The notes under the pieces are model-generated. The model was not told where the DNA came from. It ran no database searches and saw nothing but the letters and a program-made list of their open reading frames with translations. Positions 1 through 64,000 of a stretch of 64,000 bases of DNA are shown here, in pieces. How positions within the stretch are numbered: the stretch's first letter is position 1; each line of letters begins with the position of its first letter. Both the position numbers and the translations under genes were made by a program. The stretch is from Ohtaekwangia koreensis (lineage in GTDB: Bacteria > Bacteroidota > Bacteroidia > Cytophagales > Cyclobacteriaceae). The DNA is taken from positions 496,001-560,000 of the forward strand of contig NZ_FUZU01000003.1 of NCBI RefSeq assembly GCF_900167975.1. Reading direction: 5' to 3'.

Positions 1-290
1 AGCGCAGAAAATTCCGGAAGCAGGTTATGAAATTGAAAGACAAATCCAATGGATTTATTCCGGAAGGCTGCCAGGTTCCTGGACGACTGCGAAAAAACAT
101 TCTTGTCGTGAATGAAGACTTGCCCCTTGTCGGGTATATCAAGCGTCCCCAGAATATGTAGCAAAGTACTCTTACCAGCACCAGAGGCGCCAACAATGGC
201 AACTACTTCTCCTTGATGGACTTCGAGATCTACTCCCTTCAGCACCTGCAGCTGACCGTAGGATTTTTCAACCTGTATAGCTCTTAACAT
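1..290 (-). CDS. LolD-like ABC transporter ATP-binding protein (partial, C-terminus outside window)
   Basis: This is the first 96 codons of an ABC-transporter ATPase. The ATG is at 288-290 and the reading frame runs off the left edge. It opens with [12 protein letters not shown], then a Walker A motif (GASGAGKST, about residues 35-43) and a Q-loop region ([12 protein letters not shown]) just before the edge. The short spacing and the QFHNLLPEF sequence are typical of the LolD/MacB class, ATPases that power lipoprotein release or small-molecule and peptide export from the inner membrane. The signature and Walker B motifs are outside the window. It is transcribed divergently from sucC. The ATPase assignment is firm; LolD specifically is an inference from the Q-loop context. 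Confidence 0.85.
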
Positions 291-309
291 CGCTAATTAT
301 ATAGATTCC

Positions 310-341
310 TTTGAAATAAAGCTTTAAATACGCTAGTTTCG
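310..341 (+). promoter_or_regulatory. Candidate Bacteroidota-type promoter for sucC
   Basis: TTTG at 310-313 is followed after 20 bases by TAGTTTCG at 334-341. This fits the Bacteroidota -33 (TTTG) and -7 (TAnnTTTG) boxes with one mismatch and normal spacing. The predicted transcription start would lie about 10-15 bases before the sucC ATG, so the leader would be very short. It was found by eye. Confidence 0.45.
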
Positions 342-359
342 CCCAAAACAAAAAATTCA

Positions 360-1571
360 ATGAACATTCACGAATACCAAGGGAAAGAAATTCTGAAGAA
401 ATATGGTGTGGCCGTTCAACGGGGCATTGTAGCAGATACTCCTGACAATGCAATCATTGCTGCAAAAGAATTACAAGCAGAGACCGGCACGAAGTGGTTT
501 GTAATTAAATCTCAGATACATGCGGGTGGTCGTGGAAAAGGTACAGTTAAAGAAACAGGCTCACGAGGCGTTGTTCTTGCAAAAGGTATAAATGAAGTTC
601 CTGAAAAAGTAAAAGCTATCTTGGGCGGTACGCTAATAACAATTCAGACCGGACCTGAAGGTAAAAAAGTTAACAAGGTATTGATCGCTGAAGATGTATA
701 CTATCCAGGTGAAGTAGAACCAAAGGAATACTATATGAGCATTCTATTGGATCGCTCAAAAGGTTGTCCGGTAATTATGGCCTCTACCGAAGGTGGAATG
801 AACATCGAAGAAGTGGCTGAAAATCATCCTGAAAAAATTATAAAAGAATGGATTGACGCGGAGTTAGGCTTACAACCTTTCCAGGCACGTAAGCTTGCTT
901 TCGCATTAGGATGGGAAGGAAATGCTTTCAAAGAAGGTGTGAAATTCATTCACTCACTTTATAATGCATACTTAGGATTGGATGCATCGATGTTTGAGAT
1001 CAACCCTTTATTAAGAACATCTGATAATAAAATACTGGCTGTTGATGCCAAAGTAAATTTAGATGACAACGCATTATATCGTCATAAAGATCTGGCAGAG
1101 TTGCGTGACATCACAGAAGAAGATCCATTGGAAGTAGAGGCAGGCAAAGCAGGTTTGAACTATGTGAAGCTTGACGGGAACGTTGGCTGTATGGTAAATG
1201 GAGCTGGCTTAGCAATGGCTACGATGGACATCATTAAAATCTCCGGCGGTGAGCCTGCGAACTTCCTTGACGTGGGTGGTGGAGCAAACGCTGAGACGGT
1301 AGAAGCTGGTTTCAGAATTATCCTTAAAGATCCGAATGTAAAAGCTATACTCATTAATATTTTCGGGGGTATTGTTCGTTGTGACCGTGTAGCCAATGGC
1401 GTAGTGGAAGCGTACAAGAAGATTGGTGACATCAAGGTTCCGATCATTGTTCGCCTGCAAGGAACAAATGCAGAAGAAGGAGCTAAAATTATAGAGCAAT
1501 CAGGATTGAAAGTATTCTCCGCTATACTATTAAAAGACGCAGCACAACGAGTAAAGGAGGTATTGGCATAG
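360..1571 (+). CDS. sucC: Succinyl-CoA ligase (ADP-forming) subunit beta
   Basis: This is the beta subunit of succinyl-CoA synthetase, which with SucD interconverts succinyl-CoA and succinate with nucleotide phosphorylation in the TCA cycle (cytoplasm). The N-terminus MNIHEYQGKEILKKYGV is characteristic, followed by the ATP-grasp domain (roughly residues 1-240). The C-terminal CoA-ligase domain carries the glycine-rich phosphate-binding stretches GNVGCMVNGAGLA and FLDVGGGAN. At 403 residues it is slightly longer than the roughly 388 of E. coli SucC. No sucD follows, so the alpha subunit is encoded elsewhere, as is common in Bacteroidota. The ATG at 360 has no evident Shine-Dalgarno sequence. 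Confidence 0.96.
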   Translation: MNIHEYQGKEILKKYGVAVQRGIVADTPDNAIIAAKELQAETGTKWFVIKSQIHAGGRGKGTVKETGSRGVVLAKGINEVPEKVKAILGGTLITIQTGPEGKKVNKVLIAEDVYYPGEVEPKEYYMSILLDRSKGCPVIMASTEGGMNIEEVAENHPEKIIKEWIDAELGLQPFQARKLAFALGWEGNAFKEGVKFIHSLYNAYLGLDASMFEINPLLRTSDNKILAVDAKVNLDDNALYRHKDLAELRDITEEDPLEVEAGKAGLNYVKLDGNVGCMVNGAGLAMATMDIIKISGGEPANFLDVGGGANAETVEAGFRIILKDPNVKAILINIFGGIVRCDRVANGVVEAYKKIGDIKVPIIVRLQGTNAEEGAKIIEQSGLKVFSAILLKDAAQRVKEVLA

Positions 1572-1621
1572 GAATTTCCATTACTTCGCAAATTTCCTAT
1601 ATTGTATAAACTTTGACCGTA

Positions 1622-2500
1622 ATGCGATCAATTAAAAGACTCCTCGTTATATCTTCTTTTATTACTGGTGTTGGGCTTCAATGTGCCGATGCTCAAAGTT
1701 TCTATGCGGTAAGAAAGAACAGAAACTTCTTGGTTGGATTGGGATCTGGAACTGCCAACTACTATGGTGAGATGGTTAATCCAGGAGAGTTTGGAATACT
1801 GAAATTCAATATTGCTGCTAATGCTGAGTACTATGTTCATAGTCGAATCAGCGTTCGGGCCAATTTAACTTTCTTTCAGGTATCTGGAGATGACTCAAAA
1901 GCAGATGATGATAGACAAGAAAGAAACCTCTCTTTTACCTCAAACAACATCGAGCTAAGCGCGCTTGGCGTTGTGAATCTAAGTCCAATGGGACTTAGGT
2001 TTTATCAACGATCCAAGCTAAATCTTCATGCGTTTGCAGGTATTGGGCTTCTTTACTTCAATCCAAAGGCTGAATATCAGGGTAAGAAATATGCACTTGC
2101 TCCTTTAGAAACAGAAGGCAAGAAATACAGCAGGATCACACCTGTTATTCCGGTTGGTTTAGGAGTTAGGATTAAATTAGACCCTTTTTTCAACCTCTTA
2201 GTAGATGGCGGTTACAGAATAACATTTACCGATTACATGGATGATGTTAGTGTAAGGCGTTATCCTGACGCTTCAACTTTAAAGAGTGATTTATCCAGAG
2301 CGCTTTCTGATCGAAGAGTAGAGATAGGAACCCAGCCCGCTAATCCGACTCAAGCAGGTGTAAGAGGTAATCCGAAAAAGAATGATGGATATTTCCTGGC
2401 AAATATTACTGTCCAATACTATATACGAAAAGAGCTGTTTAATAATTCTCAGCGGAAGCTATATAACAAGAAGAGGAAGTATTATTACAACAGGCCATAA
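1622..2500 (+). CDS. DUF6089 family outer-membrane beta-barrel protein
   Basis: A predicted secreted protein of about 292 residues. I start it at the ATG 1622 (MRSIKRLLVISSFITGV...); the frame also allows a TTG at 1613. A signal peptide with hydrophobic core is followed by an Ala-x-Ala-Gln type cleavage region (CADAQ/SFYAVRK). The rest alternates short amphipathic strands with Gly and aromatic residues, as in small outer-membrane barrels. The sequence NFLVGLGSGTANYYGEM and the basic, Tyr-rich tail resemble the DUF6089 family of Bacteroidota. The molecular function is unknown. It follows sucC by about 50 bases and may be co-transcribed with it. Confidence 0.8.
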   Translation: MRSIKRLLVISSFITGVGLQCADAQSFYAVRKNRNFLVGLGSGTANYYGEMVNPGEFGILKFNIAANAEYYVHSRISVRANLTFFQVSGDDSKADDDRQERNLSFTSNNIELSALGVVNLSPMGLRFYQRSKLNLHAFAGIGLLYFNPKAEYQGKKYALAPLETEGKKYSRITPVIPVGLGVRIKLDPFFNLLVDGGYRITFTDYMDDVSVRRYPDASTLKSDLSRALSDRRVEIGTQPANPTQAGVRGNPKKNDGYFLANITVQYYIRKELFNNSQRKLYNKKRKYYYNRP

Positions 2501-2512
2501 TTACTTTAGCAT

Positions 2513-2568
2513 ATAAATGAAAAAAAGTGTAGTGACTACTATTTAGCCGCTACACTTTTTTCATTTAT
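2513..2568. terminator. Bidirectional intrinsic terminator
   Basis: An inverted repeat of about 19 bp: ATAAATGAAAAAAAGTGTAG at 2513-2532 pairs with its near-exact reverse complement at 2550-2568, with one extra A in the left arm. The A- and T-rich outer arms supply a U-tract on either strand. It lies between the plus-strand DUF6089 gene and the end of the minus-strand glycan locus. Confidence 0.8.
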
Positions 2569-2671
2569 ACTCGAATTGGGGACTATTGCCTCGTATAGTA
2601 TATGGATGCCAAGTGATGGTGAACTACCTTAAAAGGCCATGCAATTATATAAGATGAGTGAGTGAGATACC

Positions 2672-4690
2672 TCAGTGAGCGATGTCAAGAGCTTCAAACC
2701 TCGAGTAACTACTTTTATATTCAGGAACAACTTCCTTCATAAGCGTTACCATTTTGTGCTCATTTTTATCGTCTATAAACTCTTCCAGTAAATCAAGGTT
2801 TCGACAAACTTCATCGTATTGATACTCCGATACTTTTGCCTTTAGAATCTTCTCATGGTGTGTAGGGATCGTATTTTCCTGATCACTTAAAAGTTCCTCG
2901 TACAACTTCTCTCCATCACGCAATCCGGTAAAGACGATCTCTATATCTTTATTTAATTCCTTACCCGAAAGCTTTATCATTTTTCGGGCTAAATCAAAAA
3001 TCTTCACGGGCTTGCCCATATCAAATATGAATATCTCTCCACCATATCCCATAACACCGGCTTCAATAACTAATTCACATGCTTCCGGAATTGTCATAAA
3101 GAACCTGGTTATCTCTGGATGGGTTACCGTAATGGGACCTCCCTTTTTTATCTGCTCCTTGAAAATCGGAATAACCGAACCGTTGGATCCCAAGACATTT
3201 CCAAACCTGGTGGTTACAAAAGACGTCTTGCCCATACCTGTTTTCTCCAGATGACGGTTCAATGACTGTACATAGATCTCTGCAATACGCTTTGTACATC
3301 CCATGACATTCGTAGGGTTTACCGCCTTATCCGTGGAGATCATCACAAATTTCTGAACCCTAAATTCAACCGCCAGATCTGCAAGTAGCTTCGTTCCAAA
3401 TATATTAACCGATACCGCCTCAGAAGGATTACTCTCCATTAGCGGAACATGCTTATAAGCAGCAGCATGAAATAATGTATGTGGTTTAAACTCATTGAAT
3501 ATTTTCCGGATTCTTGATTTGTTACAGACGTTAGCAACAAATACAAACAGCTTCGTTTGTTGATTCTTGGCTCGAAGCTCGCGTTCGATTTCATAAAGCG
3601 GAGACTCAGCCTGATCAATTAATACAAGTGTATGAGGCTTGTAGCTCAACACTTGGCGAGCGAGTTCAGAACCTATAGATCCTGCACCTCCTGTTATAAA
3701 AATAACCTTACCGCTTATCTCTGTTTCAATGCTCTTATTATCAAGTTTGATAACTTCTCTTCCGAGTAAATCTTCAATGTTTACATCGCGGATTTCTTTT
3801 ACATCCCAATCATTTCGTAACCACTTGTCGAATGAGGTAACATAGCTTACGCGGATGAGGTGATTTAAAGCATCATCTACTATTTCATTTTTCCGCTCGA
3901 TGGAAAGATTCTTCACAGCTATAATGATCTTTTTTATTTTATGCTTCAATACAAGCTCAGGCAACTTATCGTAGCTATATATCTTGGTTCCATTAATATC
4001 CTTACGATTCTTTTTAACGTCATCATCCAGAAATGCAATAAGTTTATATTGGCCGGTCATGTCTGCTTCGATCGCTTGCTTTGTTAAAAAACCAGCTACT
4101 CCTGCACCAAAAATCAACACAGGAATCTTATTAGGGAAACTTGATTTATAGTAACTAAAAACACTTTTAACAATTAATCTATATTGATATAGAAGTAATG
4201 AAGAAACAAAGAATGAAATAAACAGAACAGAGTATGGAATAAGATTCTTCCCAACGTTGTAGAAGTAAATCAAGTTTAAGATGATCAAAAATGACAAACT
4301 CAAAAATTCCGTATATAGAATTCTCACTGCGTCCTGTATACCTGTATACCTTACAATTCCGGCATAGGACTTTGTCAGCAAAGTAGAAATAAGTGAGATA
4401 AATAAAGCAATCGGAATGCTGTAGGACGGATCGAACATGTCGATCGTATTGACATTGAAATTAAACCTCATGAAAAAGGCTAACCCTAACGACAAGGCTA
4501 TTACCGATAAATCAATAAGTATTATAACCCATCTGGGCAGAAAGGTGAGTCGATTAATGATGTCCTGAAACAAAGGCGTAATTTTTAGTTCTTCTATAAA
4601 GACTTCACTCTCCCCTATTCCTTTGAGGAAAGTTTTCTGGAGCCCAAAAATCTTTTTAATCCCAAAACACAGCCTCCAGCAATTAACCAT
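2672..4690 (-). CDS. Membrane-bound nucleoside-diphosphate-sugar 4,6-dehydratase (PglF/WbpM/CapD-like)
   Basis: An inner-membrane sugar-nucleotide dehydratase, probably converting UDP-GlcNAc to the 4-keto-6-deoxy sugar, the first step to bacillosamine-type sugars. Four membrane segments (about residues 53-75, 91-108, 127-147, 150-170) precede a first Rossmann segment (LIFGAGVAGF, about 192-201). The catalytic SDR domain has TGGAGSIGSEL near residue 336 and MISTDKAVNPTN, where Met replaces the usual SDR Tyr as in PglF/WbpM. The 672-residue length fits this family. The ATG at 4690 lies inside the upstream 68-residue gene, and the first 30 residues look non-native. A TTG start before FQDIINRLTF is a plausible alternative, so the 5' end is uncertain. 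Confidence 0.88.
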   Translation of the reverse strand: MVNCWRLCFGIKKIFGLQKTFLKGIGESEVFIEELKITPLFQDIINRLTFLPRWVIILIDLSVIALSLGLAFFMRFNFNVNTIDMFDPSYSIPIALFISLISTLLTKSYAGIVRYTGIQDAVRILYTEFLSLSFLIILNLIYFYNVGKNLIPYSVLFISFFVSSLLLYQYRLIVKSVFSYYKSSFPNKIPVLIFGAGVAGFLTKQAIEADMTGQYKLIAFLDDDVKKNRKDINGTKIYSYDKLPELVLKHKIKKIIIAVKNLSIERKNEIVDDALNHLIRVSYVTSFDKWLRNDWDVKEIRDVNIEDLLGREVIKLDNKSIETEISGKVIFITGGAGSIGSELARQVLSYKPHTLVLIDQAESPLYEIERELRAKNQQTKLFVFVANVCNKSRIRKIFNEFKPHTLFHAAAYKHVPLMESNPSEAVSVNIFGTKLLADLAVEFRVQKFVMISTDKAVNPTNVMGCTKRIAEIYVQSLNRHLEKTGMGKTSFVTTRFGNVLGSNGSVIPIFKEQIKKGGPITVTHPEITRFFMTIPEACELVIEAGVMGYGGEIFIFDMGKPVKIFDLARKMIKLSGKELNKDIEIVFTGLRDGEKLYEELLSDQENTIPTHHEKILKAKVSEYQYDEVCRNLDLLEEFIDDKNEHKMVTLMKEVVPEYKSSYSRFEALDIAH

Positions 4691-4821
4691 TCAAGACCTG
4701 TGATAGGGACAGCAGCGTCAGGATCCGTTGTCTGCGGGTTGCCCGGCTGTGCTACGAGAGTGAAACTTCCTACAAAAAATATAACTAGTAAGACAAGTGT
4801 AAATTTTATTCTCCGCATCAT
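4615..4821 (-). CDS. Miniature secreted protein with CTERM-like sorting tail
   Basis: A 68-residue protein whose ATG overlaps the stop codon of the giant upstream gene (ATGA), so it is probably translationally coupled. An N-terminal signal peptide (residues 1-24, ending FTLVAQ) is followed by only about 14 polar residues rich in Pro, Thr and Asp. Then come a P-I-T-G motif (39-42), a short hydrophobic helix (43-56) and a basic cluster (KRFLGSRK). This tripartite tail is the layout of PEP-CTERM/PID-CTERM exosortase substrates. An XrtF exosortase is encoded 6.5 kb away in the same transcription unit. That it is the exosortase substrate is inference. It could also be a small membrane protein of another kind. 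Confidence 0.7.
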   Translation of the reverse strand: MMRRIKFTLVLLVIFFVGSFTLVAQPGNPQTTDPDAAVPITGLEWLIAGGCVLGLKRFLGSRKLSSKE

Positions 4822-7800
4822 TTTAAGCTCAAAACCTTAAAAATCTTTATTTTATTTTTATTCTTAATACTAACAAAGTAAACTCCTGAAGGAAACTCTG
4901 TCAAATCAAATTTTCCAATGTATCCATACCCCTCTTTGGGTTGCATTAAAACTCTTCCGATCACAAGGCCCATGGAGTTTACAACTGGTAACTCAGTGGC
5001 ATTTAATTCTTTGGCTTCCACAACTAACATGGTTCCTAAAGAAACCGGATTAGGGTAGATACGATAGCCTTCCAAAGATAAGTCAGATTCTGATCCTTTA
5101 ATAGTGATATCTTGTTTTGATACAGTAATGCAGCTACCCTGCGTTACTTTTAATTGATACTCACCTGATTCATAGACATTCAAAAGCCTCTCAGCGCCTA
5201 TAATCGTGCCATTCAAGTACCACGTATTTCCTGATTCAAAATTAGAGACTAATACATTTCCTCCCTCAATTGAGATATTCGCTTGTTGAATTTCTTCAAC
5301 ATTTAGAGACGTTACCTGCTTTTTGATAAGCCCCTCACATTTTGAGGTCTTTTCCGTTACTTCTAAAATGTTGGCGCCAATTACAAGCTTTTCTTTTGGA
5401 ACGCTTATTTCAAGCGTACTTCCGTTTCCTGCCTGACTGGATACTTCTTCATCTCCAATTGTAACAACGTAGTTATAGGCTGAAGTAGTATTATTCAGGT
5501 ATATGGATACACCTTCTCCTTTACAGAAACTATTCTTCGTTGTTGACAAAGAAAATTCTGACGTATAGGAGGGTGAAATAGTAATCTCGAATCGATCGGA
5601 GCCAAAGCTTTTTGGATCAGAGGTTACAGCGAACTCATAACTTCTTACTGTGTTAACATCAATGCTGGCACCAGTAAATTTATCGGAAAGAGAAATAAGA
5701 ACATTATTCGTGAACGATTCAATCTCCGTAAAATCAAGTTTATAGGAACCTGCTTCTACATTGTCGACATTAAGTCTGATGGTTTTATTACAACTTAAAG
5801 CAGGCAATGAATTAATGGAAATCTTTGTGCCATCGTCAAGCGAAGTTGAAAGATTCAAAGCATTATTTTGAAGCTTAAAAGCATCAGCATAGTCGTCAAA
5901 TTGTTCGGTAGCATCGTCACGAAAGTGAATAGCCGTTTCATCACGGGTAGCACCTTGGCGCAAAGTAATGCGTAACACATTGGCTGGTGCCGACTCTCTG
6001 AAGAAAGTCCCCTGCCCTGTTGGTGCCTTAACAGATTCCGTGGCACTAAACGTAATCGGCCCACCGTTACTCTTCACGAAGAAAGCCTGTCCTAATGGTA
6101 TATACCTTGTTCCTCCGTTAACACCAATCGTGCCGTTATAGCTTGCATATATAAATGGACTCACTGCGTTGTCAACCATGTATATAGTATTTGTCAGGCC
6201 CGTTTTTGTCCAGCCCGTAGCGGCATCCCAATCGATCGTAGAAGGGTAGGGATTACCTACTAAGTTCCAACCGTCATTTGCATTATTGCCAGAAGACGTA
6301 TAGGAAACCAACGGCGAGAAATTAACGGTTCCCGAATTGATTGGATTTCGTACATCCCATAAAGCATTTCCCCGAGTTGATATAGGGGATATATTTCCGC
6401 GTATAAATAATGTATACCCTTTTCCTGTTACCAAAACTTCTTTGTTACCATTGACAGGAAAATCCTGATAGCCATCATTAGAATCATTAACACCATCGCC
6501 ATTTGTATCGGTAACGGTCAATTCACTATACGAAAACATAGACTGAAAGGTACCGCATCCGGAGCAGACACTTGTACCTGTAAAAGAACCCGTAACCGGG
6601 ATCTCACCTTGAATATCCTGAACAATGGCATTCTGAACAGGTGAAGATATATACCGGTATATTCTTCCGTTGTTAAAAGTTGGACTATTACTTCCGCCTT
6701 CAATGGACATATACCGTTGTACAGTTACACTCCCTAAAACCTGGGAAGTGCCCGAGAGAATGCCAATGGCTGCATCCACTGACGGATCATCGTCAGATGA
6801 AAGTAAAGTAAAGACGGCTGTATCTGCTGCGCCATCAGCGTCCATCGTTGCATTGGCTGCCAGCGTTAGTATACCCCGTAAGTTTTGATTATTTTCTATA
6901 CGAAGATCAGGACTGGCCGTGGTGTTTGCTACAGTCGCGTTATTAAAAGTTGTTACACTGCTTCCGCTAACCACTTGAGTTACACCTGCTGTTCCCAGGA
7001 AAGCTACTGTATTAGTACCTGCTACAAAGGAACCATTGTTAGTGAAAGAACCATATATATTCAGCGTGGTAGGTGATGTCAATGTCCCGCTTATAACGAT
7101 GTTCTGAAAAGAAGGATTGGACGTCCCAAGTATAGAAGAGGTGCCATTAAAATTAACGATTCCGTTGTTTCGATTAAATGTACTGTTATTCGTGAGGTCT
7201 CCAGACAGTGACAGTGTTGAGCTGGGTGCATTAAAAGTTCCTGCAGAAATTACCAATGAAGTAACCAAAACTGTATTGGCACCACTGGTAAATGTCCCAG
7301 ATGTAAGGGTAAATATACCGGAAGCATTCAATGCAGTAGTTAATGTTATAGTACCAGCATTACAGGTAACAGCATTGAGTACACCACGCGCCTCTGCTCC
7401 TGTTGACATTGTACCACCGGTATATATTAGATTATAGGGGCCTCCTAAAGGAATAGCGCTGGTTCCTGTAAAGGATGCCGCAGAGTTTCTGGTAACCGTA
7501 GCACCGTTGCCAAATGTTAATCCAGATATATTATCAAATATACCATCTGTAAGTGTAAAGGTATTCGATATAGTCAGCAGACTTTCTAATGTTACCAATG
7601 TTCCAGTGGTTGACCTGTTCAAAATAAACGCACCTAAAACATTGCCTGTCGGAGAAAATGACAGCGTACCTACTGTACCAGTGCCTGTAATTGTAATGGT
7701 TGAAGTAGCATTTGAAGAAATCACGCCTCCCGAAAGTGTATTATTAAATTGAGACTGTAAGTCAAGGGAGTGGTCTTCAATATATAGGGTTGTACCAGTG

Positions 7801-9611
7801 GCAAGGTTCAGGTCGTCCAGAATAACCAACGCGGCATTCATATCAACGCTTCCATTAACAATTGTCAGATCCAATGTGGTAAGATCATTTGAGAAAGCTA
7901 TAGTAGCATCCATCCTATCAACCGAGATGGATTCAACGGACGTCACGCCGGCAACAGGAAAATCCATACCCAAAGTACCCGATCCATTAATCTCAAGGTT
8001 GCTGTTATCACCATTGAAAGCTATTGTGTTTGATCCGCTGATCGTACCATTAACAACCAGGATTGCATCCGCATCACCACTGTTGACATTTATACTTCCT
8101 CCTGTGAGACTTATCTCGCCATCGATTTGAAGTGTCCGTTCCAGCGTTGTTGTATTCAATAACAGGTCACCGCCCGTGAGGTATACATTTCCCGGAACAA
8201 CAAGATTGTCATTACCAATGTTCAAATTTCCAGTGGTCACGTATAAATCATTTCCCAATGTTAAGGAGGTGAGTGCACCGAGCTCGATCGATACACCTGA
8301 AGCATTATTGATTTCGGTATCAACACCAGAAGTTGAAGTATGGCCTGCTCCTATAAATTGGGGATTTGATCCTCCATATACTATACGCGAGCCAGCATTG
8401 AAAATACGATTGGCTACACGAATATTGCCCACACCACTTGATGAGCCCGTAACAATCGCCCCGGTGGCATTTTCCGATTCAACGATAACAGTTCCACTGA
8501 CAGTCAGCGAGCTTCCGCTACCTCCCATCATTTGAGACTCTCCTATCAATCGCAAAGAATGTGAAGCAGGTATACTATAATTCAATAGGCTGACATTGCT
8601 TATGGTGCCTGTGTTCAAGAACGTATGATCCACACCTGGTGAAACGAAATTAATACTTCCGCTACCGACACCTACTTCTGAAAATGTTCCACTTATGAGT
8701 TCAAAATTACCGGCTATATTTAAAACATCTGTGCCATTTCTCGAAACAGCAAGAAGGCCTCCAGGTGCGTTCATGCTGAAGTCGCTGCCTATATTTATAG
8801 TACAAATACCGGAAGTGGTAAGATCTGAACCTGTGGCATTTGTTGAAGTATAAATAAAATCTCCGGTAACATTATATATAGTGCCTGGCGCAGCTCCGGT
8901 TGTTGACAAGCGTACACGTGACGTTCCTTCAACCGTTAAATTTCCTCCAATAGCTATGGTGGGATTCTGCGTAGTGGCCATCTGAAAAACGCCTGTACCT
9001 GTACTTAATACTCTGTAACTACCTGCAACAGAAGTCAGTAATCCATTCATATTAAAAGTGCCCGTCTGCAGTGGACAATTCCAAACAACGTTGCCAAATG
9101 ATTGCGACCAATTACCTCCCGCACTCCCTACTGTGAATGTAGTATAGCCTTCTATCTGTAAAGTCGAATTAACATGCCACGAAGCAAGTGGTATTGATCC
9201 CTGTGTGGTTGTAAAAAGATGACTATATACCGATCCTGCCCCGAAGACTAAATTGTTGCCGGTAGTACCCGTTAAGTTTGAGTTGTCTTGTCGAACTAAC
9301 GTGCCATATATATAGTTCTGAGAAAATCCCGGGCTGCCTTCCGATAGTATAGTTAAGGTTCCACCCGTGTTAATTGTAACCACAGCATTCACGGTCATAC
9401 CATCGACAGTAACTGAATATGCACTAGGTATGGATATGTTATGATTGACAATTATTTCTGTGGAGTTGGCCGTAGTCGGGATTATGCCTCCAGCCCAGGT
9501 CGATGCATCATTCCAAAGCCCATCTTGATTTGAAGTTATAGTCTGGGCAAGCGAACAAGTGGTAATCAGTATAAAACTGATTACCACGCTAAAGCAGGTA
9601 AGTTTATTCAT
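4818..9611 (-). CDS. Giant T9SS-exported beta-helical repeat protein
   Basis: A 1597-residue extracellular protein. Signal peptide: residues 1-22 (ending CSLAQ). The mature part begins with the WNDASTWAGGIIPT pattern common at the start of large T9SS substrates. It continues for about 950 residues of Thr/Ser/Gly/Asn-rich short strands (repeated ...GTFTLTSGTFT..., ...NLTGGNL... themes) that suggest a right-handed beta-helix. Non-repetitive beta domains follow. The last 80 residues (EGYRIYPNPVS ... GVYFVSIKNKNKIKIFKVL) match the T9SS type A sorting domain, which directs outer-membrane export and anchoring. It is the penultimate large gene of the glycan locus, downstream of a 165-base gap. The role (adhesin, S-layer or matrix protein, or glycan carrier) is not visible from sequence. 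Confidence 0.9.
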   Translation of the reverse strand: MNKLTCFSVVISFILITTCSLAQTITSNQDGLWNDASTWAGGIIPTTANSTEIIVNHNISIPSAYSVTVDGMTVNAVVTINTGGTLTILSEGSPGFSQNYIYGTLVRQDNSNLTGTTGNNLVFGAGSVYSHLFTTTQGSIPLASWHVNSTLQIEGYTTFTVGSAGGNWSQSFGNVVWNCPLQTGTFNMNGLLTSVAGSYRVLSTGTGVFQMATTQNPTIAIGGNLTVEGTSRVRLSTTGAAPGTIYNVTGDFIYTSTNATGSDLTTSGICTINIGSDFSMNAPGGLLAVSRNGTDVLNIAGNFELISGTFSEVGVGSGSINFVSPGVDHTFLNTGTISNVSLLNYSIPASHSLRLIGESQMMGGSGSSLTVSGTVIVESENATGAIVTGSSSGVGNIRVANRIFNAGSRIVYGGSNPQFIGAGHTSTSGVDTEINNASGVSIELGALTSLTLGNDLYVTTGNLNIGNDNLVVPGNVYLTGGDLLLNTTTLERTLQIDGEISLTGGSINVNSGDADAILVVNGTISGSNTIAFNGDNSNLEINGSGTLGMDFPVAGVTSVESISVDRMDATIAFSNDLTTLDLTIVNGSVDMNAALVILDDLNLATGTTLYIEDHSLDLQSQFNNTLSGGVISSNATSTITITGTGTVGTLSFSPTGNVLGAFILNRSTTGTLVTLESLLTISNTFTLTDGIFDNISGLTFGNGATVTRNSAASFTGTSAIPLGGPYNLIYTGGTMSTGAEARGVLNAVTCNAGTITLTTALNASGIFTLTSGTFTSGANTVLVTSLVISAGTFNAPSSTLSLSGDLTNNSTFNRNNGIVNFNGTSSILGTSNPSFQNIVISGTLTSPTTLNIYGSFTNNGSFVAGTNTVAFLGTAGVTQVVSGSSVTTFNNATVANTTASPDLRIENNQNLRGILTLAANATMDADGAADTAVFTLLSSDDDPSVDAAIGILSGTSQVLGSVTVQRYMSIEGGSNSPTFNNGRIYRYISSPVQNAIVQDIQGEIPVTGSFTGTSVCSGCGTFQSMFSYSELTVTDTNGDGVNDSNDGYQDFPVNGNKEVLVTGKGYTLFIRGNISPISTRGNALWDVRNPINSGTVNFSPLVSYTSSGNNANDGWNLVGNPYPSTIDWDAATGWTKTGLTNTIYMVDNAVSPFIYASYNGTIGVNGGTRYIPLGQAFFVKSNGGPITFSATESVKAPTGQGTFFRESAPANVLRITLRQGATRDETAIHFRDDATEQFDDYADAFKLQNNALNLSTSLDDGTKISINSLPALSCNKTIRLNVDNVEAGSYKLDFTEIESFTNNVLISLSDKFTGASIDVNTVRSYEFAVTSDPKSFGSDRFEITISPSYTSEFSLSTTKNSFCKGEGVSIYLNNTTSAYNYVVTIGDEEVSSQAGNGSTLEISVPKEKLVIGANILEVTEKTSKCEGLIKKQVTSLNVEEIQQANISIEGGNVLVSNFESGNTWYLNGTIIGAERLLNVYESGEYQLKVTQGSCITVSKQDITIKGSESDLSLEGYRIYPNPVSLGTMLVVEAKELNATELPVVNSMGLVIGRVLMQPKEGYGYIGKFDLTEFPSGVYFVSIKNKNKIKIFKVLSLK

Positions 9612-9776
9612 AGAGTAGCGGGTATCTGATTCTATCTAAAGTTAGCGGAACCATCCAAGTAATAAAAATTTACAAGGATGTTTATACCACTAAAGAAGTT
9701 ACCATCTCTACAAATAGTATAATACCAAATGAACTACAAAATAAGTTTAAACACTGATTGTTTGCACAACTCTGAG

Positions 9777-10913
9777 TTAGCTTATAGCAGACAGTTTTTT
9801 AATCACTGCCACTATCCCTGACAATTGCTTCACTGTAAGATTCGATCCGGACGGCAAGCACAACCCAGATTCAAAGAGCCTTTCAGAAACACCGGAAGAA
9901 AAAGACGGGAATGATTTAAATACAGGCTGAAGATGCATCGGCTTCCATAGCGGTCTGCTCTCTATATTTTCTTTTTCGAGTGCTAAACGCAACTGCTCAC
10001 GGTCGAATCCACTTTGAGTTGGATCAATCAATATTGTTGTGAGCCATCGGTTGGAAAATGCTCCTTCAATTTCATTTTGGAAACTGATTCCCTTGATGTC
10101 AGACAACTCCCGTCTATAAAAGTTATATACTTCTCGGCGTTGCTGTACCCTTTCATTGAGCACAAGAAGCTGACCTCTTCCGATACCAGCGCATACATTG
10201 CTCAATCTATAGTTATACCCAATCTCAGTATGCTCGTAGTGTGGAGCAGGATCACGAGCTTGTGTAGCCAGGAATTTTGCCTTGGTTATCCAATCTTTGT
10301 TGGCAGCCACCAAAGCTCCGCCTCCGGAAGTTGTAATGATTTTATTTCCATTAAAAGAATAAATTCCAAAGTCGCCAAAGGAACCAAGTTTCTTTTCAAA
10401 ATATGTAGAACCTAATCCTTCCGCAGCATCTTCGATTACAGGTATCTCATACCGTTTGGCAACCGACATGATCGCGTTCATTCTGGCAGGCATTCCATAG
10501 AGATGTACAGCAATGATAGCCTTCGGCTTTTTACCTTTCGCGATACGATCTTTTATTGCATCTTCCAGCAATGCGGGATCCATATTCCAGGAGTCAGCTT
10601 CTGAATCAACAAATACAGGTATAGCTCCCTGATACCGGATGGGGTTACAAGAACCAGAAAAGGTAAAGCTGGAACATAACACTTCATCTCCGGCTCCTAT
10701 ATTTAAAATAATGAGAGCAAGGTGAATTGCCGCAGTACCCGATGAAAGTGCAGCACAGTAACCTACTGAATTATAAGCTGCAAGTTCCTCTTCAAAAGAA
10801 CTTATATTGGGCCCCACAGGAGATATCCAATTTGCATCAAATGCTTCATTCACAAATTTAATTTCGTCTCCTCCCATATGGGGAGATGAAAGGTATATTT
10901 TTTCTGTATTCAT
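9777..10913 (-). CDS. DegT/DnrJ/EryC1/StrS family PLP-dependent aminotransferase (PglE/LegC-like)
   Basis: A sugar aminotransferase that would aminate a 4-keto-6-deoxy nucleotide sugar. Landmarks: SSGTAAIHLAL (58-68, PLP phosphate binding), EDAAEGLG (161-168, Asp162 contacting the PLP nitrogen) and SFNGNKIIT with the Schiff-base lysine at 191. At 378 residues it is the normal family length. It lies just after the exosortase pair and close to PglC-, PglD- and PglF-like genes, which suggests the bacillosamine-type branch. It is also the only sugar aminotransferase in the window, so it may serve the legionaminic-type branch as well. The ATG at 10913 is clear. Confidence 0.92.
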   Translation of the reverse strand: MNTEKIYLSSPHMGGDEIKFVNEAFDANWISPVGPNISSFEEELAAYNSVGYCAALSSGTAAIHLALIILNIGAGDEVLCSSFTFSGSCNPIRYQGAIPVFVDSEADSWNMDPALLEDAIKDRIAKGKKPKAIIAVHLYGMPARMNAIMSVAKRYEIPVIEDAAEGLGSTYFEKKLGSFGDFGIYSFNGNKIITTSGGGALVAANKDWITKAKFLATQARDPAPHYEHTEIGYNYRLSNVCAGIGRGQLLVLNERVQQRREVYNFYRRELSDIKGISFQNEIEGAFSNRWLTTILIDPTQSGFDREQLRLALEKENIESRPLWKPMHLQPVFKSFPSFSSGVSERLFESGLCLPSGSNLTVKQLSGIVAVIKKLSAIS

Positions 10914-10932
10914 GTTTAGAGTGTAATATTCG

Positions 10933-11340
10933 TTAGTTGAAAGTATCCTTTGTATTAATTTTCTTTTGATAGTAAAACGCAGGGATTAGTAACAACAATA
11001 GCGTTGGATTCAAAATCAGCCTGTGCAAAAAAGAAAGTAGTGGTCCATTATAATCTGGATAGTATATTTTCATCACAAAGTATGGGATCAGAAAAAAGAT
11101 AATTCCTATACCCTGTACCCAGAAAGAAAAGATCAAATACTTTCTCTCGTAGAATAAAGCATAAATCAATCCGATAGTCAACAAATCGTTTAGCAAAAAA
11201 CGAATGGTTCTGTTAATAATAAACTGATGAATGCTGCTGTTGGTCAAATTAAAAATTTCTGCAACATTAATGCGTTGAAAGAGAAAAACCAAAGCGAGTC
11301 CAATGGCTGAAAGTATTCCTATAACAATGCGTAACCTCAT
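10933..11340 (-). CDS. Exosortase F system-associated membrane protein
   Basis: A membrane protein of 135 residues starting at the ATG 11340, which overlaps the exosortase stop (ATGA). The frame extends 16 codons further upstream inside the exosortase gene, and I reject that extension. Four hydrophobic helices are visible (about 4-22, 46-62, 67-88, 103-123). The motifs RFLLNDLLTIGLIYALF and the Tyr-Pro-Asp-Tyr-Asn-Gly-Pro loop near the C-terminus are those of the small family that accompanies XrtF in Bacteroidota. Its biochemical role is unknown; always occurring with the exosortase suggests a subunit or accessory factor. Confidence 0.82.
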   Translation of the reverse strand: MRLRIVIGILSAIGLALVFLFQRINVAEIFNLTNSSIHQFIINRTIRFLLNDLLTIGLIYALFYERKYLIFSFWVQGIGIIFFLIPYFVMKIYYPDYNGPLLSFLHRLILNPTLLLLLIPAFYYQKKINTKDTFN

Positions 11341-11882
11341 TTTTTTTGAGATATCGTGGTGGGTGAAATCCTCACCCACCAAATCCATAAAACCAAAACA
11401 GCAACATAAATTATCGCCGTAAAGAAATATTTGTGAGTAAAGTACATATAGTCTGGTCTGTTACGCGCTACCCAAAAAAGCATGGTGATTCTTCCCAGAT
11501 TTATCAAATGTATAAGTATGAATCCCACGGGAATAAACCAGATCATTTTTTTACTAAAAGGTCCAAAGGCAATAATGAAGGAGATAAAGACAATCATTAC
11601 GTTGATACCATTGCATCCTTCATAAACAGAGACGATACGCTTTCCATCACAAAAAAGCGTGGTTGTAGGTTTGGTCATCGAATTTTCAGTGATGACATTC
11701 ATTCCCAATCCGATTAAAACAGATGCTGAGTGGTTTGAAACCACTTGCGTTATAGGATCCGGTTTTGGATGATACGATGTTATATACATGCCATATAGTA
11801 AACTCAATACTATATATAGTCCGACGAATTTACCAAGGAAGTAAACAGTTGGTTTGAATTCTTTAAAAGATAGAGCGCCCAT
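11337..11882 (-). CDS. xrtF: Exosortase family protein XrtF
   Basis: A polytopic inner-membrane transpeptidase-like protein of 181 residues. I start it at the ATG 11882, two bases after the upstream stop; a TTG at 11888 is also possible. The exosortase/archaeosortase catalytic residues are all present: Cys90 in VYEGCNGIN, Arg131 in LINLGRIT and His150 in YFTHKYFF. Each sits at the periplasmic end of a predicted membrane helix. Exosortases cut proteins carrying a C-terminal CTERM tail, probably transferring them to a lipid or glycan carrier. The compact size and following partner gene match XrtF. A candidate substrate is the 68-residue protein at 4615-4821. Confidence 0.88.
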   Translation of the reverse strand: MGALSFKEFKPTVYFLGKFVGLYIVLSLLYGMYITSYHPKPDPITQVVSNHSASVLIGLGMNVITENSMTKPTTTLFCDGKRIVSVYEGCNGINVMIVFISFIIAFGPFSKKMIWFIPVGFILIHLINLGRITMLFWVARNRPDYMYFTHKYFFTAIIYVAVLVLWIWWVRISPTTISQKK

Positions 11883-11884
11883 GT

Positions 11885-12511
11885 TCAAATTTCTTTTGCC
11901 GGTACACCGGCTACCGTTACAGACGCAGATACATCTTTGAGCACAACAGATCCCATGCCTACCTGCGTGTTATTTCCTACTGATACTCTATTTAAAATAT
12001 TGGCGCCTGAGCCAATGAGCACAGACTGGCCAACGTTTACTTCTCCTGCAATGTTAACTCCACACATAATGGAGGTATAGTCTCCAATTTTAGTGTCGTG
12101 TCCGATGGTACTGTTGAGATTAATCAGTACATGATTGCCGATATGTATATCGGTTGTTAAAACAGAACCTGCACCAATTACACTTCCGGTTCCTATTGCA
12201 ATGCTGGTTGGGTCTTGTAAAATCACTGAAGGATGAATCAAGACTGGATATTGTACAGCGAACTTCTTCAATTGTGCTTCGACTTTCTTTTTAACCAGCG
12301 GGTCACCTATGGCAAGAACGATATAGATGGGGTGCTTCATTGATTTCAATACAGATATATCACCTATGATTTCAAGTTCTTTTATATAGGTATTAGGTGC
12401 TTGAAGATCATCGATAAAACCAACTGGCTCCCATTCGGGCAATGAACGCAGAAGAGCTAAAATCTCTCGACCAAGTCCTCCTGCTCCATAAATCAGCAGG
12501 GGCTTCTTCAT
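11885..12511 (-). CDS. NeuD/PglD-like sugar O/N-acyltransferase (left-handed beta-helix)
   Basis: A 208-residue acyltransferase. The N-terminal Rossmann-like sugar-nucleotide-binding part begins LLIYGAGGLGREIL. The C-terminal half is built of hexapeptide repeats (IAIGTGSVIGAGSVL, VLIGSGANILNRVSVGNNTQVGMGSVV) and closes with VAGVPAKEI. A His-Asp pair in TIGHDTKIGDYT is the likely catalytic base region. Enzymes of this family acetylate 4-amino sugars (PglD, LegH) or sialic acids (NeuD). It overlaps its neighbour by four bases. It is the second such enzyme in the cluster and more divergent from PglD than the one at 12508; the exact substrate is unknown. Confidence 0.85.
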   Translation of the reverse strand: MKKPLLIYGAGGLGREILALLRSLPEWEPVGFIDDLQAPNTYIKELEIIGDISVLKSMKHPIYIVLAIGDPLVKKKVEAQLKKFAVQYPVLIHPSVILQDPTSIAIGTGSVIGAGSVLTTDIHIGNHVLINLNSTIGHDTKIGDYTSIMCGVNIAGEVNVGQSVLIGSGANILNRVSVGNNTQVGMGSVVLKDVSASVTVAGVPAKEI

Positions 12512-13122
12512 GGCTTATTATATTTAATAATCTTAGCTGGATTTCCCACGGCCACAGCGAAATCCGGTATATCATTAATGACAACGGAGCCCGCACCTAC
12601 CGTAGCCCATGCTCCTACTCTCTTCCCGGGAATGATGACCGAACCCGCTCCTATAAATGCTCCCTCTCCGATGGTAACACAACCACAAAGTATGACACCC
12701 GGTGCTGCGTGAACATAATCATCCAAAATACAATCATGATCTACTCGCGCTCCTGTATTAATGATAACATGATTTCCGATACGGGCTTGTGCCTGTATAA
12801 TCGTGCCTTGCAAAATCATGTTGCCAATTCCCATGGTGGCGAAGGTAGACACAATGGAAGAAGGATGGATCACATTTGTGAATTGATGCCTAGTTTGAGA
12901 GACTACTCGTTTACGGATGAGATTACTCCCAATAGCAACCACTGCTTTGGCAGAAGGTTCAAAGTCTGGATCATACTGTCCTTGTTGTGGTATACCAAAT
13001 AAATCTCCAGCATATTTCGGGTCGAACAGCGCAACAACATTTTCGCCTTGAACTAATAAACTGTCCAGTACCACACGGGCATGCTCACCACCGCCTTGTA
13101 AAATTATTTTATGTGTTGCCAC
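12508..13122 (-). CDS. PglD/NeuD-like sugar acetyltransferase
   Basis: A 204-residue acetyltransferase with a GTG start at 13122. The N-terminus KIILQGGGEHARVVLD matches the G-GGHA-VV nucleotide-sugar-binding loop of PglD/NeuD. The C-terminal left-handed beta-helix contains NTGARVDHDCILDDYVHAAP, where the His-Asp motif is the PglD catalytic base region, and ends AVGNPAKIIKY. It probably acetylates the 4-amino group made by a DegT aminotransferase, giving UDP-diNAc-bacillosamine or a similar sugar. The next gene in transcription order is the related acyltransferase at 11885-12511; the preceding gene is the PglC-like transferase. The family is certain, the substrate inferred. Confidence 0.88.
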   Translation of the reverse strand: MATHKIILQGGGEHARVVLDSLLVQGENVVALFDPKYAGDLFGIPQQGQYDPDFEPSAKAVVAIGSNLIRKRVVSQTRHQFTNVIHPSSIVSTFATMGIGNMILQGTIIQAQARIGNHVIINTGARVDHDCILDDYVHAAPGVILCGCVTIGEGAFIGAGSVIIPGKRVGAWATVGAGSVVINDIPDFAVAVGNPAKIIKYNKP

Positions 13123-13714
13123 GAAATTTTTCCATTGTTACCGAGGTGCCACTGCTAACACCTTCAGCTTTAAAAACTTTTACAATTGTCAAAAATAATA
13201 TTTTAATATCTAACGCAAAGGATATACGGTCAACATACCATACATCGCAGGCAAAACGCTCTGGCCAGTTCAGTGTATTACGACCGTTCACCTGTGCCCA
13301 GCCGGTAATACCGGGTTTAACTTCATGCCTTCTTCTTTGTTGTTGATTATATAGCGGAAGATATTCGACCAGCAACGGACGCGGTCCTACAATAGACATA
13401 TCTCCTTTCAGTACATTAATCATTTGAGGCAATTCATCGAGCGAAGTCTTTCGTACGAATTTGCCAACGGCTGTCAGGCGCCTATCATCGGGCAACAAAT
13501 TGCCTTGAGCATCCCGTTCATCGGTCATTGTTTTGAACTTAATGACCTTGAATATTTTGCCATCCTTTCCAGGGCGCTCCTGCAGAAACCACACGTTTCC
13601 CTTGTTGGCAAACCATAATAGTATAACAGACAACACCAATATAGGCGAGGCTATAATCAGCACCGCAAAAGCAGTGAGTCTGTCGAAAAAAGGTTTTAAA
13701 ATCGATACGTACAC
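13109..13714 (-). CDS. Undecaprenyl-phosphate sugar-1-phosphate transferase (PglC-like)
   Basis: An initiating monotopic phosphoglycosyl transferase of 201 residues, GTG start at 13714. It has one N-terminal hydrophobic helix (about 12-33). Further landmarks are WFLQERPGKDGKIF, FKTM, the catalytic region TSLDELPQMINVLKGDMSIVGPRP (Asp-Glu dyad) and KPGITGWAQVNGRN. The short form lacking the WbaP N-terminal domain is the PglC type, which transfers phospho-bacillosamine-like sugars to undecaprenyl phosphate in the inner membrane. It overlaps the PglD-like gene by 14 bases, so the sugar handed to the lipid is probably the 4-acetamido sugar made by these neighbours. Confidence 0.92.
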   Translation of the reverse strand: MYVSILKPFFDRLTAFAVLIIASPILVLSVILLWFANKGNVWFLQERPGKDGKIFKVIKFKTMTDERDAQGNLLPDDRRLTAVGKFVRKTSLDELPQMINVLKGDMSIVGPRPLLVEYLPLYNQQQRRRHEVKPGITGWAQVNGRNTLNWPERFACDVWYVDRISFALDIKILFLTIVKVFKAEGVSSGTSVTMEKFRGNT

Positions 13715-13767
13715 ACTCGATACTTTATTGACAAAGATACGTTAAGCTATACATGACACGTTGCATT

Positions 13768-14931
13768 TTATATTGTTAAGCGCGCTTTATATTCATTCAA
13801 CAATTCGTTCCATACAAACTGCTGATCAAAATTTGCTACTATATAATCTCTGGCGGCTTTTGAATATGATTGTCGTAAGGATATATTTTCCATCAGTGTA
13901 ACCATGGCTCGGTATACTGCTTCCGCGTTCTTTACAGGAACAATGATTCCGGTTTGTTCATGCTGAATAATTTCATTGCAACCATTGATGTTCGACACGA
14001 TACAGGGTACATTGAGACAACACGACTGCATCACTACATTCGGAAATCCTTCTCGATAACTTGGAAAAACAAAAACATCGGAAGCCATTATCCAGGGGCG
14101 AACATCAGACTGAAAGCCTGCCAGGATAACGCTCTTATTATTGTGCAAAAATTTATAGTCGTCTTCATGAAGCGGATCAAGCTCCTGCTCAAACGGACCA
14201 ATCAAGAGTAAATATACCTTTGCTCCTCCTGGTAATTCGGGGAGCTTTTTAAAAGCATGAACGAGTTCTCCTATACCTTTATCTCTAACGATTCGTCCGA
14301 CAAAGGAAAATACAACATCGCCCTGTTTTATTCCGTAGCGTCTGCGCAGTTCGCTTGCCTGCTGCTCTATATCTTCGGATCGTTTAAAACGACCTGTATC
14401 TATACCGTTACTACTGCCTTTGCCGATGATCTTCAGTTTGTCGTTATTAACACCCAGCGATTGCGTCATATAGTCTTTCAAGCCTACTGAGTTCGGATAT
14501 ACACCTGTAGCACAAAAGTAAGTTATCTTCTCGGTGACTACGAGTATAGATCGTTTCAACCCGGTTGCTTCAACCAAAGGCAAACCTGCTACGGTATGCA
14601 TGCGGACAGGCACGCGACACAGCCAGGCTGCGAGCATTCCAATAAGCCCGGCTTTAGGCGTATGCGTATGCACTATATATGGACGGATAGACCGGATGAT
14701 TCGCATCATTTTCCAAAGACAGAGAAGATCCTGAATGGGTGTGATCTTTCTTGTAAGTGGCACTTCAATGTGCTTTACCCCTTCCTTTAGTACTTCCGGT
14801 ATTTCCTTGCCCGCTGCACTCATGGTATATACTTCAAAACCTTGTTCGCGCATAAAGCTAAATTGTCCCTTCAGTAAAAGGTGCAGTGAAATAGGAACCG
14901 TAGTAATGCGCAGCAATCTAGTTTTTTCCAT
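13768..14931 (-). CDS. Glycosyltransferase family 4 (PglA-like)
   Basis: A GT-B fold retaining glycosyltransferase of 387 residues. Seen: RPYIVHTHTPKAGLIGM in the acceptor domain, VGRIVRDKGIGELV (donor domain start) and the donor-sugar motif REGFPNVVMQ followed by INGCNEI. The second Glu of the usual EX7E motif is Gln here, which I recall from related Bacteroidota GT4 proteins, so it is probably not a loss of function. The PglC-like gene is next in transcription order after a 53-base gap. It probably adds the second sugar to the PglC product. The start codon overlaps the deacetylase gene by 14 bases. Confidence 0.88.
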   Translation of the reverse strand: MEKTRLLRITTVPISLHLLLKGQFSFMREQGFEVYTMSAAGKEIPEVLKEGVKHIEVPLTRKITPIQDLLCLWKMMRIIRSIRPYIVHTHTPKAGLIGMLAAWLCRVPVRMHTVAGLPLVEATGLKRSILVVTEKITYFCATGVYPNSVGLKDYMTQSLGVNNDKLKIIGKGSSNGIDTGRFKRSEDIEQQASELRRRYGIKQGDVVFSFVGRIVRDKGIGELVHAFKKLPELPGGAKVYLLLIGPFEQELDPLHEDDYKFLHNNKSVILAGFQSDVRPWIMASDVFVFPSYREGFPNVVMQSCCLNVPCIVSNINGCNEIIQHEQTGIIVPVKNAEAVYRAMVTLMENISLRQSYSKAARDYIVANFDQQFVWNELLNEYKARLTI

Positions 14932-15919
14932 GAAGCTGATAGATACGATCTGCAGTTTCTCCCATCGTTAAACTTTCCATTTTATAACGATTCTTACAAA
15001 AGTTGTAGTGTTCCAGAATTTGCGTCAGTCCGGCTATACTTTGCTCCGGAAAGCTTCCAAAATTGTGTGGATGCCACCACAAGTGATATACTTCGCCGCG
15101 CTTGGCAGCACGCTCCAGTTCACTCTTAACGCGGCCTATCTTCATGGTATTCAAAAAGTATTCCGAAGGCCTATACGGGCGTAGCAACCTGCTTGCCGGC
15201 AAGCACAATGGAAGACCAGAGCGTACTTCGACTGTATCCAATGCATAGGTGTTTTTCTTCCCGATAGGTATATATGCATCAGCTCCTCGATTGAGACGTT
15301 TTAGCATTGATTCATTTTGTGTGCTGCGGATATCCCAGAACCAATCGCGAGGATTATCGCGAACCGTTACAAATCCTTCTTCATAACAGGCACGAAGATA
15401 ATCTTCATTGAATTGGTTTCGCGGGAACACCAACGATTTCAACTTCTTTCCATACAGGGCTGCTGACTGCTGTGCTGCGCGAAGATCCGCACGAAACTGT
15501 TCCAGAGTCTGCCCTGCTTCGTTACAGTAATAGTGAGCAAAAGTATGTGACCCTAATTCCTGGTATTGTGTATTTAGAATGATCTTTATCAGTGAAGCTG
15601 CATAATGAAATGGATCTTCTTGCTCATCTTTACCTATGCCTTGGGTATCGATAAAGTTATAGGCCGACAATTGTTTATCGGCATAGGTTGGTTTCTGCGA
15701 AGGTATAGCATTACGTAGCGACTCATTGTTGTTATGAAACAACATTCCTACACTGGCCCAGGTAACATGTACTTCGTGCTGTTCAAACAACGAAAGCATT
15801 TGAGGTATAACCTTACGCGTATTAAAAAAATACTGCTGATACTGTTGCAAACTCCATTTTTCAAAGCCTCCCCAATGGAGTTCAAAATCAAGAGAGATTG
15901 TAAATATACCTTTCGTCAT
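14918..15919 (-). CDS. Polysaccharide deacetylase family protein (NodB-like)
   Basis: A predicted carbohydrate esterase family 4 enzyme of 333 residues. It has no signal peptide, so it acts in the cytoplasm or is exported by another route. The N-terminus has ISLDFELHWG (Asp11, Glu13, metal/catalytic motif). The zinc ligands lie in GSHTFAHYY (His125 and His129), and FPRNQ supplies the later Arg motif. A C-terminal HLWWHPHNFG matches the final His motif. It would remove an N- or O-acetyl group from a sugar residue of the glycan under construction. It overlaps both neighbours (4 and 14 bases), placing it firmly in the operon. The substrate cannot be told from sequence. Confidence 0.88.
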   Translation of the reverse strand: MTKGIFTISLDFELHWGGFEKWSLQQYQQYFFNTRKVIPQMLSLFEQHEVHVTWASVGMLFHNNNESLRNAIPSQKPTYADKQLSAYNFIDTQGIGKDEQEDPFHYAASLIKIILNTQYQELGSHTFAHYYCNEAGQTLEQFRADLRAAQQSAALYGKKLKSLVFPRNQFNEDYLRACYEEGFVTVRDNPRDWFWDIRSTQNESMLKRLNRGADAYIPIGKKNTYALDTVEVRSGLPLCLPASRLLRPYRPSEYFLNTMKIGRVKSELERAAKRGEVYHLWWHPHNFGSFPEQSIAGLTQILEHYNFCKNRYKMESLTMGETADRIYQLHGKN

Positions 15920-17127
15920 GTGGTTGCATTTGTAGCGTTCTCCCGGGATCGTCTCAGCTTGATTAATTGTTGATGCTTCCAGGCTTTAAATTTTTCTTCA
16001 TCCATAAATGCCATAACAACAAACAAAACCAAAATCATAACCTGGCTTTTCTGTCGCATCGCTAAACCTAAATTTCCGGAAATCTGTGCTAAAGCAATTG
16101 ATATAGTTATAAAACTTAAGAAGGCGGTTTTTGCCAAAAAATTGCCGGTCACCAGAAATTTCAATCCCTTTAAATTCCCAATAAGCTTTAATGATATTAA
16201 CAAATAGAAAACATTTTCAAATGAAACGATGATACCAAGAAATCCGGGAGCATCCACGAAGAGTGGCCGATACAGAAATGTAAAGACCTGCATGGGTAAA
16301 CTATATTGAGAGATGTCTACACCCGAAGATGCTTTGGTAAGTTCTTTTGCACGATGCGACAGGTCTAATCCCTGCGTTACAAATTGCTCTTCATCAATAC
16401 CCACCATAGTAAGAACATCTTTATAAATAAAAAAGAAAGCAACGGAAGCACCCGCCAAAAACATAATTCGTAATGCTATGCTTACCCCTTTAGATGAAAA
16501 AATAAATCCCATGGCCGATGATACCAATATTACAAGCATGATGTGCGGCCTCACATGATAAATAATTAGCCCCCCAATAGCCAGCGCCCATATTCTTTTT
16601 TTGACGTTAGTAATCGCGTAAAAGAATAATCCGAGCCCCATAAAAATAATAGACCCCTTCCCCAACGATGTTGACCAAAAATGAAGGTTAGGTAAAAAGA
16701 AAATTAAAGTAAGAAGGTCATATCCATAAAACTCATGCTTGAACCGAATATTCTCCTTAAAGAATATATAAAAGTATACGAACCCGAGAAAACCAAAGAA
16801 TGAGAATAGAGCCATTAGAGCTTCGTAAGAAAAGCCCAGATAATTTACAAAAGGATAGCTCACCCATTCAATGAATGGGGTACTTGTTCCATAGAAATCA
16901 GACCAGGAATCTCCCCTAAAACCGATAGATACTTTTCTGTAATAGTTTCTGGAGTCGGAAGGATTGTAAAGTATATATGCAAAGTATGCGAAGGATAATA
17001 AGATGTGATAGAAATAGAGCCTCTTGAGAAGAGCATCATCTATAATGGGATGTATTTGCTTTAACCTGTTGATTAAGGCAAATGAAATCAATCCTGTAAT
17101 TATAATGACTAATATCCCTCCAAGCAT
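15916..17127 (-). CDS. Polytopic membrane protein, candidate Wzy-type polymerase
   Basis: A 403-residue integral membrane protein with about ten hydrophobic helices and larger polar loops, for example around residues 60-95 (DSRNYYRKVSIGFRGDSW) and 250-290. The C-terminal tail is basic. The conserved look of STSLGKGSIIFMGLGLF and IYHVRPHIMLVIL (Arg-Pro-His) resembles O-antigen/EPS polymerase-like proteins found in Bacteroidota capsule loci. These carry Arg-containing periplasmic loops. No other Wzy or ligase candidate occurs in the window. The function is inferred from context and topology only. Confidence 0.6.
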   Translation of the reverse strand: MLGGILVIIITGLISFALINRLKQIHPIIDDALLKRLYFYHILLSFAYFAYILYNPSDSRNYYRKVSIGFRGDSWSDFYGTSTPFIEWVSYPFVNYLGFSYEALMALFSFFGFLGFVYFYIFFKENIRFKHEFYGYDLLTLIFFLPNLHFWSTSLGKGSIIFMGLGLFFYAITNVKKRIWALAIGGLIIYHVRPHIMLVILVSSAMGFIFSSKGVSIALRIMFLAGASVAFFFIYKDVLTMVGIDEEQFVTQGLDLSHRAKELTKASSGVDISQYSLPMQVFTFLYRPLFVDAPGFLGIIVSFENVFYLLISLKLIGNLKGLKFLVTGNFLAKTAFLSFITISIALAQISGNLGLAMRQKSQVMILVLFVVMAFMDEEKFKAWKHQQLIKLRRSRENATNATT

Positions 17128-17129
17128 GT

Positions 17130-18122
17130 CTAAAATAATTCAAGATCTCCAAAGGAAGGACTCCACCCTTCGAAGCCCGTAAAGTTGCTTAAATCTGGCA
17201 ATATTATATTGTGAATCATTACAGTCGGTCCAACTTTACGTTTTAATACTAACATATCTGCTCCCAGAAGATTCGCGATTCCAAAGTTCCCTGACGTTAC
17301 ATAATCAGCATTGTGTTCGTGAACCTTACTATCCAATATCTGCTTCAAATTCTGAACATACTTTTTATCGGAAAAAAAAACATCGGTGATTCTGAATTCC
17401 GTCCCTGCAAACGTATGCTTGATTCGATAAAAAAATAATGCTTTCAATTCTTTATCCTCAACTCCTGCCGCATGGTATTCTGCTACCGGTACATCTGCAT
17501 AACGCCACTTCAATGTCGCAGCAGAGTGCTCTGTAATTACATTAGAGCCATAGAGCAAATTATTTAATGATATCAGCTTAGCCAACCCAACATTATTCAA
17601 ATAGTATGAGATTGATTCATCTTTTTTTAACGTCGTTTTTTGCCTTGCCTTTTTTCGTAACACAACATCGAGCATCATCGATACCGGTCTTATCACCTTC
17701 ATTTGAATCGGTAACTTACCGGCCTCTGCCCAACCTAGTTTAGTATATCCTCGTTTACTTTTTTTATTAGGTGTACTGAATAACATCCCATATTCATATT
17801 TATGGCAATGATCTATTAATGCCAAGGTTAGTTTTCCAAACATACCGTTACCTTGATAGTCCGGATGTACAACAGTATCTACTCCCCTCACCGCTTCAAT
17901 GATCCCATTACTTGACCTCCACTTCCAACGCATAAATGTTCGAACGCCAACGATTTTATTTTTGTCAATGGCCAATAATACCAATGACTTTCCAAAAGGG
18001 TTATCCTGATGTTTCCATCGCCAATAAATTTCAGATTTAGGAAGAAGACTCTCTCCTAATCCTAGCTTCAGTAGGCTTACGATTTCAGGTATGTCACCTT
18101 CCTCTGCGAGGCGAATTTCCAT
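17130..18122 (-). CDS. GNAT family acetyltransferase, paralogue 1
   Basis: A 330-residue protein with an N-terminal GNAT domain. IRLAEEGDIPEIVSLL begins the fold, and VVHPDYQGNGMFGKLTL (about 85-101) is the acetyl-CoA-binding motif A (Q-x-G-x-G/A type). The C-terminal half is a second alpha/beta domain ending in GWSPSFGDLELF. It is clearly paralogous to the next gene in transcription, 18251-19234 (same start MEIR, same motif order, same tail). Such two-domain GNATs sit in polysaccharide loci and may acylate amino sugars; no substrate is known to me. It starts 128 bases after the paralogue ends. Confidence 0.8.
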   Translation of the reverse strand: MEIRLAEEGDIPEIVSLLKLGLGESLLPKSEIYWRWKHQDNPFGKSLVLLAIDKNKIVGVRTFMRWKWRSSNGIIEAVRGVDTVVHPDYQGNGMFGKLTLALIDHCHKYEYGMLFSTPNKKSKRGYTKLGWAEAGKLPIQMKVIRPVSMMLDVVLRKKARQKTTLKKDESISYYLNNVGLAKLISLNNLLYGSNVITEHSAATLKWRYADVPVAEYHAAGVEDKELKALFFYRIKHTFAGTEFRITDVFFSDKKYVQNLKQILDSKVHEHNADYVTSGNFGIANLLGADMLVLKRKVGPTVMIHNIILPDLSNFTGFEGWSPSFGDLELF

Positions 18123-18250
18123 ATAGTTTAAAAGGCAGGTAGGTACTTATTCTTTAGATTGCTAACACGGCTAGATAATAGTTTGAACTCTAAACACCTA
18201 AAGGTTTTTCGTATTTATTACTCTGACTTGTAGTGTCCAAACAGGTGAAT

Positions 18251-19234
18251 CTAAAACAACTCGAGATCACCAACGGATGGCCCCCATCCATGAAAATTAA
18301 GGAGCGTATTGGCAGCATCAAACGTTATATTTCGAACTGTAACAATAGGCCCTACTGGTAACTTTCTTAAATATGGTCCTGCTCCGTTCAACCAAGAATT
18401 TAGTCCTGAAACTGTGACATAGTCAGCCGCATGGAGTTTTACCAGTTCCTTTACCATAGCACGTACTTCTGCCCTATACTTATCAGCGTCCATGAAAATA
18501 TCGGTTACCCTAAGTTCATTGCCTGCTTTGGAAGACTTCAATCTATATACCAATAAAACATTCAGCTTTTCTCCAGTTTGTAATGCACGAGTAAAGTATT
18601 GGGCTACCGGTACATCTTGATATCTCCATTGTAATGAATGTACAGAATGTGACGTAATGATTTGATCTTTACAGCGTGCTGCGTTCTGTTTCAAAAGTTC
18701 TTCAAGCCCCGAATGTTGAAGATGCAGTTCCTGGCAACTATCATTTATCTTTATTGATGACCGTTTAAGTCTTGACATATTTAGTGCGATAGAAAATGGA
18801 TGTACTATAGGAATGCTAATAGGAAGTTTCCCTGCCTCTTTCCATCCCATCTTAAGATATCCTGGCTTACTACTATTATTCGGAGTATTGAAAACAAAAT
18901 GCCATTTTTCACGGGCGCAGTAATCCAAAAGCTCCAGAGTCAGTTTCTTAAAAATACCGCGGCCCTGATAATCTGGATGTGTGGCTGTATCTACTGCACG
19001 GACAGCCTCAAAGATTTGTCCTGCAGATCTCCATTGCCATCGCATAAACGCCCGCACACCTACCAATGTATCATTTTCAAAAGCCAGTATTACAGGAGAT
19101 TTACCGAACGGATTATCAATATGTTTCCATTGCCAATACTCTTTTGACTTTGGCATGAGTTCCTCGCCAAGGCTTTTTTTTAGTAACTCAACAATTAAAG
19201 GTATGTCGTGCTCGGTAGCAGTCCTGATCTCCAT
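18251..19234 (-). CDS. GNAT family acetyltransferase, paralogue 2
   Basis: A 327-residue GNAT protein closely similar to the 17130-18122 gene. Shared landmarks are IRTATEHDIPLIVELL, the KEYWQWKHIDNPFGKSP block, TATHPDYQGRGIFKKLTLELL (acetyl-CoA-binding motif) and the terminal GWGPSVGDLELF. The shared C-terminal domain and identical last residues (GDLELF) indicate tandem duplication with divergence rather than independent acquisition. It is preceded by a 72-base gap after a GT4 gene. The substrate is unknown; it may transfer an acyl group to an amino sugar of the glycan. Confidence 0.8.
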   Translation of the reverse strand: MEIRTATEHDIPLIVELLKKSLGEELMPKSKEYWQWKHIDNPFGKSPVILAFENDTLVGVRAFMRWQWRSAGQIFEAVRAVDTATHPDYQGRGIFKKLTLELLDYCAREKWHFVFNTPNNSSKPGYLKMGWKEAGKLPISIPIVHPFSIALNMSRLKRSSIKINDSCQELHLQHSGLEELLKQNAARCKDQIITSHSVHSLQWRYQDVPVAQYFTRALQTGEKLNVLLVYRLKSSKAGNELRVTDIFMDADKYRAEVRAMVKELVKLHAADYVTVSGLNSWLNGAGPYLRKLPVGPIVTVRNITFDAANTLLNFHGWGPSVGDLELF

Positions 19235-19306
19235 AGCAATTCTTTGTCATGCAATACTCGCTATTTTTCAACATTATTGCTTTCCGCTAATCGAGGGAAA
19301 TGCTAA

Positions 19307-20431
19307 TTAGTACTCTTTTACTTCCTGCTTATATACGTCTTCAAGTGCCTTCACCATTCTCTCCATGCTAAATTCCTCCTTAACACGTTGTCTTGCCTGG
19401 AGGGCTAACGTATTTCTTTTTTGGGTATCTGCAATTAGCTCTGCTGCAAATTCAACCAAACGCTCCGGTTCATTAACATCGCACAGAAGGCCATCTATAC
19501 CGGGCCTGATCACTTCTTTTATACCTCCTGCATTCGTAGTGACTACGGCACATCCCGAAGCCATAGCTTCTAATAACGCAATGGGCAGACCTTCGAAGAT
19601 GGAAGTCATCATATACAAATCAAATGTCGATAAGTACGGACGCACTTCTGTTTGAGTACCGGCAAAATGGATTCTGTTCTCCAGGTTCAGCTGCTTTTGT
19701 TTTTCGAGCAACAGATCCTTCAACGGACCATCTCCTACAATGATGAAATGGGTTTCTGGTCTTTGTTCAAGAATTTTTTTTGCTAGCTCAATCCATAGAT
19801 CCAATCGCTTTTGAAAACGAAATACTGCTATCGTACCAACTAAAGGTGCATCAATAGGTATATTAAACTCTTTACGAACATCCTCTCGTTTAAATTGTCC
19901 AGGTGCGAATCGTTCGGTGTTAACACCATTCAGAATGGTATTCAATGATGCCTTTAAATTCGATTTATGTTTGCGTATAGATTGCTCTACATCTTCCGAG
20001 ACGGCTATGATTTTCGTAAGCCAATTCAGTGTGAGCAGATTTACTAGTCGCGTAGCTATATGATAACGCTCCTGCTTATTATGCTCGGTATAAATGACAG
20101 GAATACCAGACAGTTTCCCCGCAATACGGGAAGCTACACCAGCCCATGGAAGATGTGCGTGGATCAAATCTATATTGTGCGCTTTTGCATATTCTGAAAC
20201 AGCCTTCGACTTGAACAGTAGCTCGATATTGTTACTTGCCGCAATACAAGTAACTTTTCCTCCGTGTTCAAGAATAGAGCTCACCATAGCGTCCTTCCAC
20301 GGAAGAAAGTATATATAATGAAACTCGAATTGATCTTTATTATGCACGCGCAGTGTTTCCGGTAGCAACATTTCAGCGCCTCCCCTGCCTAGTGATTTGA
20401 TAACGTGAAGGACTTTTATTTTTCGATTCAT
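19307..20431 (-). CDS. Glycosyltransferase family 4
   Basis: A GT-B glycosyltransferase of 374 residues. The N-terminal LGRGGAEMLLPETL loop binds the acceptor. IHAHLPWAGVASRIAG and VIYTEHNKQER are typical of the N-domain. GTIAVFRFQKRLDLWIELA starts the donor domain, and EGLPIALLE (EX7E) is the donor-binding motif. No signal peptide is present; it would act at the cytoplasmic face of the inner membrane. It overlaps the preceding GT4 gene by four bases (ATGA). The sugar donor cannot be predicted. Confidence 0.9.
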   Translation of the reverse strand: MNRKIKVLHVIKSLGRGGAEMLLPETLRVHNKDQFEFHYIYFLPWKDAMVSSILEHGGKVTCIAASNNIELLFKSKAVSEYAKAHNIDLIHAHLPWAGVASRIAGKLSGIPVIYTEHNKQERYHIATRLVNLLTLNWLTKIIAVSEDVEQSIRKHKSNLKASLNTILNGVNTERFAPGQFKREDVRKEFNIPIDAPLVGTIAVFRFQKRLDLWIELAKKILEQRPETHFIIVGDGPLKDLLLEKQKQLNLENRIHFAGTQTEVRPYLSTFDLYMMTSIFEGLPIALLEAMASGCAVVTTNAGGIKEVIRPGIDGLLCDVNEPERLVEFAAELIADTQKRNTLALQARQRVKEEFSMERMVKALEDVYKQEVKEY

Positions 20432-21537
20432 ACTGCGCTTTTACGGTTCAGAACTTTGGTATATGCGTCAGCGAATTTTTTCGCTATTCTATCATTCATG
20501 AATTCTTTTTGCACAAATTGATTAGCATTCTTTTTAAGCTCAGTTGTCTTGGTTGTGTTTACGAGTACATCTTTTACTGCTGCTATAAATTCGCCTTCGT
20601 TATCCTTATCGATCAACCAACCTGTTTCATTATTTCTAACAACCTCGCTGATACCACCAACGTTATACGCTACTACGGGCACCTCGCAATAAAAGGCTTC
20701 CAATATTACTCCGGGCAGTCCCTCTATCCTGCTTGGCAATGTGAACACATCAGCATTAGACAGAATCGACAACACATCAGAGCGATACCCTAACAATATC
20801 ACATGATCCTCAAGTCCCATCGCTGCAATTTTTTGTTGCAGGCTTTCACGAAGCTTTCCATCTCCCAATATCAACACTTTAATATTGTTATATTCTTTCG
20901 CTACTTCACGGGTTATACGCAGTAATGCTTCGTGATTTTTTTCCGGAACGAGGCTGGCAACATTCACGATCACTTTTGCCGAGTTAAAATATGGACGTAC
21001 ATCTTCCGACAGAGTCTTATCAATGATTGCAGCATCGATACCAATCGGTATCATCGTAGTTTTCTCTGGAGGTATACTATAGGTCTTAATAAAGTCAAGC
21101 CTGCATAATTCACTTACTGAAATGATATGCTGTAGCTGATTAACCAAAAATTTATTAAAGACAAGTTTAGGGTGGGACGTAATGAAGTCGCTTACTTTAT
21201 TGGCGTTCCTATATACAATAGGAGTTTTCCATCGGTAGAATAATTTAGATAAGGCAACAAATTTTAAAGTATCACCTGCATTCGCCTGAATTATATCTGG
21301 CTTATTCTCTTTTATATATTTGGCTAGTTGCTTCCAACCCTCAACATCAAAAAATCGTTTCGCCAAAGGTCTTTTCAGATTTACCAGCTTCCCTTTAAAA
21401 GGAAGTTTCGCGTTGCCATCGAGTAAACAAATAACAGTGACTTCATGCCCCATATCCAGCAGGTGGTTGGATAACTGGCAGGCGAACATCTCTGCTCCTC
21501 TTAACTGAGGCTTTTGTATGAACTGGAGGATTTTCAT
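20428..21537 (-). CDS. Glycosyltransferase family 4
   Basis: A 369-residue GT-B enzyme. The N-terminus MKILQFIQKPQLRGAEMFACQL has the Gly-Ala-Glu acceptor loop. VNVASLVPEKNHEALL begins the donor domain and EGLPGVILE is the EX7E motif, followed by YNVGGISEVV. It overlaps both neighbours by four bases, so it is tightly coupled with the acyltransferase and the next GT4. The donor and acceptor sugars are unknown. Confidence 0.9.
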   Translation of the reverse strand: MKILQFIQKPQLRGAEMFACQLSNHLLDMGHEVTVICLLDGNAKLPFKGKLVNLKRPLAKRFFDVEGWKQLAKYIKENKPDIIQANAGDTLKFVALSKLFYRWKTPIVYRNANKVSDFITSHPKLVFNKFLVNQLQHIISVSELCRLDFIKTYSIPPEKTTMIPIGIDAAIIDKTLSEDVRPYFNSAKVIVNVASLVPEKNHEALLRITREVAKEYNNIKVLILGDGKLRESLQQKIAAMGLEDHVILLGYRSDVLSILSNADVFTLPSRIEGLPGVILEAFYCEVPVVAYNVGGISEVVRNNETGWLIDKDNEGEFIAAVKDVLVNTTKTTELKKNANQFVQKEFMNDRIAKKFADAYTKVLNRKSAV

Positions 21538-22592
21538 TGAAAATTATACTTTGACTTCAAACTATTGAATGGTTTCTCTACAATAAACCAAGACAGTGAT
21601 GACACCATTAGTAAAATCATAATATTGAAAACAAAGAAGAAGAAATCGTGACTGAGAAAACTACTATGTCCTATTATTTTATAATAGTAATTATCGGAGA
21701 AACCAGGAATCAACGTGTGATATAAATAGATACCATAGCTTATCTTACCGCAAAAAACCAGTTGGTCATTGGTAAACATTTTTTGATAAAAAAAAGATAT
21801 AGCATTCTTGCTTGGAACAACTAAATGAAATAATACAAACAACGAAAAGACTGACATAACTACTTTAGCCGGGATGAGCAATTCCAATGAGTAGATTTGC
21901 GTAATTATTAACCATGTTAAAATGACTAACGAAACAAAATTGATTACTTTAGAAAAAGTGGATATCCTATCCTCATGATATCGTTGAACAAATGCGAGCA
22001 AAGCTCCAAAACCAAAGGCGTCAAAAGCTGCAAACGGTAACAGTCCGAAAAACGTACCTTCTTTAACAAATATGATCTGGAAAGACAATCCTGTTAAAAT
22101 AAAAACAACTATAAGGAGCCAGGTAAATCGTCTATTAACAGTCAAGACCAAAATGGGCCAAAGAAGATAATATTGTTCTTCAACGCTTAATGACCAAAGG
22201 TGCGAAACTGTTCCGCCTAGTTCATTCCTTTTAAAAAAAAGTATATTGGATGAATAGGCTAGAAAGTATGCTAGCTGATCTTGGATCAAAGTATATCCAT
22301 AGAAAAACAAAAACAATACGAACAAATAGTATATAGGGAATATCCTTAGCGATCTTCTTATATAAAAGACCTTAATCGCAGACCAAACTCCGCCTTTATC
22401 AGCATCAATTTTATCCTTATAACTAAAAAGAATAGAGCTTATCAGATAACCACTGAGTACAAAAAAAATTGTAACGCCAATAGCTCCATTAGGTAAATAA
22501 TTTAACCAATGACTCTTTGAAACCCAATGAGATATAATTACTAAGAGAACTGCAATAGCTCTAAGCCCGTCTAAGGTTTTAATGTATTTCAT
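21534..22592 (-). CDS. Acyltransferase 3 family membrane protein (OafA/YrhL type)
   Basis: An integral membrane O-acyltransferase of 352 residues with about ten hydrophobic helices. The N-terminus has YIKTLDGLRAIAVLLVIISHW, the Acyl_transf_3 signature with its conserved Arg and His. Further motifs are GVTIFFVLSGYLIS, RRSLRIFPIYYLF and SHLWSLSVEEQYYLLWPI. These enzymes move acetyl groups across the membrane to O-positions of a glycan; here the glycan made by this locus. The gene looks AT-richer than the right-hand core genes, as many O-antigen modification genes do. It overlaps both neighbours. Confidence 0.93.
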   Translation of the reverse strand: MKYIKTLDGLRAIAVLLVIISHWVSKSHWLNYLPNGAIGVTIFFVLSGYLISSILFSYKDKIDADKGGVWSAIKVFYIRRSLRIFPIYYLFVLFLFFYGYTLIQDQLAYFLAYSSNILFFKRNELGGTVSHLWSLSVEEQYYLLWPILVLTVNRRFTWLLIVVFILTGLSFQIIFVKEGTFFGLLPFAAFDAFGFGALLAFVQRYHEDRISTFSKVINFVSLVILTWLIITQIYSLELLIPAKVVMSVFSLFVLFHLVVPSKNAISFFYQKMFTNDQLVFCGKISYGIYLYHTLIPGFSDNYYYKIIGHSSFLSHDFFFFVFNIMILLMVSSLSWFIVEKPFNSLKSKYNFQ

Positions 22593-23841
22593 CGTGGCGA
22601 GTTAGGGATAACAGTGACTTTTGGAGTTCAAAGTCCCAAGTGCCATTTGACAAAATATACTCCATTCCTCTTTTGGAAATCTCTTCTCTAAATTCAACAT
22701 TTGAAATTAATTCTGTCAGTTTCGTGGCCATATCATTAATTTCCCCCGCCGTATAAAGCATAACAGTTTCACCATGCATAAACAAGCTTGGTATTTCGCC
22801 AGCCCTTGGAGCTAACGTTGCTTTTCCTGCAGCTAAATATTCTCGAAGTTTTAAAGGAGAATAATGAAATCCTTCTGATGATCTGGCACTCACAATAGCA
22901 ATATCAAAAATTGAAACAAAAGAAGGAATTTGGGCAAACGCTTGCCTCCCCGCAAAAACAACAGCATCAGTGATCTCCAGTTCTTCAACCAACTTTTCTA
23001 TGTTTACTTTTTCAAATCCATCTCCAACAAGAAGTAAACTGGTATCTGGATGCGATTGATGCACTTGGTTAAAAGCCTTCACCAATAAATCTAAACCATG
23101 AAAATTTCTAAAACTTCCTGTCCATCCAATTACCGTTTTATTGCTAAGTCTTAATGACTCTTTGAGTGATTTTGCATCTTGATTTTTCTTGAAAAGGTAA
23201 GGATCTACAGCCATTGGCGAAATCAATATTTTATTTTTTGGAATCCCCATCTTTTCCAATTTGTCAGCTACTTCCTGAGAAACGCAAGCGACTAAATCTG
23301 ATCTTTTTAGCGCTGGGGCTTCGACAAATTTTTCCAGAAACCATCCCCAAACAAAGCGGTTTACACCCCATTTGGCAGATTCCCAAACCTGAGGTGCGTG
23401 GACATACGTAATTAAAGGCACCTTATATTTATTAGCCATTTCTCTACCTGGCCCAGGAAACAAATCGTGCTGTTCCCAGATAAAGTTTATATGCTCAGCA
23501 TTAAATGGCAGAGGGTAAGAGTAATTGCTTTTTCTCCTAGATTTTCTCCACAGTAGTAAATCCTTTATCAATGTGATTAACATCAAAGGAATCCACCTAC
23601 TTAATTGGCCTTGTCTTCCTTGTTTTATATTTCTGGCTGCTAACGGATAATGAATGACTTCATCGGGTTTTGCTATTCTGTCCGTAGTTAATACGTAAGC
23701 ATCGCCTAAAGCCCTTGCTGCTGCCGCTGCCCATCCTGCAACTGTAATCCAAAGGGCTTCTGCACCAGCCCAATCACTGCTACTACGAGGCATAATAAAT
23801 ATGGCACAATTCTTCGTTATACTATCGGACTTCTTGCTCAT
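22579..23841 (-). CDS. Glycosyltransferase (GT4-like)
   Basis: A 420-residue GT-B type glycosyltransferase. The N-domain contains SSDWAGAEALWITVAGWAAA. The donor domain starts at VIGWTGSFRNFHGLDLLVKA, and SPLKLREYLAAGKATLAPRAGEIP replaces the standard EX7E block in a form common to one GT4 branch. It follows a 205-base gap after the GT29-like gene, the longest break in the middle of the locus, so a new transcript could begin here. I found no convincing promoter in that gap. The sugar specificity is unknown. Confidence 0.85.
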   Translation of the reverse strand: MSKKSDSITKNCAIFIMPRSSSDWAGAEALWITVAGWAAAAARALGDAYVLTTDRIAKPDEVIHYPLAARNIKQGRQGQLSRWIPLMLITLIKDLLLWRKSRRKSNYSYPLPFNAEHINFIWEQHDLFPGPGREMANKYKVPLITYVHAPQVWESAKWGVNRFVWGWFLEKFVEAPALKRSDLVACVSQEVADKLEKMGIPKNKILISPMAVDPYLFKKNQDAKSLKESLRLSNKTVIGWTGSFRNFHGLDLLVKAFNQVHQSHPDTSLLLVGDGFEKVNIEKLVEELEITDAVVFAGRQAFAQIPSFVSIFDIAIVSARSSEGFHYSPLKLREYLAAGKATLAPRAGEIPSLFMHGETVMLYTAGEINDMATKLTELISNVEFREEISKRGMEYILSNGTWDFELQKSLLSLTRHDEIH

Positions 23842-24046
23842 AGTTCGTCGGTTGTCTATTCGGCTATATTTGGTTCTTCACCTCAAACATTGTCTCAACA
23901 AAATTGTAGTAACTGCCTGTATTAGGATAATAGTTTATGACGATTCGTGTAAGCATTGCTTATGCTGCACTAGGGAGTGCTTCGCCGTGGGATTATAAGA
24001 ATTGAAGTTCTACTTATCAATTTGACGGCACGTTTAATAAAAGAGA

Positions 24047-24781
24047 CTAGTTATTTGTCACAATAGCTTTCAAAGTATCATCCAGAATAATTGATTTCTC
24101 GTTGTTCTTTTCCAACATTTTTAAAAACTCCCTAAACTCAATATCAGGATCATGTAGCCCTTGAGCTGCTATATGTCTTTTGTTTGCTTCCATATCAACT
24201 AAATCATCCCTATACCCTTTACTGTAGGGTGTTTTAAAGAATGTAAAACCTGTTATATAAACCTCTTTAAAAGGCGATTTCAAAATGCTATATAAAGCCG
24301 CGTAACCAACGGTTGGCTTAAACCCATTAAATGGTTGCTCTATTTCGCGGTAATAAGCATTCGAAAGAAGATATGTTACCTTTAACTCATTGTATTTCTT
24401 ATAAAAGTTATAGTTCAATCTCCATCCTTCTTTGTTATTAATTGGATTGACTACATACTTTACATTCCGCTTTTCAAATAATTGAAAGTCCAATGGACCT
24501 CCTCCGCTCAAGTTATTTTCATAAAAAGAATGAAATAAGACATCTGTTTTTGTACCGATAAACACTTCATTCTCTTGTCTCCAAGTTGTTAATGCCTTAT
24601 TGATTCTAATCACTATGTCAAAAGAATCAATATAAGCACCAAGCTCCTTCTCATAAGCTGAGCTGGCAGCTCCGATTACTGCGATGCGCTTTCCTTTAAA
24701 TATCTTATCAGGGTTAAAAATTCTAATACCCCAAGGCATTATGAATAAACCAGATATAGCTTTCAATAATTTAACGATCAT
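24047..24781 (-). CDS. GT29-like (sialyltransferase family) glycosyltransferase
   Basis: A 244-residue protein carrying the landmarks of family 29 sialyltransferases, better known from animals. Residues 31-80 (KRIAVIGAASSAYEKE ... IDSFDIVIRINKA ... GTKTDV) parallel sialylmotif L (G-N-S-G, I-D-x-x-D-x-V-x-R-x-N). Residues 155-180 (KPTVGYAALYSIL ... EVYITGF) parallel sialylmotif S. H210-x4-E215 has the spacing of motif VS. A CMP-activated acidic sugar is the expected donor. This fits the cytidylyltransferase encoded two genes upstream. No N-terminal anchor beyond a short hydrophobic stretch (5-17) is seen. The assignment is from motif reading only. Confidence 0.65.
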   Translation of the reverse strand: MIVKLLKAISGLFIMPWGIRIFNPDKIFKGKRIAVIGAASSAYEKELGAYIDSFDIVIRINKALTTWRQENEVFIGTKTDVLFHSFYENNLSGGGPLDFQLFEKRNVKYVVNPINNKEGWRLNYNFYKKYNELKVTYLLSNAYYREIEQPFNGFKPTVGYAALYSILKSPFKEVYITGFTFFKTPYSKGYRDDLVDMEANKRHIAAQGLHDPDIEFREFLKMLEKNNEKSIILDDTLKAIVTNN

Positions 24782-25406
24782 AGCTAGTAAATGAATTGAT
24801 ATAGTCTACTCCGAGACCTTTCATTTGCACATTATTATACCCAAAGAAATCAACTCTATTGGAAGAAGCTGCTTCCCAGTCGTTTATTGAATCCCCTATA
24901 AAAGCAACGGTTTCTGATGGGTATTCAAATTCTTTTAACAGATCTGCCACAAGTTGTTTCTTCGGTGTTGGCGACCCATGTATAGAAATAAAATATCCAT
25001 CGAGTTGTAGTTGCTGACAGAGATAGCGGAGCTCGTTCTGATCGGAACCTGACACGACATGCATTTTATAGTCTTGATAATTCTCTTTTATAAAAGCAAT
25101 GGAATCATGAATCAACAATTCTATGTTTAGCAACTCTTTTCTCATCACCTGCGAAAATTCTTCCGCCAATGTAAGCACTTCCGGTTCTGTAATAGTTTCC
25201 CTTCTAATCACTTCAAAGAAGTGTCTGAATTTTACATAGCGCGAAAGTCCACCATTTTGTCGATGATAAACGAGTAGTTGCTCCACTTCTTGATCGGGAT
25301 ATGATGCCAACACCAATTGAAAGCCGCGATCACGAACGGGCATAGAGTCCATCAATACGCCATCAAAATCCCAAAAAATGGCCTTATACTTTGTAAAGTC
25401 TGTCAT
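24771..25406 (-). CDS. HAD superfamily phosphatase
   Basis: A haloacid-dehalogenase-like hydrolase. I start it at ATG 25406 (MTDFTKYKAIFWDFDG), giving 211 residues; an ATG 15 bases upstream is also in frame. Motif I is DFDGVLMDS (Asp13 nucleophile, Asp15 acid/base), motif II VVSGSD, a lysine follows in PTPKKQ, and motif IV is GDSINDWEAA. The helical cap between motifs I and II makes it C1-type. It overlaps the cytidylyltransferase gene and the GT29-like gene. By position it would dephosphorylate a sugar or ulosonic-acid phosphate before CMP activation, as KdsC and KDN-9-phosphate phosphatases do. The substrate is inferred. Confidence 0.82.
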   Translation of the reverse strand: MTDFTKYKAIFWDFDGVLMDSMPVRDRGFQLVLASYPDQEVEQLLVYHRQNGGLSRYVKFRHFFEVIRRETITEPEVLTLAEEFSQVMRKELLNIELLIHDSIAFIKENYQDYKMHVVSGSDQNELRYLCQQLQLDGYFISIHGSPTPKKQLVADLLKEFEYPSETVAFIGDSINDWEAASSNRVDFFGYNNVQMKGLGVDYINSFTSYDR

Positions 25407-26082
25407 AGATAGCTTCGGCAATCAAAAAATCATCTTCCAAATCCACATCTAGTGATTTAATTGCACCTAACACGAAGATGTCAAGGTTTGGAGTGACTCT
25501 GTTGTTATACTTAAGATAGTTACTCTTGCTGTTGATATAAAAGGCATGATTTACCTCGTAGAGTGGCCTTAAGTCCTGCGTTCTTGGCCAATTTCCTCCT
25601 TCAATATCGAAGTTAATCATTTGCCGGCTATCGTTGTCCCAAAGAAACTGTTGCAGCTTATTCACGCTTAGCAAACTATCAAATGAATTATTGTTGAGGT
25701 TTTTAAAGTACTGTTCAATAGCTTGGTTGTAATCTTCAACACCAACAAATGGTGTCGTTACATGCAACCAAAGTATATGATCGGTGGATACGCAAGTCGG
25801 GACATAGGCAATCAGGTCTGATACCTTTGTTTCAGAAAGGCACAAATTCTCTGGTCGTTCAATAATACGGAGGCGGGTGTCTTTAAAACGTGATCCCACA
25901 TCAATGGAAGCCGGATCATTCGTTGATAGTATAATTTCATTAACGTTTTTGAGCTTGAGTATATTTTGCAATTTTAAATACAAAAGCCCTCCCTTTATTC
26001 CGCAAAAGTCTCTTGTGTTCTTATTTGCAACACGCTCACTGCCTTTTCGCGTTGGAAGGAACACGCTTATCGAATTATCCAT
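25384..26082 (-). CDS. Acylneuraminate cytidylyltransferase family protein (CMP-ulosonate synthetase)
   Basis: A 232-residue CTP-transferase of the NeuA/KdsB type. The N-terminal nucleotide loop SVFLPTRKGSERVANKNTRDF matches the P-x-R-x-G-S-x-x-x-x-x-K-N consensus. ILWLHVTTPFV corresponds to the QPTSPF block. Conserved acidic residues near the C-terminus (DVDLEDDFLIAE) match the Asp pair that binds metal in this fold. It is shorter and divergent from the NeuA/LegF-like enzyme at 32899-33585, so the locus has two different CMP-sugar synthetases. It overlaps the aldolase gene by 8 bases. The predicted product is a CMP-activated 2-keto-3-deoxy acid of unknown identity. Confidence 0.82.
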   Translation of the reverse strand: MDNSISVFLPTRKGSERVANKNTRDFCGIKGGLLYLKLQNILKLKNVNEIILSTNDPASIDVGSRFKDTRLRIIERPENLCLSETKVSDLIAYVPTCVSTDHILWLHVTTPFVGVEDYNQAIEQYFKNLNNNSFDSLLSVNKLQQFLWDNDSRQMINFDIEGGNWPRTQDLRPLYEVNHAFYINSKSNYLKYNNRVTPNLDIFVLGAIKSLDVDLEDDFLIAEAIYDRLYKV

Positions 26083-27634
26083 AGATGATTGAGTATACAG
26101 AATTTACATTAAGAGATTTATAATTAGTCGGTGTCAAACTATACAATGAGCAAGAACAAGAGTCTACAAATTTTTTGAACAAATATTCGTTCTCATATAT
26201 AAGACTCTGTTCTTTCTGTGTAATCGACCCCTCCTGGTAACCGTCATAACCGATTACTGCCAACTCTTCAACACCTAAGCACAATGCAGTTTGCAATGCT
26301 ATTGCCGTATGTGAATCCCCAAATTTATCCGTAAAAAGGTCAGAGGGCAATTCATAAGATTTGCCTCCAATAGCAGCAGGAATATATGTACCCATTTTTC
26401 TTGGATATGGAGGCAGCACACAGTTCCCTTTAAAATTTTTTATGTCTTCAAAAACTTGCTCCAATCTATAGCCTTCGTTGCCAACGAGTGAAAAATACTG
26501 ATCGAAATTTATATCTTTATATAGTGCCGCGTTTTTTGACGAAGCGTGTATTATTACAAGATCGTTTTGTGCTTTGATGAATTCACTTATTGCCCTTTGG
26601 TGGTATCTGGCTGTAGGACCTCCACCGATGATCAGCCCTTTTTTACTTTTTTTGTTTGGTCTAAATTCGGCTAGCCTCTCATTGTCAATTATACCTGCTT
26701 TCTGATTTTCAAGAGCTCTAATAATACTATTGATTGAGTAATACCGGGTAGACACCCACTCCATTACATCCTTTTGTGGAAGCGAATTAGCGCCAGAAAC
26801 CATATACGGTAGGTTTGTACCCCAGTGATAATTCTGTTTTAATTTTTCAAATCCGTCTACTGTCTTTGAAAGAGCATTAAAGTTTAGCTTCAGGCCCATC
26901 CTGGCATTCAGTGCGGTCAGCAGCAATTCTGTTTTCAAATTACCGGCACCACGTCCCATACCTGTAACAGTAGCATCAATAATCTCGGCACCGTGCTCCG
27001 CAGCAGTCAAAGAATTAATGAGCGCCAACTCCATATTATTATGACCATGAAAGCCTAACTTAACGGAGGTACGTTCTTTTACCATCTGTATAGTATCAAT
27101 AACATCTTGCGGATATACACCACCATAAGAATCTACCATGTAAAAGTAATCTGCTACAGCATCTACATATTTTAGTTCATTTAAAAATGCAGTATTCTGC
27201 TTCCACTTGCTCATGTACATGGTGTTGAAACCTACTTCAAATCCCATCTTCTTGATTTCTTCTGCAAGTTTTAACGCGCGGCTAAACTGCTCTGGATCAA
27301 GCGCAATTCGAACCATATCAATCAGTCCTACGCATGGCTTTAATAGTTGCTCAACATGTTCAGGTCTAACATTTTTTTCATCCAGAATAATTACCAGCTT
27401 TTTAGTCGACAATTGCCTGGCTTCCCGCAACACATATTCCGGGCAATAAAAATATTCACCCAGATATTCTTTCATGGGATTATTTCTATAACCAATCTCT
27501 AAATAATCGACTGGTAAATCATTAAAGGAGTTCAGGTAAGTGTTCACCAGATCTCTATTAAAATCCCAATTCGTGTAGTAGCCACCATCACGAAGGGTAC
27601 AATCCAATATTTTGTAGTTTATTATTTTATCCAT
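26075..27634 (-). CDS. DRE-TIM metallolyase-type aldolase fused to a C-terminal Rossmann-like domain
   Basis: A 519-residue two-domain protein. Residues 1-300 form an HMGL-like TIM barrel. ILDCTLRDGGYYTNW contains the catalytic Arg15-Asp16, GFHGHNNMELA the metal ligands His196 and His198 with Asn199, and TGMGRGAGN (224-232) the conserved loop. Relatives condense or cleave pyruvate or acetyl-CoA adducts (4-hydroxy-2-oxovalerate aldolase, HMG-CoA lyase). Residues 330-519 begin LIIGGGPTA and end with GDSHTAIALQTALCLGVEELAVIGYDGY and TPTNYKSL, resembling the DUF115/GT42 Rossmann-like fold. It is encoded with a cytidylyltransferase and a phosphatase, so formation of a 2-keto-3-deoxy sugar acid is the natural guess. 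No described pathway of this exact form is known to me. Confidence 0.75.
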   Translation of the reverse strand: MDKIINYKILDCTLRDGGYYTNWDFNRDLVNTYLNSFNDLPVDYLEIGYRNNPMKEYLGEYFYCPEYVLREARQLSTKKLVIILDEKNVRPEHVEQLLKPCVGLIDMVRIALDPEQFSRALKLAEEIKKMGFEVGFNTMYMSKWKQNTAFLNELKYVDAVADYFYMVDSYGGVYPQDVIDTIQMVKERTSVKLGFHGHNNMELALINSLTAAEHGAEIIDATVTGMGRGAGNLKTELLLTALNARMGLKLNFNALSKTVDGFEKLKQNYHWGTNLPYMVSGANSLPQKDVMEWVSTRYYSINSIIRALENQKAGIIDNERLAEFRPNKKSKKGLIIGGGPTARYHQRAISEFIKAQNDLVIIHASSKNAALYKDINFDQYFSLVGNEGYRLEQVFEDIKNFKGNCVLPPYPRKMGTYIPAAIGGKSYELPSDLFTDKFGDSHTAIALQTALCLGVEELAVIGYDGYQEGSITQKEQSLIYENEYLFKKFVDSCSCSLYSLTPTNYKSLNVNSVYSIIYG

Positions 27635-29103
27635 TTCAATCTCATCCTAACGTTGAACACTCTATACACTATGCGAATTATTCTGGCTACTATTTTTGTC
27701 ATCCAATCATAATCATTCATTCTTATACCTTTAAAAAGTGGCGGTGAGGTGATCGTTTTTTGATCATAATACTTCGCTTTAACGCCACCCTTCAAAGCAT
27801 AAAAACCATACTTTATACAGCCAGTTATATCTTTGTTTGGCAAATCGGTTTTAAGCAAGCTCAAGATATCCTCTTTATCATTCGGAATATAGGCAACATC
27901 CAAAAACCAGTAAAAACTCTTTGCCAGCAAAATTACAGGTTTTCTCCAAAAACTTGATTCAATCCCTATACTGGAGCCAAAGACGATAATTTTATCAGCC
28001 ATATTTATCAGCGCATAACTATCTACCGGGCTTTCAGGTGGAATCACATGGATATTTGGATGTATCTTATCCAGCGTAAGGATTCCGGTGGCCTCTGCTC
28101 CTTTGACACCTTTTAAATTAGGATGCATGCGGATTATCAGATTAGAATCTGGTAACTGTTTCCCCATCAAATCCACCACATAGTTGATACCGTCTAACTG
28201 GTCAACGAAAAAAGGATTCTTGTATTCTTTACCTACGGCAGCAAATTCATCGTCCGAACTTGTGAATAAAACAATGTTCCTGCTACTGTTTTTTACTTCC
28301 TCAGGCAACAAGCCTTTTTGTTGGCCTGCTACATACGACTTGTCAACAATAACTTTCCCCGCTTTCTTTTCCTCAAAAAACTGGATACCAATCTTCGTCT
28401 TTTCATCGAGTGTATATTCAGGATTATTCCAAGCCTTGTTTATCCACTCCGTCTTTGCTACAATGTTATGTGGTAATGTATTCTTGAAAATTTCTATATA
28501 TCCTCCCGGACGGGTCCGCTCATAATTATAGCAATCTATACCTAAAGCTTCAGCCGCACGAAATATAGCTCTCTTATAGTCCATTCTGCCATTAAAACTT
28601 ACTACGGTGTTAATACCGTTCTCCTTCAAAAAACGCTTACTAGCTATATATAGCGCCAAAGAATTAACTTTTGATTTCATTATATAGGTTGACTTATTTG
28701 CCAATTCCAAATCGCGACTCCGTGTATTAGAGATATAGACCGAAAGCAGTGCCTCTCCGATTTCAAAGTTGTGGTATTTGGTATTAAAGTCAATAGCGGC
28801 ATTGTCGTTAAAGAACAAATTGGCTTGATTCAAGTCATCCGCTGTTAAGATATCCTGAAAACTTAAAGGCGTGTAATCACCATTAAATAGCCTTAGATTT
28901 CTATTCGCATTAATCCTACATGAAAAGCAGACGTTCGGCCTTCCCTCAAAATTAAAATAGCATGCATCAAAGCTATTTAAGCAATTCAAATAATATATTT
29001 TATCTGACGGACCTTTCGATTCAACACGTTCTGCCAGTTGATCCAGCATAATGGATCTTGAGCATGTGTTTACATTATATGCTGAAACTATCAGAGTATT
29101 CAT
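27622..29103 (-). CDS. Capsule_synth/Kdo-transferase-like protein
   Basis: A 493-residue protein starting at ATG 29103, two bases after the upstream stop (a TTG at 29109 is the longer option). The C-terminal GT-B half has IIRMHPN (His near 327) and VFGSSIGIESSFWRKPVIL (about 374-392). These are the two conserved blocks of KpsC/KpsS-type CMP-Kdo transferases (HP motif and S-x-x-G-x-E). The N-terminus is unusual: a Cys-rich stretch with CFSC at 59-62 and Cys at 14, 41 and 48. It ends with a basic tail. In this context it may use a CMP-ulosonate made by its downstream neighbours. The family is likely; the donor is inferred. Confidence 0.6.
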   Translation of the reverse strand: MNTLIVSAYNVNTCSRSIMLDQLAERVESKGPSDKIYYLNCLNSFDACYFNFEGRPNVCFSCRINANRNLRLFNGDYTPLSFQDILTADDLNQANLFFNDNAAIDFNTKYHNFEIGEALLSVYISNTRSRDLELANKSTYIMKSKVNSLALYIASKRFLKENGINTVVSFNGRMDYKRAIFRAAEALGIDCYNYERTRPGGYIEIFKNTLPHNIVAKTEWINKAWNNPEYTLDEKTKIGIQFFEEKKAGKVIVDKSYVAGQQKGLLPEEVKNSSRNIVLFTSSDDEFAAVGKEYKNPFFVDQLDGINYVVDLMGKQLPDSNLIIRMHPNLKGVKGAEATGILTLDKIHPNIHVIPPESPVDSYALINMADKIIVFGSSIGIESSFWRKPVILLAKSFYWFLDVAYIPNDKEDILSLLKTDLPNKDITGCIKYGFYALKGGVKAKYYDQKTITSPPLFKGIRMNDYDWMTKIVARIIRIVYRVFNVRMRLKWIK

Positions 29104-29105
29104 TT

Positions 29106-30179
29106 TCAATTTATTAAAATTTTTTCCCAGCTATTCATAACTTTTTCCTGCGTGAATCTGTCCAGTCCCTTCGTAACGTTTCTTTTCAGATGCGCATACA
29201 GATCCTTATTTACAAGAAGCTCGGTCATTGCTTCTCCCATTTTTTCATAATCACCTACCGGAAATAAATAGCCGTTATCTCCATGAAAAATTATTTCTTT
29301 AGGACCTGTCTTGGCTAGTGACGAAATCACTGGTGTGCCTAATGACAAAGCCTCTACCACTACATTTGGAAAGCCTTCGCGAAGCGAAGCATTTATTAGT
29401 GCGACAGCATTCACCATATAAGGATGCGGGTCACCTATAAATCCCTTCAGCTTAACGTAATCAGTCAACTCAAGCTTTCTGATCAATGCTTTCAAATGAA
29501 GCATCTCCGAACCATCTCCTAAGATAACTAAATCTGCTCTTTCAAAAATCCTGAATCGATGATATGCTTCTATTACCTGTGCTACATTCTTTTGCCGGCT
29601 AAGTCTCGACACTATTGCAAAGTATGTGCGGCTTTCAGGAAGTTCTGATGCTTGCTCCGCGTTCTTTTTGGGCAGAGGAACCGGGTTATAGATGGTTACT
29701 AACTTGCGCTTATTAAGAAAAAACCGAGTAACATCTTCCTTCAATTCTTCTGATGGGCATACTACGTATTTTACCCAGGGCATATTATAGAAAAACCAGA
29801 ATTGCCATTGCTTGTACTTTTTATAGCCTATCAAAGGATAGATATCAAATCTGGTGACTGTATGTCTGAATAAAACGCATGTGGCTAATAAGCTGCCTAT
29901 ACGTGACATCGCAATCAGTCGCTTCGGTCTAAGCGTTCTGACTAGCTTTCTTACATTTGCTATAACATATAATGCACTAAGTACCTTACTGGTGTATCGC
30001 TTATGATCTACATGAACAATATTTACTCTGGGATCCAGTTCAAAAGCGATGTTGCGTATAAAAAGAGCTATAGTAACAGCATGGCCACGGCTAACCAAAT
30101 GGTTAGCGAGTATAGCAGTATTGCGTTCTGCTCCACCTTTCTTCAGTGAGCCTACTAATAATAGATAATTAAATTTCAT
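29106..30179 (-). CDS. Glycosyltransferase family 4
   Basis: A 357-residue GT4 enzyme. I start it at the ATG 30179, which overlaps the upstream stop (TGATG), rather than the TTG three bases earlier. The N-domain loop SLKKGGAERNTAILANHLVSRGH, the donor-domain opening FAIVSRLSRQKNVAQVIEA and EGFPNVVVE (EX7E) are clear. The sequence between residues 110 and 150 is rich in aromatic and basic residues and may touch the membrane. Donor unknown; it lies between the GT42-like and Kdo-transferase-like genes. Confidence 0.9.
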   Translation of the reverse strand: MKFNYLLLVGSLKKGGAERNTAILANHLVSRGHAVTIALFIRNIAFELDPRVNIVHVDHKRYTSKVLSALYVIANVRKLVRTLRPKRLIAMSRIGSLLATCVLFRHTVTRFDIYPLIGYKKYKQWQFWFFYNMPWVKYVVCPSEELKEDVTRFFLNKRKLVTIYNPVPLPKKNAEQASELPESRTYFAIVSRLSRQKNVAQVIEAYHRFRIFERADLVILGDGSEMLHLKALIRKLELTDYVKLKGFIGDPHPYMVNAVALINASLREGFPNVVVEALSLGTPVISSLAKTGPKEIIFHGDNGYLFPVGDYEKMGEAMTELLVNKDLYAHLKRNVTKGLDRFTQEKVMNSWEKILIN

Positions 30180-31051
30180 CAATTGTACGTTGGTAAGAAT
30201 CTACTAAGCAGTGAAGAACTATTATAGATAAATATGGATACATCCTTTGAAATACCATGCTCTCTAATAAGTTGGATCAAATCTTCCACAATCAACTCTC
30301 CGTAAAGTTTATTGTTCGTTTTGTGAATTGAATCACTACTAAAGACTTTTTTATTCTCTTCAATCAAAGCAGAAATAACATCATCAGAAACAGAGGGGTT
30401 TTTCAAAAATGTAGTATCATAAAAATAATCTGAATTCATCAAATCTATACCACAAATAATGATTCGCTTATATTTCATTTTAATTCCGAAAAACAAGAGA
30501 CCGACTATTGAGGCTCTCTTCCAAAAATTAATAAAATTGAATAAACCATATTTGTACAAGAAATCAATCACCGACAAAGAGAGATTAAAATATCTCTGGG
30601 AGGAACCAGGGATTGAAAAAAAGTCCATAAATGACCCGACACCAAATACCTTATCACGAAAAGCGCTATCTCTCGCAAAACGAACATCTTTATATATTAC
30701 TAATGAAGATTTATATTGTTCTTCTACAGAAAGAAATAGTTTCTTAAAAGTCTCATATCTTCCCTTGTCCCTTGGTGTTTCAAAGAAATAAAAACTCGGC
30801 ACAAAACTATGAACGGGCCAAAAATTAAAACCTATAGTATCATAACCAGCAAACTCTTCCCAATGAATTTTACTAATTTCATTAATGGATTTTCCGCTTC
30901 CTAATATAACGAGGGTATCTGATTTTTTTCTCTTCTGTAGTTCATTCCAAGTAACAGTTTTACTTTCACCTTTTTTTCTCCAACTAATCTTCGAAAACTT
31001 CAGAAGAACTTTATATATAAAGTAATTTATATAGATGATTCGTTTTATCAT
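30179..31051 (-). CDS. GT42/DUF115-like protein, candidate sialyltransferase
   Basis: A 290-residue protein starting at ATG 31051, five bases after the ABC-exporter stop; an earlier TTG at 31075 is in frame. The order of blocks follows Campylobacter Cst-type (GT42) sialyltransferases. LVILGSGKSINEI (48-60) stands for the nucleotide loop. IIICGIDLMNSDYFYDT (197-213) stands for the G-I-D block. SIHKTN (241-246) holds a His-x-x-Asn like the catalytic His region, and YNSSSLLSRFLP (276-287) matches the C-terminal N-S-x-L block. A short N-terminal hydrophobic stretch could associate with the membrane. The gene is strikingly AT-rich. A DUF115 protein of other function is the main alternative. Confidence 0.5.
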   Translation of the reverse strand: MIKRIIYINYFIYKVLLKFSKISWRKKGESKTVTWNELQKRKKSDTLVILGSGKSINEISKIHWEEFAGYDTIGFNFWPVHSFVPSFYFFETPRDKGRYETFKKLFLSVEEQYKSSLVIYKDVRFARDSAFRDKVFGVGSFMDFFSIPGSSQRYFNLSLSVIDFLYKYGLFNFINFWKRASIVGLLFFGIKMKYKRIIICGIDLMNSDYFYDTTFLKNPSVSDDVISALIEENKKVFSSDSIHKTNNKLYGELIVEDLIQLIREHGISKDVSIFIYNSSSLLSRFLPTYN

Positions 31052-31055
31052 TGCA

Positions 31056-32855
31056 TTAAAACTGTTGCAGTTCAACCATTTTCTGGAATTTCTTTGAATT
31101 CACTTTCAAATCATCAAAATTGCCTATATCTTCAATTACACCTTTATTAAGATAGATGATCCTGTCAGCATTCTTAACTGTCGACAACCTGTGGGCAATG
31201 ATAATAATGGTGAATTGTCCTTTAAGTTGATCTATATTTTCCTGAATGCTTCGTTCTGTTTCGGAATCAAGTGCTGATGTTGCTTCGTCCATAAATAGGA
31301 AGTCAACATCTTTATATAACTCACGGGCAATAGAGATGCGCTGTTTTTGCCCACCACTCACCATAATACCATTATTTCCTAACTGTGCTTTTTCTTTATC
31401 GGGCAGGCCCATTACAAAATCATATATAGAAGCCATTTTCATAGCCCGTTCAAATCGCTGAATATTGGCAGGCGTTGGTACATCCCAAAATGTTATGTTA
31501 TTAAATACAGTATCATTGAAGATAACGGGCTCTTGTGTGATATACCCTATTCTCTTTTGAAACGATACGATATCAATCGTCTGACTATCCTTATCATCAA
31601 TAAAGAACATTCCTTTTTCACCACTTAAAAGTCCGCTCAATACATTCATTAACGTGGTCTTTCCAGAACCACTTTCTCCTACCAGCGCAATGGTTTCATT
31701 TTTTGGTATTTCAAGGGAGATATCCCGAAGTATAGGTTCATTTCCATAGGAGAAAGATAAATTTTTCAGTAGCAATGACTTCTGAAACTTATCTACTTTT
31801 TCGGTTCCTCTCACCTCCTGATGTGATCTCAGTTCATTCGTAAATTCAGACATGTTCTCCAAAGAACCGGAAACTGATAAAAAAGTATTCCAATAGTTCT
31901 GAAGGGCCATTAAAAAGGTAAGGGACCTATAGAAGAACAATAAACTCAAAATAATCAGTCCCAAGCTCTGAGAGAAAAATTTTACCTGTACCAGGATCAC
32001 GGACACTACTACCACCATAACGATTGGTTCTCTCATGGCTGCCAGAAATGTAGACATCAGGCCTATTCTTCGTTGTGCCTCTTCTATTTTTAGAATAATG
32101 CGTTTTAGTTTATCTCCAAAATCGTGTATCAGTCCTGTAGCCTTTAAGTATTTAAAGTTTGCAACCTTTTGAATTAACAATCCTTGAAAAATGTGAGACT
32201 CCTTCGTTAGCTCCCGAGACAACTGCTTTGTAATCTGGTATACTTTTTTAAATATCAAGTTAGTAAGGGCTCCACCGATAGCAACCAGAATGGCGAATTG
32301 AGGATTAACCATAAAGGCAAGGAAAATATATACTGCTACCAATACACCGTACTGAAAAGATGTAAAGTAAGATCGATAAGCCTGCAATACTTTCTCAACT
32401 TCTCCGCTAAATGTGTTTTGAATTCTTCCTGAGTCACTGCTTACAAAAGCTTTATATTTAAAACCGGAAAGCAATGTGATATTTGAAAACCGAATTATCC
32501 TTATAAATCGTTGTTGCAAGAGCACTTTATAATATCCTTCAGCATATTTCATTAATCCTTTCAAAACAAAAAAAGTAAGGATTACCAAAAGAACTGTTTG
32601 TAGTGTGAGGCTAAAACCCAACCAACTCAACCCGTCAACCAAAAAAGATAAATTTCCCATCTGTTCAGACTGAACCTGAGCACCACTATTATCCACCATC
32701 TGTAGTAACGGCAGAAACATAGCCAACCCGAAACCATCCAGAACACCTACTGCTAAACTTATACCGACAGAAATAAAAATTCTGTAACCAAGATAATTAT
32801 AGAAGTAGTAGAAGTCTTCAAATTGTTTTTTAATTAATTGCTTTAGCCTATCCAC
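31056..32855 (-). CDS. ABC exporter, fused permease-ATPase (MsbA/PglK-like)
   Basis: A 599-residue half-transporter with a GTG start at 32855. It has an N-terminal six-helix membrane domain (about 25-320) and a C-terminal ATPase. Walker A is GESGSGKTT (near 394), Q-loop GYITQEP, signature VSGGQKQRIS, Walker B VDFLFMDEATSALD and H-loop AHRLS. In Campylobacter the related PglK flips lipid-linked oligosaccharide. No Wzx-type flippase is encoded in the window, so this protein is the best candidate for moving the lipid-linked glycan across the inner membrane. It lies between the two CMP-sugar blocks. Export of another lipid or peptide cannot be excluded. Confidence 0.9.
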   Translation of the reverse strand: MDRLKQLIKKQFEDFYYFYNYLGYRIFISVGISLAVGVLDGFGLAMFLPLLQMVDNSGAQVQSEQMGNLSFLVDGLSWLGFSLTLQTVLLVILTFFVLKGLMKYAEGYYKVLLQQRFIRIIRFSNITLLSGFKYKAFVSSDSGRIQNTFSGEVEKVLQAYRSYFTSFQYGVLVAVYIFLAFMVNPQFAILVAIGGALTNLIFKKVYQITKQLSRELTKESHIFQGLLIQKVANFKYLKATGLIHDFGDKLKRIILKIEEAQRRIGLMSTFLAAMREPIVMVVVVSVILVQVKFFSQSLGLIILSLLFFYRSLTFLMALQNYWNTFLSVSGSLENMSEFTNELRSHQEVRGTEKVDKFQKSLLLKNLSFSYGNEPILRDISLEIPKNETIALVGESGSGKTTLMNVLSGLLSGEKGMFFIDDKDSQTIDIVSFQKRIGYITQEPVIFNDTVFNNITFWDVPTPANIQRFERAMKMASIYDFVMGLPDKEKAQLGNNGIMVSGGQKQRISIARELYKDVDFLFMDEATSALDSETERSIQENIDQLKGQFTIIIIAHRLSTVKNADRIIYLNKGVIEDIGNFDDLKVNSKKFQKMVELQQF

Positions 32856-32898
32856 AGATTCAGAATTTTAACGAATTGATAACTTCGGTTTTTTCAGT

Positions 32899-33585
32899 TT
32901 ATACTAGTCCCTGATTTAGTATAGTCTCACATAGAGCCCAGTCTAAAGGGGAATCTATATCCTGTGAGTGTAACTCATCCATAACATACTTCCTGACTTT
33001 TTTAAATTCATGAAGCGGTTGTTTTCGCAATGAAAAAACATTAATCATGTATAATGACCCATTATAAAAGTAGCTTGACGGAGCATCCTGCCGTCTCTTA
33101 AAAGAACCTGACTTACTTTTTTGAAGAAATCCTTCCTGGTCCTCTTCAAAAATATTAAAATAAGGACTATAGGGACTCACCCCTACGGATACAACCATGT
33201 CCAACGAACTAGTATATAGCGCTTTGATCTCCTGTAAATGTTCTGCCTTACGGAAAGGCGATGTCGGCTGCATTAGCAAAACAGAATCATATTGAATTCC
33301 GTTCTTCGCATAAAAGTCCAAAGCATGCAGTAATACCTCGTAGGTACCGGCTGTGTCGGTAGCCAACGATTCAGGTCTGGTAAAGGGAACTTTCAAACCC
33401 GTTTCCAGAACACAATCAATAATTTTATCAGAGTCTGTAGAGATACATATATCTGCATCATCTGTGAAAGTTCTTGCAACTTTTATACTGTGATGTATCA
33501 ACGGAATTCCGCCCAACGGCTTAATATTTTTAAGGGGTATACCCTTTGAACCACCACGTGCCGGTATAATTACTAAGGTTTTCAT
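32899..33585 (-). CDS. CMP-N-acetylneuraminate/legionaminate synthetase (NeuA/LegF-like)
   Basis: A 228-residue cytidylyltransferase. TLVIIPARGGSKGIPLKN is the canonical CTP-binding N-terminus, and VLLMQPTSPFRKAEHL the substrate loop. It activates a nonulosonic acid with CTP in the cytoplasm. The gene is immediately preceded (no intervening base) by the PtmE-like gene and follows the LegG/LegI pair. Together with LegB this makes CMP-legionaminic acid the most likely product, with plain CMP-sialic acid as the alternative. Confidence 0.9.
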   Translation of the reverse strand: MKTLVIIPARGGSKGIPLKNIKPLGGIPLIHHSIKVARTFTDDADICISTDSDKIIDCVLETGLKVPFTRPESLATDTAGTYEVLLHALDFYAKNGIQYDSVLLMQPTSPFRKAEHLQEIKALYTSSLDMVVSVGVSPYSPYFNIFEEDQEGFLQKSKSGSFKRRQDAPSSYFYNGSLYMINVFSLRKQPLHEFKKVRKYVMDELHSQDIDSPLDWALCETILNQGLV

Positions 33586-34644
33586 TTATAGCTCAAGGTG
33601 TTTAATATCCATCTGTGCTTTGAGAAAATCCTGTTGATTACCTATATCAAGCCAGTAGTTGAGTATCGGAAAGTTTACAACTTTACGCTTGCTGCGTATC
33701 AGATCATCCATCAGATCGGTTGCATTATACATGCCTTCCGCAGGAATGAGATCACGAAGTTTTGATCTCAAAAGATAGATACCTGCATTCGAGTAATATA
33801 CATAGGTTGGTTTTTCTTTTAGTGAAGTAACATGAAGATCATCACTTAACTCCAATACTCCATAGGGTATATTTACACTGTACGGAACGCTGGCAACGCA
33901 CATATCTGCATTGATAGCAAGAAAGTGTTTATAGAAATCCTCAAAATCAAGTGTTGTCAGAATATCAGAATTCATTACTAGGATATGCTCGTGGCGAATT
34001 TGTGGCGCCAGGCGAAACGCTCCTATCGTACCAAGTGGTTCATCCTCCTCGATATACTTTATATTGACACCTTTCGACTTTCCATCTCCAAAATAATCCT
34101 GAATGTTTTTTCCCAGGTACTTGATACTGATGTAAAAGTCTTCAACACCATATTTGATAAGTCTGTCGATATTGTGTTCAATGATGGGTTTATCACCGAC
34201 TTTCAACATGGGTTTAGGCGTAGCATCTGTAAGCGGTCTTAAGCGCTCACCCCTGCCACCCGCCATAATCAGTGCGGATATAGGAACTATAGCTTGCACT
34301 TGTTTCAGATCGATCAGCTTTACAATACGCTCTTTTGAATCAAGCACAGGAAGCAGATGAATCTTAAGTCCTTTATACAGTTTTACTTCTTCTGCATTGA
34401 TCTGATCTTCGCGAAGGAATTTGAATTTCCGGTTCATGTAAAGATTTACATTCTCAGATATCTCTCTCCCTGACAGAAGGCCTCTGCGAATATCACCATC
34501 GGTTACTGTTCCTAAAAGCTTACCTTCTTCGTTGATAATAAAAAGCGTGCGACTGTCTTTTGAAGACAGCGCATCTAACTTTTGTAAAGCCTGACGAGCA
34601 TTGCTTTTGTCGTCTATTACATATTCTCTAAAATCAACAAACAT
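33586..34644 (-). CDS. CBS-domain sugar-phosphate nucleotidyltransferase (PtmE-like)
   Basis: A 352-residue protein with two N-terminal CBS repeats (residues 1-120; GTVTDGDIRRGLL is the classic loop). A nucleotidyltransferase domain opens ALIMAGGRGERLRPLTDATPKPMLKVGDKPI. The architecture is that of PtmE of the Campylobacter legionaminic acid pathway, which makes the GDP-amino-sugar precursor (glucosamine-1-phosphate guanylyltransferase). It directly abuts the LegF-like gene. The presence of PtmE is the main reason to prefer a GDP-linked legionaminic route over ordinary sialic acid. CBS domains suggest regulation by an adenine nucleotide, known in general for CBS proteins. Confidence 0.85.
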   Translation of the reverse strand: MFVDFREYVIDDKSNARQALQKLDALSSKDSRTLFIINEEGKLLGTVTDGDIRRGLLSGREISENVNLYMNRKFKFLREDQINAEEVKLYKGLKIHLLPVLDSKERIVKLIDLKQVQAIVPISALIMAGGRGERLRPLTDATPKPMLKVGDKPIIEHNIDRLIKYGVEDFYISIKYLGKNIQDYFGDGKSKGVNIKYIEEDEPLGTIGAFRLAPQIRHEHILVMNSDILTTLDFEDFYKHFLAINADMCVASVPYSVNIPYGVLELSDDLHVTSLKEKPTYVYYSNAGIYLLRSKLRDLIPAEGMYNATDLMDDLIRSKRKVVNFPILNYWLDIGNQQDFLKAQMDIKHLEL

Positions 34645-34653
34645 AATCTATGG

Positions 34654-35778
34654 CTAATAAAATAGTTGCTTTAACGAACTACATATCGTATCGGCTGAGC
34701 CGTCTCGATAGTATATATTTTCACCTGTATAGTCACCCTTTCCAGAAATTGACTTAACTGCTTCCAACATAGCGTCACTGGATATCGGAACATCTACGAT
34801 ATTATCAGATTGCATGCGTCCTTTTTGGCGGTCGCCTACATTGATAACGTATTTGTGTAATGATGCTGCTTCAATGATTCCACTGGATGTATTACCCAAT
34901 AGAAATGCACAATGATGCATTACCGAAAAATATCCTCTTGTACCTAAATTCTCCACCATTACTATATGAGGCAGACCTGATAATTTTTCAATGAATATAT
35001 TTCGAACCGTAGCTCCTAACGTATCGGCATTCGGCATTGTAATTACAATTTGAAATTGAGACAACGCCATAAAAGTCTTTACCAATTCATTGGCATAATG
35101 TATATTCTCCGATACGTTCACTGTCTCCGGATGAAATGTTACCAATATCGTAGGCGCTGCCATATCAATATTCCATTTATTCTTAATCTCATCCTTCGAT
35201 AAGAAAGAAATATCTGCCAGCGAATCAAGACTTAATGCTCCTACATTATATATATGTTCGGGTTCATCCAACATTTGCTTTAACCGTTCTGCATACGCTT
35301 CGGTCGAAACAAAGTGACACCACGCAGCCTGTGAAATAGAATGCCTGAAAAAATTATCAATAGCCCCTAATGTTTTTTCACCACCATGTAAATGTCCAAA
35401 TTTTACACCAAAAGGGACTCCTGCCGTTACAGCAGCAAACATCTCGTAACGATCTCCCAGGCAGAGCACTATATCATATTGACTTGCACGCATTCCCCAG
35501 TACTGCGAAAATTTCATCATCGTTAATGACATCGCTGTAGCAATTGCTTCAGGAGAATCACCTGTTAATAAAGACTCAATCTTTGTATCAATGGAAAAAC
35601 CTTCTGCTTCAATCGCCTTTACTGTATAACCATGAAAAGGAGACAAGTGACTTCCAAAGGCTATAATCTTCAAATTGAAGAAAGTATCGTTCTGCATCTT
35701 CTTCAGTAAAGGAAGATAGATACCAAAATCTGCTCGTGAGCTTGTCAGAACGCCTACTCTCAATGGAAGTGTTGCCAT
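34654..35778 (-). CDS. UDP/GDP-sugar 2-epimerase, hydrolysing (NeuC/LegG-like)
   Basis: A 374-residue enzyme of the hydrolysing UDP-GlcNAc 2-epimerase family. It opens LRVGVLTSSRADFGIYLPLL, and contains LCLGDRYEMFAAVTAGVP, GHLHGGEKTLGAIDNFFRHSI and the nucleotide-binding LLGNTSSGIIEAA. It releases the 2-epimerised free sugar (ManNAc or the 2,4-diacetamido-trideoxymannose) that NeuB/LegI condenses with phosphoenolpyruvate. Its start codon overlaps the end of the synthase gene by 19 bases. The choice between NeuC and LegG rests on the neighbours. Confidence 0.92.
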   Translation of the reverse strand: MATLPLRVGVLTSSRADFGIYLPLLKKMQNDTFFNLKIIAFGSHLSPFHGYTVKAIEAEGFSIDTKIESLLTGDSPEAIATAMSLTMMKFSQYWGMRASQYDIVLCLGDRYEMFAAVTAGVPFGVKFGHLHGGEKTLGAIDNFFRHSISQAAWCHFVSTEAYAERLKQMLDEPEHIYNVGALSLDSLADISFLSKDEIKNKWNIDMAAPTILVTFHPETVNVSENIHYANELVKTFMALSQFQIVITMPNADTLGATVRNIFIEKLSGLPHIVMVENLGTRGYFSVMHHCAFLLGNTSSGIIEAASLHKYVINVGDRQKGRMQSDNIVDVPISSDAMLEAVKSISGKGDYTGENIYYRDGSADTICSSLKQLFY

Positions 35779-36782
35779 GTTAATTTTTCACCAGACGCTA
35801 AGTTCTTCGATACTTTTTTTCCTATAACAAGATCAAGTAACATCGGAGATATACCGTCACCAGGGCGCTTCATGATGAGGTCACTCTTCGACAACACATC
35901 CCCTTCTTTTTTATCGGTCGCTAAATGTATACTCTTTCTTACCAGGCTTTTATTCGGCAATTCAGATGCAGAAGCACGCTTCCTTCCATCACCTTGCAAG
36001 GCAAGCTCTACATTGCGAATAGATCTGACCATGTGTGCCAGTTCATTTGGTTCCAGTGATGCTTTGTGATCAGGCCCCGGCAAATTACGATCAAGTGTAA
36101 AGTGCTTCTCTATTACGGTAGCTCCTAATGCCACTGCTGCTATCGGAATTTCTATACCTAATGTATGATCCGAATATCCTACACGAACTTTAAATGCATC
36201 TCTGATAGAAAGCATAGCGCCAAGATTAACATCTTCGAAAGGTGTAGGATATTGTGAATTGCAATGCAGCACTGCTATATCTTCAATAGGGACACCTGCT
36301 TGCGTCAACACATCCAGTGCTTGCTCAATCTCTCCCAAGGACGACATACCGGTAGAAACCACAACAGGTTTCTTCTTTGAAGCCATGTGCTTGAGGTATG
36401 GATAATTGGTGATTTCTCCAGACGGCACTTTAAAGAAATCGATACCGACCGAATCCAGAAAGTCAAGGCTGTCCTCATCAAATCCCGTTGACAGAAATTT
36501 GATACCAGCTTCATCTGCATATTTCTTCAGTATGTGATGGTCAGCTTCGCTTAGCTCAAGCTTCTTTAACATGCCATACTGCGAATCATCCCCATCGTTA
36601 ATATTTTTGGATTGATAAGAAGCTTTCTTGGCTTCTGTGCTTACAAGTTTGTCAGCTTTAAACGTCTGAAACTTTACATAGTCCGCACCCGCTTCCGCAG
36701 CAGCATCAATCAATTGCTTTGCTTTTTCTATCTCGCCATTATGATTAACTCCGGCTTCTGCTATAATAGTAACTTGACTCAC
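35760..36782 (-). CDS. N-acetylneuraminate/legionaminate synthase (NeuB/LegI-like)
   Basis: A 340-residue PEP-dependent synthase with a GTG start at 36782. The TIM barrel (1-270) has IIAEAGVNHNG, GADYVKFQTF, VVSTGMSSLGEIEQAL, LHCNSQYPTP and SDHTLG. The C-terminal SAF antifreeze-like domain (about 280-340) covers SIHLATDKKEGDVL and MKRPGDGISPM. It makes the nine-carbon 2-keto-3-deoxy acid from a mannose-configured amino sugar and phosphoenolpyruvate. It is adjacent to LegB- and LegG-like genes. Confidence 0.93.
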   Translation of the reverse strand: MSQVTIIAEAGVNHNGEIEKAKQLIDAAAEAGADYVKFQTFKADKLVSTEAKKASYQSKNINDGDDSQYGMLKKLELSEADHHILKKYADEAGIKFLSTGFDEDSLDFLDSVGIDFFKVPSGEITNYPYLKHMASKKKPVVVSTGMSSLGEIEQALDVLTQAGVPIEDIAVLHCNSQYPTPFEDVNLGAMLSIRDAFKVRVGYSDHTLGIEIPIAAVALGATVIEKHFTLDRNLPGPDHKASLEPNELAHMVRSIRNVELALQGDGRKRASASELPNKSLVRKSIHLATDKKEGDVLSKSDLIMKRPGDGISPMLLDLVIGKKVSKNLASGEKLTWQHFH

Positions 36783-36791
36783 GGTGTTGTA

Positions 36792-37790
36792 TTAAAGATT
36801 ATAAATATCAGATTTATACCCGGCTATGTTTTGGGACTGAGAGAACCACTCAATGGTCTCTTTCAATCCTGCATCCAATGTATACTTTGGTTTCCAGTCT
36901 GTATACTCTATAAGTTTTTGATTGCTGCCAAACAATCTGAACACTTCACTCTTCTCAGGTCTTAATCGCTGTTGGTCTTCTTCAATTTTAATATCCGAAC
37001 CAATTTGACTCACAAGCTTACGTGCCAGGTCTCCAACCGAAATTTCAGATTGAGTGGCTATATTAACATCATGCCCCAGGAGCTCATCACATTTAGCAAT
37101 GGCTACAAACCCTTCAACGGTATCTTTTACATAAAGCAAATCACGTGTCGGTGTGAGATCTCCAAGTTTTAGTGACGTTGCTCCATTCAGTAACTGTGTT
37201 ATAATAGTAGGTATAACTGCTCTTGCAGATTGACGTGGACCGAATGTATTAAATGGTCGTACAATTGTAACCGGTAGATTAAAACTTCTGTAGAAAGACT
37301 CAGCTATACAATCTGCTCCTATTTTAGATGCCGAGTACGGAGACTGCGGTTGACGAGGATGACGCTCATCTATAGGTACATATTGCGCTGTACCATATAC
37401 TTCTGATGTTGATGTAACCAGTACGCGTTTAGTATTAAGATCGCGTGCTGCCTGCACTACATTTAACGTTCCTTTTACATTGGTATCAACATAGCTATCC
37501 GGTGAGTGATAGCTAAATGGTATAGCGATTAAAGCCGCAAGATGAAAAACAACATCAACGCCTTGCATGGCGGTACGCACTCCATTGGGATCACGTATAT
37601 CTCCTGCAAAAATCTCAAGTTTATTCTTCAATTCTTTTGGAAATGTATCAATCCACCCCCAGCTATTAAAAGAGTTATAGTAGACAAAGGCTTTTACTTT
37701 ACATCCTTCTTCAAGGAGTCGTTGTGTGAGATGGCTCCCTATAAATCCATCTGCTCCTGTAACTAATACTGTTTTACCTCTTAATTCCAT
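36792..37790 (-). CDS. NAD-dependent sugar-nucleotide 4,6-dehydratase/epimerase (LegB-like)
   Basis: A 332-residue extended SDR. NAD-binding VTGADGFIGSHL (about 10-21), TSTSEVYGTAQYVPIDE, the catalytic YSASKIGAD (Tyr-x3-Lys) and RPFNTFGPRQSARAVIPTII are all present. The GPRQSARA-IPTII stretch is characteristic of LegB, which forms the 4-keto-6-deoxy intermediate of legionaminic acid from GDP-GlcNAc in Campylobacter. Being cytosolic and lacking membrane segments, it differs from the PglF-like dehydratase at 2672-4690. It is the first gene of the legionaminic-type block in transcription order. Confidence 0.88.
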   Translation of the reverse strand: MELRGKTVLVTGADGFIGSHLTQRLLEEGCKVKAFVYYNSFNSWGWIDTFPKELKNKLEIFAGDIRDPNGVRTAMQGVDVVFHLAALIAIPFSYHSPDSYVDTNVKGTLNVVQAARDLNTKRVLVTSTSEVYGTAQYVPIDERHPRQPQSPYSASKIGADCIAESFYRSFNLPVTIVRPFNTFGPRQSARAVIPTIITQLLNGATSLKLGDLTPTRDLLYVKDTVEGFVAIAKCDELLGHDVNIATQSEISVGDLARKLVSQIGSDIKIEEDQQRLRPEKSEVFRLFGSNQKLIEYTDWKPKYTLDAGLKETIEWFSQSQNIAGYKSDIYNL

Positions 37791-37817
37791 GTATTCTTAT
37801 TAGTATTTCAAATAACT

Positions 37818-38909
37818 TTAATACTTCTCTTCTTTTAGTTCCAATGGATTGACTGGGCTATCGAGCAATTTAAACTGTTCATAATCTATATACTTTCCGA
37901 ACCAGGTTTCGCGTTTACAAAGCTCTTGAATCAACCTTAAGTAGGCTACTTCTGATCCATGTAACCCATCAACCGCTTCGTTATCGTTAGATCCAATAGT
38001 CTCCAGTGAAATAAAATTATGCACCCTTAGATTGTTTGCGCTAAATGTAGAGTCTAATTTTAGCATATATCTATACTTTCCTGATTCAACCATTCGATTA
38101 TAAATCGCTGTTGGGTAAGGAGGTACGAACATCACCAATTCAATACCATTATTTTTGCAATAATCCACAAATGATTTCAGAATACTGATTGCATCATCAT
38201 TTACCTCAGCTCCCCACTCAAATCTGTGCCTTCCCGATTTAATTCTTTTCTCAACATCCCTAAATGAAATTTTTATACCACTCTTAAAATCATGAATTAT
38301 CTTTCCATAATAATAGCTCCCATCATCAGTTCTATATCCAGCGTTATTCATCATAGCAGTTATACCGTAGCGATTGTCGCTTTCCGTAATACTTTTTATT
38401 TGAATTTTACCATCCATTAGGTCAGTATATATATCGAGAGAGGATTTACTTAACATATTCAATTCGCTCACTTCAGAATTATACTCACATCCCTTTTTTA
38501 GATTATCCCAATTTTCGTTAAAGAAATATTGATCAAGGCCCAGTATAAGTACTTTAGGTTTGTAAGTGTTTTTATTCCATTCATCAATCAGGCATGGCAA
38601 ATCACCTATTCTCGATATCAGCCTTCCTCCATTAAAAAAAGCTCTGGGCTCTTTAAAAAAGAAATCACGTATCTGGAGTACTCTTGACGTACCAACCGCA
38701 AGGATATCAGGCCTTCTAGATAGTATCTCGCCAAGTTTATAGTCCTTTGATTGCTCACTATATGCCAACCCAAGCAAGTGATGTCGTCCAACGGTTACTC
38801 TCGACAAATCGCTCATCTCACCGGAGACCTTCAGAATAACATAGGGCAACGAAAAGAAAAGAACTACTGGCAATACGAATACCAATATTTTACATAGAAA
38901 CTTCTTCAT
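37818..38909 (-). CDS. SGNH/AlgJ-like periplasmic protein, partner of MBOAT
   Basis: A 363-residue protein with start ATG 38909 overlapping the MBOAT stop. An N-terminal hydrophobic anchor or signal (7-27) is followed by a domain with AVGTSRVLQIRD (Ser75 in a GTSR block), ILGLDQYFFNENWD and the terminal VDGLHGSE (Asp314, His317). This is the Ser ... Asp-x-x-His arrangement of SGNH hydrolases and of AlgJ/AlgX/DltD-type acetylation proteins. Encoded straight after an MBOAT protein, it probably completes transfer of acyl groups to the glycan in the periplasm. Overall similarity to known families is weak. Confidence 0.65.
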   Translation of the reverse strand: MKKFLCKILVFVLPVVLFFSLPYVILKVSGEMSDLSRVTVGRHHLLGLAYSEQSKDYKLGEILSRRPDILAVGTSRVLQIRDFFFKEPRAFFNGGRLISRIGDLPCLIDEWNKNTYKPKVLILGLDQYFFNENWDNLKKGCEYNSEVSELNMLSKSSLDIYTDLMDGKIQIKSITESDNRYGITAMMNNAGYRTDDGSYYYGKIIHDFKSGIKISFRDVEKRIKSGRHRFEWGAEVNDDAISILKSFVDYCKNNGIELVMFVPPYPTAIYNRMVESGKYRYMLKLDSTFSANNLRVHNFISLETIGSNDNEAVDGLHGSEVAYLRLIQELCKRETWFGKYIDYEQFKLLDSPVNPLELKEEKY

Positions 38910-40336
38910 CAAAATTGAAAGTATATGAAATCCTGATTACCAAATGCACCAAAGAACACAATCAAGGCAACCAAACCGTAGTATATAGTGAGCCGCCAAG
39001 CTACATGCCTGCTTCTTACAAATTCAGGCATACCGTTTCTAAACAACCATTCCAACAACAAAAAAAGAAATAATATTATAATAAATTTTTGATCTATACC
39101 TTCGAGACCATGGCTGGGTAATAACTGATTTGTAAAAAATCCATATATATAATCAAATGCCTCTCCTATGTTCGCTGCTCTGAAGAAAATCCAGGCAAAA
39201 CATGTTAGTAAGAAGGTTGTCGCAATTTGAAATGTCTCCTTAAATGTGGGGAAGAAACGTCCTTCCGCAACGGTATCTGTATGAACTCTGTTTTTACCAG
39301 AGATAAGAAGTGGTAAAAAGTATAGCCCATTAAGCGCTCCCCATACAATGAATGTCCAGTTCGCTCCATGCCAAAAGCCGCTAATCAGAAAAACAATCAT
39401 TGTATTTCTAATTGCCTTCATGGTATTTACCCTGCTTCCTCCCAGTGGTATATAGATATAGTCCCGAAACCAGGTCGTTAATGAAATATGCCAGCGTCTC
39501 CAGAATTCTGCTATGTCGCGTGAGAAATATGGCGTTCTAAAATTAACGAGTAACTCAATACCAAATAGTTTGGCCGTTCCAATCGCAATATCCGAATAGC
39601 CCGAAAAATCTCCATATATCTGGAAGGCGAAGAATATCGCACCCAATGCTAATTCGACTTTAGAAGCGGTTGCCGAGTTCTCGAATATATGGTTCACAAA
39701 GACTGCGCAATTGTCCGCAATCACCACCTTTTTAAACAACCCCCAAAGAATAAGTCGTAACCCATCAGCAGATTGAGTATAGTTAAATTTTCGATCAGCA
39801 GTGATCTGTGGTAACAAGTGCGTAGCTCGTTCAATCGGACCTGCAACCAACAAAGGAAAGAAACTTACAAATAAAGAATAGTCTACAAAGTTGTGAATTG
39901 GTTTAGTGTTTCCCCGATAGATATCAATTACGTAAGACATTCCGTGGAAAGTATAAAATGATATTCCAACAGGTAGCACTATATTAATAAAAACAGGATT
40001 CATGGTGATCCCGAAGAAAGAAAGCGCCGCCTGTGTGGAGTCTGCAAAGAAATTAAAGTACTTGAAAAAGAAGAGAACGGCCAGATTGTTAAATATACTC
40101 AACCACAAATAGAGCTTCTTTCGACCCTCAGAGTTATATATTAACAAGCCAAACGAGTAATCGATAATAGTTGACAACATCAGTAGGAAAACAAAGCGCC
40201 AGTCCCACCATCCGTAAAATATATAGCTTACTAACAGTAACAAGTTATTCTGTGAGCGTCTGCTATGCTTTAACAGCCAGTATAGCGTATATACTATAAT
40301 TAAGAAAAAAACAAATTCAATTGAATTAAATAGCAT
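38909..40336 (-). CDS. MBOAT family O-acyltransferase (AlgI-like)
   Basis: A membrane-bound O-acyltransferase of 475 residues starting at ATG 40336 (MLFNSIEFVFFLII); a TTG three codons upstream is in frame. About eleven membrane helices. Signature blocks: LLVSYIFYGWWDWRF, LPVGISFYTFHGMSYVIDIYRG, FGDFSGYSDIA-type (IYGDFSGYSDIAIGTAKLFG), FWRRWHISLTTWFRDYIYIPLGGS and SGFWHGANWTFIVWG with the catalytic His. It moves acetyl groups across the inner membrane onto the polymer, working with the SGNH-like protein that follows. Confidence 0.95.
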   Translation of the reverse strand: MLFNSIEFVFFLIIVYTLYWLLKHSRRSQNNLLLLVSYIFYGWWDWRFVFLLMLSTIIDYSFGLLIYNSEGRKKLYLWLSIFNNLAVLFFFKYFNFFADSTQAALSFFGITMNPVFINIVLPVGISFYTFHGMSYVIDIYRGNTKPIHNFVDYSLFVSFFPLLVAGPIERATHLLPQITADRKFNYTQSADGLRLILWGLFKKVVIADNCAVFVNHIFENSATASKVELALGAIFFAFQIYGDFSGYSDIAIGTAKLFGIELLVNFRTPYFSRDIAEFWRRWHISLTTWFRDYIYIPLGGSRVNTMKAIRNTMIVFLISGFWHGANWTFIVWGALNGLYFLPLLISGKNRVHTDTVAEGRFFPTFKETFQIATTFLLTCFAWIFFRAANIGEAFDYIYGFFTNQLLPSHGLEGIDQKFIIILFLFLLLEWLFRNGMPEFVRSRHVAWRLTIYYGLVALIVFFGAFGNQDFIYFQF

Positions 40337-40380
40337 CTGGGTCAAATAAGTTATTCATATTATCAAAAAACAGTGAGTCA

Positions 40381-42807
40381 CTATTCCTGATAATAATCAT
40401 TACCGTTTTTCTTTTTCTTGCGGCCATAATAGTACCCACCATATTGGTAACCCGACCCGTAACCATAGCCATAACTATACCCTCCATAACCATAGCCAAG
40501 ACCGGATTTCCGAAGATCATTGAATAGCACACTTACGCGAAGTAGTCTTCCTGATTTATAAAAATCATCGAACGATCGCAATGCCTCCTTCGGTGTATAA
40601 TCTTGACGGATGACGAAGAGCGTATGATTAACATGCTTCGACAAGACAAACGCATCTGTAACCAGGCTTAAAGGAGGTGTATCAATAATAATATAGTCGA
40701 ACTCGGTACGTAAATAATTTATCAACTCTTCCATCGCTGGTCGCAGAAGCAATTCACTTGGATTCGGTGGCATTGGGCCACTCGCTATCAGATATAAACT
40801 ATCGACTGAAGAGGTTTGTATTATTTCCTCTTTAGTTGCCATGCCAGACAGGTACTGGCTAAGACCGATCGTATTATTCAAACCAAGTTCATCGTATAGT
40901 TTGGGCTTCCGAAGGTCAGCACCAACAATTACAGTACGTTTACCTGCTAAAGCATATACGGTAGCCAAATTAAGTGTAGTGAATGATTTACCCTCCCCCG
41001 GAATAGAAGAGGTAACCATAAAAATTTGATGGTCCTGACTTCCAGTAAAGTAATTTAAATTAGATCGTAAAGATCGAAAAGACTCAGCCATTGCAGAACG
41101 TGGCTTATTGTAAACAATCAATGCGTCTGATGCCGGATTATGCCCCACCGCACCAATTACAGGGGCTGAAGTCATATTCTCAATATCGTCTTTTGACTGG
41201 ATTCGATTATTAAGAATTTCGAGCAAGATAAATATTGACAGCGGTACCAGTAAGCCAATCCCAACTCCAATCATTAGATTTTGCATTGTCTTAGGTGATA
41301 TAGCTCCGCCCGCCATGGGTGGATTGACCACCACTATATCCGAGGTAGTAGAAGCCATGGAGAGTCCAGCTTCTGTTCTTTTCTGCAAAAGAAATATATA
41401 CAGATTCTCACGTAGTGAGTAGTTGCGTTGTATTCCAACCAGCTCTCGTTCTGTACTTGGTAACTTGGCGAGCTGATCCTCCACAAGTTTAATCTGATCG
41501 TTTATAAACTTGATGTTGATCTTTTGAGTGCTCCGGTTATTTTCTATCGTCTTTAATATATCTGCTTTCAGAAACTGAATTTTCTTAAGCTTGGCTTGAT
41601 ATTCGGGATTATCTTCCAGATGCAACACGCCTCGTGTTGTGTTAGTTTTGTATAGGTTGACCTGCCCCTGCTCTTCGATAAGTGTTGTTATTAGCTGTGT
41701 TATAATTCCATCTGTAATACCAACACTTTGAGGCGTAAAAATGCCTTCATACTGATTTTGTTCTAACAATTGCGAGATATAGGTAAAGTAATTGTCTAAT
41801 AACCTGTATTGAAATTTTTGATTTTCGTAATCCTGGAGTTTCAGATATAATCTGTTAGTTTCTTCCGCAAGCTCTGTAATAACATTTCTTCGCTTGAAAT
41901 CTTCGACCTGATCTTCGTAATGCTCGAGTGAGTCTCCAATGACCCCTAGTTGGTTGTCCAAGAACATGATGGCGCGGGCCACCATTTTATTTTTTTTCTC
42001 TACGTCGTAATCCTGGTAACGCTCAATGAATTTACTCAGAAAATCGATTTCTTTTTGAATAACAGATCCGTTAATCTCAAGATCTACTACCGACGATCCT
42101 GTCATCGCCCATCCGATTTTTAGCCGGCTGGAGTAAGACTTCGCCAACGACAACGGATTGTTGAATCTAACTACCAACGTCTTGTTAAATAATTCGGAGA
42201 CATCCGCTTTTCGAGTCACGAATAATTGGTAGCCATTTATTTTAACAGTGTCGTTGAACTGCAGCGATGAAAACTCTTTTCCTGGTTGGTCATCATCAAC
42301 CTTGTATTGCAATGAATACGTATGCTGATCTATTACTTTAAAATAAAATGATTTGCCGTAAGGTCGCTTATCTTTATTGGCTATAGCTTTTATTGTTAAT
42401 GGGAAATTAGGCTCATAATACTCCGTTGTTTTTATATCTCCTTCTCTAAAATAGGACACATCGAATCCAAGCTCCTCAACTACCTCCTGAAGTAGGGGGT
42501 ATGATTTCATTATATAAATTTCATTATAGAAATTCCTATATTCAGTAAGCAACTCATTGTTATACAAAAATTTCGCACCGACATTTTCTTCGCTTTCACG
42601 AATAATGATGGATGCTTTGACCGGGTAAATACGCGTACTGTAGCGATTCATCAAGTATGCAACACTAACGCTTATGATAAGCGAAAGCAATATGATATAC
42701 CAATAGCGTATAGCACGATCCGCTACGCGCTTAAAATTGATTTGAATCCCTTTGGAAGAAGTATTGGGGCCTTCAGTAATATCTGGTATAGGAGCCTGGG
42801 TATTCAA
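40381..42807 (-). CDS. Polysaccharide co-polymerase/tyrosine autokinase (Wzc-like)
   Basis: An inner-membrane protein of 808 residues controlling chain length and export. It has an N-terminal Wzz domain with two membrane helices (about 35-52 and 510-530) bracketing a long periplasmic coiled-coil region. The cytoplasmic BY-kinase has Walker A SSIPGEGKSFTTLNLA, Walker A' VGADLRKPK and Walker B IIIDTPP. The C-terminus is a tyrosine- and glycine-rich tail (about 15 Tyr in the last 45 residues) followed by KKKK, the expected autophosphorylation cluster. The only start is a TTG at 42807, five bases after the Wza stop. It forms the export core together with Wza. Confidence 0.95.
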   Translation of the reverse strand: MNTQAPIPDITEGPNTSSKGIQINFKRVADRAIRYWYIILLSLIISVSVAYLMNRYSTRIYPVKASIIIRESEENVGAKFLYNNELLTEYRNFYNEIYIMKSYPLLQEVVEELGFDVSYFREGDIKTTEYYEPNFPLTIKAIANKDKRPYGKSFYFKVIDQHTYSLQYKVDDDQPGKEFSSLQFNDTVKINGYQLFVTRKADVSELFNKTLVVRFNNPLSLAKSYSSRLKIGWAMTGSSVVDLEINGSVIQKEIDFLSKFIERYQDYDVEKKNKMVARAIMFLDNQLGVIGDSLEHYEDQVEDFKRRNVITELAEETNRLYLKLQDYENQKFQYRLLDNYFTYISQLLEQNQYEGIFTPQSVGITDGIITQLITTLIEEQGQVNLYKTNTTRGVLHLEDNPEYQAKLKKIQFLKADILKTIENNRSTQKINIKFINDQIKLVEDQLAKLPSTERELVGIQRNYSLRENLYIFLLQKRTEAGLSMASTTSDIVVVNPPMAGGAISPKTMQNLMIGVGIGLLVPLSIFILLEILNNRIQSKDDIENMTSAPVIGAVGHNPASDALIVYNKPRSAMAESFRSLRSNLNYFTGSQDHQIFMVTSSIPGEGKSFTTLNLATVYALAGKRTVIVGADLRKPKLYDELGLNNTIGLSQYLSGMATKEEIIQTSSVDSLYLIASGPMPPNPSELLLRPAMEELINYLRTEFDYIIIDTPPLSLVTDAFVLSKHVNHTLFVIRQDYTPKEALRSFDDFYKSGRLLRVSVLFNDLRKSGLGYGYGGYSYGYGYGSGYQYGGYYYGRKKKKNGNDYYQE

Positions 42808-42812
42808 ATTTT

Positions 42813-43610
42813 TTATCGGGATAAAGTTACAATTAGCACGATGAACGAAATGGTTGTCGTTATTATACCCAGGTTATTGGTAAAATATCTTCTGAAGGGA
42901 CGTTGTCTTAACGGAGGAACTATAATCACATCGTTTTGTTGGACAAAGTAGTAGGGAGATTCTATATAGTCTTCTTTTAGGAGATCAACGTAGAAAACTT
43001 TCGTACTGTCACCACTTTGTCGAAGTACCTTAACATGACTTCGATCGGCTAATTCAGACAAGCCACCAGCAAGACCTATCGCTTCCATCATAGTGAGTCT
43101 TGTATTAGTAGCTTGAACGGTCCGTTCGCCATTTACTTCTCCTAAAACAGTATATCTGAAATTGAGCATTCTTACTCTTACCACAACATCAGGCATAAAC
43201 TGCGAAGCTCGCTTTTGAATAGAGTCCTTTGCCTGAAAAAGTGTCAGTCCTGACACTTTTATTTTTCCTAGTACGGCATAATCAATTTCTCCGTGGGTAT
43301 CTACTAAAATACCGCTCAACATAGCACCAGAGCTACCACCACTGCTACTTCCAGAATTGACATTTAATCTTGAAAGAAAATCAAAATCATCGTTCTCCTT
43401 ACTAAGAGTCTCAAAATTGATGCTTAATATATCGAGTGGTTGGATACGGTATTCTCTTATCTTTAAGACATGGGAGCGTAATATCGTATCCTTCGGAATT
43501 TCATCTCGGTGTTTGAGATCATCCTTTTGCAAATAAACAATTTTTCGATTAGGAACGCAGGCGCCAAGAAGCAAGAATAGCACGCCTAAAATCAGACAAA
43601 TTCGGGTCAT
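42813..43610 (-). CDS. Polysaccharide export outer-membrane lipoprotein (Wza-like)
   Basis: A 265-residue export protein and the first gene of the locus. Its lipoprotein signal peptide ends LLLGAC (Cys18 would be lipidated). The polysaccharide export domain has YRIQPLDILSINF, GILVDTHGEIDYAVLGKIKVSGLT and DVVVRVRMLNFRYTVLGEV. A SLBB-type segment follows (TRLTMMEAIGLAGGL). A C-terminal hydrophobic helix (about 247-263) spans the outer membrane in Wza proteins. The ATG at 43610 is downstream of a well-formed Bacteroidota-type promoter candidate. Confidence 0.94.
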   Translation of the reverse strand: MTRICLILGVLFLLLGACVPNRKIVYLQKDDLKHRDEIPKDTILRSHVLKIREYRIQPLDILSINFETLSKENDDFDFLSRLNVNSGSSSGGSSGAMLSGILVDTHGEIDYAVLGKIKVSGLTLFQAKDSIQKRASQFMPDVVVRVRMLNFRYTVLGEVNGERTVQATNTRLTMMEAIGLAGGLSELADRSHVKVLRQSGDSTKVFYVDLLKEDYIESPYYFVQQNDVIIVPPLRQRPFRRYFTNNLGIITTTISFIVLIVTLSR

Positions 43611-43913
43611 TTCTTTGTTTTTTCCTTCCTTAAGGGGGGTAAATATACAGTTATTAAACCCAATTTCAATTTCAATTCACCCACCGCAACAACAATCTAT
43701 CCTACCTTCAACACTCTTTATCTATTTGGTGGAACGGAAATATAGTTTGCATTCAAACCTTTATTGAACACGGGTAAAGTTAACAAATCTGACTATAATT
43801 TTGGAGTAGAATAGCACTAATACTCCAAACTAAGGGATAAAAAAATTATAAAAGCAAACATTCAATCCTCGAGCATAATCAACACTGAATTGAGGATGTC
43901 TCTCCTGAAATCT
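43611..43913. other. Intergenic region between wza-like and DUF1573 genes, with a 9-bp inverted repeat
   Basis: 303 bases without a gene. Besides the promoter candidate at 43640-43669 it holds an inverted repeat TTTGGAGTA / TACTCCAAA at 43800-43808 and 43821-43829 with a 12-base loop. There is no T-tract after it on either strand, so it looks more like an operator or a processed stem than a terminator. Nothing else was recognised. Confidence 0.5.
43640..43669 (-). promoter_or_regulatory. Candidate promoter of the glycan locus
   Basis: On the minus strand, TTG (43667-43669) is followed after 19 bases by TATATTTA (43640-43647), one mismatch from TAnnTTTG. The Wza start is about 30 bases downstream. 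A run of six C (minus strand) at 43634-43639 lies directly after the -7 box. Two further TTG triplets six bases on either side form an ATTGAA repeat. Confidence 0.45.
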
Positions 43914-44996
43914 TCAATCTACATAAGCGGAAAATGTCACACGTTGAACTGGGTTTCTTGGATCGTTTGAATAGATTGTTACAGCTTTTTGTTGCGTGCC
44001 CTTACGATCTTGTGGCTTAAAATTTACTTTGATGGTACTGCTTTCACCTGGCTTAAGCGTGGGCTTGGTGGCGGATGCTGTTACACATGTACAGTTGCCT
44101 TGCAATGAACGGATATTAAGTTCCTTCTTTCCATTGTTGGTTACTGTGATTTCGCGCGTAGCCCCAGCGGATGAGACAGTACCGAAATCAAGTGACGTCA
44201 TTCCTAAGCGAAGTTGTGGTGCCTTTGAAAGTTCTTCCGGTTTTAAAGGCTCAAAGTAATCCTCGAGTGTAGCATAAACCGAAAATGACTTCACCGGATT
44301 CGACTCGTCATCGGTTTGAATTTCAACGTTGTCTGATTGGAAGCCATATGCATTCTTGAGCTTCCCGTTATAACTGATTTTGATATTACCCTTTGCACCG
44401 GGCGCTAATACTTTAGGTGTAACATCAACTTTTATATAGGCTGGACCTACAAACTTTCCACTAAACGTAATGGCTTTGTTACCTCCGTTCAGTACTTGAA
44501 AGTCGCGTGTAGTAAATTCGTCTTTGCGATATACTTTACCAAGATTAAACGAGCCTGCTTTAAGTTTCCAATTGCCATTCGCTATATGAAAGTCAGATGG
44601 TGTTGCAGAACCCCCTGTGTTAACCTGACCTTTTATTTGCAGAACGATAGGCGTTGCTTCAAGGTCTGTTGTTACAGTTAATGATTTTGTAAAGAAACCC
44701 GGGCGGCCTTTCGGATTGAAGCTCGCCTGTATATATCCGGTCTTACCTGGTGCTACAGGTTCTTTTGACCATCCAGGAGTTGTACATCCACACGATGCCT
44801 GAACTGTTAATACTTTTACAGGACGCGTACTTCCATTTGTAAAAACAAACTCATGCGTTACAGGTCCCCCCTCCTCTGCTACAGCACCGAAATCAAAAGT
44901 CTCTTCTTTGAACTGAAGTGGTTTTGATTGTTGTGCCCATGCCTGAGTTCCTGCTATCACCAGTATTAAAATGAATAACCGTATCATTTTCATCAT
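43914..44996 (-). CDS. DUF1573 domain-containing secreted protein
   Basis: About 360 residues, started at ATG 44996 (MMKMIRLFILILVIAG); the frame extends 7 codons further. A signal peptide ends at AQAWAQ-like residues (TQAWAQQ). At least two DUF1573 immunoglobulin-like repeats are seen. The first has FDFGAVAEEGGPVTHEFVFTN and ASCGCTTPGW, the last LDFGTVSSAGATREITVTN and GNCTCVTA. The Cys-x-Cys motif after each repeat is the family hallmark. DUF1573 proteins are abundant in Bacteroidota and their role is unknown; an extracytoplasmic location is likely. It is divergent from trpS. Confidence 0.88.
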   Translation of the reverse strand: MMKMIRLFILILVIAGTQAWAQQSKPLQFKEETFDFGAVAEEGGPVTHEFVFTNGSTRPVKVLTVQASCGCTTPGWSKEPVAPGKTGYIQASFNPKGRPGFFTKSLTVTTDLEATPIVLQIKGQVNTGGSATPSDFHIANGNWKLKAGSFNLGKVYRKDEFTTRDFQVLNGGNKAITFSGKFVGPAYIKVDVTPKVLAPGAKGNIKISYNGKLKNAYGFQSDNVEIQTDDESNPVKSFSVYATLEDYFEPLKPEELSKAPQLRLGMTSLDFGTVSSAGATREITVTNNGKKELNIRSLQGNCTCVTASATKPTLKPGESSTIKVNFKPQDRKGTQQKAVTIYSNDPRNPVQRVTFSAYVD

Positions 44997-45068
44997 TATC
45001 AATTTGTAGAAGATCACAAATTTAAAACTAATTCAGTTCTGCATTATTTTATTTTATTTGCAAAGATT

Positions 45069-46040
45069 ATGGCAAGAATTTTAACAGGCATACAAAGCAG
45101 CGGCCGCCCTCACCTGGGCAATCTATTGGGAGCCATCATTCCGGCAATAGAGCTTTCAAAGAAAACAGGCAATGAATCATTTTTCTTTATCGCAGACCTT
45201 CATTCCCTCACCACTATAAAAGACGCCGAAACACGTACCAGCAACGTGCGGGCTGTAGCGGCAGCATGGCTGGCATTTGGTTTCGATATCGACAAAAATT
45301 ATCTCTACCGGCAATCCAGAATTCCGGAAGTGTGTGAACTCACATGGTATCTTAACTGCTTCACGCCTTTTCCGATGCTGGCGAATGCTCATTCCTTTAA
45401 AGATAAATCTGAGAGACTTTCAGATGTTAATGCCGGACTTTTCACCTACCCTGTTCTCATGACTGCTGACATTATTTTATATGATGCACAGTTTGTACCG
45501 GTAGGCAAAGACCAACGTCAGCATGTGGAGATGGCGCGTGACATTGCTACTACTTTCAATACGCAGTACGGAGAAACTTTTGTTATACCGGAAGCGAAAA
45601 TTGAAGAGCAGGTAATGACTATTCCGGGTACGAACGGGCAAAAGATGAGTAAGTCGTATGGAAACATTGTTGATATATTTCTATCCGAAAAAGAATTGTT
45701 GAAGCAGATAAAAACAATAGTAAGTGACAGTACTCCGTTGGAAGCTCCCAAGAATCCGGATACTGATAATACGTATGCTATATATAGTTTGTTAGCAAGC
45801 GAAGAACAAAAGCAGTCACTACGAGAAAAATACCTGGCTGGTAATTTTGGTTACGGTCATGCGAAGCAGGAGCTGTACGAACTGATACTTCAGAAATACA
45901 GTAAAGAGCGCGAAGCATTTAATTTCTATATGAGCAATCCGGTGGAGCTCGATCGGAAACTCGAACAGGGTGAAGCAAAAGCCCGTGTCATCGCGCATGA
46001 AGTCCTCCACCGCGTAAGGAAGAAGTTAGGCTTTGAATAA
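45069..46040 (+). CDS. trpS: Tryptophan-tRNA ligase
   Basis: A class I aminoacyl-tRNA synthetase of 323 residues charging tRNA-Trp. It starts MARILTGIQSSGRPHLGNLLGA, where RPHLGNLLG is the HIGH-motif variant of TrpRS. KMSKS is at 192-196 in TNGQKMSKSYGN, and YPVLMTADIILYDAQFVPVGKDQRQH is the Trp-binding region. The length is normal for bacterial TrpS. It stands alone, between a divergent DUF1573 gene and a hairpin terminator. Confidence 0.97.
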   Translation: MARILTGIQSSGRPHLGNLLGAIIPAIELSKKTGNESFFFIADLHSLTTIKDAETRTSNVRAVAAAWLAFGFDIDKNYLYRQSRIPEVCELTWYLNCFTPFPMLANAHSFKDKSERLSDVNAGLFTYPVLMTADIILYDAQFVPVGKDQRQHVEMARDIATTFNTQYGETFVIPEAKIEEQVMTIPGTNGQKMSKSYGNIVDIFLSEKELLKQIKTIVSDSTPLEAPKNPDTDNTYAIYSLLASEEQKQSLREKYLAGNFGYGHAKQELYELILQKYSKEREAFNFYMSNPVELDRKLEQGEAKARVIAHEVLHRVRKKLGFE

Positions 46041-46045
46041 CGAAT

Positions 46046-46081
46046 TAATATATTGTGTAGCCTGTGCTACACAACATATTA
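46046..46081. terminator. Stem-loop between convergent genes
   Basis: A 15-bp stem with one mismatch (TAATATATTGTGTAG, 46046-46060, against CTACACAACATATTA, 46067-46081) and a six-base loop. It lies between trpS and the convergent gene at 46096. The AT-rich outer stem could release transcripts in both directions. Confidence 0.6.
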
Positions 46082-46095
46082 TATATAGTATAGCT

Positions 46096-46452
46096 CTATT
46101 TTGCTGTCCAGACAACTTCTTTCTTGTCTTTACCGATAGCCAGTGTGATTCGCACAGGGTTTGTCTCCAGGAATAACACGGTATCCTTCCCTTCGTATTT
46201 CTCAGTTTCTACTGGAATGCCTTTTAAATAAGCAATCGGCATCAACACATCATTATCGGGGCACAATTCTTCATGTATATCCTGTAAAGCATCCTCAAGG
46301 TATTCGCCATGTTTCAGTTGGAAGTCATCCTCCAGATCATGAAGCTGTTCTTCCAGATCGTCATACTTGGGGTTGTTGTAATTAATTTTGTCCAGCTCTG
46401 AGCGTTTTTTAACAATTTCCTGAAGAGCCTTGTCAAGTGCCTGAATATCCAT
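46096..46452 (-). CDS. Conserved small acidic protein, function unknown
   Basis: 118 residues with no signal peptide or membrane segment. The first 60 residues are a charged, probably coiled helix region (MDIQALDKALQEIVKKRSEL ... YDDLEEQLHDLEDDF). The second half is predicted beta-rich (VLMPIAYLKGIPVETEKYEG, PVRITLAIGKDKKEVVW). I do not recognise a named family, but the codon use and clean boundaries indicate a real gene. It is convergent with trpS and divergent from hppD. Confidence 0.7.
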   Translation of the reverse strand: MDIQALDKALQEIVKKRSELDKINYNNPKYDDLEEQLHDLEDDFQLKHGEYLEDALQDIHEELCPDNDVLMPIAYLKGIPVETEKYEGKDTVLFLETNPVRITLAIGKDKKEVVWTAK

Positions 46453-46710
46453 GTTTCGTATTTTCCCCCAAAGATTAAAGAAATCATTGAATTTGAAAAC
46501 AGGTTTTGCAAAAGAGGGAATAGAGTCGTCTGGAATTTATCGTTATAAAATTTCGTAAGATGGTCCAATTCAGTAAGGTCTGCCAATAAAAATCGCTCGA
46601 TTTTCATTTTACGGAATGTCCTTCGCATCACTTCCATCCTCTTGTCTGTTGACGTAAATTCACCAATTCAAACATGTGCATCAACCGTTAACATTTAAAA
46701 TTTCAGGTTT

Positions 46711-47805
46711 ATGAATCAGGATTTCCTGCCGATCAACGGCACCGACCACATTGAATTTTATGTTGGCAACGCCAAGCAATCTGCCCTATATTATCAGCAT
46801 TGTCTGGGCTTTGAGTTGGTAGCCTATGCGGGACCAGAAACCGGAGTGCGCGATCGTGCCTCGTATGTACTTCAACAAAACAAGATCAGGTTTGTATTAA
46901 CTACAGCATTACAAAAAGATTCTCCTATAGCAGAACATGTTTGCAGGCATGGCGATGGTGTGAAGGTGCTGGCGCTATGGGTTGACGATGCACGGAAATC
47001 TTTCTTTGAAACAACATCGCGTGGAGCGGTCGCAGCGCAAGAACCGACTCTTATTAAAGATGAGTGTGGCGAGGCCGTTGTGGCATCTATCAAAACCTAT
47101 GGAGATACAATTCACACTTTCGTTGAGAGAAAGAATTATAGCGGACCATTTCTTCCGGGCTATAAAGCACGCAAAAGTATACTACCTCCATCTCCTATAG
47201 GTTTAAAATACGTAGACCACTGCGTGGGAAATGTAGAGTTGGGAAAGATGAACGAATGGGTAGGTTTCTACGAGAAAGTGATGGGCTTCAGCCTCCTCGT
47301 TACGTTTGATGACAGTGATATCTCTACAGAATATAGTGCTTTAATGTCCAAAGTAGTTTCCAATGGAAATGGCTATATCAAGTTCCCGATCAATGAACCC
47401 GCGGAGGGCAAGAAGAAATCACAAATAGAAGAGTACCTTGATTTCTATTACGGTCCTGGTGTACAACATATAGCGATCGCTACCGATGACATCGTGCATA
47501 CTGTAAGCGAACTTCGAAAACGGGGTGTTGAATTTTTATACGTGCCCGAGACCTATTATGAAGACGTCCTCGATCGTGTTGGAACAATCAACGAAGATCT
47601 CAAAGAACTAAAGAAGCAGAATATACTCATTGACCGTGATGAAGAAGGGTATCTGCTCCAGATTTTTACTAAGCCTGTCCAAGACCGTCCTACACTTTTC
47701 TTCGAGATCATTGAACGCAACGGAGCTAAATCTTTCGGCAAAGGAAACTTCAAAGCGCTGTTCGAATCAATTGAACGCGAGCAGGCATTGAGAGGAAATC
47801 TTTAG
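46711..47805 (+). CDS. hppD: 4-hydroxyphenylpyruvate dioxygenase
   Basis: Fe(II)-dependent enzyme converting 4-hydroxyphenylpyruvate to homogentisate in tyrosine degradation. It has 364 residues made of two vicinal-oxygen-chelate repeats. The iron ligands are visible in the C-terminal repeat: His170 (KYVDHCVGN), His253 (GVQHIAIATDD) and Glu332 (LFFEIIERNG). The N-terminus NGTDHIEFYVGNAKQSALYY and the C-terminal SFGKGNFKALFESIEREQ are family-specific. No other tyrosine-catabolic gene adjoins it. The 258 bases upstream hold no gene that I can support. Confidence 0.96.
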   Translation: MNQDFLPINGTDHIEFYVGNAKQSALYYQHCLGFELVAYAGPETGVRDRASYVLQQNKIRFVLTTALQKDSPIAEHVCRHGDGVKVLALWVDDARKSFFETTSRGAVAAQEPTLIKDECGEAVVASIKTYGDTIHTFVERKNYSGPFLPGYKARKSILPPSPIGLKYVDHCVGNVELGKMNEWVGFYEKVMGFSLLVTFDDSDISTEYSALMSKVVSNGNGYIKFPINEPAEGKKKSQIEEYLDFYYGPGVQHIAIATDDIVHTVSELRKRGVEFLYVPETYYEDVLDRVGTINEDLKELKKQNILIDRDEEGYLLQIFTKPVQDRPTLFFEIIERNGAKSFGKGNFKALFESIEREQALRGNL

Positions 47806-47840
47806 CTTGTTGTCCTCGGAAGTATAAACCGTATCAAACA

Positions 47841-47891
47841 AAAAAGCATAAGGTTGAAAGAATGCACTACTCTTTCAACCTTATGCTTTTT
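47841..47891. terminator. Bidirectional intrinsic terminator
   Basis: A strong 20-21 bp hairpin. The left arm AAAAAGCATAAGGTTGAAAGA (47841-47861) pairs with the right arm TCTTTCAACCTTATGCTTTTT (47871-47891) around a nine-base loop, with A- and T-tracts on the outside. It separates the convergent hppD and mreB-like genes. Confidence 0.92.
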
Positions 47892-47916
47892 GTTTAAGCT
47901 TTCTAATCGAAACTAA

Positions 47917-48948
47917 TTATTCCATTAAGACGCTTTTATACTTCTTCGGATCCTGAAGCGCTTTGGCTGCGCCTTTGCTTACGGATTGAAGTGCTTCGTC
48001 ATCTATATGTACCGGAAGTTTTATACGTTCTTCAAAGCGTTCGCGTAATCCACGCAAGTATGCGCTTCCTCCAGTGATGTGAATTCCATTCTGGTAAATA
48101 TCGGCTGCCAGCTCAGGAGGACAAGTCTCCAATGTCTGAATCACGGCATGTTCAATGGCACCAATTGACTTATCCAGTATATGTGCTACCTCGGTATGAT
48201 CGATTTTGCGTGTTACAGGTATACCTTCCATCAGGTCCTTCCCGCGTACCATCATCGGCTCAGGTTTCTCCGCAAGGGTATTTATAACTGCACCAACTTT
48301 TATTTTTACCTGTTCCGCTGTCTTCAGACCAATGGCCATGTTATAATTTCTGCGGAAGTGATCCTGTATCTCCTGATCAAATGTATCACCGGCAACCTTC
48401 ACGGACTGAAAAGCTGCAACACCAGATAGAGAGATGATCACAATTTCGGTGATACCTCCTCCTATATCTATAACCATTTTTCCATTCGGCTCGCGAATGT
48501 CGAGGCCCATACCCATGGCAGCAGCCAGTGGTTCAAACATTAAATAGGTGTGCTTAGCATTGAACTGTCCTAAAGCATCGCGCAATGCTCTGCGCTCAAC
48601 TTCTGTCGTTGAAAATGGAATACCCGAAATGATACATTCATATCCGCTCAGAAAAGATCTGTCGGCATTTGCCTGACGAACCATCTCGTGAATCATCCGG
48701 CTTGCAGAATCATAGTCTGCTATAACTCCACCTTTCAAAGGCTTTACCGGTTTGAGTTCATCGTGGTTTTTTTCAAACATATTGTAGGCCTTCTCTCCTA
48801 CTGCTTTCACAGTGTTGCCCTCTACATTAAATACGATGTATGATGGTTGCGACACCAACAGATTATTTTTATCGCGTACCAGTGTATTGTTGTTGCCAAG
48901 GTCGATCGCCAGGCTTCGGTTTCTAAAAAAATTCAGGTTCATCATCAC
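47917..48948 (-). CDS. MreB-like actin-family protein (divergent)
   Basis: A 343-residue protein of the MreB/Mbl rod-shape family, a bacterial actin that guides cell-wall synthesis at the inner membrane. IDLGNNNTLV (phosphate-1 loop), VIDIGGGITEIVIISL (phosphate-2), VAGDTFDQEIQDHFR and GIHITGGSAYLRGL (adenosine motif) are in order. Canonical MreB has D-L-G-T-A-N-T in the first loop; here two residues differ (G-N-N-N-T). No mreC/mreD follows. It may therefore be a second, specialised paralogue. Its start is divergent from the oxidoreductase gene. Confidence 0.85.
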   Translation of the reverse strand: MMMNLNFFRNRSLAIDLGNNNTLVRDKNNLLVSQPSYIVFNVEGNTVKAVGEKAYNMFEKNHDELKPVKPLKGGVIADYDSASRMIHEMVRQANADRSFLSGYECIISGIPFSTTEVERRALRDALGQFNAKHTYLMFEPLAAAMGMGLDIREPNGKMVIDIGGGITEIVIISLSGVAAFQSVKVAGDTFDQEIQDHFRRNYNMAIGLKTAEQVKIKVGAVINTLAEKPEPMMVRGKDLMEGIPVTRKIDHTEVAHILDKSIGAIEHAVIQTLETCPPELAADIYQNGIHITGGSAYLRGLRERFEERIKLPVHIDDEALQSVSKGAAKALQDPKKYKSVLME

Positions 48949-49053
48949 AAAAAAATTTCCGCTCGTAATCTATATTCTCCAAAAATCTATCTCAGCTTTT
49001 CCAAGCACTCAAATATCGTAACTTCCATAAGTCTAACCAATCAGAAGTACCTT

Positions 49054-50457
49054 ATGTATAATGAATCAAGAAAATCCAGGAGAAGCTTTCTGAAGAAGGC
49101 CTTTGGTACAGCAATCATCACGAGCACTGCGCCTTCTCTTCTCTCTGCCTCCTCTTCAAAAATTGTAGCACTGGAGCAACAAGGTATTCTTGAAAAAAAG
49201 TATACGGCCAACGATCAGGTAAATATTGCTATAATCGGCATGGGCATCATGGGTTTCAGCAATGCAGAAACCAGTGTAAAGATACCGGGAGTAAAACTGG
49301 TAGGTGTATGCGATCTATATACCGGCAGACTCGATCACGCGAAGGAGGTGTATGGTAATGGCATCTTTACGACAAAAAATTATAAAGAGATATTGGACCG
49401 AAAAGATATCGATGCAGTGATCATCGCTACATCAGATCACTGGCATGACCGGATGTCGATCGAAGCCATGAACAAGGGCAAACATGTATACTGTGAGAAG
49501 CCGATGGTACACAAACTGGAAGAGGGCGCTGAAGTAATCGCCACACAAAAGAAGACAGGCAAAGTACTGCAGGTTGGAAGCCAGCGGGTGAGTTCGATTG
49601 TAACGCAAAAGGCGCAGGAGCTTTTCGAGTCGAAGATCATTGGTGATCTGGTGATGGTCGAGACCTATATGGACCGCCACAGCGCCAACGGTGCGTGGCA
49701 ATATTCAATACCTACCGATGCAAAGGGGGGCACTGTGGATTGGGACAGTTTTATAGGCGATGCTCCAAAAGTTGCGTATGATCCTGTACGTTTTTTCAGA
49801 TGGAGGAATTACCAGGATTATGGTACGGGGGTTGCCGGTGATTTGTTTGTACATCTATTCTCTGCGCTTCATGCCGTGACGAGTTCGAAAGGACCGAACC
49901 GGATTTATGCTTCCGGTGGATTGAGACATTGGAAAGATGGCCGCGATGTCCCCGATGTGATCACAGGTATATATGACTATCCGGAAACCAAGCAGCATCC
50001 GGCCTTTAATCTACAGATGCGCGTAAATTTTGTGGACGGAAGTGAAAGCGGTGAGCGGCTTCGTTTTATCGGCACCGATGGTGTGATCACGCTGGGATGG
50101 AACTCTGTAAAAGTAGAACGTCATAAGATCTCAAATATACCTACTTATGGCGGTTGGGACTCCTTCAATACGTTTACAGAAGCGCAACAAAAGGAGTATA
50201 AGAAATGGTACGATGCTACCTATACTCCTATTAAACCGTCCATCATTGAATCAGACCTTGAGTTTAAAGCTCCACAGGGATATAGTGCTAACCTCGATCA
50301 TCATTTGAATTTCTATGCGGGCATCCGTGAAGGTAAAGCTATAAAAGAAGATGCGCTCTTCGGCATGCGTGCAGCCGGCCCTGCCCTCGCCAGTAACAAA
50401 AGTTACTTCGAGAAAAAAATAATTACCTGGGATCCGGAAAACGCGAAACTCGCGTAG
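49054..50457 (+). CDS. Gfo/Idh/MocA family oxidoreductase with Tat signal
   Basis: A 467-residue NAD(P)-dependent sugar or inositol oxidoreductase-like protein. I start it at ATG 49054 because a twin-arginine signal begins there (SRRSFLKKAFGTA, Arg9-Arg10), followed by a hydrophobic stretch and Ala-rich cleavage region. The Rossmann domain opens VNIAIIGMGIMGFSNAE, with IIATSDHWHDRMSIEAMNKGKHVYCEKPM, the EKP motif of the family. The C-terminal half contains the catalytic-domain sheet. Tat export means it folds with its cofactor before reaching the periplasm. The substrate is unknown. The open frame extends 69 codons upstream over the mreB-like start; I reject that extension. Confidence 0.92.
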   Translation: MYNESRKSRRSFLKKAFGTAIITSTAPSLLSASSSKIVALEQQGILEKKYTANDQVNIAIIGMGIMGFSNAETSVKIPGVKLVGVCDLYTGRLDHAKEVYGNGIFTTKNYKEILDRKDIDAVIIATSDHWHDRMSIEAMNKGKHVYCEKPMVHKLEEGAEVIATQKKTGKVLQVGSQRVSSIVTQKAQELFESKIIGDLVMVETYMDRHSANGAWQYSIPTDAKGGTVDWDSFIGDAPKVAYDPVRFFRWRNYQDYGTGVAGDLFVHLFSALHAVTSSKGPNRIYASGGLRHWKDGRDVPDVITGIYDYPETKQHPAFNLQMRVNFVDGSESGERLRFIGTDGVITLGWNSVKVERHKISNIPTYGGWDSFNTFTEAQQKEYKKWYDATYTPIKPSIIESDLEFKAPQGYSANLDHHLNFYAGIREGKAIKEDALFGMRAAGPALASNKSYFEKKIITWDPENAKLA

Positions 50458-50546
50458 CGTTTCTTCAGTATAGCTATGCCATGTACTATAGCTATACCGG
50501 AGGGTATAACAGCCAAAACGACATATACTCCTATAGATGGGGTAAA

Positions 50547-50584
50547 AATCAAAAAGCCCTGCGCATAGCAAGGCTTTTTTGATT
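50547..50584. terminator. Bidirectional intrinsic terminator
   Basis: AATCAAAAAGCCCTGC (50547-50562) pairs with GCAAGGCTTTTTTGATT (50568-50584), a stem of about 15 bp with a C-A mismatch and a short loop, with A and T runs inside the arms. It separates the oxidoreductase gene from the convergent small gene at 50596. Confidence 0.88.
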
Positions 50585-50595
50585 AGAATCAGAAA

Positions 50596-50787
50596 CTACT
50601 TAGTCTTCTTTTTAACACGGAGTGAAATTTCGTTGTCAAAAGCCAGCTTCCGTAAGGAACCAAGTGTTCTACCAACTTGCTTTGCAATTTTTGTAGAATT
50701 GTTTCCTTCTTTTACCAGTCTCTTAATGTCAGCAATTTCTTTCTTGGTAATTACCTTACCGTGATTCGATGGGTTTTTCTTTGCCAT
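50596..50787 (-). CDS. Small basic helix-turn-helix-like protein
   Basis: 63 residues, rich in Lys (16) and Arg. The middle part (ITKKEIADIKRLVKEGNNSTKIAKQVGRTLGSLRKLAFDN, in pieces) reads as a helix-turn-helix of the homeodomain-like/Myb-like kind. It has an initiating helix, the turn GNNSTKIA and a recognition helix GRTLGSLRKLA. A DNA-binding role is inferred. The basic tail VKKKTK supports nucleic-acid contact. It stands alone between a terminator and a 203-base intergenic region that shows nothing further by eye. Confidence 0.75.
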   Translation of the reverse strand: MAKKNPSNHGKVITKKEIADIKRLVKEGNNSTKIAKQVGRTLGSLRKLAFDNEISLRVKKKTK

Positions 50788-50990
50788 AGCTTTAAAAATT
50801 TAAATTTCACAAATATAGTGTATTTATAGTTAATATTTATACCTGATATGTACTCTTGCTAAAAACACAGGCTGGTACGGTTTTTTAGAAGTCACAACGT
50901 TAATGCGACTTCACACCGTTTTAGCTATATATGTATGGTTAAAATAACTGAGGTTATAAGAATATAGGAACCGTAAATTATTTTATATAT

Positions 50991-51323
50991 ATGAGTATAG
51001 ATACCTTAACTGCCCGGGGTCAGTCAATGAATATCATCGATCAAATACGTGATCGGCGAAACGACCTTATTAAGGATTTTTTGGATGAACGTACGCTCAT
51101 CAATTATGTATCGGAACAGTATAAAATTACGGATCTGTCTCCCATGAAGATTCAATTCATAAAAAATGAACTGAAGGATTTACTCGCTTCTCCTGTAGAC
51201 GCCGAGTTTTTTAAACCGCTGATAGACGAATCTAAAAAAACAGACAACTTTATCCTCGAAGACTATCACGACAAATTCTTCTACCAGGAAATCATGTTCA
51301 TCATAAAAAACTACATATACTAA
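50991..51323 (+). CDS. Small protein of unknown function
   Basis: 110 residues as listed; Met13 at 51027 (MNIIDQIRDRRNDLIKD) is an alternative start. Predicted all-helical and charged, with DEFFKPL-type and EDYHDKFFYQEIMFIIKNYIY segments at the C-terminus. No signal peptide, membrane helix or known motif was recognised. It is flanked by AT-rich intergenic sequence on both sides. Confidence 0.6.
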   Translation: MSIDTLTARGQSMNIIDQIRDRRNDLIKDFLDERTLINYVSEQYKITDLSPMKIQFIKNELKDLLASPVDAEFFKPLIDESKKTDNFILEDYHDKFFYQEIMFIIKNYIY

Positions 51324-51496
51324 ACCACTGCTATACGCAAGGTATGCGTCTCACCACTGTTTCCGCAAAACAACGGAGTGCCTATGAGCATTTTAATTTT
51401 AAATGGAGTATATAGCGTCCTGGCGCGACTTTAAGCTTGGGGTATTGACTTTACCTTCATTCCCCTTACCTTGCTGCCTGCAATGTATACTTCACT

Positions 51497-53281
51497 ATGA
51501 AAAAACTTTCAATCTACATCATCGTTGTGCAGCTGCTGATAGCATGCTCCGCGCCACCCAAGGAAGAAACTAAAACCACTGAACAACCTTCATTGGACAG
51601 TCTCCTCCATCAGTATCATGAAGAACGGCTCAAGCTCTTTCCCATGGATGCTACCATGGCGGGAGATAACCGGTATAATGATCGTCTTCCGAATAACATT
51701 ACACAGGAATACCGTTCGCAGCTAAAAGAGTTTTATACCCGCTACCGCGATCAGCTCACGGCATCCGATCGAAGTAAACTATCAGAAGAAGACCAGATGA
51801 GTTACGACATTCTTTTATGGGAATGTGACATTGCTCTGGAAGGCTTGGCCTTTAAAGATTACCTCACCCCTATAAATCAATTCTGGTCCTGGCATTTAAT
51901 GGCCGGACAATTAGCCAGTGGCAGCAGCATGCAGCCTTTTAAATCTGTTAAGGATTATGACGACTGGTTGAAGCGTCTGGATGTCTATGCGGTTTGGATA
52001 GACACAGCCATCGTAAATATGAAAAAAGGAATCGCCCAAGGGTATGTCATTCCGAAAGTACTCATTAAGAAAGTTATACCTCAATTGTCTGATCTTGATC
52101 ATGGCCCTGTAAAAGATCATCTATACTATAATCCGATTAAGCTATTGCCTGCAGATTTCTCTGCCGAGGACAAAGCCCGCCTTACCAAAGCGTATGAGGA
52201 GATGATTCAAACCAAGATCATTCCCGGTCATAAAAAACTAAATGACTTTATTAAGAAAGAATATCTAGCAGCTGGCCGTGAAACGTCCGGTATATCTGCA
52301 TTGCCCGATGGAAAAGAATACTATAATTACCTGATCAAACAATTTACCACTACGACTAAATCTGCTGACGAAATATTCGCGTTGGGAAAAAGTGAAGTGG
52401 AACGCATCACAAAAGAAATGGAAGCTGTAAAGGAGCAAGTTGGTTTTAAAGGAGACCTGAAAGCATTCTTCGCTCACATCCGTACAAAAAAAGAACTGAT
52501 GCCGTTTACAAAACCGGAAGAGGTGATTGCACATTTCAATGCTATACATGAAAAGATGAAGCCGAACCTCGCCAAGTTGTTCGATAAAACGCCGAAGACT
52601 CCATTTGAGGTAAAGCGCACGGAAGCTTTCCGCGAAGCATCAGCAAGTGCAGAGTATAATCCCGGGTCACAGGATGGTACGCGTCCCGGTGTATTTTACG
52701 TTCCCATTCCGAATGTTAAGGAGTACAACACACTTTCCGATGAAGATTTGTTTTTACATGAAGCTATACCAGGGCATCATTACCAGATCTCATTGCAACA
52801 AGAGAATACATCATTACCTGCTTTCCGCAGAATACTAGGCTATAGTTCATATGCTGAAGGCTGGGCGTTATATACTGAATCTCTTGGCAAAGAACTGGGA
52901 CTATATACTGATCCGTATCAATACTTCGGAATGTTGAGTGCAGAAATGCACCGCGCCATCAGGCTGGTGGTTGATGCTGGTATGCATACACAAGGTTGGA
53001 CACGTGAGCAGGCCATTCAATATTCGTTAGATCATGAAGCTGAAACCGAAGAGGGAATCATTGCCGAGATCGAACGCTATATGGCGATACCGGGCCAGGC
53101 TTTGTCGTATAAAATTGGCCAGTTAAAGATTCGTGAACTGCGCACCAAGGCCGAGCAGGAATTGGGAGACAAATTCAGCATCGCGCAATTCCATAATCAG
53201 GTTCTGGATTCAGGATGTATACCCTTGAAAGTATTGGAAGATAAAATCAACCGTTGGATTGAATCGGTGAAGAAGGGTTAA
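51497..53281 (+). CDS. DUF885 family lipoprotein, putative metallopeptidase
   Basis: A 594-residue envelope protein. Its lipoprotein signal ends LLIACS (Cys17), followed by a linker rich in Glu and Thr. The large helical domain carries HEAIPGHH at 421-428, a His-Glu-x5-His-like zinc site, and AEGWALYTE about 30 residues later supplies the third ligand (Glu). This arrangement is the DUF885 family, related to gluzincin peptidases. It probably cleaves peptides in the periplasm or at the outer membrane. The substrate is unknown. Confidence 0.9.
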   Translation: MKKLSIYIIVVQLLIACSAPPKEETKTTEQPSLDSLLHQYHEERLKLFPMDATMAGDNRYNDRLPNNITQEYRSQLKEFYTRYRDQLTASDRSKLSEEDQMSYDILLWECDIALEGLAFKDYLTPINQFWSWHLMAGQLASGSSMQPFKSVKDYDDWLKRLDVYAVWIDTAIVNMKKGIAQGYVIPKVLIKKVIPQLSDLDHGPVKDHLYYNPIKLLPADFSAEDKARLTKAYEEMIQTKIIPGHKKLNDFIKKEYLAAGRETSGISALPDGKEYYNYLIKQFTTTTKSADEIFALGKSEVERITKEMEAVKEQVGFKGDLKAFFAHIRTKKELMPFTKPEEVIAHFNAIHEKMKPNLAKLFDKTPKTPFEVKRTEAFREASASAEYNPGSQDGTRPGVFYVPIPNVKEYNTLSDEDLFLHEAIPGHHYQISLQQENTSLPAFRRILGYSSYAEGWALYTESLGKELGLYTDPYQYFGMLSAEMHRAIRLVVDAGMHTQGWTREQAIQYSLDHEAETEEGIIAEIERYMAIPGQALSYKIGQLKIRELRTKAEQELGDKFSIAQFHNQVLDSGCIPLKVLEDKINRWIESVKKG

Positions 53282-53314
53282 GATATAAGGCTTCGTCTTC
53301 GTATATATATCATT

Positions 53315-53364
53315 CAGGTTCGAGGTGGCGTATAATCAGCGTCTGCTTCGGACCTGTTCTTTTT
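53315..53364 (+). terminator. Intrinsic terminator after the DUF885 gene
   Basis: CAGGTTCGAGG (53315-53325) pairs with CTTCGGACCTG (53346-53356), 11 bp with two G-T wobbles, followed by TTCTTTTT on the plus strand. It lies between convergent genes. Confidence 0.65.
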
Positions 53365-53367
53365 AAG

Positions 53368-56061
53368 CTATATTTTAAACCTCGAAGACAATATACTCTC
53401 CTGGTAGCTGATCGGAAGCCGGATGATAAACTTGGAGCCTACGTGAAGATTTGTTTCCAGGCGGATAGTACCGTTTAGTTTTTCAATGGCTTTGCGGACG
53501 ATATATAAACCGAGGCCGTTGCCCTTGCTACGATCGCTGCCTCGGAAATACATTTCAAAGACGCGTTCCTGATATTCTTTTAATATACCCTGTCCGTTGT
53601 CTTCTATGGTCATCACGCATTGATCGCCTTCCTGGTAAACGTGGAGATGTATAAAAGGATCCACCGGTGTACTGAAGTTAATAGCATTCTCTACCAGATT
53701 TTCAAAAATGATCAGGATCATAGCAGGGTACGACACCAGCGACTCCTGCAAGGTAACTTCACATGAAGTCTTTATACCCTTTGCCAAAAGCTCTTCTCTG
53801 AAATCGTCACATATATTCAGGAAAATCTCCTCGATCAACACTTCTTTATATACCAGTTGCTGTGTTCCAACATCGCTGATGGATTGAAGCTTGACCAGCA
53901 TTTTGTCAAGGCTCTTAGCAGTTTCGCGTACCTTATCAAAAAGCTCCAATGCATTTTGATCTTTCACAGTTACATTCGCTACTTCAGCAAGCCCCATAAA
54001 CGTTGTGAGCGGCCTTCTGAAATCATGTGACGATCGATAGAAGAAAGTATCAAGTTCTTTATACGCTTCGTTGAGTTGTGCTGTACGTCTGCTTACGGTC
54101 TCATCCAGGTCCTGGTTGATCTCTACGATCATTTCATTTGTCTCACGAAGTTCTTCCGACTGCGCCTGAATTTCTTCTGTCTTCTCGATCAGTTCATCGT
54201 TTAACTTTACCAGTCTTTGGTTTGCTTCGGTAAGCTCTTCGGATTGTGCCTGGATCTCTTCTTTCTGTTCAGTGATCGAACGATTTGCTTTCCTGATCTG
54301 GTGGTTATACCGGTAGCTTTTAATGGCCAGCACGGAGATCAGAATTATACCGGTAATAACAAAAAGTATCACCGTGTTCTGAAGGTTAATCTGCGATTCC
54401 TGGATGTCAATTTTATTTTTCTGAAGTTCACGTTGCTGGTTAAGCATCACGATCTCCTGATCTTTCTTTTCTACCTGGTATAGTGCTTGTAGCTCGGCCA
54501 GACGTCCGGCACTGTTCTCGCTATATAAACTATCATTCAGGCTCGAGTACTCCTGATGCTCCATCAATGCTTTCCTGAAATCGCCCTTCGCTTCATAATA
54601 CTTCGACCAATAGAATTTATTATTCATGAGCAAAGTCTTCGACTGTATCTCCTCTCCTATACGTTGTGCTTTGCTCAGGTAATCACTCGCTGCAGCCAGA
54701 TTGCCGAGGGCGGTATATAAACTTCCGATGGAATTATAAGACACACCCAACCCAAACTTGTTGCCGATCGACTCATCCATAGCAAGGGCTTCCTGCTGAT
54801 AACGTAACGCTTCTTTATAGTTCTTTTGACCCTCATATACCAGTCCTAGATTAAACAAAGTAGCGGAAACACCTTGCCGGTGATCGATGCGTTTTCGAAT
54901 TGCCAGTGACTTCTCCAGATATTCCAGCGCCAGGCTATATTTACTCTCCTGGAAATAAATCAAGCCAAGCACATTATAGCAATTGGATATTCCATGTTCA
55001 TCCTTGATCTCCTGCCGTAGCGCTAATGACTTGTCTATATATTCATGCGCCAAACGGAAGTTGAATTGATTTTTATAGATCCACGAAACACTACTTAAGA
55101 TCTTTGCGCATTCGTGCTTATCGGCAAGCTTTTCAGAAATCTTCAGAGCCTCAAAAAAGTAACGCAGTGCCAGATCGTTTTGTCCTTGCTCTTCATACAC
55201 AGCGCCAATATTATAGTATACGGTTAGCGACAGTGAGGGAACATTTTTCTGTTCCAGCATTTTCAATGCTTTGAAAAACAAATTCAACGCATTGGTATAT
55301 TCGCCCTTATTTGTTTTCAGTTCACCATCGTTAATCAAACATTGAAGTTGCAAAAAATCATCGTTCAATGCCTGAGCGACTACACACGACTTGTTTATAT
55401 ACTCGGATGCTGTTGTATACTCGGTGAGGTTGCGATATACCTTTGATAACAGAAAACCTGCATCTGCTACATTTCGAGTACTGCTTTTACGTTCGTATAG
55501 GGAAATTGCTTTCTTAAGGCTCTCCTCCGCCTCCTTGTTCTTCCATTGAATCATGTAAAGCCTGGACATACTTTTATAGGTATAGGCTAGATATTCTTCC
55601 GAGTGTATCTGATTTAACACGTTCAATGCCTTTGAATAGAAGTAAGCAGACGAATCGTATTTCGCGATGACGCGGTATAGATTTCCGGTCATCACATAGC
55701 CGTAGGCTAAGAAATCATCATCGGGAATTGGCAGTGAGTACGCCTCGCGGTATAATTGCAGAGCAGCGGTATACTCCCCTACATCCTGGTGGTAAAAGCC
55801 ATTGAGGATGAGTGCATGTCTCAACCCCTTTTTATAATCAATGCTTTTAGCTTCTTCGCATGCTTTCTCTGCATATAAGTGTCCTTGTACAACATCATAG
55901 TTATAGCTGGCCGAACTTATCTCACAAAGTAATTCAACTCTGTCTATAGTACGTTTAGTAGAATTCAACACTTGCAAAAGACTGTCCACCATGGCCTTCT
56001 GACCAAATGCATGGAGTCCTGAAAAGAATAAACAAACCAAGACTATAGAAAGTCTTTTCAT
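53368..56061 (-). CDS. Tetratricopeptide-repeat sensor histidine kinase
   Basis: An 897-residue membrane histidine kinase. Signal peptide 1-20 (ending AFGQ). About a dozen TPR units fill the periplasmic part, approximately 60-520 (repeating A-x-x-Y-x-x-ALxxY/L themes). One membrane helix follows near 560-580, then a coiled coil with two copies of EEIQAQSEEL. The HisKA helix carries the phospho-acceptor His679 in SSHDFRRPLT. The ATPase domain has N-box NLVENAINFS, G1 DNGQGI and G2 GNGLGLYIV. No response regulator is adjacent. It is typical of Bacteroidota TPR kinases; the signal is unknown. Confidence 0.94.
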   Translation of the reverse strand: MKRLSIVLVCLFFSGLHAFGQKAMVDSLLQVLNSTKRTIDRVELLCEISSASYNYDVVQGHLYAEKACEEAKSIDYKKGLRHALILNGFYHQDVGEYTAALQLYREAYSLPIPDDDFLAYGYVMTGNLYRVIAKYDSSAYFYSKALNVLNQIHSEEYLAYTYKSMSRLYMIQWKNKEAEESLKKAISLYERKSSTRNVADAGFLLSKVYRNLTEYTTASEYINKSCVVAQALNDDFLQLQCLINDGELKTNKGEYTNALNLFFKALKMLEQKNVPSLSLTVYYNIGAVYEEQGQNDLALRYFFEALKISEKLADKHECAKILSSVSWIYKNQFNFRLAHEYIDKSLALRQEIKDEHGISNCYNVLGLIYFQESKYSLALEYLEKSLAIRKRIDHRQGVSATLFNLGLVYEGQKNYKEALRYQQEALAMDESIGNKFGLGVSYNSIGSLYTALGNLAAASDYLSKAQRIGEEIQSKTLLMNNKFYWSKYYEAKGDFRKALMEHQEYSSLNDSLYSENSAGRLAELQALYQVEKKDQEIVMLNQQRELQKNKIDIQESQINLQNTVILFVITGIILISVLAIKSYRYNHQIRKANRSITEQKEEIQAQSEELTEANQRLVKLNDELIEKTEEIQAQSEELRETNEMIVEINQDLDETVSRRTAQLNEAYKELDTFFYRSSHDFRRPLTTFMGLAEVANVTVKDQNALELFDKVRETAKSLDKMLVKLQSISDVGTQQLVYKEVLIEEIFLNICDDFREELLAKGIKTSCEVTLQESLVSYPAMILIIFENLVENAINFSTPVDPFIHLHVYQEGDQCVMTIEDNGQGILKEYQERVFEMYFRGSDRSKGNGLGLYIVRKAIEKLNGTIRLETNLHVGSKFIIRLPISYQESILSSRFKI

Positions 56062-56175
56062 GCGGTAGATTAAGCCGGTTTATAAATTGCTTAATTTAAA
56101 GAATAGCTTTCAAAAAAGTATTTATTTCGAATAATTCATTTTCAAACAGTAACTTTCACAGGTTATACGGTCAAA

Positions 56176-56931
56176 ATGTTTAAATCACTTGCCTTTATCA
56201 GTAAATCTGAATTAACCCGTGAGAAGCAAAAAGATTATCGCAACGTTGTTATCATTCAGGTCGTTATCATTGTCTCGGGGCTAACATTATCGGAGTTCTT
56301 ATTACAGGGTACGCAAACGCCAGCCGCAAAACTTGTTACCACTGTTTTCTCTTCGTTCGCAGCCATATATGCTTTTCTGCTTTGGGATCTGCTGAGAAAC
56401 TTCACCCGTAGTGTTCTGCTGGTGCGTCTATACCTGGTGGTGCTGATCGGGATTGTATTCATTGGTACATTGGTAGAGTTTCCATATTATACTATACTCG
56501 AAGTTCCTAACCGCCAGCTATATCTGTTAACGATCCACGGATTATTGTTTCCGATTGAAGTTACTGTGATAGCCTTTGCGATACGCGATATCTTCTCAGG
56601 TGAATTTCTCACACCCGATAAACTGTGGGGATCTGCGTGTATATTCTTAATGATCGGCATCTCCTTTGGAAGTCTGTATGATCTCATTTGTATTGTGAGT
56701 CCCGGAAGCCTGGGCGTAGCGTTGGGCATGGGGCTTCCTAACTATTCGGAGTGCGTACGCTATAGCCTGTGCATTCTTGGCGGTCTCGATCCCGCGTTGC
56801 CCAATGCCAGTCGTCTCATCAGAAACATCAGTGTAATTGAAGCTGTGTGGAGTAATTTATTTGTAGTTTTGATTATCGGAAAACTTATGGGACTCCCCCG
56901 ACCTTCTAAGACCGATACGGCTGAAACATAG
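56176..56931 (+). CDS. Ion-channel-like membrane protein with degenerate pore motif
   Basis: A 251-residue protein with about six hydrophobic segments. The last 60 residues have the layout of a potassium-channel-type pore module: YSECVRYSLCILGGLDPALPN, then ASRLIRNISVIEAVWSNLFVVLIIGKLMG. In functional channels the filter reads T-x-G-Y-G-D; here it is C-I-L-G202-G203-L204-D205. The following R-x-I-x-x-x-E-A-x-x-x-N-L-F-V-x-x-I pattern is the usual inner helix. It may be a non-selective or non-conducting relative. Divergent from the histidine kinase and followed by the prohibitin-like gene. Confidence 0.6.
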   Translation: MFKSLAFISKSELTREKQKDYRNVVIIQVVIIVSGLTLSEFLLQGTQTPAAKLVTTVFSSFAAIYAFLLWDLLRNFTRSVLLVRLYLVVLIGIVFIGTLVEFPYYTILEVPNRQLYLLTIHGLLFPIEVTVIAFAIRDIFSGEFLTPDKLWGSACIFLMIGISFGSLYDLICIVSPGSLGVALGMGLPNYSECVRYSLCILGGLDPALPNASRLIRNISVIEAVWSNLFVVLIIGKLMGLPRPSKTDTAET

Positions 56932-57017
56932 CAACATTATCTTTCACAACAGTAACAATAGGCGATTCATGAATCGCTATATCCCTTTACCTACGCTAAA
57001 TCTAACTTTATATCTAT

Positions 57018-57836
57018 ATGAACAACCGCAGACTTGTGCCTTTCATCGTCATCGGAGTGATCGCTCTTTTCGTTCTTGCAGGACTATCTTCAAACATCTT
57101 TTATAAGATCGGTCCCTCAGAGCGAGCCGTTATCTTCTACCCTTTCGGGAATGGTCTTGACAAAGAGCAAATTATAGAACCGGGCACACACATGAAGGCC
57201 CCCTGGAATGATGTGATCATGTATGAAGTTGCTGAGATCACATCGGAAGAGAACATGGACATCAATGATAAAAACGGTTTGCCTATACATGTTGATGTAT
57301 CCGTTCGTTACTTCCCGATGCCTAGCAAGATCGGTGACATTCACGAGAAGTTTACCAAGGACTATGTTAACCGTCTGGTGATTCCGGAAGTACGCTCGGT
57401 GTCCCGCCAGGTGATGGCGAAGTATACTGCTGAAGAAATTTACTCTACGAAACGTGCAGAAGTAGAAGTGTCTATCAAAAGTGAAACTGAAAAAATCCTC
57501 AACGCTAATTTTGTAAACGCAACGGCTGTGCTGATCCGATCTATCAAACTTCCGGATCAGATTCGTGTAGCGATAGAAAATAAACTTCAACAAGAGCAGG
57601 AAGCGCTCGCGTATCAGTATAGACTTGATAAAGAAAAGAGTGAAGCGGAACGTAAACGCATTGCAGCAGAAGGTGAAGCACGTGCTAACAACATCGTTAA
57701 CAGCAGCTTATCAGACAAGCTCTTGAAGATGCGCGGCATCGAGGCTACCCTTGAACTTGCCAAATCGCCAAATTCCAAGGTTGTTATCGTTGGTTCTGGT
57801 GGGGACGGCATGCCACTGATCCTGGGCAACAATTAA
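57018..57836 (+). CDS. Prohibitin/SPFH family membrane protein
   Basis: A 272-residue SPFH protein. One N-terminal membrane helix (7-25) is followed by the band-7 domain. IGPSERAVIFYPFGNG, EPGTHMKAPWNDV, LPIHVDVSVRYFPMP and YTAEEIYSTKRAEVE are typical. The C-terminal coiled coil (EQEALAYQYRLDKEKSEAERKRIAAEGEA, in parts) is the oligomerisation region. Such proteins form large membrane rings that scaffold proteases or lipids. It is upstream of gltA with a 96-base gap. Confidence 0.92.
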   Translation: MNNRRLVPFIVIGVIALFVLAGLSSNIFYKIGPSERAVIFYPFGNGLDKEQIIEPGTHMKAPWNDVIMYEVAEITSEENMDINDKNGLPIHVDVSVRYFPMPSKIGDIHEKFTKDYVNRLVIPEVRSVSRQVMAKYTAEEIYSTKRAEVEVSIKSETEKILNANFVNATAVLIRSIKLPDQIRVAIENKLQQEQEALAYQYRLDKEKSEAERKRIAAEGEARANNIVNSSLSDKLLKMRGIEATLELAKSPNSKVVIVGSGGDGMPLILGNN

Positions 57837-57932
57837 AAAAAACATACTTTTTTAATGCATTTTTAACGCATTCCTTTCGATTGCAACAATCTGCCCTGTA
57901 TATTTAAAACCGCTGTTAAATCTCAAATTAAA

Positions 57933-59219
57933 ATGTCGAAAACTGCTGAATTAATCATTGATGGTAAGTCCTATACACTGCCAGTCGTTGAGGGAACTGA
58001 AGGAGAAGTTGCTGTAGATATCAGCGATCTTCTTGAAAAAGCCAAAGTAATTACTCTGGACTTAGGGTATAAAAATACAGGTGCTACCAAAAGTGCTATT
58101 ACATTTTTGGATGGTGACAATGGCATTCTTCGTTACCGGGGCTACTCTATAGAAGACCTTGCTGAAAAATCGAATTTCCTGGAAGTTGCTTATCTGTTGA
58201 TCTTTGGCGAGTTGCCAACCAAGCCGCAATACGACAAATTTTCCAACGACATTAAAACGCATACACTCGTACACGAGGATGTGAAAAAAATATTGGATGG
58301 TTTTCCATCCACAGCTCACCCGATGGGTGTGCTTGCTTCTTTATTCTGCTCACAGACTGCCTTCTATCCGGAATCACTGGATCCGAATCGCTCTGCTGAA
58401 GGAGTATATCTTAGCATTGTACGTTCACTTGCAAAGATGCCAACCTTCGCGGCTTGGGCTTATAAGAATGCTGTAGGACATCCGGTAAATTATCCGGACA
58501 ACTCGCTTAACTATAGCTCACGCTTTTTGAAAATGATGTTTGCACTTCCGGCTGAACAATATGAAGTTGACCCGGTAGTTGCAGATGCCCTTGACAAGCT
58601 TTTGATTCTGCATGCGGATCATGAACAAAACTGCTCTACCTCTACAGTACGTATTGTAGGTTCATCCAAAGCCAGTATATATTCTTCCATCTCTGCAGGT
58701 ATCAATGCACTTTGGGGACCACTTCATGGTGGTGCAAACCAGGAAGTGATTGTGATGCTGGAGGCGATCAAGAAAGATGGTGGCGATACAGAGAAGTGGA
58801 TCAACAAGGCTAAAGACAAAAACGATCCGTTCCGTTTGATGGGATTCGGACATCGTGTATATAAGAACTTTGATCCTCGCGCGAAGATCATCAAGAAGGC
58901 TGCCGATGATGTACTGGGTAAACTTGGTATCAATGATCCTGTATTGGAGATCGCTCAAAAGCTCGAAGAAGCTGCATTGAAAGATCCATACTTCGTAGAG
59001 CGTAAACTTTATCCAAACGTAGACTTCTATTCAGGTATTATATACCGTGCGTTAGGTTTACCAACCGATCTGTTTACCGTAATGTTCGCGATGGGTCGTA
59101 TGCCAGGCTGGATCGCACAATGGAAAGAACTCCGTGAAAACAAAGAGCCTATCGGTCGTCCGCGCCAGATATATACTGGTGCTAAACTGAGATCATACGT
59201 AGATATAGTGAAACGCTAG
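57933..59219 (+). CDS. gltA: Citrate synthase
   Basis: A 428-residue type II citrate synthase that condenses oxaloacetate with acetyl-CoA at the TCA-cycle entry. The N-terminal beta domain (MSKTAELIIDGKSYTLPVVEGTEG) is the feature of the hexameric, NADH-sensitive type. Catalytic residues seen: His265 in GPLHGGANQ, His307 in GFGHRVYKNFDPRA and Asp364 in NVDFYSG. The C-terminal RPRQIYTGAKLRSYV is conserved. It is followed by a long stem-loop and the acyl-CoA-binding protein gene. Confidence 0.97.
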   Translation: MSKTAELIIDGKSYTLPVVEGTEGEVAVDISDLLEKAKVITLDLGYKNTGATKSAITFLDGDNGILRYRGYSIEDLAEKSNFLEVAYLLIFGELPTKPQYDKFSNDIKTHTLVHEDVKKILDGFPSTAHPMGVLASLFCSQTAFYPESLDPNRSAEGVYLSIVRSLAKMPTFAAWAYKNAVGHPVNYPDNSLNYSSRFLKMMFALPAEQYEVDPVVADALDKLLILHADHEQNCSTSTVRIVGSSKASIYSSISAGINALWGPLHGGANQEVIVMLEAIKKDGGDTEKWINKAKDKNDPFRLMGFGHRVYKNFDPRAKIIKKAADDVLGKLGINDPVLEIAQKLEEAALKDPYFVERKLYPNVDFYSGIIYRALGLPTDLFTVMFAMGRMPGWIAQWKELRENKEPIGRPRQIYTGAKLRSYVDIVKR

Positions 59220-59229
59220 AACTGTTAAA

Positions 59230-59280
59230 CGTTATCAGGTAATGGTTATCCGGCAAACGAATAATCATTACCTGATGATG
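59230..59280. other. Long stem-loop between gltA and the ACBP gene
   Basis: ATCAGGTAATGGTTAT (59234-59249) pairs with ATAATCATTACCTGAT (59261-59276), with one G-T wobble. Four outer pairs, including wobbles, extend it to 59230-59280. The 11-base loop is CCGGCAAACGA. There is no T-tract, so it is a candidate attenuator, mRNA-stabilising stem or protein-binding site rather than a standard terminator. Confidence 0.7.
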
Positions 59281-59304
59281 AATAATAGATAACTGTTAAC
59301 CCCT

Positions 59305-59568
59305 ATGGAATTACAACAACAATTTGAAAGTGCAGTAAGTCGTTCAAAAGAATTGACGAGACGTCCTTCGAATGAAGAATTGCTTTCGCTCTATGCACTT
59401 TATAAACAAGCTACCGAAGGAGATGCAAGTGGTGAACGCCCCGGAGGTTTTGACTTCAAGGCAATTGCCAAGCACGATGCGTGGGAAGAGCTGAAGGGTA
59501 AATCCAAAGAGCTGGCTATGCAGGAATATATCCTATTGGTTGAAAAGCTATATCAACAATACGCGTAA
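59305..59568 (+). CDS. Acyl-CoA-binding protein
   Basis: A small four-helix cytosolic protein of 87 residues that binds long-chain acyl-CoA. LQQQFESAVSRSKEL, NEELLSLYALYKQATEGDASGERPG, KHDAWEELKGKSKELAMQEYI and VEKLYQQY are the ACBP helices in order, with the conserved Tyr and Lys that hold the CoA. It is adjacent to gltA and rsmE. ACBPs are common in eukaryotes and in some bacterial phyla including Bacteroidota. Confidence 0.92.
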   Translation: MELQQQFESAVSRSKELTRRPSNEELLSLYALYKQATEGDASGERPGGFDFKAIAKHDAWEELKGKSKELAMQEYILLVEKLYQQYA

Positions 59569-59571
59569 CGC

Positions 59572-60267
59572 GTGAATCTCTTTTATCAGCCCCTTCTTCC
59601 TGAAGGAATTCTATACCTCGATGCCGATGAATCCAGGCATTGCATAAAAGTTCTCCGTCACAACACTGGCGATGTCATTCATATAACAGACGGCAAAGGA
59701 TTTTTCTACGATGCTGTTATAACAAAGGCTGATGATCGTCAATGTACATTTCGTATCCAGGAGAAAAGCGCTAAGCCAGTCCGTGATTACACCATACATA
59801 TAGCCATCTCTCCTACCAAAAATGCAGATCGCATTGAATGGTTTGTAGAAAAGGCCGTAGAGCTTGGTGTTGATATCGTCTCGATTATAAACTGCGAAAA
59901 CACAGAGCGTACTTACCTCAAGAAAGAACGTCTTGAAAAAGTAGCAGTCAGCGCTATGAAGCAATCGTTGAAAGCTACGCTTCCACGGATTGAAGGCTTA
60001 CTGGAATTTGATGCTATCGTAAAAAGTGAAGCGTCACAAAAGTTTATAGCATTTGTCGATCAGCAGAATCCTGACCATTTAAAAAATATAGCGCTTCCCG
60101 GAAAAGATTACCTGGTGTTGATTGGACCTGAAGGTGATTTCTCTGCTGAAGAATTAAGTGCCGCTATCGCGAATGGCTTTCAGAAAGTTAGCCTTGGACA
60201 AAGCCGATTAAGAACTGAAACCGCAGGACTGGCAGCATGCCACATTCTCAACCTTGCCAATGACTGA
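59572..60267 (+). CDS. rsmE: 16S rRNA (uracil-1498-N3)-methyltransferase
   Basis: A 231-residue SPOUT-class methyltransferase acting on U1498 of 16S rRNA in the ribosome decoding centre. The start is a GTG at 59572, three bases after the ACBP stop. ESRHCIKVLRHNTGDVIHITDGKG is the N-terminal RNA-binding barrel. PTKNADRIEWFVEKAVELGVD and TERTYLKKERLEKVAVSAMKQS are family motifs. LVLIGPEGDFSAEE plus LGQSRLRTETAGLAA form the knotted SAM site. Confidence 0.96.
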   Translation: MNLFYQPLLPEGILYLDADESRHCIKVLRHNTGDVIHITDGKGFFYDAVITKADDRQCTFRIQEKSAKPVRDYTIHIAISPTKNADRIEWFVEKAVELGVDIVSIINCENTERTYLKKERLEKVAVSAMKQSLKATLPRIEGLLEFDAIVKSEASQKFIAFVDQQNPDHLKNIALPGKDYLVLIGPEGDFSAEELSAAIANGFQKVSLGQSRLRTETAGLAACHILNLAND

Positions 60268-60380
60268 TCATTAAAAATCAATTTGTAGCTTCGTGCACAG
60301 GCCGTTTGAATCGGCAAGATTGATTGGGGTAACTATATAGTTGGCGATCTTTGTACTAACTTTACTTTTTTACACCGCCT

Positions 60381-61619
60381 ATGGTTTTGAATTACATTTG
60401 GGTTTCGTTCTTCCTGATCGCGTTTGTTGTATCACTCGTCAAGTTAATTTTTCTCCAGGATGTTGAAGTCTTTCCGCAGATGCTGCAGTCTACATTTGAT
60501 ATGGCGAAGACAGGCTTCGAAATTTCAATTGCACTTACCGGTGTAATGTCGTTGTGGCTTGGCCTTATGAAAATTGGTGAGCGTGGTGGCATCGTTCCTA
60601 TACTTTCAAAAATCGTTGGCCCTTTCTTCTCGCGCTTGTTTCCGGAAGTACCCAAAGATCACCCGGCAACAGGTTCTATCATCATGAATTTCAGCGCGAA
60701 CATTCTCGGGCTGGATAATGCCGCTACACCGCTTGGATTAAAAGCGATGAAAGAATTACAAGAGCTCAATCCAAATAAAGACACTGCTTCCAATGCGCAG
60801 ATCATGTTTCTGGTATTGAATACATCCGGTCTTACGGTTATACCGTTGGCTATCATTGCTGATCGTGCAACACTGGGTGCTGCGAATCCTACCAGCATCT
60901 TTATACCTACCTTGATCGCTACATTTTGCTCCACCATTGTTGGACTGATCTATATAAGCATCAAGCAAAAAATTAATTTGTTTGAACCTGTTGTGTTGGC
61001 CTACCTGGTTGGACTCAGTGCATTTATATGGCTGGGCGTTTCATACTTCGCGTCATTGTCGCAGGAAGAGTTGCAGCAACAGTCTTCACTATTTACCAGT
61101 GTGATCATTATTTCCATCATTATTTCATTTTTACTCCTGGGATTAAAAAGGCGCATTCCACTTTTTGAAACTTTTGTTGAAGGTGCCAAGGAAGGCTTTG
61201 AAACATCTATTAAAATAATTCCTTTTTTGATTGCTATACTCGTTGGCATCGGCTTGTTCAGAACATCGGGAGCATTAAACTATATTATACAAGGCATAGC
61301 CTGGGGCTTTACGCAAATGAATATAAACAGCGACTTTGTAGGTGCATTACCCGTTGCATTTCTGAAACCGCTAAGCGGACAAGCGGCACGCGGAATGATG
61401 ATTGAAATTTCGAAGACTACTCCGGGAGGACCAGATTCTTTTGTAGCCAATCTTGCAGCCATATTCCGCGGCTGCGCAGAAACAACATTTTACATTCTTG
61501 CAGTGTATTTTGGTTCAGTAAATGTTCGCAAAACGAGATACGCATTAACGGGTGGATTAGTAGCCGATGTTGCGGGGATAATTGCTGCTATCTTTGTTGG
61601 TTACATGTTCTTCTATTAG
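60381..61619 (+). CDS. Nucleoside recognition (Gate) membrane protein, SpmA-SpmB fusion
   Basis: A 412-residue membrane protein with about ten helices, joining in one chain two halves that are separate in Bacillus (spore maturation proteins A and B). The SpmA-like half contains SIALTGVMSLWLGLMKIGERGG, SANILGLDNAATPLGLKAM and NTSGLTVIPLAIIA. The SpmB-like half contains GAKEGFETSIKIIPFLIAILVGIGLFR, LPVAFLKPLSGQAARG and GCAETTFYILAVYFGS. The organism is not a spore former, so the role is a transport or envelope function that is not defined. Confidence 0.93.
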   Translation: MVLNYIWVSFFLIAFVVSLVKLIFLQDVEVFPQMLQSTFDMAKTGFEISIALTGVMSLWLGLMKIGERGGIVPILSKIVGPFFSRLFPEVPKDHPATGSIIMNFSANILGLDNAATPLGLKAMKELQELNPNKDTASNAQIMFLVLNTSGLTVIPLAIIADRATLGAANPTSIFIPTLIATFCSTIVGLIYISIKQKINLFEPVVLAYLVGLSAFIWLGVSYFASLSQEELQQQSSLFTSVIIISIIISFLLLGLKRRIPLFETFVEGAKEGFETSIKIIPFLIAILVGIGLFRTSGALNYIIQGIAWGFTQMNINSDFVGALPVAFLKPLSGQAARGMMIEISKTTPGGPDSFVANLAAIFRGCAETTFYILAVYFGSVNVRKTRYALTGGLVADVAGIIAAIFVGYMFFY

Positions 61620-61675
61620 AAGATAAAGTAAAGTGAATTGTTGTTAAACTCCTCAATCAGGATTATCATTGTTAT

Positions 61676-62128
61676 ATGGAAAGAAAAGCGGATATCCAGA
61701 AGACTATTTACGATAACGCAAAGAGTCACTTCCTCGGAAACTTCCCAGATTCGTTACCTATCGAGCAAGCTTACGTACACATTGGTATGTACTTGGGATG
61801 GATTATTGATTCAGGTTTGTACTCCGAATATTTTGAAGACGAAGCATCGAATCAGATATTCCGTTTCAAACGCAGAGAAATATCCTGCACAATTCTAAGT
61901 GAGATCTGGGATGGATACCTGGGCTACGAATTGTTTAATCGCCAAGGAAATATGTTTACATATTATTACTATGGCGGTGGTCTCTATAGAAATGACTACG
62001 ATGAAATACTCGTGCGTACACTCCCTTCTATTTACCACGTAACGGATAGCTGGGAAAACTACGAGAAAATAAAAACCCGCATCGACATGCGCTTCTCCGA
62101 CTGGAAAAAATTAGTAGGAGCTGCTTAA
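61676..62128 (+). CDS. Conserved cytosolic protein, function unknown
   Basis: 150 residues without signal peptide or membrane segments. Features: KSHFLGNFPDSLPIEQAYVHIGMYLGWIIDSGLYSEYF, a pattern I associate with small DUF-type (DUF7832-like) proteins in many bacteria, and a Tyr-rich segment TYYYYGGGLYRNDYDE. The C-terminal helical part ends in FSDWKKLV. It ends just before a clear terminator. Confidence 0.75.
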   Translation: MERKADIQKTIYDNAKSHFLGNFPDSLPIEQAYVHIGMYLGWIIDSGLYSEYFEDEASNQIFRFKRREISCTILSEIWDGYLGYELFNRQGNMFTYYYYGGGLYRNDYDEILVRTLPSIYHVTDSWENYEKIKTRIDMRFSDWKKLVGAA

Positions 62129-62148
62129 AGTATAATTATTATAAATAG

Positions 62149-62179
62149 AAAAAGCAGGTGTTTATACATCTGCTTTTTT
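62149..62179. terminator. Bidirectional intrinsic terminator
   Basis: AAAAAGCAGGTG (62149-62160) pairs with CATCTGCTTTTTTT (62167-62180), about 12 bp with one G-T wobble, a six-base loop and a T-tract. It is placed between convergent genes. Confidence 0.85.
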
Positions 62180-62235
62180 TATGCAATTCATTTTCTGTGG
62201 ATATACTATATCTCCACACGCTCCTCTCTTCTCTC

Positions 62236-64000
62236 CTACTTCATGATCTTTCCATTCTTATCAACAATACTTTGTAGAGCATCTGCCTTGATAGTAAGCT
62301 CACCGGTGTCCTGTTTAAACATGATCTCCTTCGGAATAAAGGCAAGTTGATAATTACTGCTCCACGCAAGTCCGTCTGAACGATAGATCTTCGCCAGGGT
62401 CGCAGCATACTTGTTATCCTTGTTCGCTTTCTCACTATACATCAAAACAAAATAGATCTGACCAGCAGCGTCCGAGAATGTAAGCGATTTTGCAGAAGGC
62501 AACCCGGATTGTTTGAAGCTTGATTTATCGATCGCGAATTTAATCTTGATATCGGGTATACGCGTTGGTGTTATTGAATAAAAATAACCTTCAGCATTCA
62601 CAGAGTCTTTATAGTATAAACCGGTCGTATACTTTTCATCGATGATGGATAATGGCTTGAACTTCGAACGGCTTACATCTTTAAACAACGGTATAGAATC
62701 AGGAACCTGTACCAGCCAACGCAATGCTTCGTTACGCTTTACCAGTTTTTTGTCGAGCGCTTTTTTCTCACGCTCAGCATAATCTTTTAAGGTTCGTATA
62801 TAACTTTTCAATACAATAGTATTGTTATATGTACTCGTGATGAAGTTTGCATAGTCTTCAGCTTTTGTATCTATATTCTGCGTGTTCAGCTTATCGGCTA
62901 TACTATCAAGCTTGGAAAGATAGCGTTGTTCACGACTGGCGCGCTCAAGCTGCTGATGCACATCCGTTGAATCAGCTTGCTTCTTATGCTCTATGAGCGT
63001 TGACCTATATTCCAGGTCTGCAATTTTTAAACTGAAAACTTCCATAGGCAACGGTTCCTTATCGAACTTTTTCAATTGCTCCATCAGTAATTTATCGATC
63101 AATGTTGTCAGGTCGCTCTTTACAGATACAGAATCTTTACTCAGCTTATCACGCAGTTTATTGATTTCGATATCATACTCTACCAGGTGTTTATTCATGG
63201 GCAGGATCTCTTTTTCAATTACCGCTTTCGACTTATCAGCAAATCTCCTATAGTCCCATACTTCCATTTCGTTTTTATAGAAGTCTGCAGCAGAAGCACC
63301 ATCCTTTTTAAAGTCAGCAATCTCGCGAGGCACCATCACCTGGTTATAGCTTACTTTGCCTAAAGTAGCCAGGCTTGATTTATAGTTTTCAAATGCTTTC
63401 ACAGAAGAATCATATCGCAACGCCAATGCTGTTAGTGATTTGGTAAGGTTTTCATCCGCGCGCAAATAAAACTCTTTCTCTCCCGGATAAGCTTTTTGTA
63501 TCGATCTGAACAACACGTTCGATTTACGATACAGGCTATCGGACAAAACGAAATAATGCTTCACCATTTTTATCCGGTCAATTCGTTCGCGAAGACCTTC
63601 CAATTTTTTCTGAAGATCAAACTGCACATCAGAAAGCTTTACCCCAAATTCACCCGTGCGTAAATCCCTTCGATTATATATTTCGTAATATTCATCATTG
63701 CGCTTCAGTTCTTTTTCGGTGATGAGCTGATACGCCTTTGTATAGAAATAGATAGCAGTGTCCATCTCCGCGATGGTCTTTTCTGTCAACTTCAAAATAT
63801 CTTCCTTGGCCGATTTCTCGTGGGCGATGATTCCCATGTACAGGTAGGCGTTGGGGTTATCTTCATTCTCTTTGAGATACTTCTTCAGGAAGGGCTCTGC
63901 GGCCTCATACTGCTTGGTTTTAAGCAGTCCGAAGATATCCTTATACTTTACTTTCTGCCCATAGGCAGAGCTTACGAGAAGCATCAGGACAACAACCTTG
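62236..64000 (-). CDS. Secreted TPR-containing protein (partial, N-terminus outside window)
   Basis: At least 587 residues are encoded and the frame continues past the right edge. The hydrophobic run VVVLMLLVSSAYGQ reads as the end of a signal peptide, so the true start lies just outside. A TPR-like N-terminal part (FGLLKTKQYEAAEPFLKKYLKENEDNPNAYLYMGIIAHEK) is followed by a long, charged, probably helical middle (about 80-410). A beta-rich C-terminal domain covers PTRIPDIKIKFAIDKSSFKQSG and GQIYFVLMYSEK. No named function was recognised. It is probably periplasmic. Confidence 0.75.
   Translation of the reverse strand, partial: KVVVLMLLVSSAYGQKVKYKDIFGLLKTKQYEAAEPFLKKYLKENEDNPNAYLYMGIIAHEKSAKEDILKLTEKTIAEMDTAIYFYTKAYQLITEKELKRNDEYYEIYNRRDLRTGEFGVKLSDVQFDLQKKLEGLRERIDRIKMVKHYFVLSDSLYRKSNVLFRSIQKAYPGEKEFYLRADENLTKSLTALALRYDSSVKAFENYKSSLATLGKVSYNQVMVPREIADFKKDGASAADFYKNEMEVWDYRRFADKSKAVIEKEILPMNKHLVEYDIEINKLRDKLSKDSVSVKSDLTTLIDKLLMEQLKKFDKEPLPMEVFSLKIADLEYRSTLIEHKKQADSTDVHQQLERASREQRYLSKLDSIADKLNTQNIDTKAEDYANFITSTYNNTIVLKSYIRTLKDYAEREKKALDKKLVKRNEALRWLVQVPDSIPLFKDVSRSKFKPLSIIDEKYTTGLYYKDSVNAEGYFYSITPTRIPDIKIKFAIDKSSFKQSGLPSAKSLTFSDAAGQIYFVLMYSEKANKDNKYAATLAKIYRSDGLAWSSNYQLAFIPKEIMFKQDTGELTIKADALQSIVDKNGKIMK

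Follow-up and report, generated by a model that had tools for sequence, protein, structure and literature searches.

A conserved gene cassette that may build and CMP-activate ulosonic acids by an aldolase-first route

We describe a modular gene cassette that probably builds a 2-keto-3-deoxy sugar acid (ulosonic acid) by an aldolase-first route and activates it with CMP for incorporation into a surface glycan. To our knowledge, dedicated biosynthesis of CMP-ulosonic acids (sialic, legionaminic and pseudaminic acid, Kdo and Kdn) proceeds via PEP-dependent synthases, and the pyruvate aldolases that we know of for these acids are degradative.

The cassette lies in a 64,000-nucleotide stretch of the Ohtaekwangia koreensis genome (contig NZ_FUZU01000003.1, positions 496,001 to 560,000; the window). 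A preliminary description of this DNA had placed four overlapping genes at 24047-27634, and all four reading frames were present there on the minus strand, where, with the starts as called, neighbouring frames overlap at their ends by 8, 38 and 11 nt (Table 1); for the HAD gene the called TTG start is an uncertain one. The NeuA/KdsB-type cytidylyltransferase and the HAD phosphatase that it named both scored above their Pfam cut-offs, and the block indeed holds no PEP-dependent synthase. Its DRE-TIM-type aldolase was likewise recovered, but the description had overlooked that this protein carries a fused C-terminal domain with a predicted sialyltransferase fold.

Table 1. Features of the cassette and of the neighbouring legionaminic-type set (positions in the window)
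Feature	Position	Strand	Evidence
DRE-TIM aldolase and sialyltransferase-fold fusion, 519 aa	26075-27634	-	PF00682, 86 bits (cut-off 29)
DRE-TIM metallo-aldolase N-domain of the fusion, residues about 6-313			PF00682; PDB 3dxi, 425 bits
Predicted C-terminal sialyltransferase-fold domain of the fusion, residues about 319-519	26078-26680	-	AlphaFold2/Foldseek/VIA
CMP-ulosonate synthetase-type cytidylyltransferase, group A, NeuA/PseF-like, 232 aa	25384-26082	-	CTP_transf_3 (PF02348), 28.9 bits (cut-off 22.6)
HAD family phosphatase (predicted), 216 aa	24771-25421	-	PF00702, 58.7 bits (cut-off 26.4)
GT29-like sialyltransferase, accessory, 244 aa	24047-24781	-	PF00777, 42.8 bits (gathering score 23)
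NeuB of the neighbouring legionaminic-type set	35760-36782		337 bits; no other strong NeuB in the genome

In a Pfam scan of the fusion protein no domain besides PF00682 exceeded its cut-off. Residues 6-313 matched PDB entry 3dxi, a 'Putative aldolase', over 308 residues. The sequence printed for this entry is in agreement with that of the Phocaeicola vulgatus protein at locus L092; the entry is a solved N-domain structure of an orthologue (320 residues, without the C-terminal domain) for which no function was stated at deposition. R15, D16, H196 and H198, which we take to be the DRE-TIM metal-site residues (the two histidines forming the HxH motif), were invariant in all 71 orthologues counted and in eight of eight distant relatives. 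The nearest characterised family is 4-hydroxy-2-oxovalerate aldolase, matched well below the equivalog cut-off (TIGR03217, 94.5 against 286 bits). The fusion protein has the PF00682 barrel and invariant metal-site residues in common with DmpG, BphI, MhpE and other DRE-TIM metallolyases. In contrast to DmpG, BphI and MhpE, it falls far below that cut-off, has Tyr19 aligned with what is presumably the catalytic-base His of 4-hydroxy-2-oxovalerate aldolase, and is fused to a sialyltransferase-fold domain. A phage collection yielded two matches to the N-domain, with query coverages of 47% and 40%.

A usable AlphaFold2 model of the C-terminal domain required a 77-row alignment, with which the pLDDT rose from 36.2 (single sequence) to 94.9. 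The top three Foldseek hits of this model were Maf (5mu5, E 2.6e-4), an MptE-type HPPK (8sd5, 5.6e-4) and CstII (2drj, 1.2e-3). VIA gave Z scores of 14.7 for Maf, 11.3 for the Mj HPPK and about 10-11 for Cst-I/II; SteA also reached 12. The domain missed the PF01973 gathering score (17.2 against 34.6 bits), and a profile search of PDB sequences returned nothing relevant, the Maf, Cst and MptE chains not being matched. Using hhalign, only 29 columns could be aligned with an MptE/CstI-like set (85% probability) and only 33 with a GT29 set (53% probability). Its kinship consequently rests on the fold, which is predicted to be that of the Maf and GT42 Cst-I/Cst-II glycosyltransferases and of archaeal MptE. 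The domain possibly binds a CMP-sugar and takes part in its transfer.

The genes for the aldolase, the CMP synthetase and the HAD protein stay together as a conserved cassette. We fetched 80 loci holding the closest relatives, a non-random set chosen by the aldolase and including near copies, and in all 79 that could be assessed a CTP_transf_3-type gene followed the aldolase. It did so directly in 67 loci, after an HpaI-type aldolase gene (PF03328) in 11, one of which also has an epimerase-like gene before the synthetase, and after an epimerase-like gene in one. The Pfam cut-off itself was exceeded by the window gene and by one seed of each other synthetase group, the figure of 79 coming from comparison with these seeds. 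The same HAD gene was in place in 63 of the 79 loci, so that the co-occurrence on which the preliminary description had staked its reading was observed. In a second genome sample, which shares several genomes with the first, all 17 full-length copies had the synthetase within 1.9 kb and 15 had the HAD gene. Conversely, when 148 genomes of the family were searched, the eight best HAD matches and the five best matches to the window's type of synthetase (group A) all stood beside the aldolase; these eight HAD matches, the only ones of at least 186 bits, lay within 1.7 kb of it.

PF00682 also takes in LeuA, HMG-CoA lyase and 4-hydroxy-2-oxovalerate aldolase, a breadth that would allow an amino-acid or aromatic-pathway aldolase to have been grouped with glycan genes by chance. 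This explanation retains next to no probability. It is refuted by the association of 79 in 79 loci, which persists through repeated changes of synthetase group and is, like that with the HAD gene, far beyond chance; the home genome has two further HMGL-like genes, both located on other contigs.

The cassette is present in the gut commensal Phocaeicola vulgatus ATCC 8482 and many other Bacteroidota, and the aldolase-synthetase-HAD trio also occurs on three plasmids of Leisingera (Alphaproteobacteria) at about 31% identity. The cassettes of L101, L103 and L105 consist of aldolase and synthetase only and have no glycan cluster downstream. Five plasmid homologues (Mesorhizobium, Paraburkholderia, Priestia, Niallia and Desulfobaculum) are short, comprise the N-domain only and have no synthetase on the fetched stretches. 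Of the two short homologues from the family search, L026 was without a synthetase match and L027 had one 5.8 kb away.

More distant relatives of the group A synthetase indicated what the aldolase replaces. Among 20 such loci, 14 had NeuB on the fetched stretch, none had a DRE-TIM aldolase and five had neither. The aldolase thus stands at the usual place of the PEP-dependent NeuB, which sets the cassette apart from the NeuB/NeuA pathways to sialic, legionaminic and pseudaminic acids. It shares with them a CTP_transf_3 synthetase and surface-glycan clusters and, we infer, a CMP-sugar acid used by sialyltransferase-type enzymes. No NeuB was found between aldolase and HAD gene in the listed loci, and only 17 of the 80 fetched loci had a NeuB match anywhere on the stretch; L084 is a locus where the gene immediately upstream of the aldolase is NeuB-like.

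The home genome contains four CTP_transf_3 matches: a MocA-like gene adjoining an XdhC gene, KdsB (TIGR00466, 232.7 bits against a cut-off of 155.2), a legionaminic-type NeuA and the cassette gene. KdsB pairs with the single KdsA (TIGR01362, 388.2 bits, cut-off 314). The legionaminic-type NeuA has as its partner the one true NeuB of the genome, whose second PF03102 match (31.8 bits) is a DAHP synthase. Therefore no PEP-dependent synthase is left for the third synthetase, that of the cassette.

These observations bear on whether the DRE-TIM domain builds the acid at all. It could instead modify or break down another intermediate, for example supplying an aldehyde by retro-aldol cleavage, with the ulosonate made by an HpaI-type aldolase or by a synthase elsewhere. 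HpaI/GarL/RhmA class II pyruvate aldolases, a family unrelated to DRE-TIM enzymes of which the two members scanned scored below equivalog cut-offs, accompany synthetases and HAD proteins of the same types in the 11 loci above and in the related cassette L198, whose genome gave no DRE-TIM match at E 1e-20; L074 has a further HpaI protein 5.4 kb downstream. If HpaI makes the ulosonate in the 11 cassettes, the DRE-TIM domain must act otherwise there, and the NeuB-like gene of L084 would also fit such a role. We nevertheless consider this quite unlikely, given that 68 of the 79 cassettes are without HpaI, that NeuB is missing between aldolase and HAD gene in the listed loci, and that the home genome offers no spare synthase.

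The HAD protein did not reach the KdsC model (TIGR01670, 20.7 against 106.95 bits), and a PDB search with it returned no match at E 1e-5. Its gene was not in place in 16 of the 79 assessable loci: L058 has a broken-looking fragment, the HAD match of L087 is 4.3 kb away and on the opposite strand, and four of these loci have a KDG-kinase-like PfkB at the HAD position. Since such a kinase would add rather than remove phosphate, it counts against a dephosphorylation step at those four loci. Because KDG-kinase-like and HpaI genes are neighbours of the cassette, the six-carbon KDG was considered as a product; the kinase would work in the wrong direction, and KDG was not established.

The cassette synthetases fall into five groups, either NeuA/PseF-like or KdsB-like. 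Group A forms a clade (support 100/99) separate from KdsB; its window member scored 57.3 bits with the PseF model TIGR03584, under the equivalog cut-off of 205.7. The KdsB-like groups B and B2 form clades separate from housekeeping KdsB. For two KdsB subfamily models of NCBIfam, group B scores above the cut-off (284.8 against 255 and 244.9 against 193), but not for TIGR00466 (132.9 against 155.2). On a quick aldolase tree the synthetase group changes 22 times by parsimony, where the minimum possible is 4. The trees and genome searches also separate the cassette synthetase from both housekeeping KdsB and the legionaminic-type NeuA, in agreement with the earlier view that the block is not simply redundant with the legionaminic-type set.

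The resemblance to the Kdo pathway (KdsA, KdsC and KdsB) would extend to a phosphorylated product, a HAD phosphatase and CMP activation. The cassette differs in having no KdsA and in a HAD protein that fails the KdsC model. One could suppose that new enzymes reach a sugar already known (Kdo or one of the nonulosonic acids) along a non-orthologous route, a proposal that overlaps with the aldolase-first explanation, which leaves the sugar open. The use of both KdsB-like and NeuA/PseF-like synthetases and the subfamily scores of group B are consistent with it. However, when 17 genomes carrying group B or B2 cassettes were searched, 14 had a further KdsB-like gene with 31-39% identity to the group B query, and the home genome already possesses sets for Kdo and for a legionaminic-type acid. 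Making these sugars a second way would then be redundant, and we regard a known acid as unlikely.

A product that is CMP-linked but not ulosonic, such as an activated 2-hydroxy acid, phosphonate or branched acid, appears very unlikely. Nucleotidyltransferases activate phosphonates in many bacteria, according to a published study (PMC6697681), and the presence of D-2-hydroxyacid dehydrogenases, both in L057 and in related cassettes (L198, L200 and L201), is a hint that some products may not be ulosonic acids. Against this, KdsB models match groups B and B2 (PRK13368, 284.8 bits for L037 and 194.5 bits for L042) and the neighbours include sialyltransferase-type families. A phosphonate context was rejected for the home cassette, the PEP-mutase-family matches of that genome being on other contigs.

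Transferase genes vary between loci. GT29 genes were found on 13 of 80 loci and MptE/CstI-like genes on 14 of 80; four of the proteins scanned exceeded the cut-off of the polysialyltransferase family PF07388, which occurs near some other cassette copies. The GT29-like protein of the window weakly matched the alpha-2,3-sialyltransferase 2wml in the PDB (E 0.0074). Its family assignment in the preliminary description thus stands, but not a core role, since GT29 is an optional companion of the cassette.

In the aldolase-first route that we propose from gene content and order, the N-terminal DRE-TIM domain would add pyruvate, as a metal enolate, to an aldose phosphate in the aldol direction, to yield a 3-deoxy-2-ulosonate phosphate. 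Removal of the phosphate by the HAD enzyme would come next, after which the NeuA/KdsB-type enzyme would couple the free acid, whichever sugar it may be, to CMP. Transfer would fall to a sialyltransferase-fold enzyme: in the window probably the GT29 gene product and elsewhere polysialyltransferase-like or CstI/MptE-like proteins, unless the fused C-domain itself does so, which is possible.

Full-text searches of an open-licence library turned up no description of the cassette, which is widespread in bacteria but apparently unstudied. More speculatively, and with considerable doubt, the fusion protein may both start and end a new CMP-ulosonic acid pathway, its C-domain binding the CMP form in order to transfer or sense it. 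Synthetase exchange would then diversify surface glycans across Bacteroidota, Balneolota, Verrucomicrobiota and Alphaproteobacteria, with ulosonic acids beyond the reach of any PEP-dependent synthase. The enzymes might be of use as new chemoenzymatic tools. If an aldolase does act in the place of the synthase, it would represent a second biosynthetic logic for ulosonic acids and point to unseen sugars on bacterial surfaces.

The four genes for which the preliminary description proposed a CMP-ulosonic acid pathway are present as described; they lie on the reverse strand, the ends of neighbouring genes overlap throughout the block, and each family assignment is borne out by Pfam. The aldolase nevertheless falls short of the 4-hydroxy-2-oxovalerate aldolase equivalog model (94.5 bits, cut-off 286), the synthetase of the PseF model (57.3 bits, cut-off 205.7) and the HAD protein of the KdsC model (20.7 bits, cut-off 106.95). 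Since the Pfam thresholds are passed and the equivalog models fail, these proteins are superfamily members but not the named enzymes. The separate legionaminic-type set with its own NeuA was also found; its CBS/nucleotidyltransferase gene is presumably PtmE-like. Elsewhere in the window, two adjacent ORFs apparently represent a tandem duplication.

Features of the window and of fetched loci of other genomes (L-numbers)
Feature	Location	Strand	Observation
Fusion aldolase	window 26075-27634	-	PF00682, 86 bits, above Pfam cut-off
Cytidylyltransferase (synthetase)	window 25384-26082	-	PF02348, 28.9 bits, above Pfam cut-off
HAD (predicted phosphatase)	window 24771-25421	-	PF00702, 58.7 bits, above Pfam cut-off
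GT29-like gene	window 24047-24781	-	PF00777, 42.8 bits, above Pfam cut-off
Legionaminic-type set	window 32899-37790		5.3 kb from block; NeuA-type CTP_transf_3, CBS/nucleotidyltransferase gene, NeuC, NeuB, LegB
298-aa ORF	window 30179-31075		clusters with MptE/CstI-like proteins from other loci; no Pfam match at E 0.1
Adjacent similar ORFs	window 17130-18122, 18251-19234		330 and 327 aa, GNAT-like by eye
Membrane protein	window 11337-11888		183 aa, looks exosortase-type by eye
Phocaeicola vulgatus cassette	L092:12264-14106		KDG-kinase-like PfkB in the place of HAD, then MptE/CstI-like gene
Double-synthetase cassette	L050:11553-15155		aldolase, then two synthetases (one of group A, one of group B); two GT29 genes flank a single HAD
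Short NeuB-like gene	L084:9079-9945		289 aa, directly upstream of aldolase; cassette without HAD
HpaI-type cassette	L198:6722-11259		CTP_transf_3, HpaI-type aldolase, epimerase-like gene, same HAD type, D-2-hydroxyacid dehydrogenase
Cassettes without aldolase	L200:4180-7441, L201:215-4500		CTP_transf_3, D-2-hydroxyacid dehydrogenase, same HAD type
~420-aa family	L088:8748-9995, L101:8754-10007, L107:14841-16109, L075:14555-15832		scans of two members, L088 and L107, gave no Pfam match

An inventory of the home genome upheld the claim that the cassette has no second PEP-dependent synthase. Four CTP_transf_3 matches were found. One is MocA-like (PF12804, 112.9 bits) and adjoins an XdhC gene; its best NCBIfam model, under the cut-off, is molybdenum cofactor cytidylyltransferase. 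The remaining three are KdsB (TIGR00466, 232.7 bits against a cut-off of 155.2), the NeuA of the legionaminic-type set and the synthetase of the cassette. The PEP-dependent synthases comprise one strong NeuB and three PF00793 matches, namely KdsA (TIGR01362, 388.2, cut-off 314) and two proteins that match DAHP synthase models, of which one passes the cut-off and the other does not. This count leaves the third synthetase, that of the cassette, without a PEP-dependent partner in the home genome. HMGL-like matches number three, the other two lying on other contigs.

The co-occurrence of the three genes extends across genomes. Genome contigs of bacteria and archaea were scanned, giving at least 595 pattern matches, at least 571 of them relatives; the best 80 were kept, and these are the closest relatives, with near copies among them, and not a random sample. 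One locus ends 237 bases past the aldolase gene (L053), leaving 79 assessable. Among these best 80 of at least 571 relatives, a CTP_transf_3-type gene follows the aldolase in 79/79 assessable loci and a HAD gene is in place in 63. The synthetase lies directly after the aldolase in 67, after an HpaI-type gene in 11 (one of which also has an epimerase-like gene) and after an epimerase-like gene in one. The 16 loci without HAD in place include one with a fragment-like match (L058) and one whose match is 4.3 kb distant and on the opposite strand (L087). Four of the 79 carry a PfkB kinase instead of HAD, never both; the best model for all four is the kinase part of a KHG/KDPG-aldolase/sugar-kinase fusion and the second best KDG kinase, each under cut-off. 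NeuB matches occur on 17/80 loci, in none between aldolase and HAD; the nearest are one directly upstream of the aldolase (L084) and two downstream, beyond HAD, at 3.5 kb (L034) and 4.4 kb (L076). In a second genome sample with 17 full-length aldolase copies, several of its genomes being common to the 80 loci, the synthetase was within 1.9 kb of the aldolase in 17/17 and HAD was present in 15. One genome, G256, holds two complete aldolase cassettes (L124, L125), separated by about 20 kb, whose synthetases differ.

What we regard as the strongest argument for the function of the aldolase comes from the exchange of its partner. The synthetases fall into five groups; the best-scoring model is PseF for A (that of the window), A2 and C, and a KdsB model for B and B2. 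On a tree using 51 of 91 rows, for which the program flagged long branches, A, B, B2 and C each form one side of a branch supported at 100/99 or better, and the A2 branch is poorly supported (91/46). Housekeeping KdsBs lie apart from group B on this tree, and 14 of 17 searched genomes with B or B2 cassettes (that of L079 not included) contain a further KdsB-like gene with 31-39% identity to the group-B query. A quick tree was made from 77 of the 80 aldolases, omitting L050 (two groups), L053, and L103, whose start was mis-called; on it the synthetase label changes 22 times by parsimony, and starred branches force at least nine changes for A and at least nine for B. As the least possible number is 4 and the shuffled mean 33.9, the labels are partly clustered and have been exchanged many times. 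Judged from these trees, the aldolase stays with one type of partner while the gene supplying it changes, which suggests that the aldolase makes the compound required by a CMP-ulosonate synthetase.

The window aldolase is a fusion of a DRE-TIM N-domain and a C-terminal domain (residues 319-519), and both domains were matched in 80/80 fetched relatives (the best 80 of at least 571). Residues 6-313 match PDB 3dxi, a 'Putative aldolase' (425 bits), whose printed sequence matches the opening stretch of the L092 protein from Phocaeicola vulgatus ATCC 8482. The C-domain, which carries an invariant D464/Y466 pair, gave a sub-threshold score with the MptE-like Pfam model (17.2 bits, cut-off 34.6). Its AlphaFold2 model, built from an alignment of 77 C-domains, has a pLDDT of 94.9 and a pTM of 0.92. 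Foldseek ranked the Maf glycosyltransferase 5mu5 first (E 2.6e-4), followed by the MptE-type HPPK 8sd5 (E 5.6e-4) and the sialyltransferase CstII 2drj (E 1.2e-3). VIA-align gave Z 14.7 with Maf (189 residues, 3.6 Å), 11.3 with Mj HPPK and about 10-11 with Cst-I/II. Because the cell-division regulator SteA also gives Z 12, transferase activity does not follow from the fold by itself.

Arg15, Asp16, His196 and His198, which we take to be metal and enolate binders as in the DRE-TIM family, are invariant in 71/71 counted orthologues (79 aligned, L100-L107 filtered out) and in 8/8 distant relatives. The catalytic His of 4-hydroxy-2-oxovalerate aldolases aligns with Tyr19 of the cassette enzyme; Tyr19 is invariant in the 71 orthologues and present in 5/8 distant rows. 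In the simplest scheme with a role for each conserved part, the aldolase would add pyruvate to an aldose phosphate, HAD would dephosphorylate the aldol product, the synthetase would activate it with CMP, and transfer would be the last step. The GT29-like transferase assigned to the set stands for the window, but GT29 occurs on only 13/80 loci; transferase-type genes vary, with MptE/CstI-like genes on 14/80, any of the five transferase seeds used on 27/80, and polysialyltransferase PF07388 above cut-off in four scanned proteins (L037, L038, L066 and L097). By its grouping, the 298-aa window ORF is a second candidate CMP-sugar transferase. A ~420-aa family found on 8/80 loci is perhaps an unrecognised glycosyltransferase.

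Several features do not fit this scheme. An HpaI-type aldolase accompanies the fusion protein in 11/79 cassettes, where the two may act one after the other or on separate sugars, and neither the KDG-kinase-like gene nor the D-2-hydroxyacid dehydrogenases of L057, L198, L200 and L201 have a role in it. L101, L103 and L105 contain aldolase and synthetase only; their downstream genes look unrelated to glycans, and sugar-nucleotide-type genes lie upstream of the pair in L103 and L105. The L198 genome, which has no DRE-TIM aldolase match, may harbour a parallel aldolase-based CMP-sugar route; its HpaI-only cassette supports the general idea of a pyruvate-aldolase route but lends no support to the DRE-TIM step.

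Beyond Bacteroidota, the best 80 of at least 571 relatives include Balneolota (L075, L082) and Verrucomicrobiota (L079); locus L073 belongs to the non-pathogenic Pedobacter cryoconitis. Three Leisingera plasmids share the gene order of aldolase, then cytidylyltransferase, then HAD; on one of them, whose aldolase has 536 aa, each of the three genes was established as homologous. With the aldolase in 9/395 genomes of the phylum at E 1e-60, home genome included, the cassette is widespread but patchy. A full-text literature search, judged by titles and the starts of abstracts, turned up no apparent description of it.

Reverse searches covered 148 home-family genomes. At E 1e-20, 12 of them have the aldolase, in 10 at full length and in two as the N-domain only, and 11 have HAD matches; all eight HAD matches of at least 186 bits are no more than 1.7 kb from the aldolase, which does not hold for the three weaker ones (84-103 bits). 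Group-A synthetase matches occupy 26 places in 24 genomes, the five of at least 199 bits all beside the aldolase. Of the other 21 places, 20 were fetched as stretches of 6-18 kb: NeuB was present on 14, HpaI on one and neither on five, and the DRE-TIM aldolase on 0/20. Group-A-like synthetases on L203, L204, L205, L206 and L215 have no NeuB or aldolase on the fetched stretch. The observation on the four genes is confirmed, and its interpretation is supported in its core, with parts corrected. In the home family, relatives of the synthetase usually occur with NeuB, and the cassette has the fused aldolase in that place; it is predicted to be a variant route of CMP-ulosonic acid biosynthesis.
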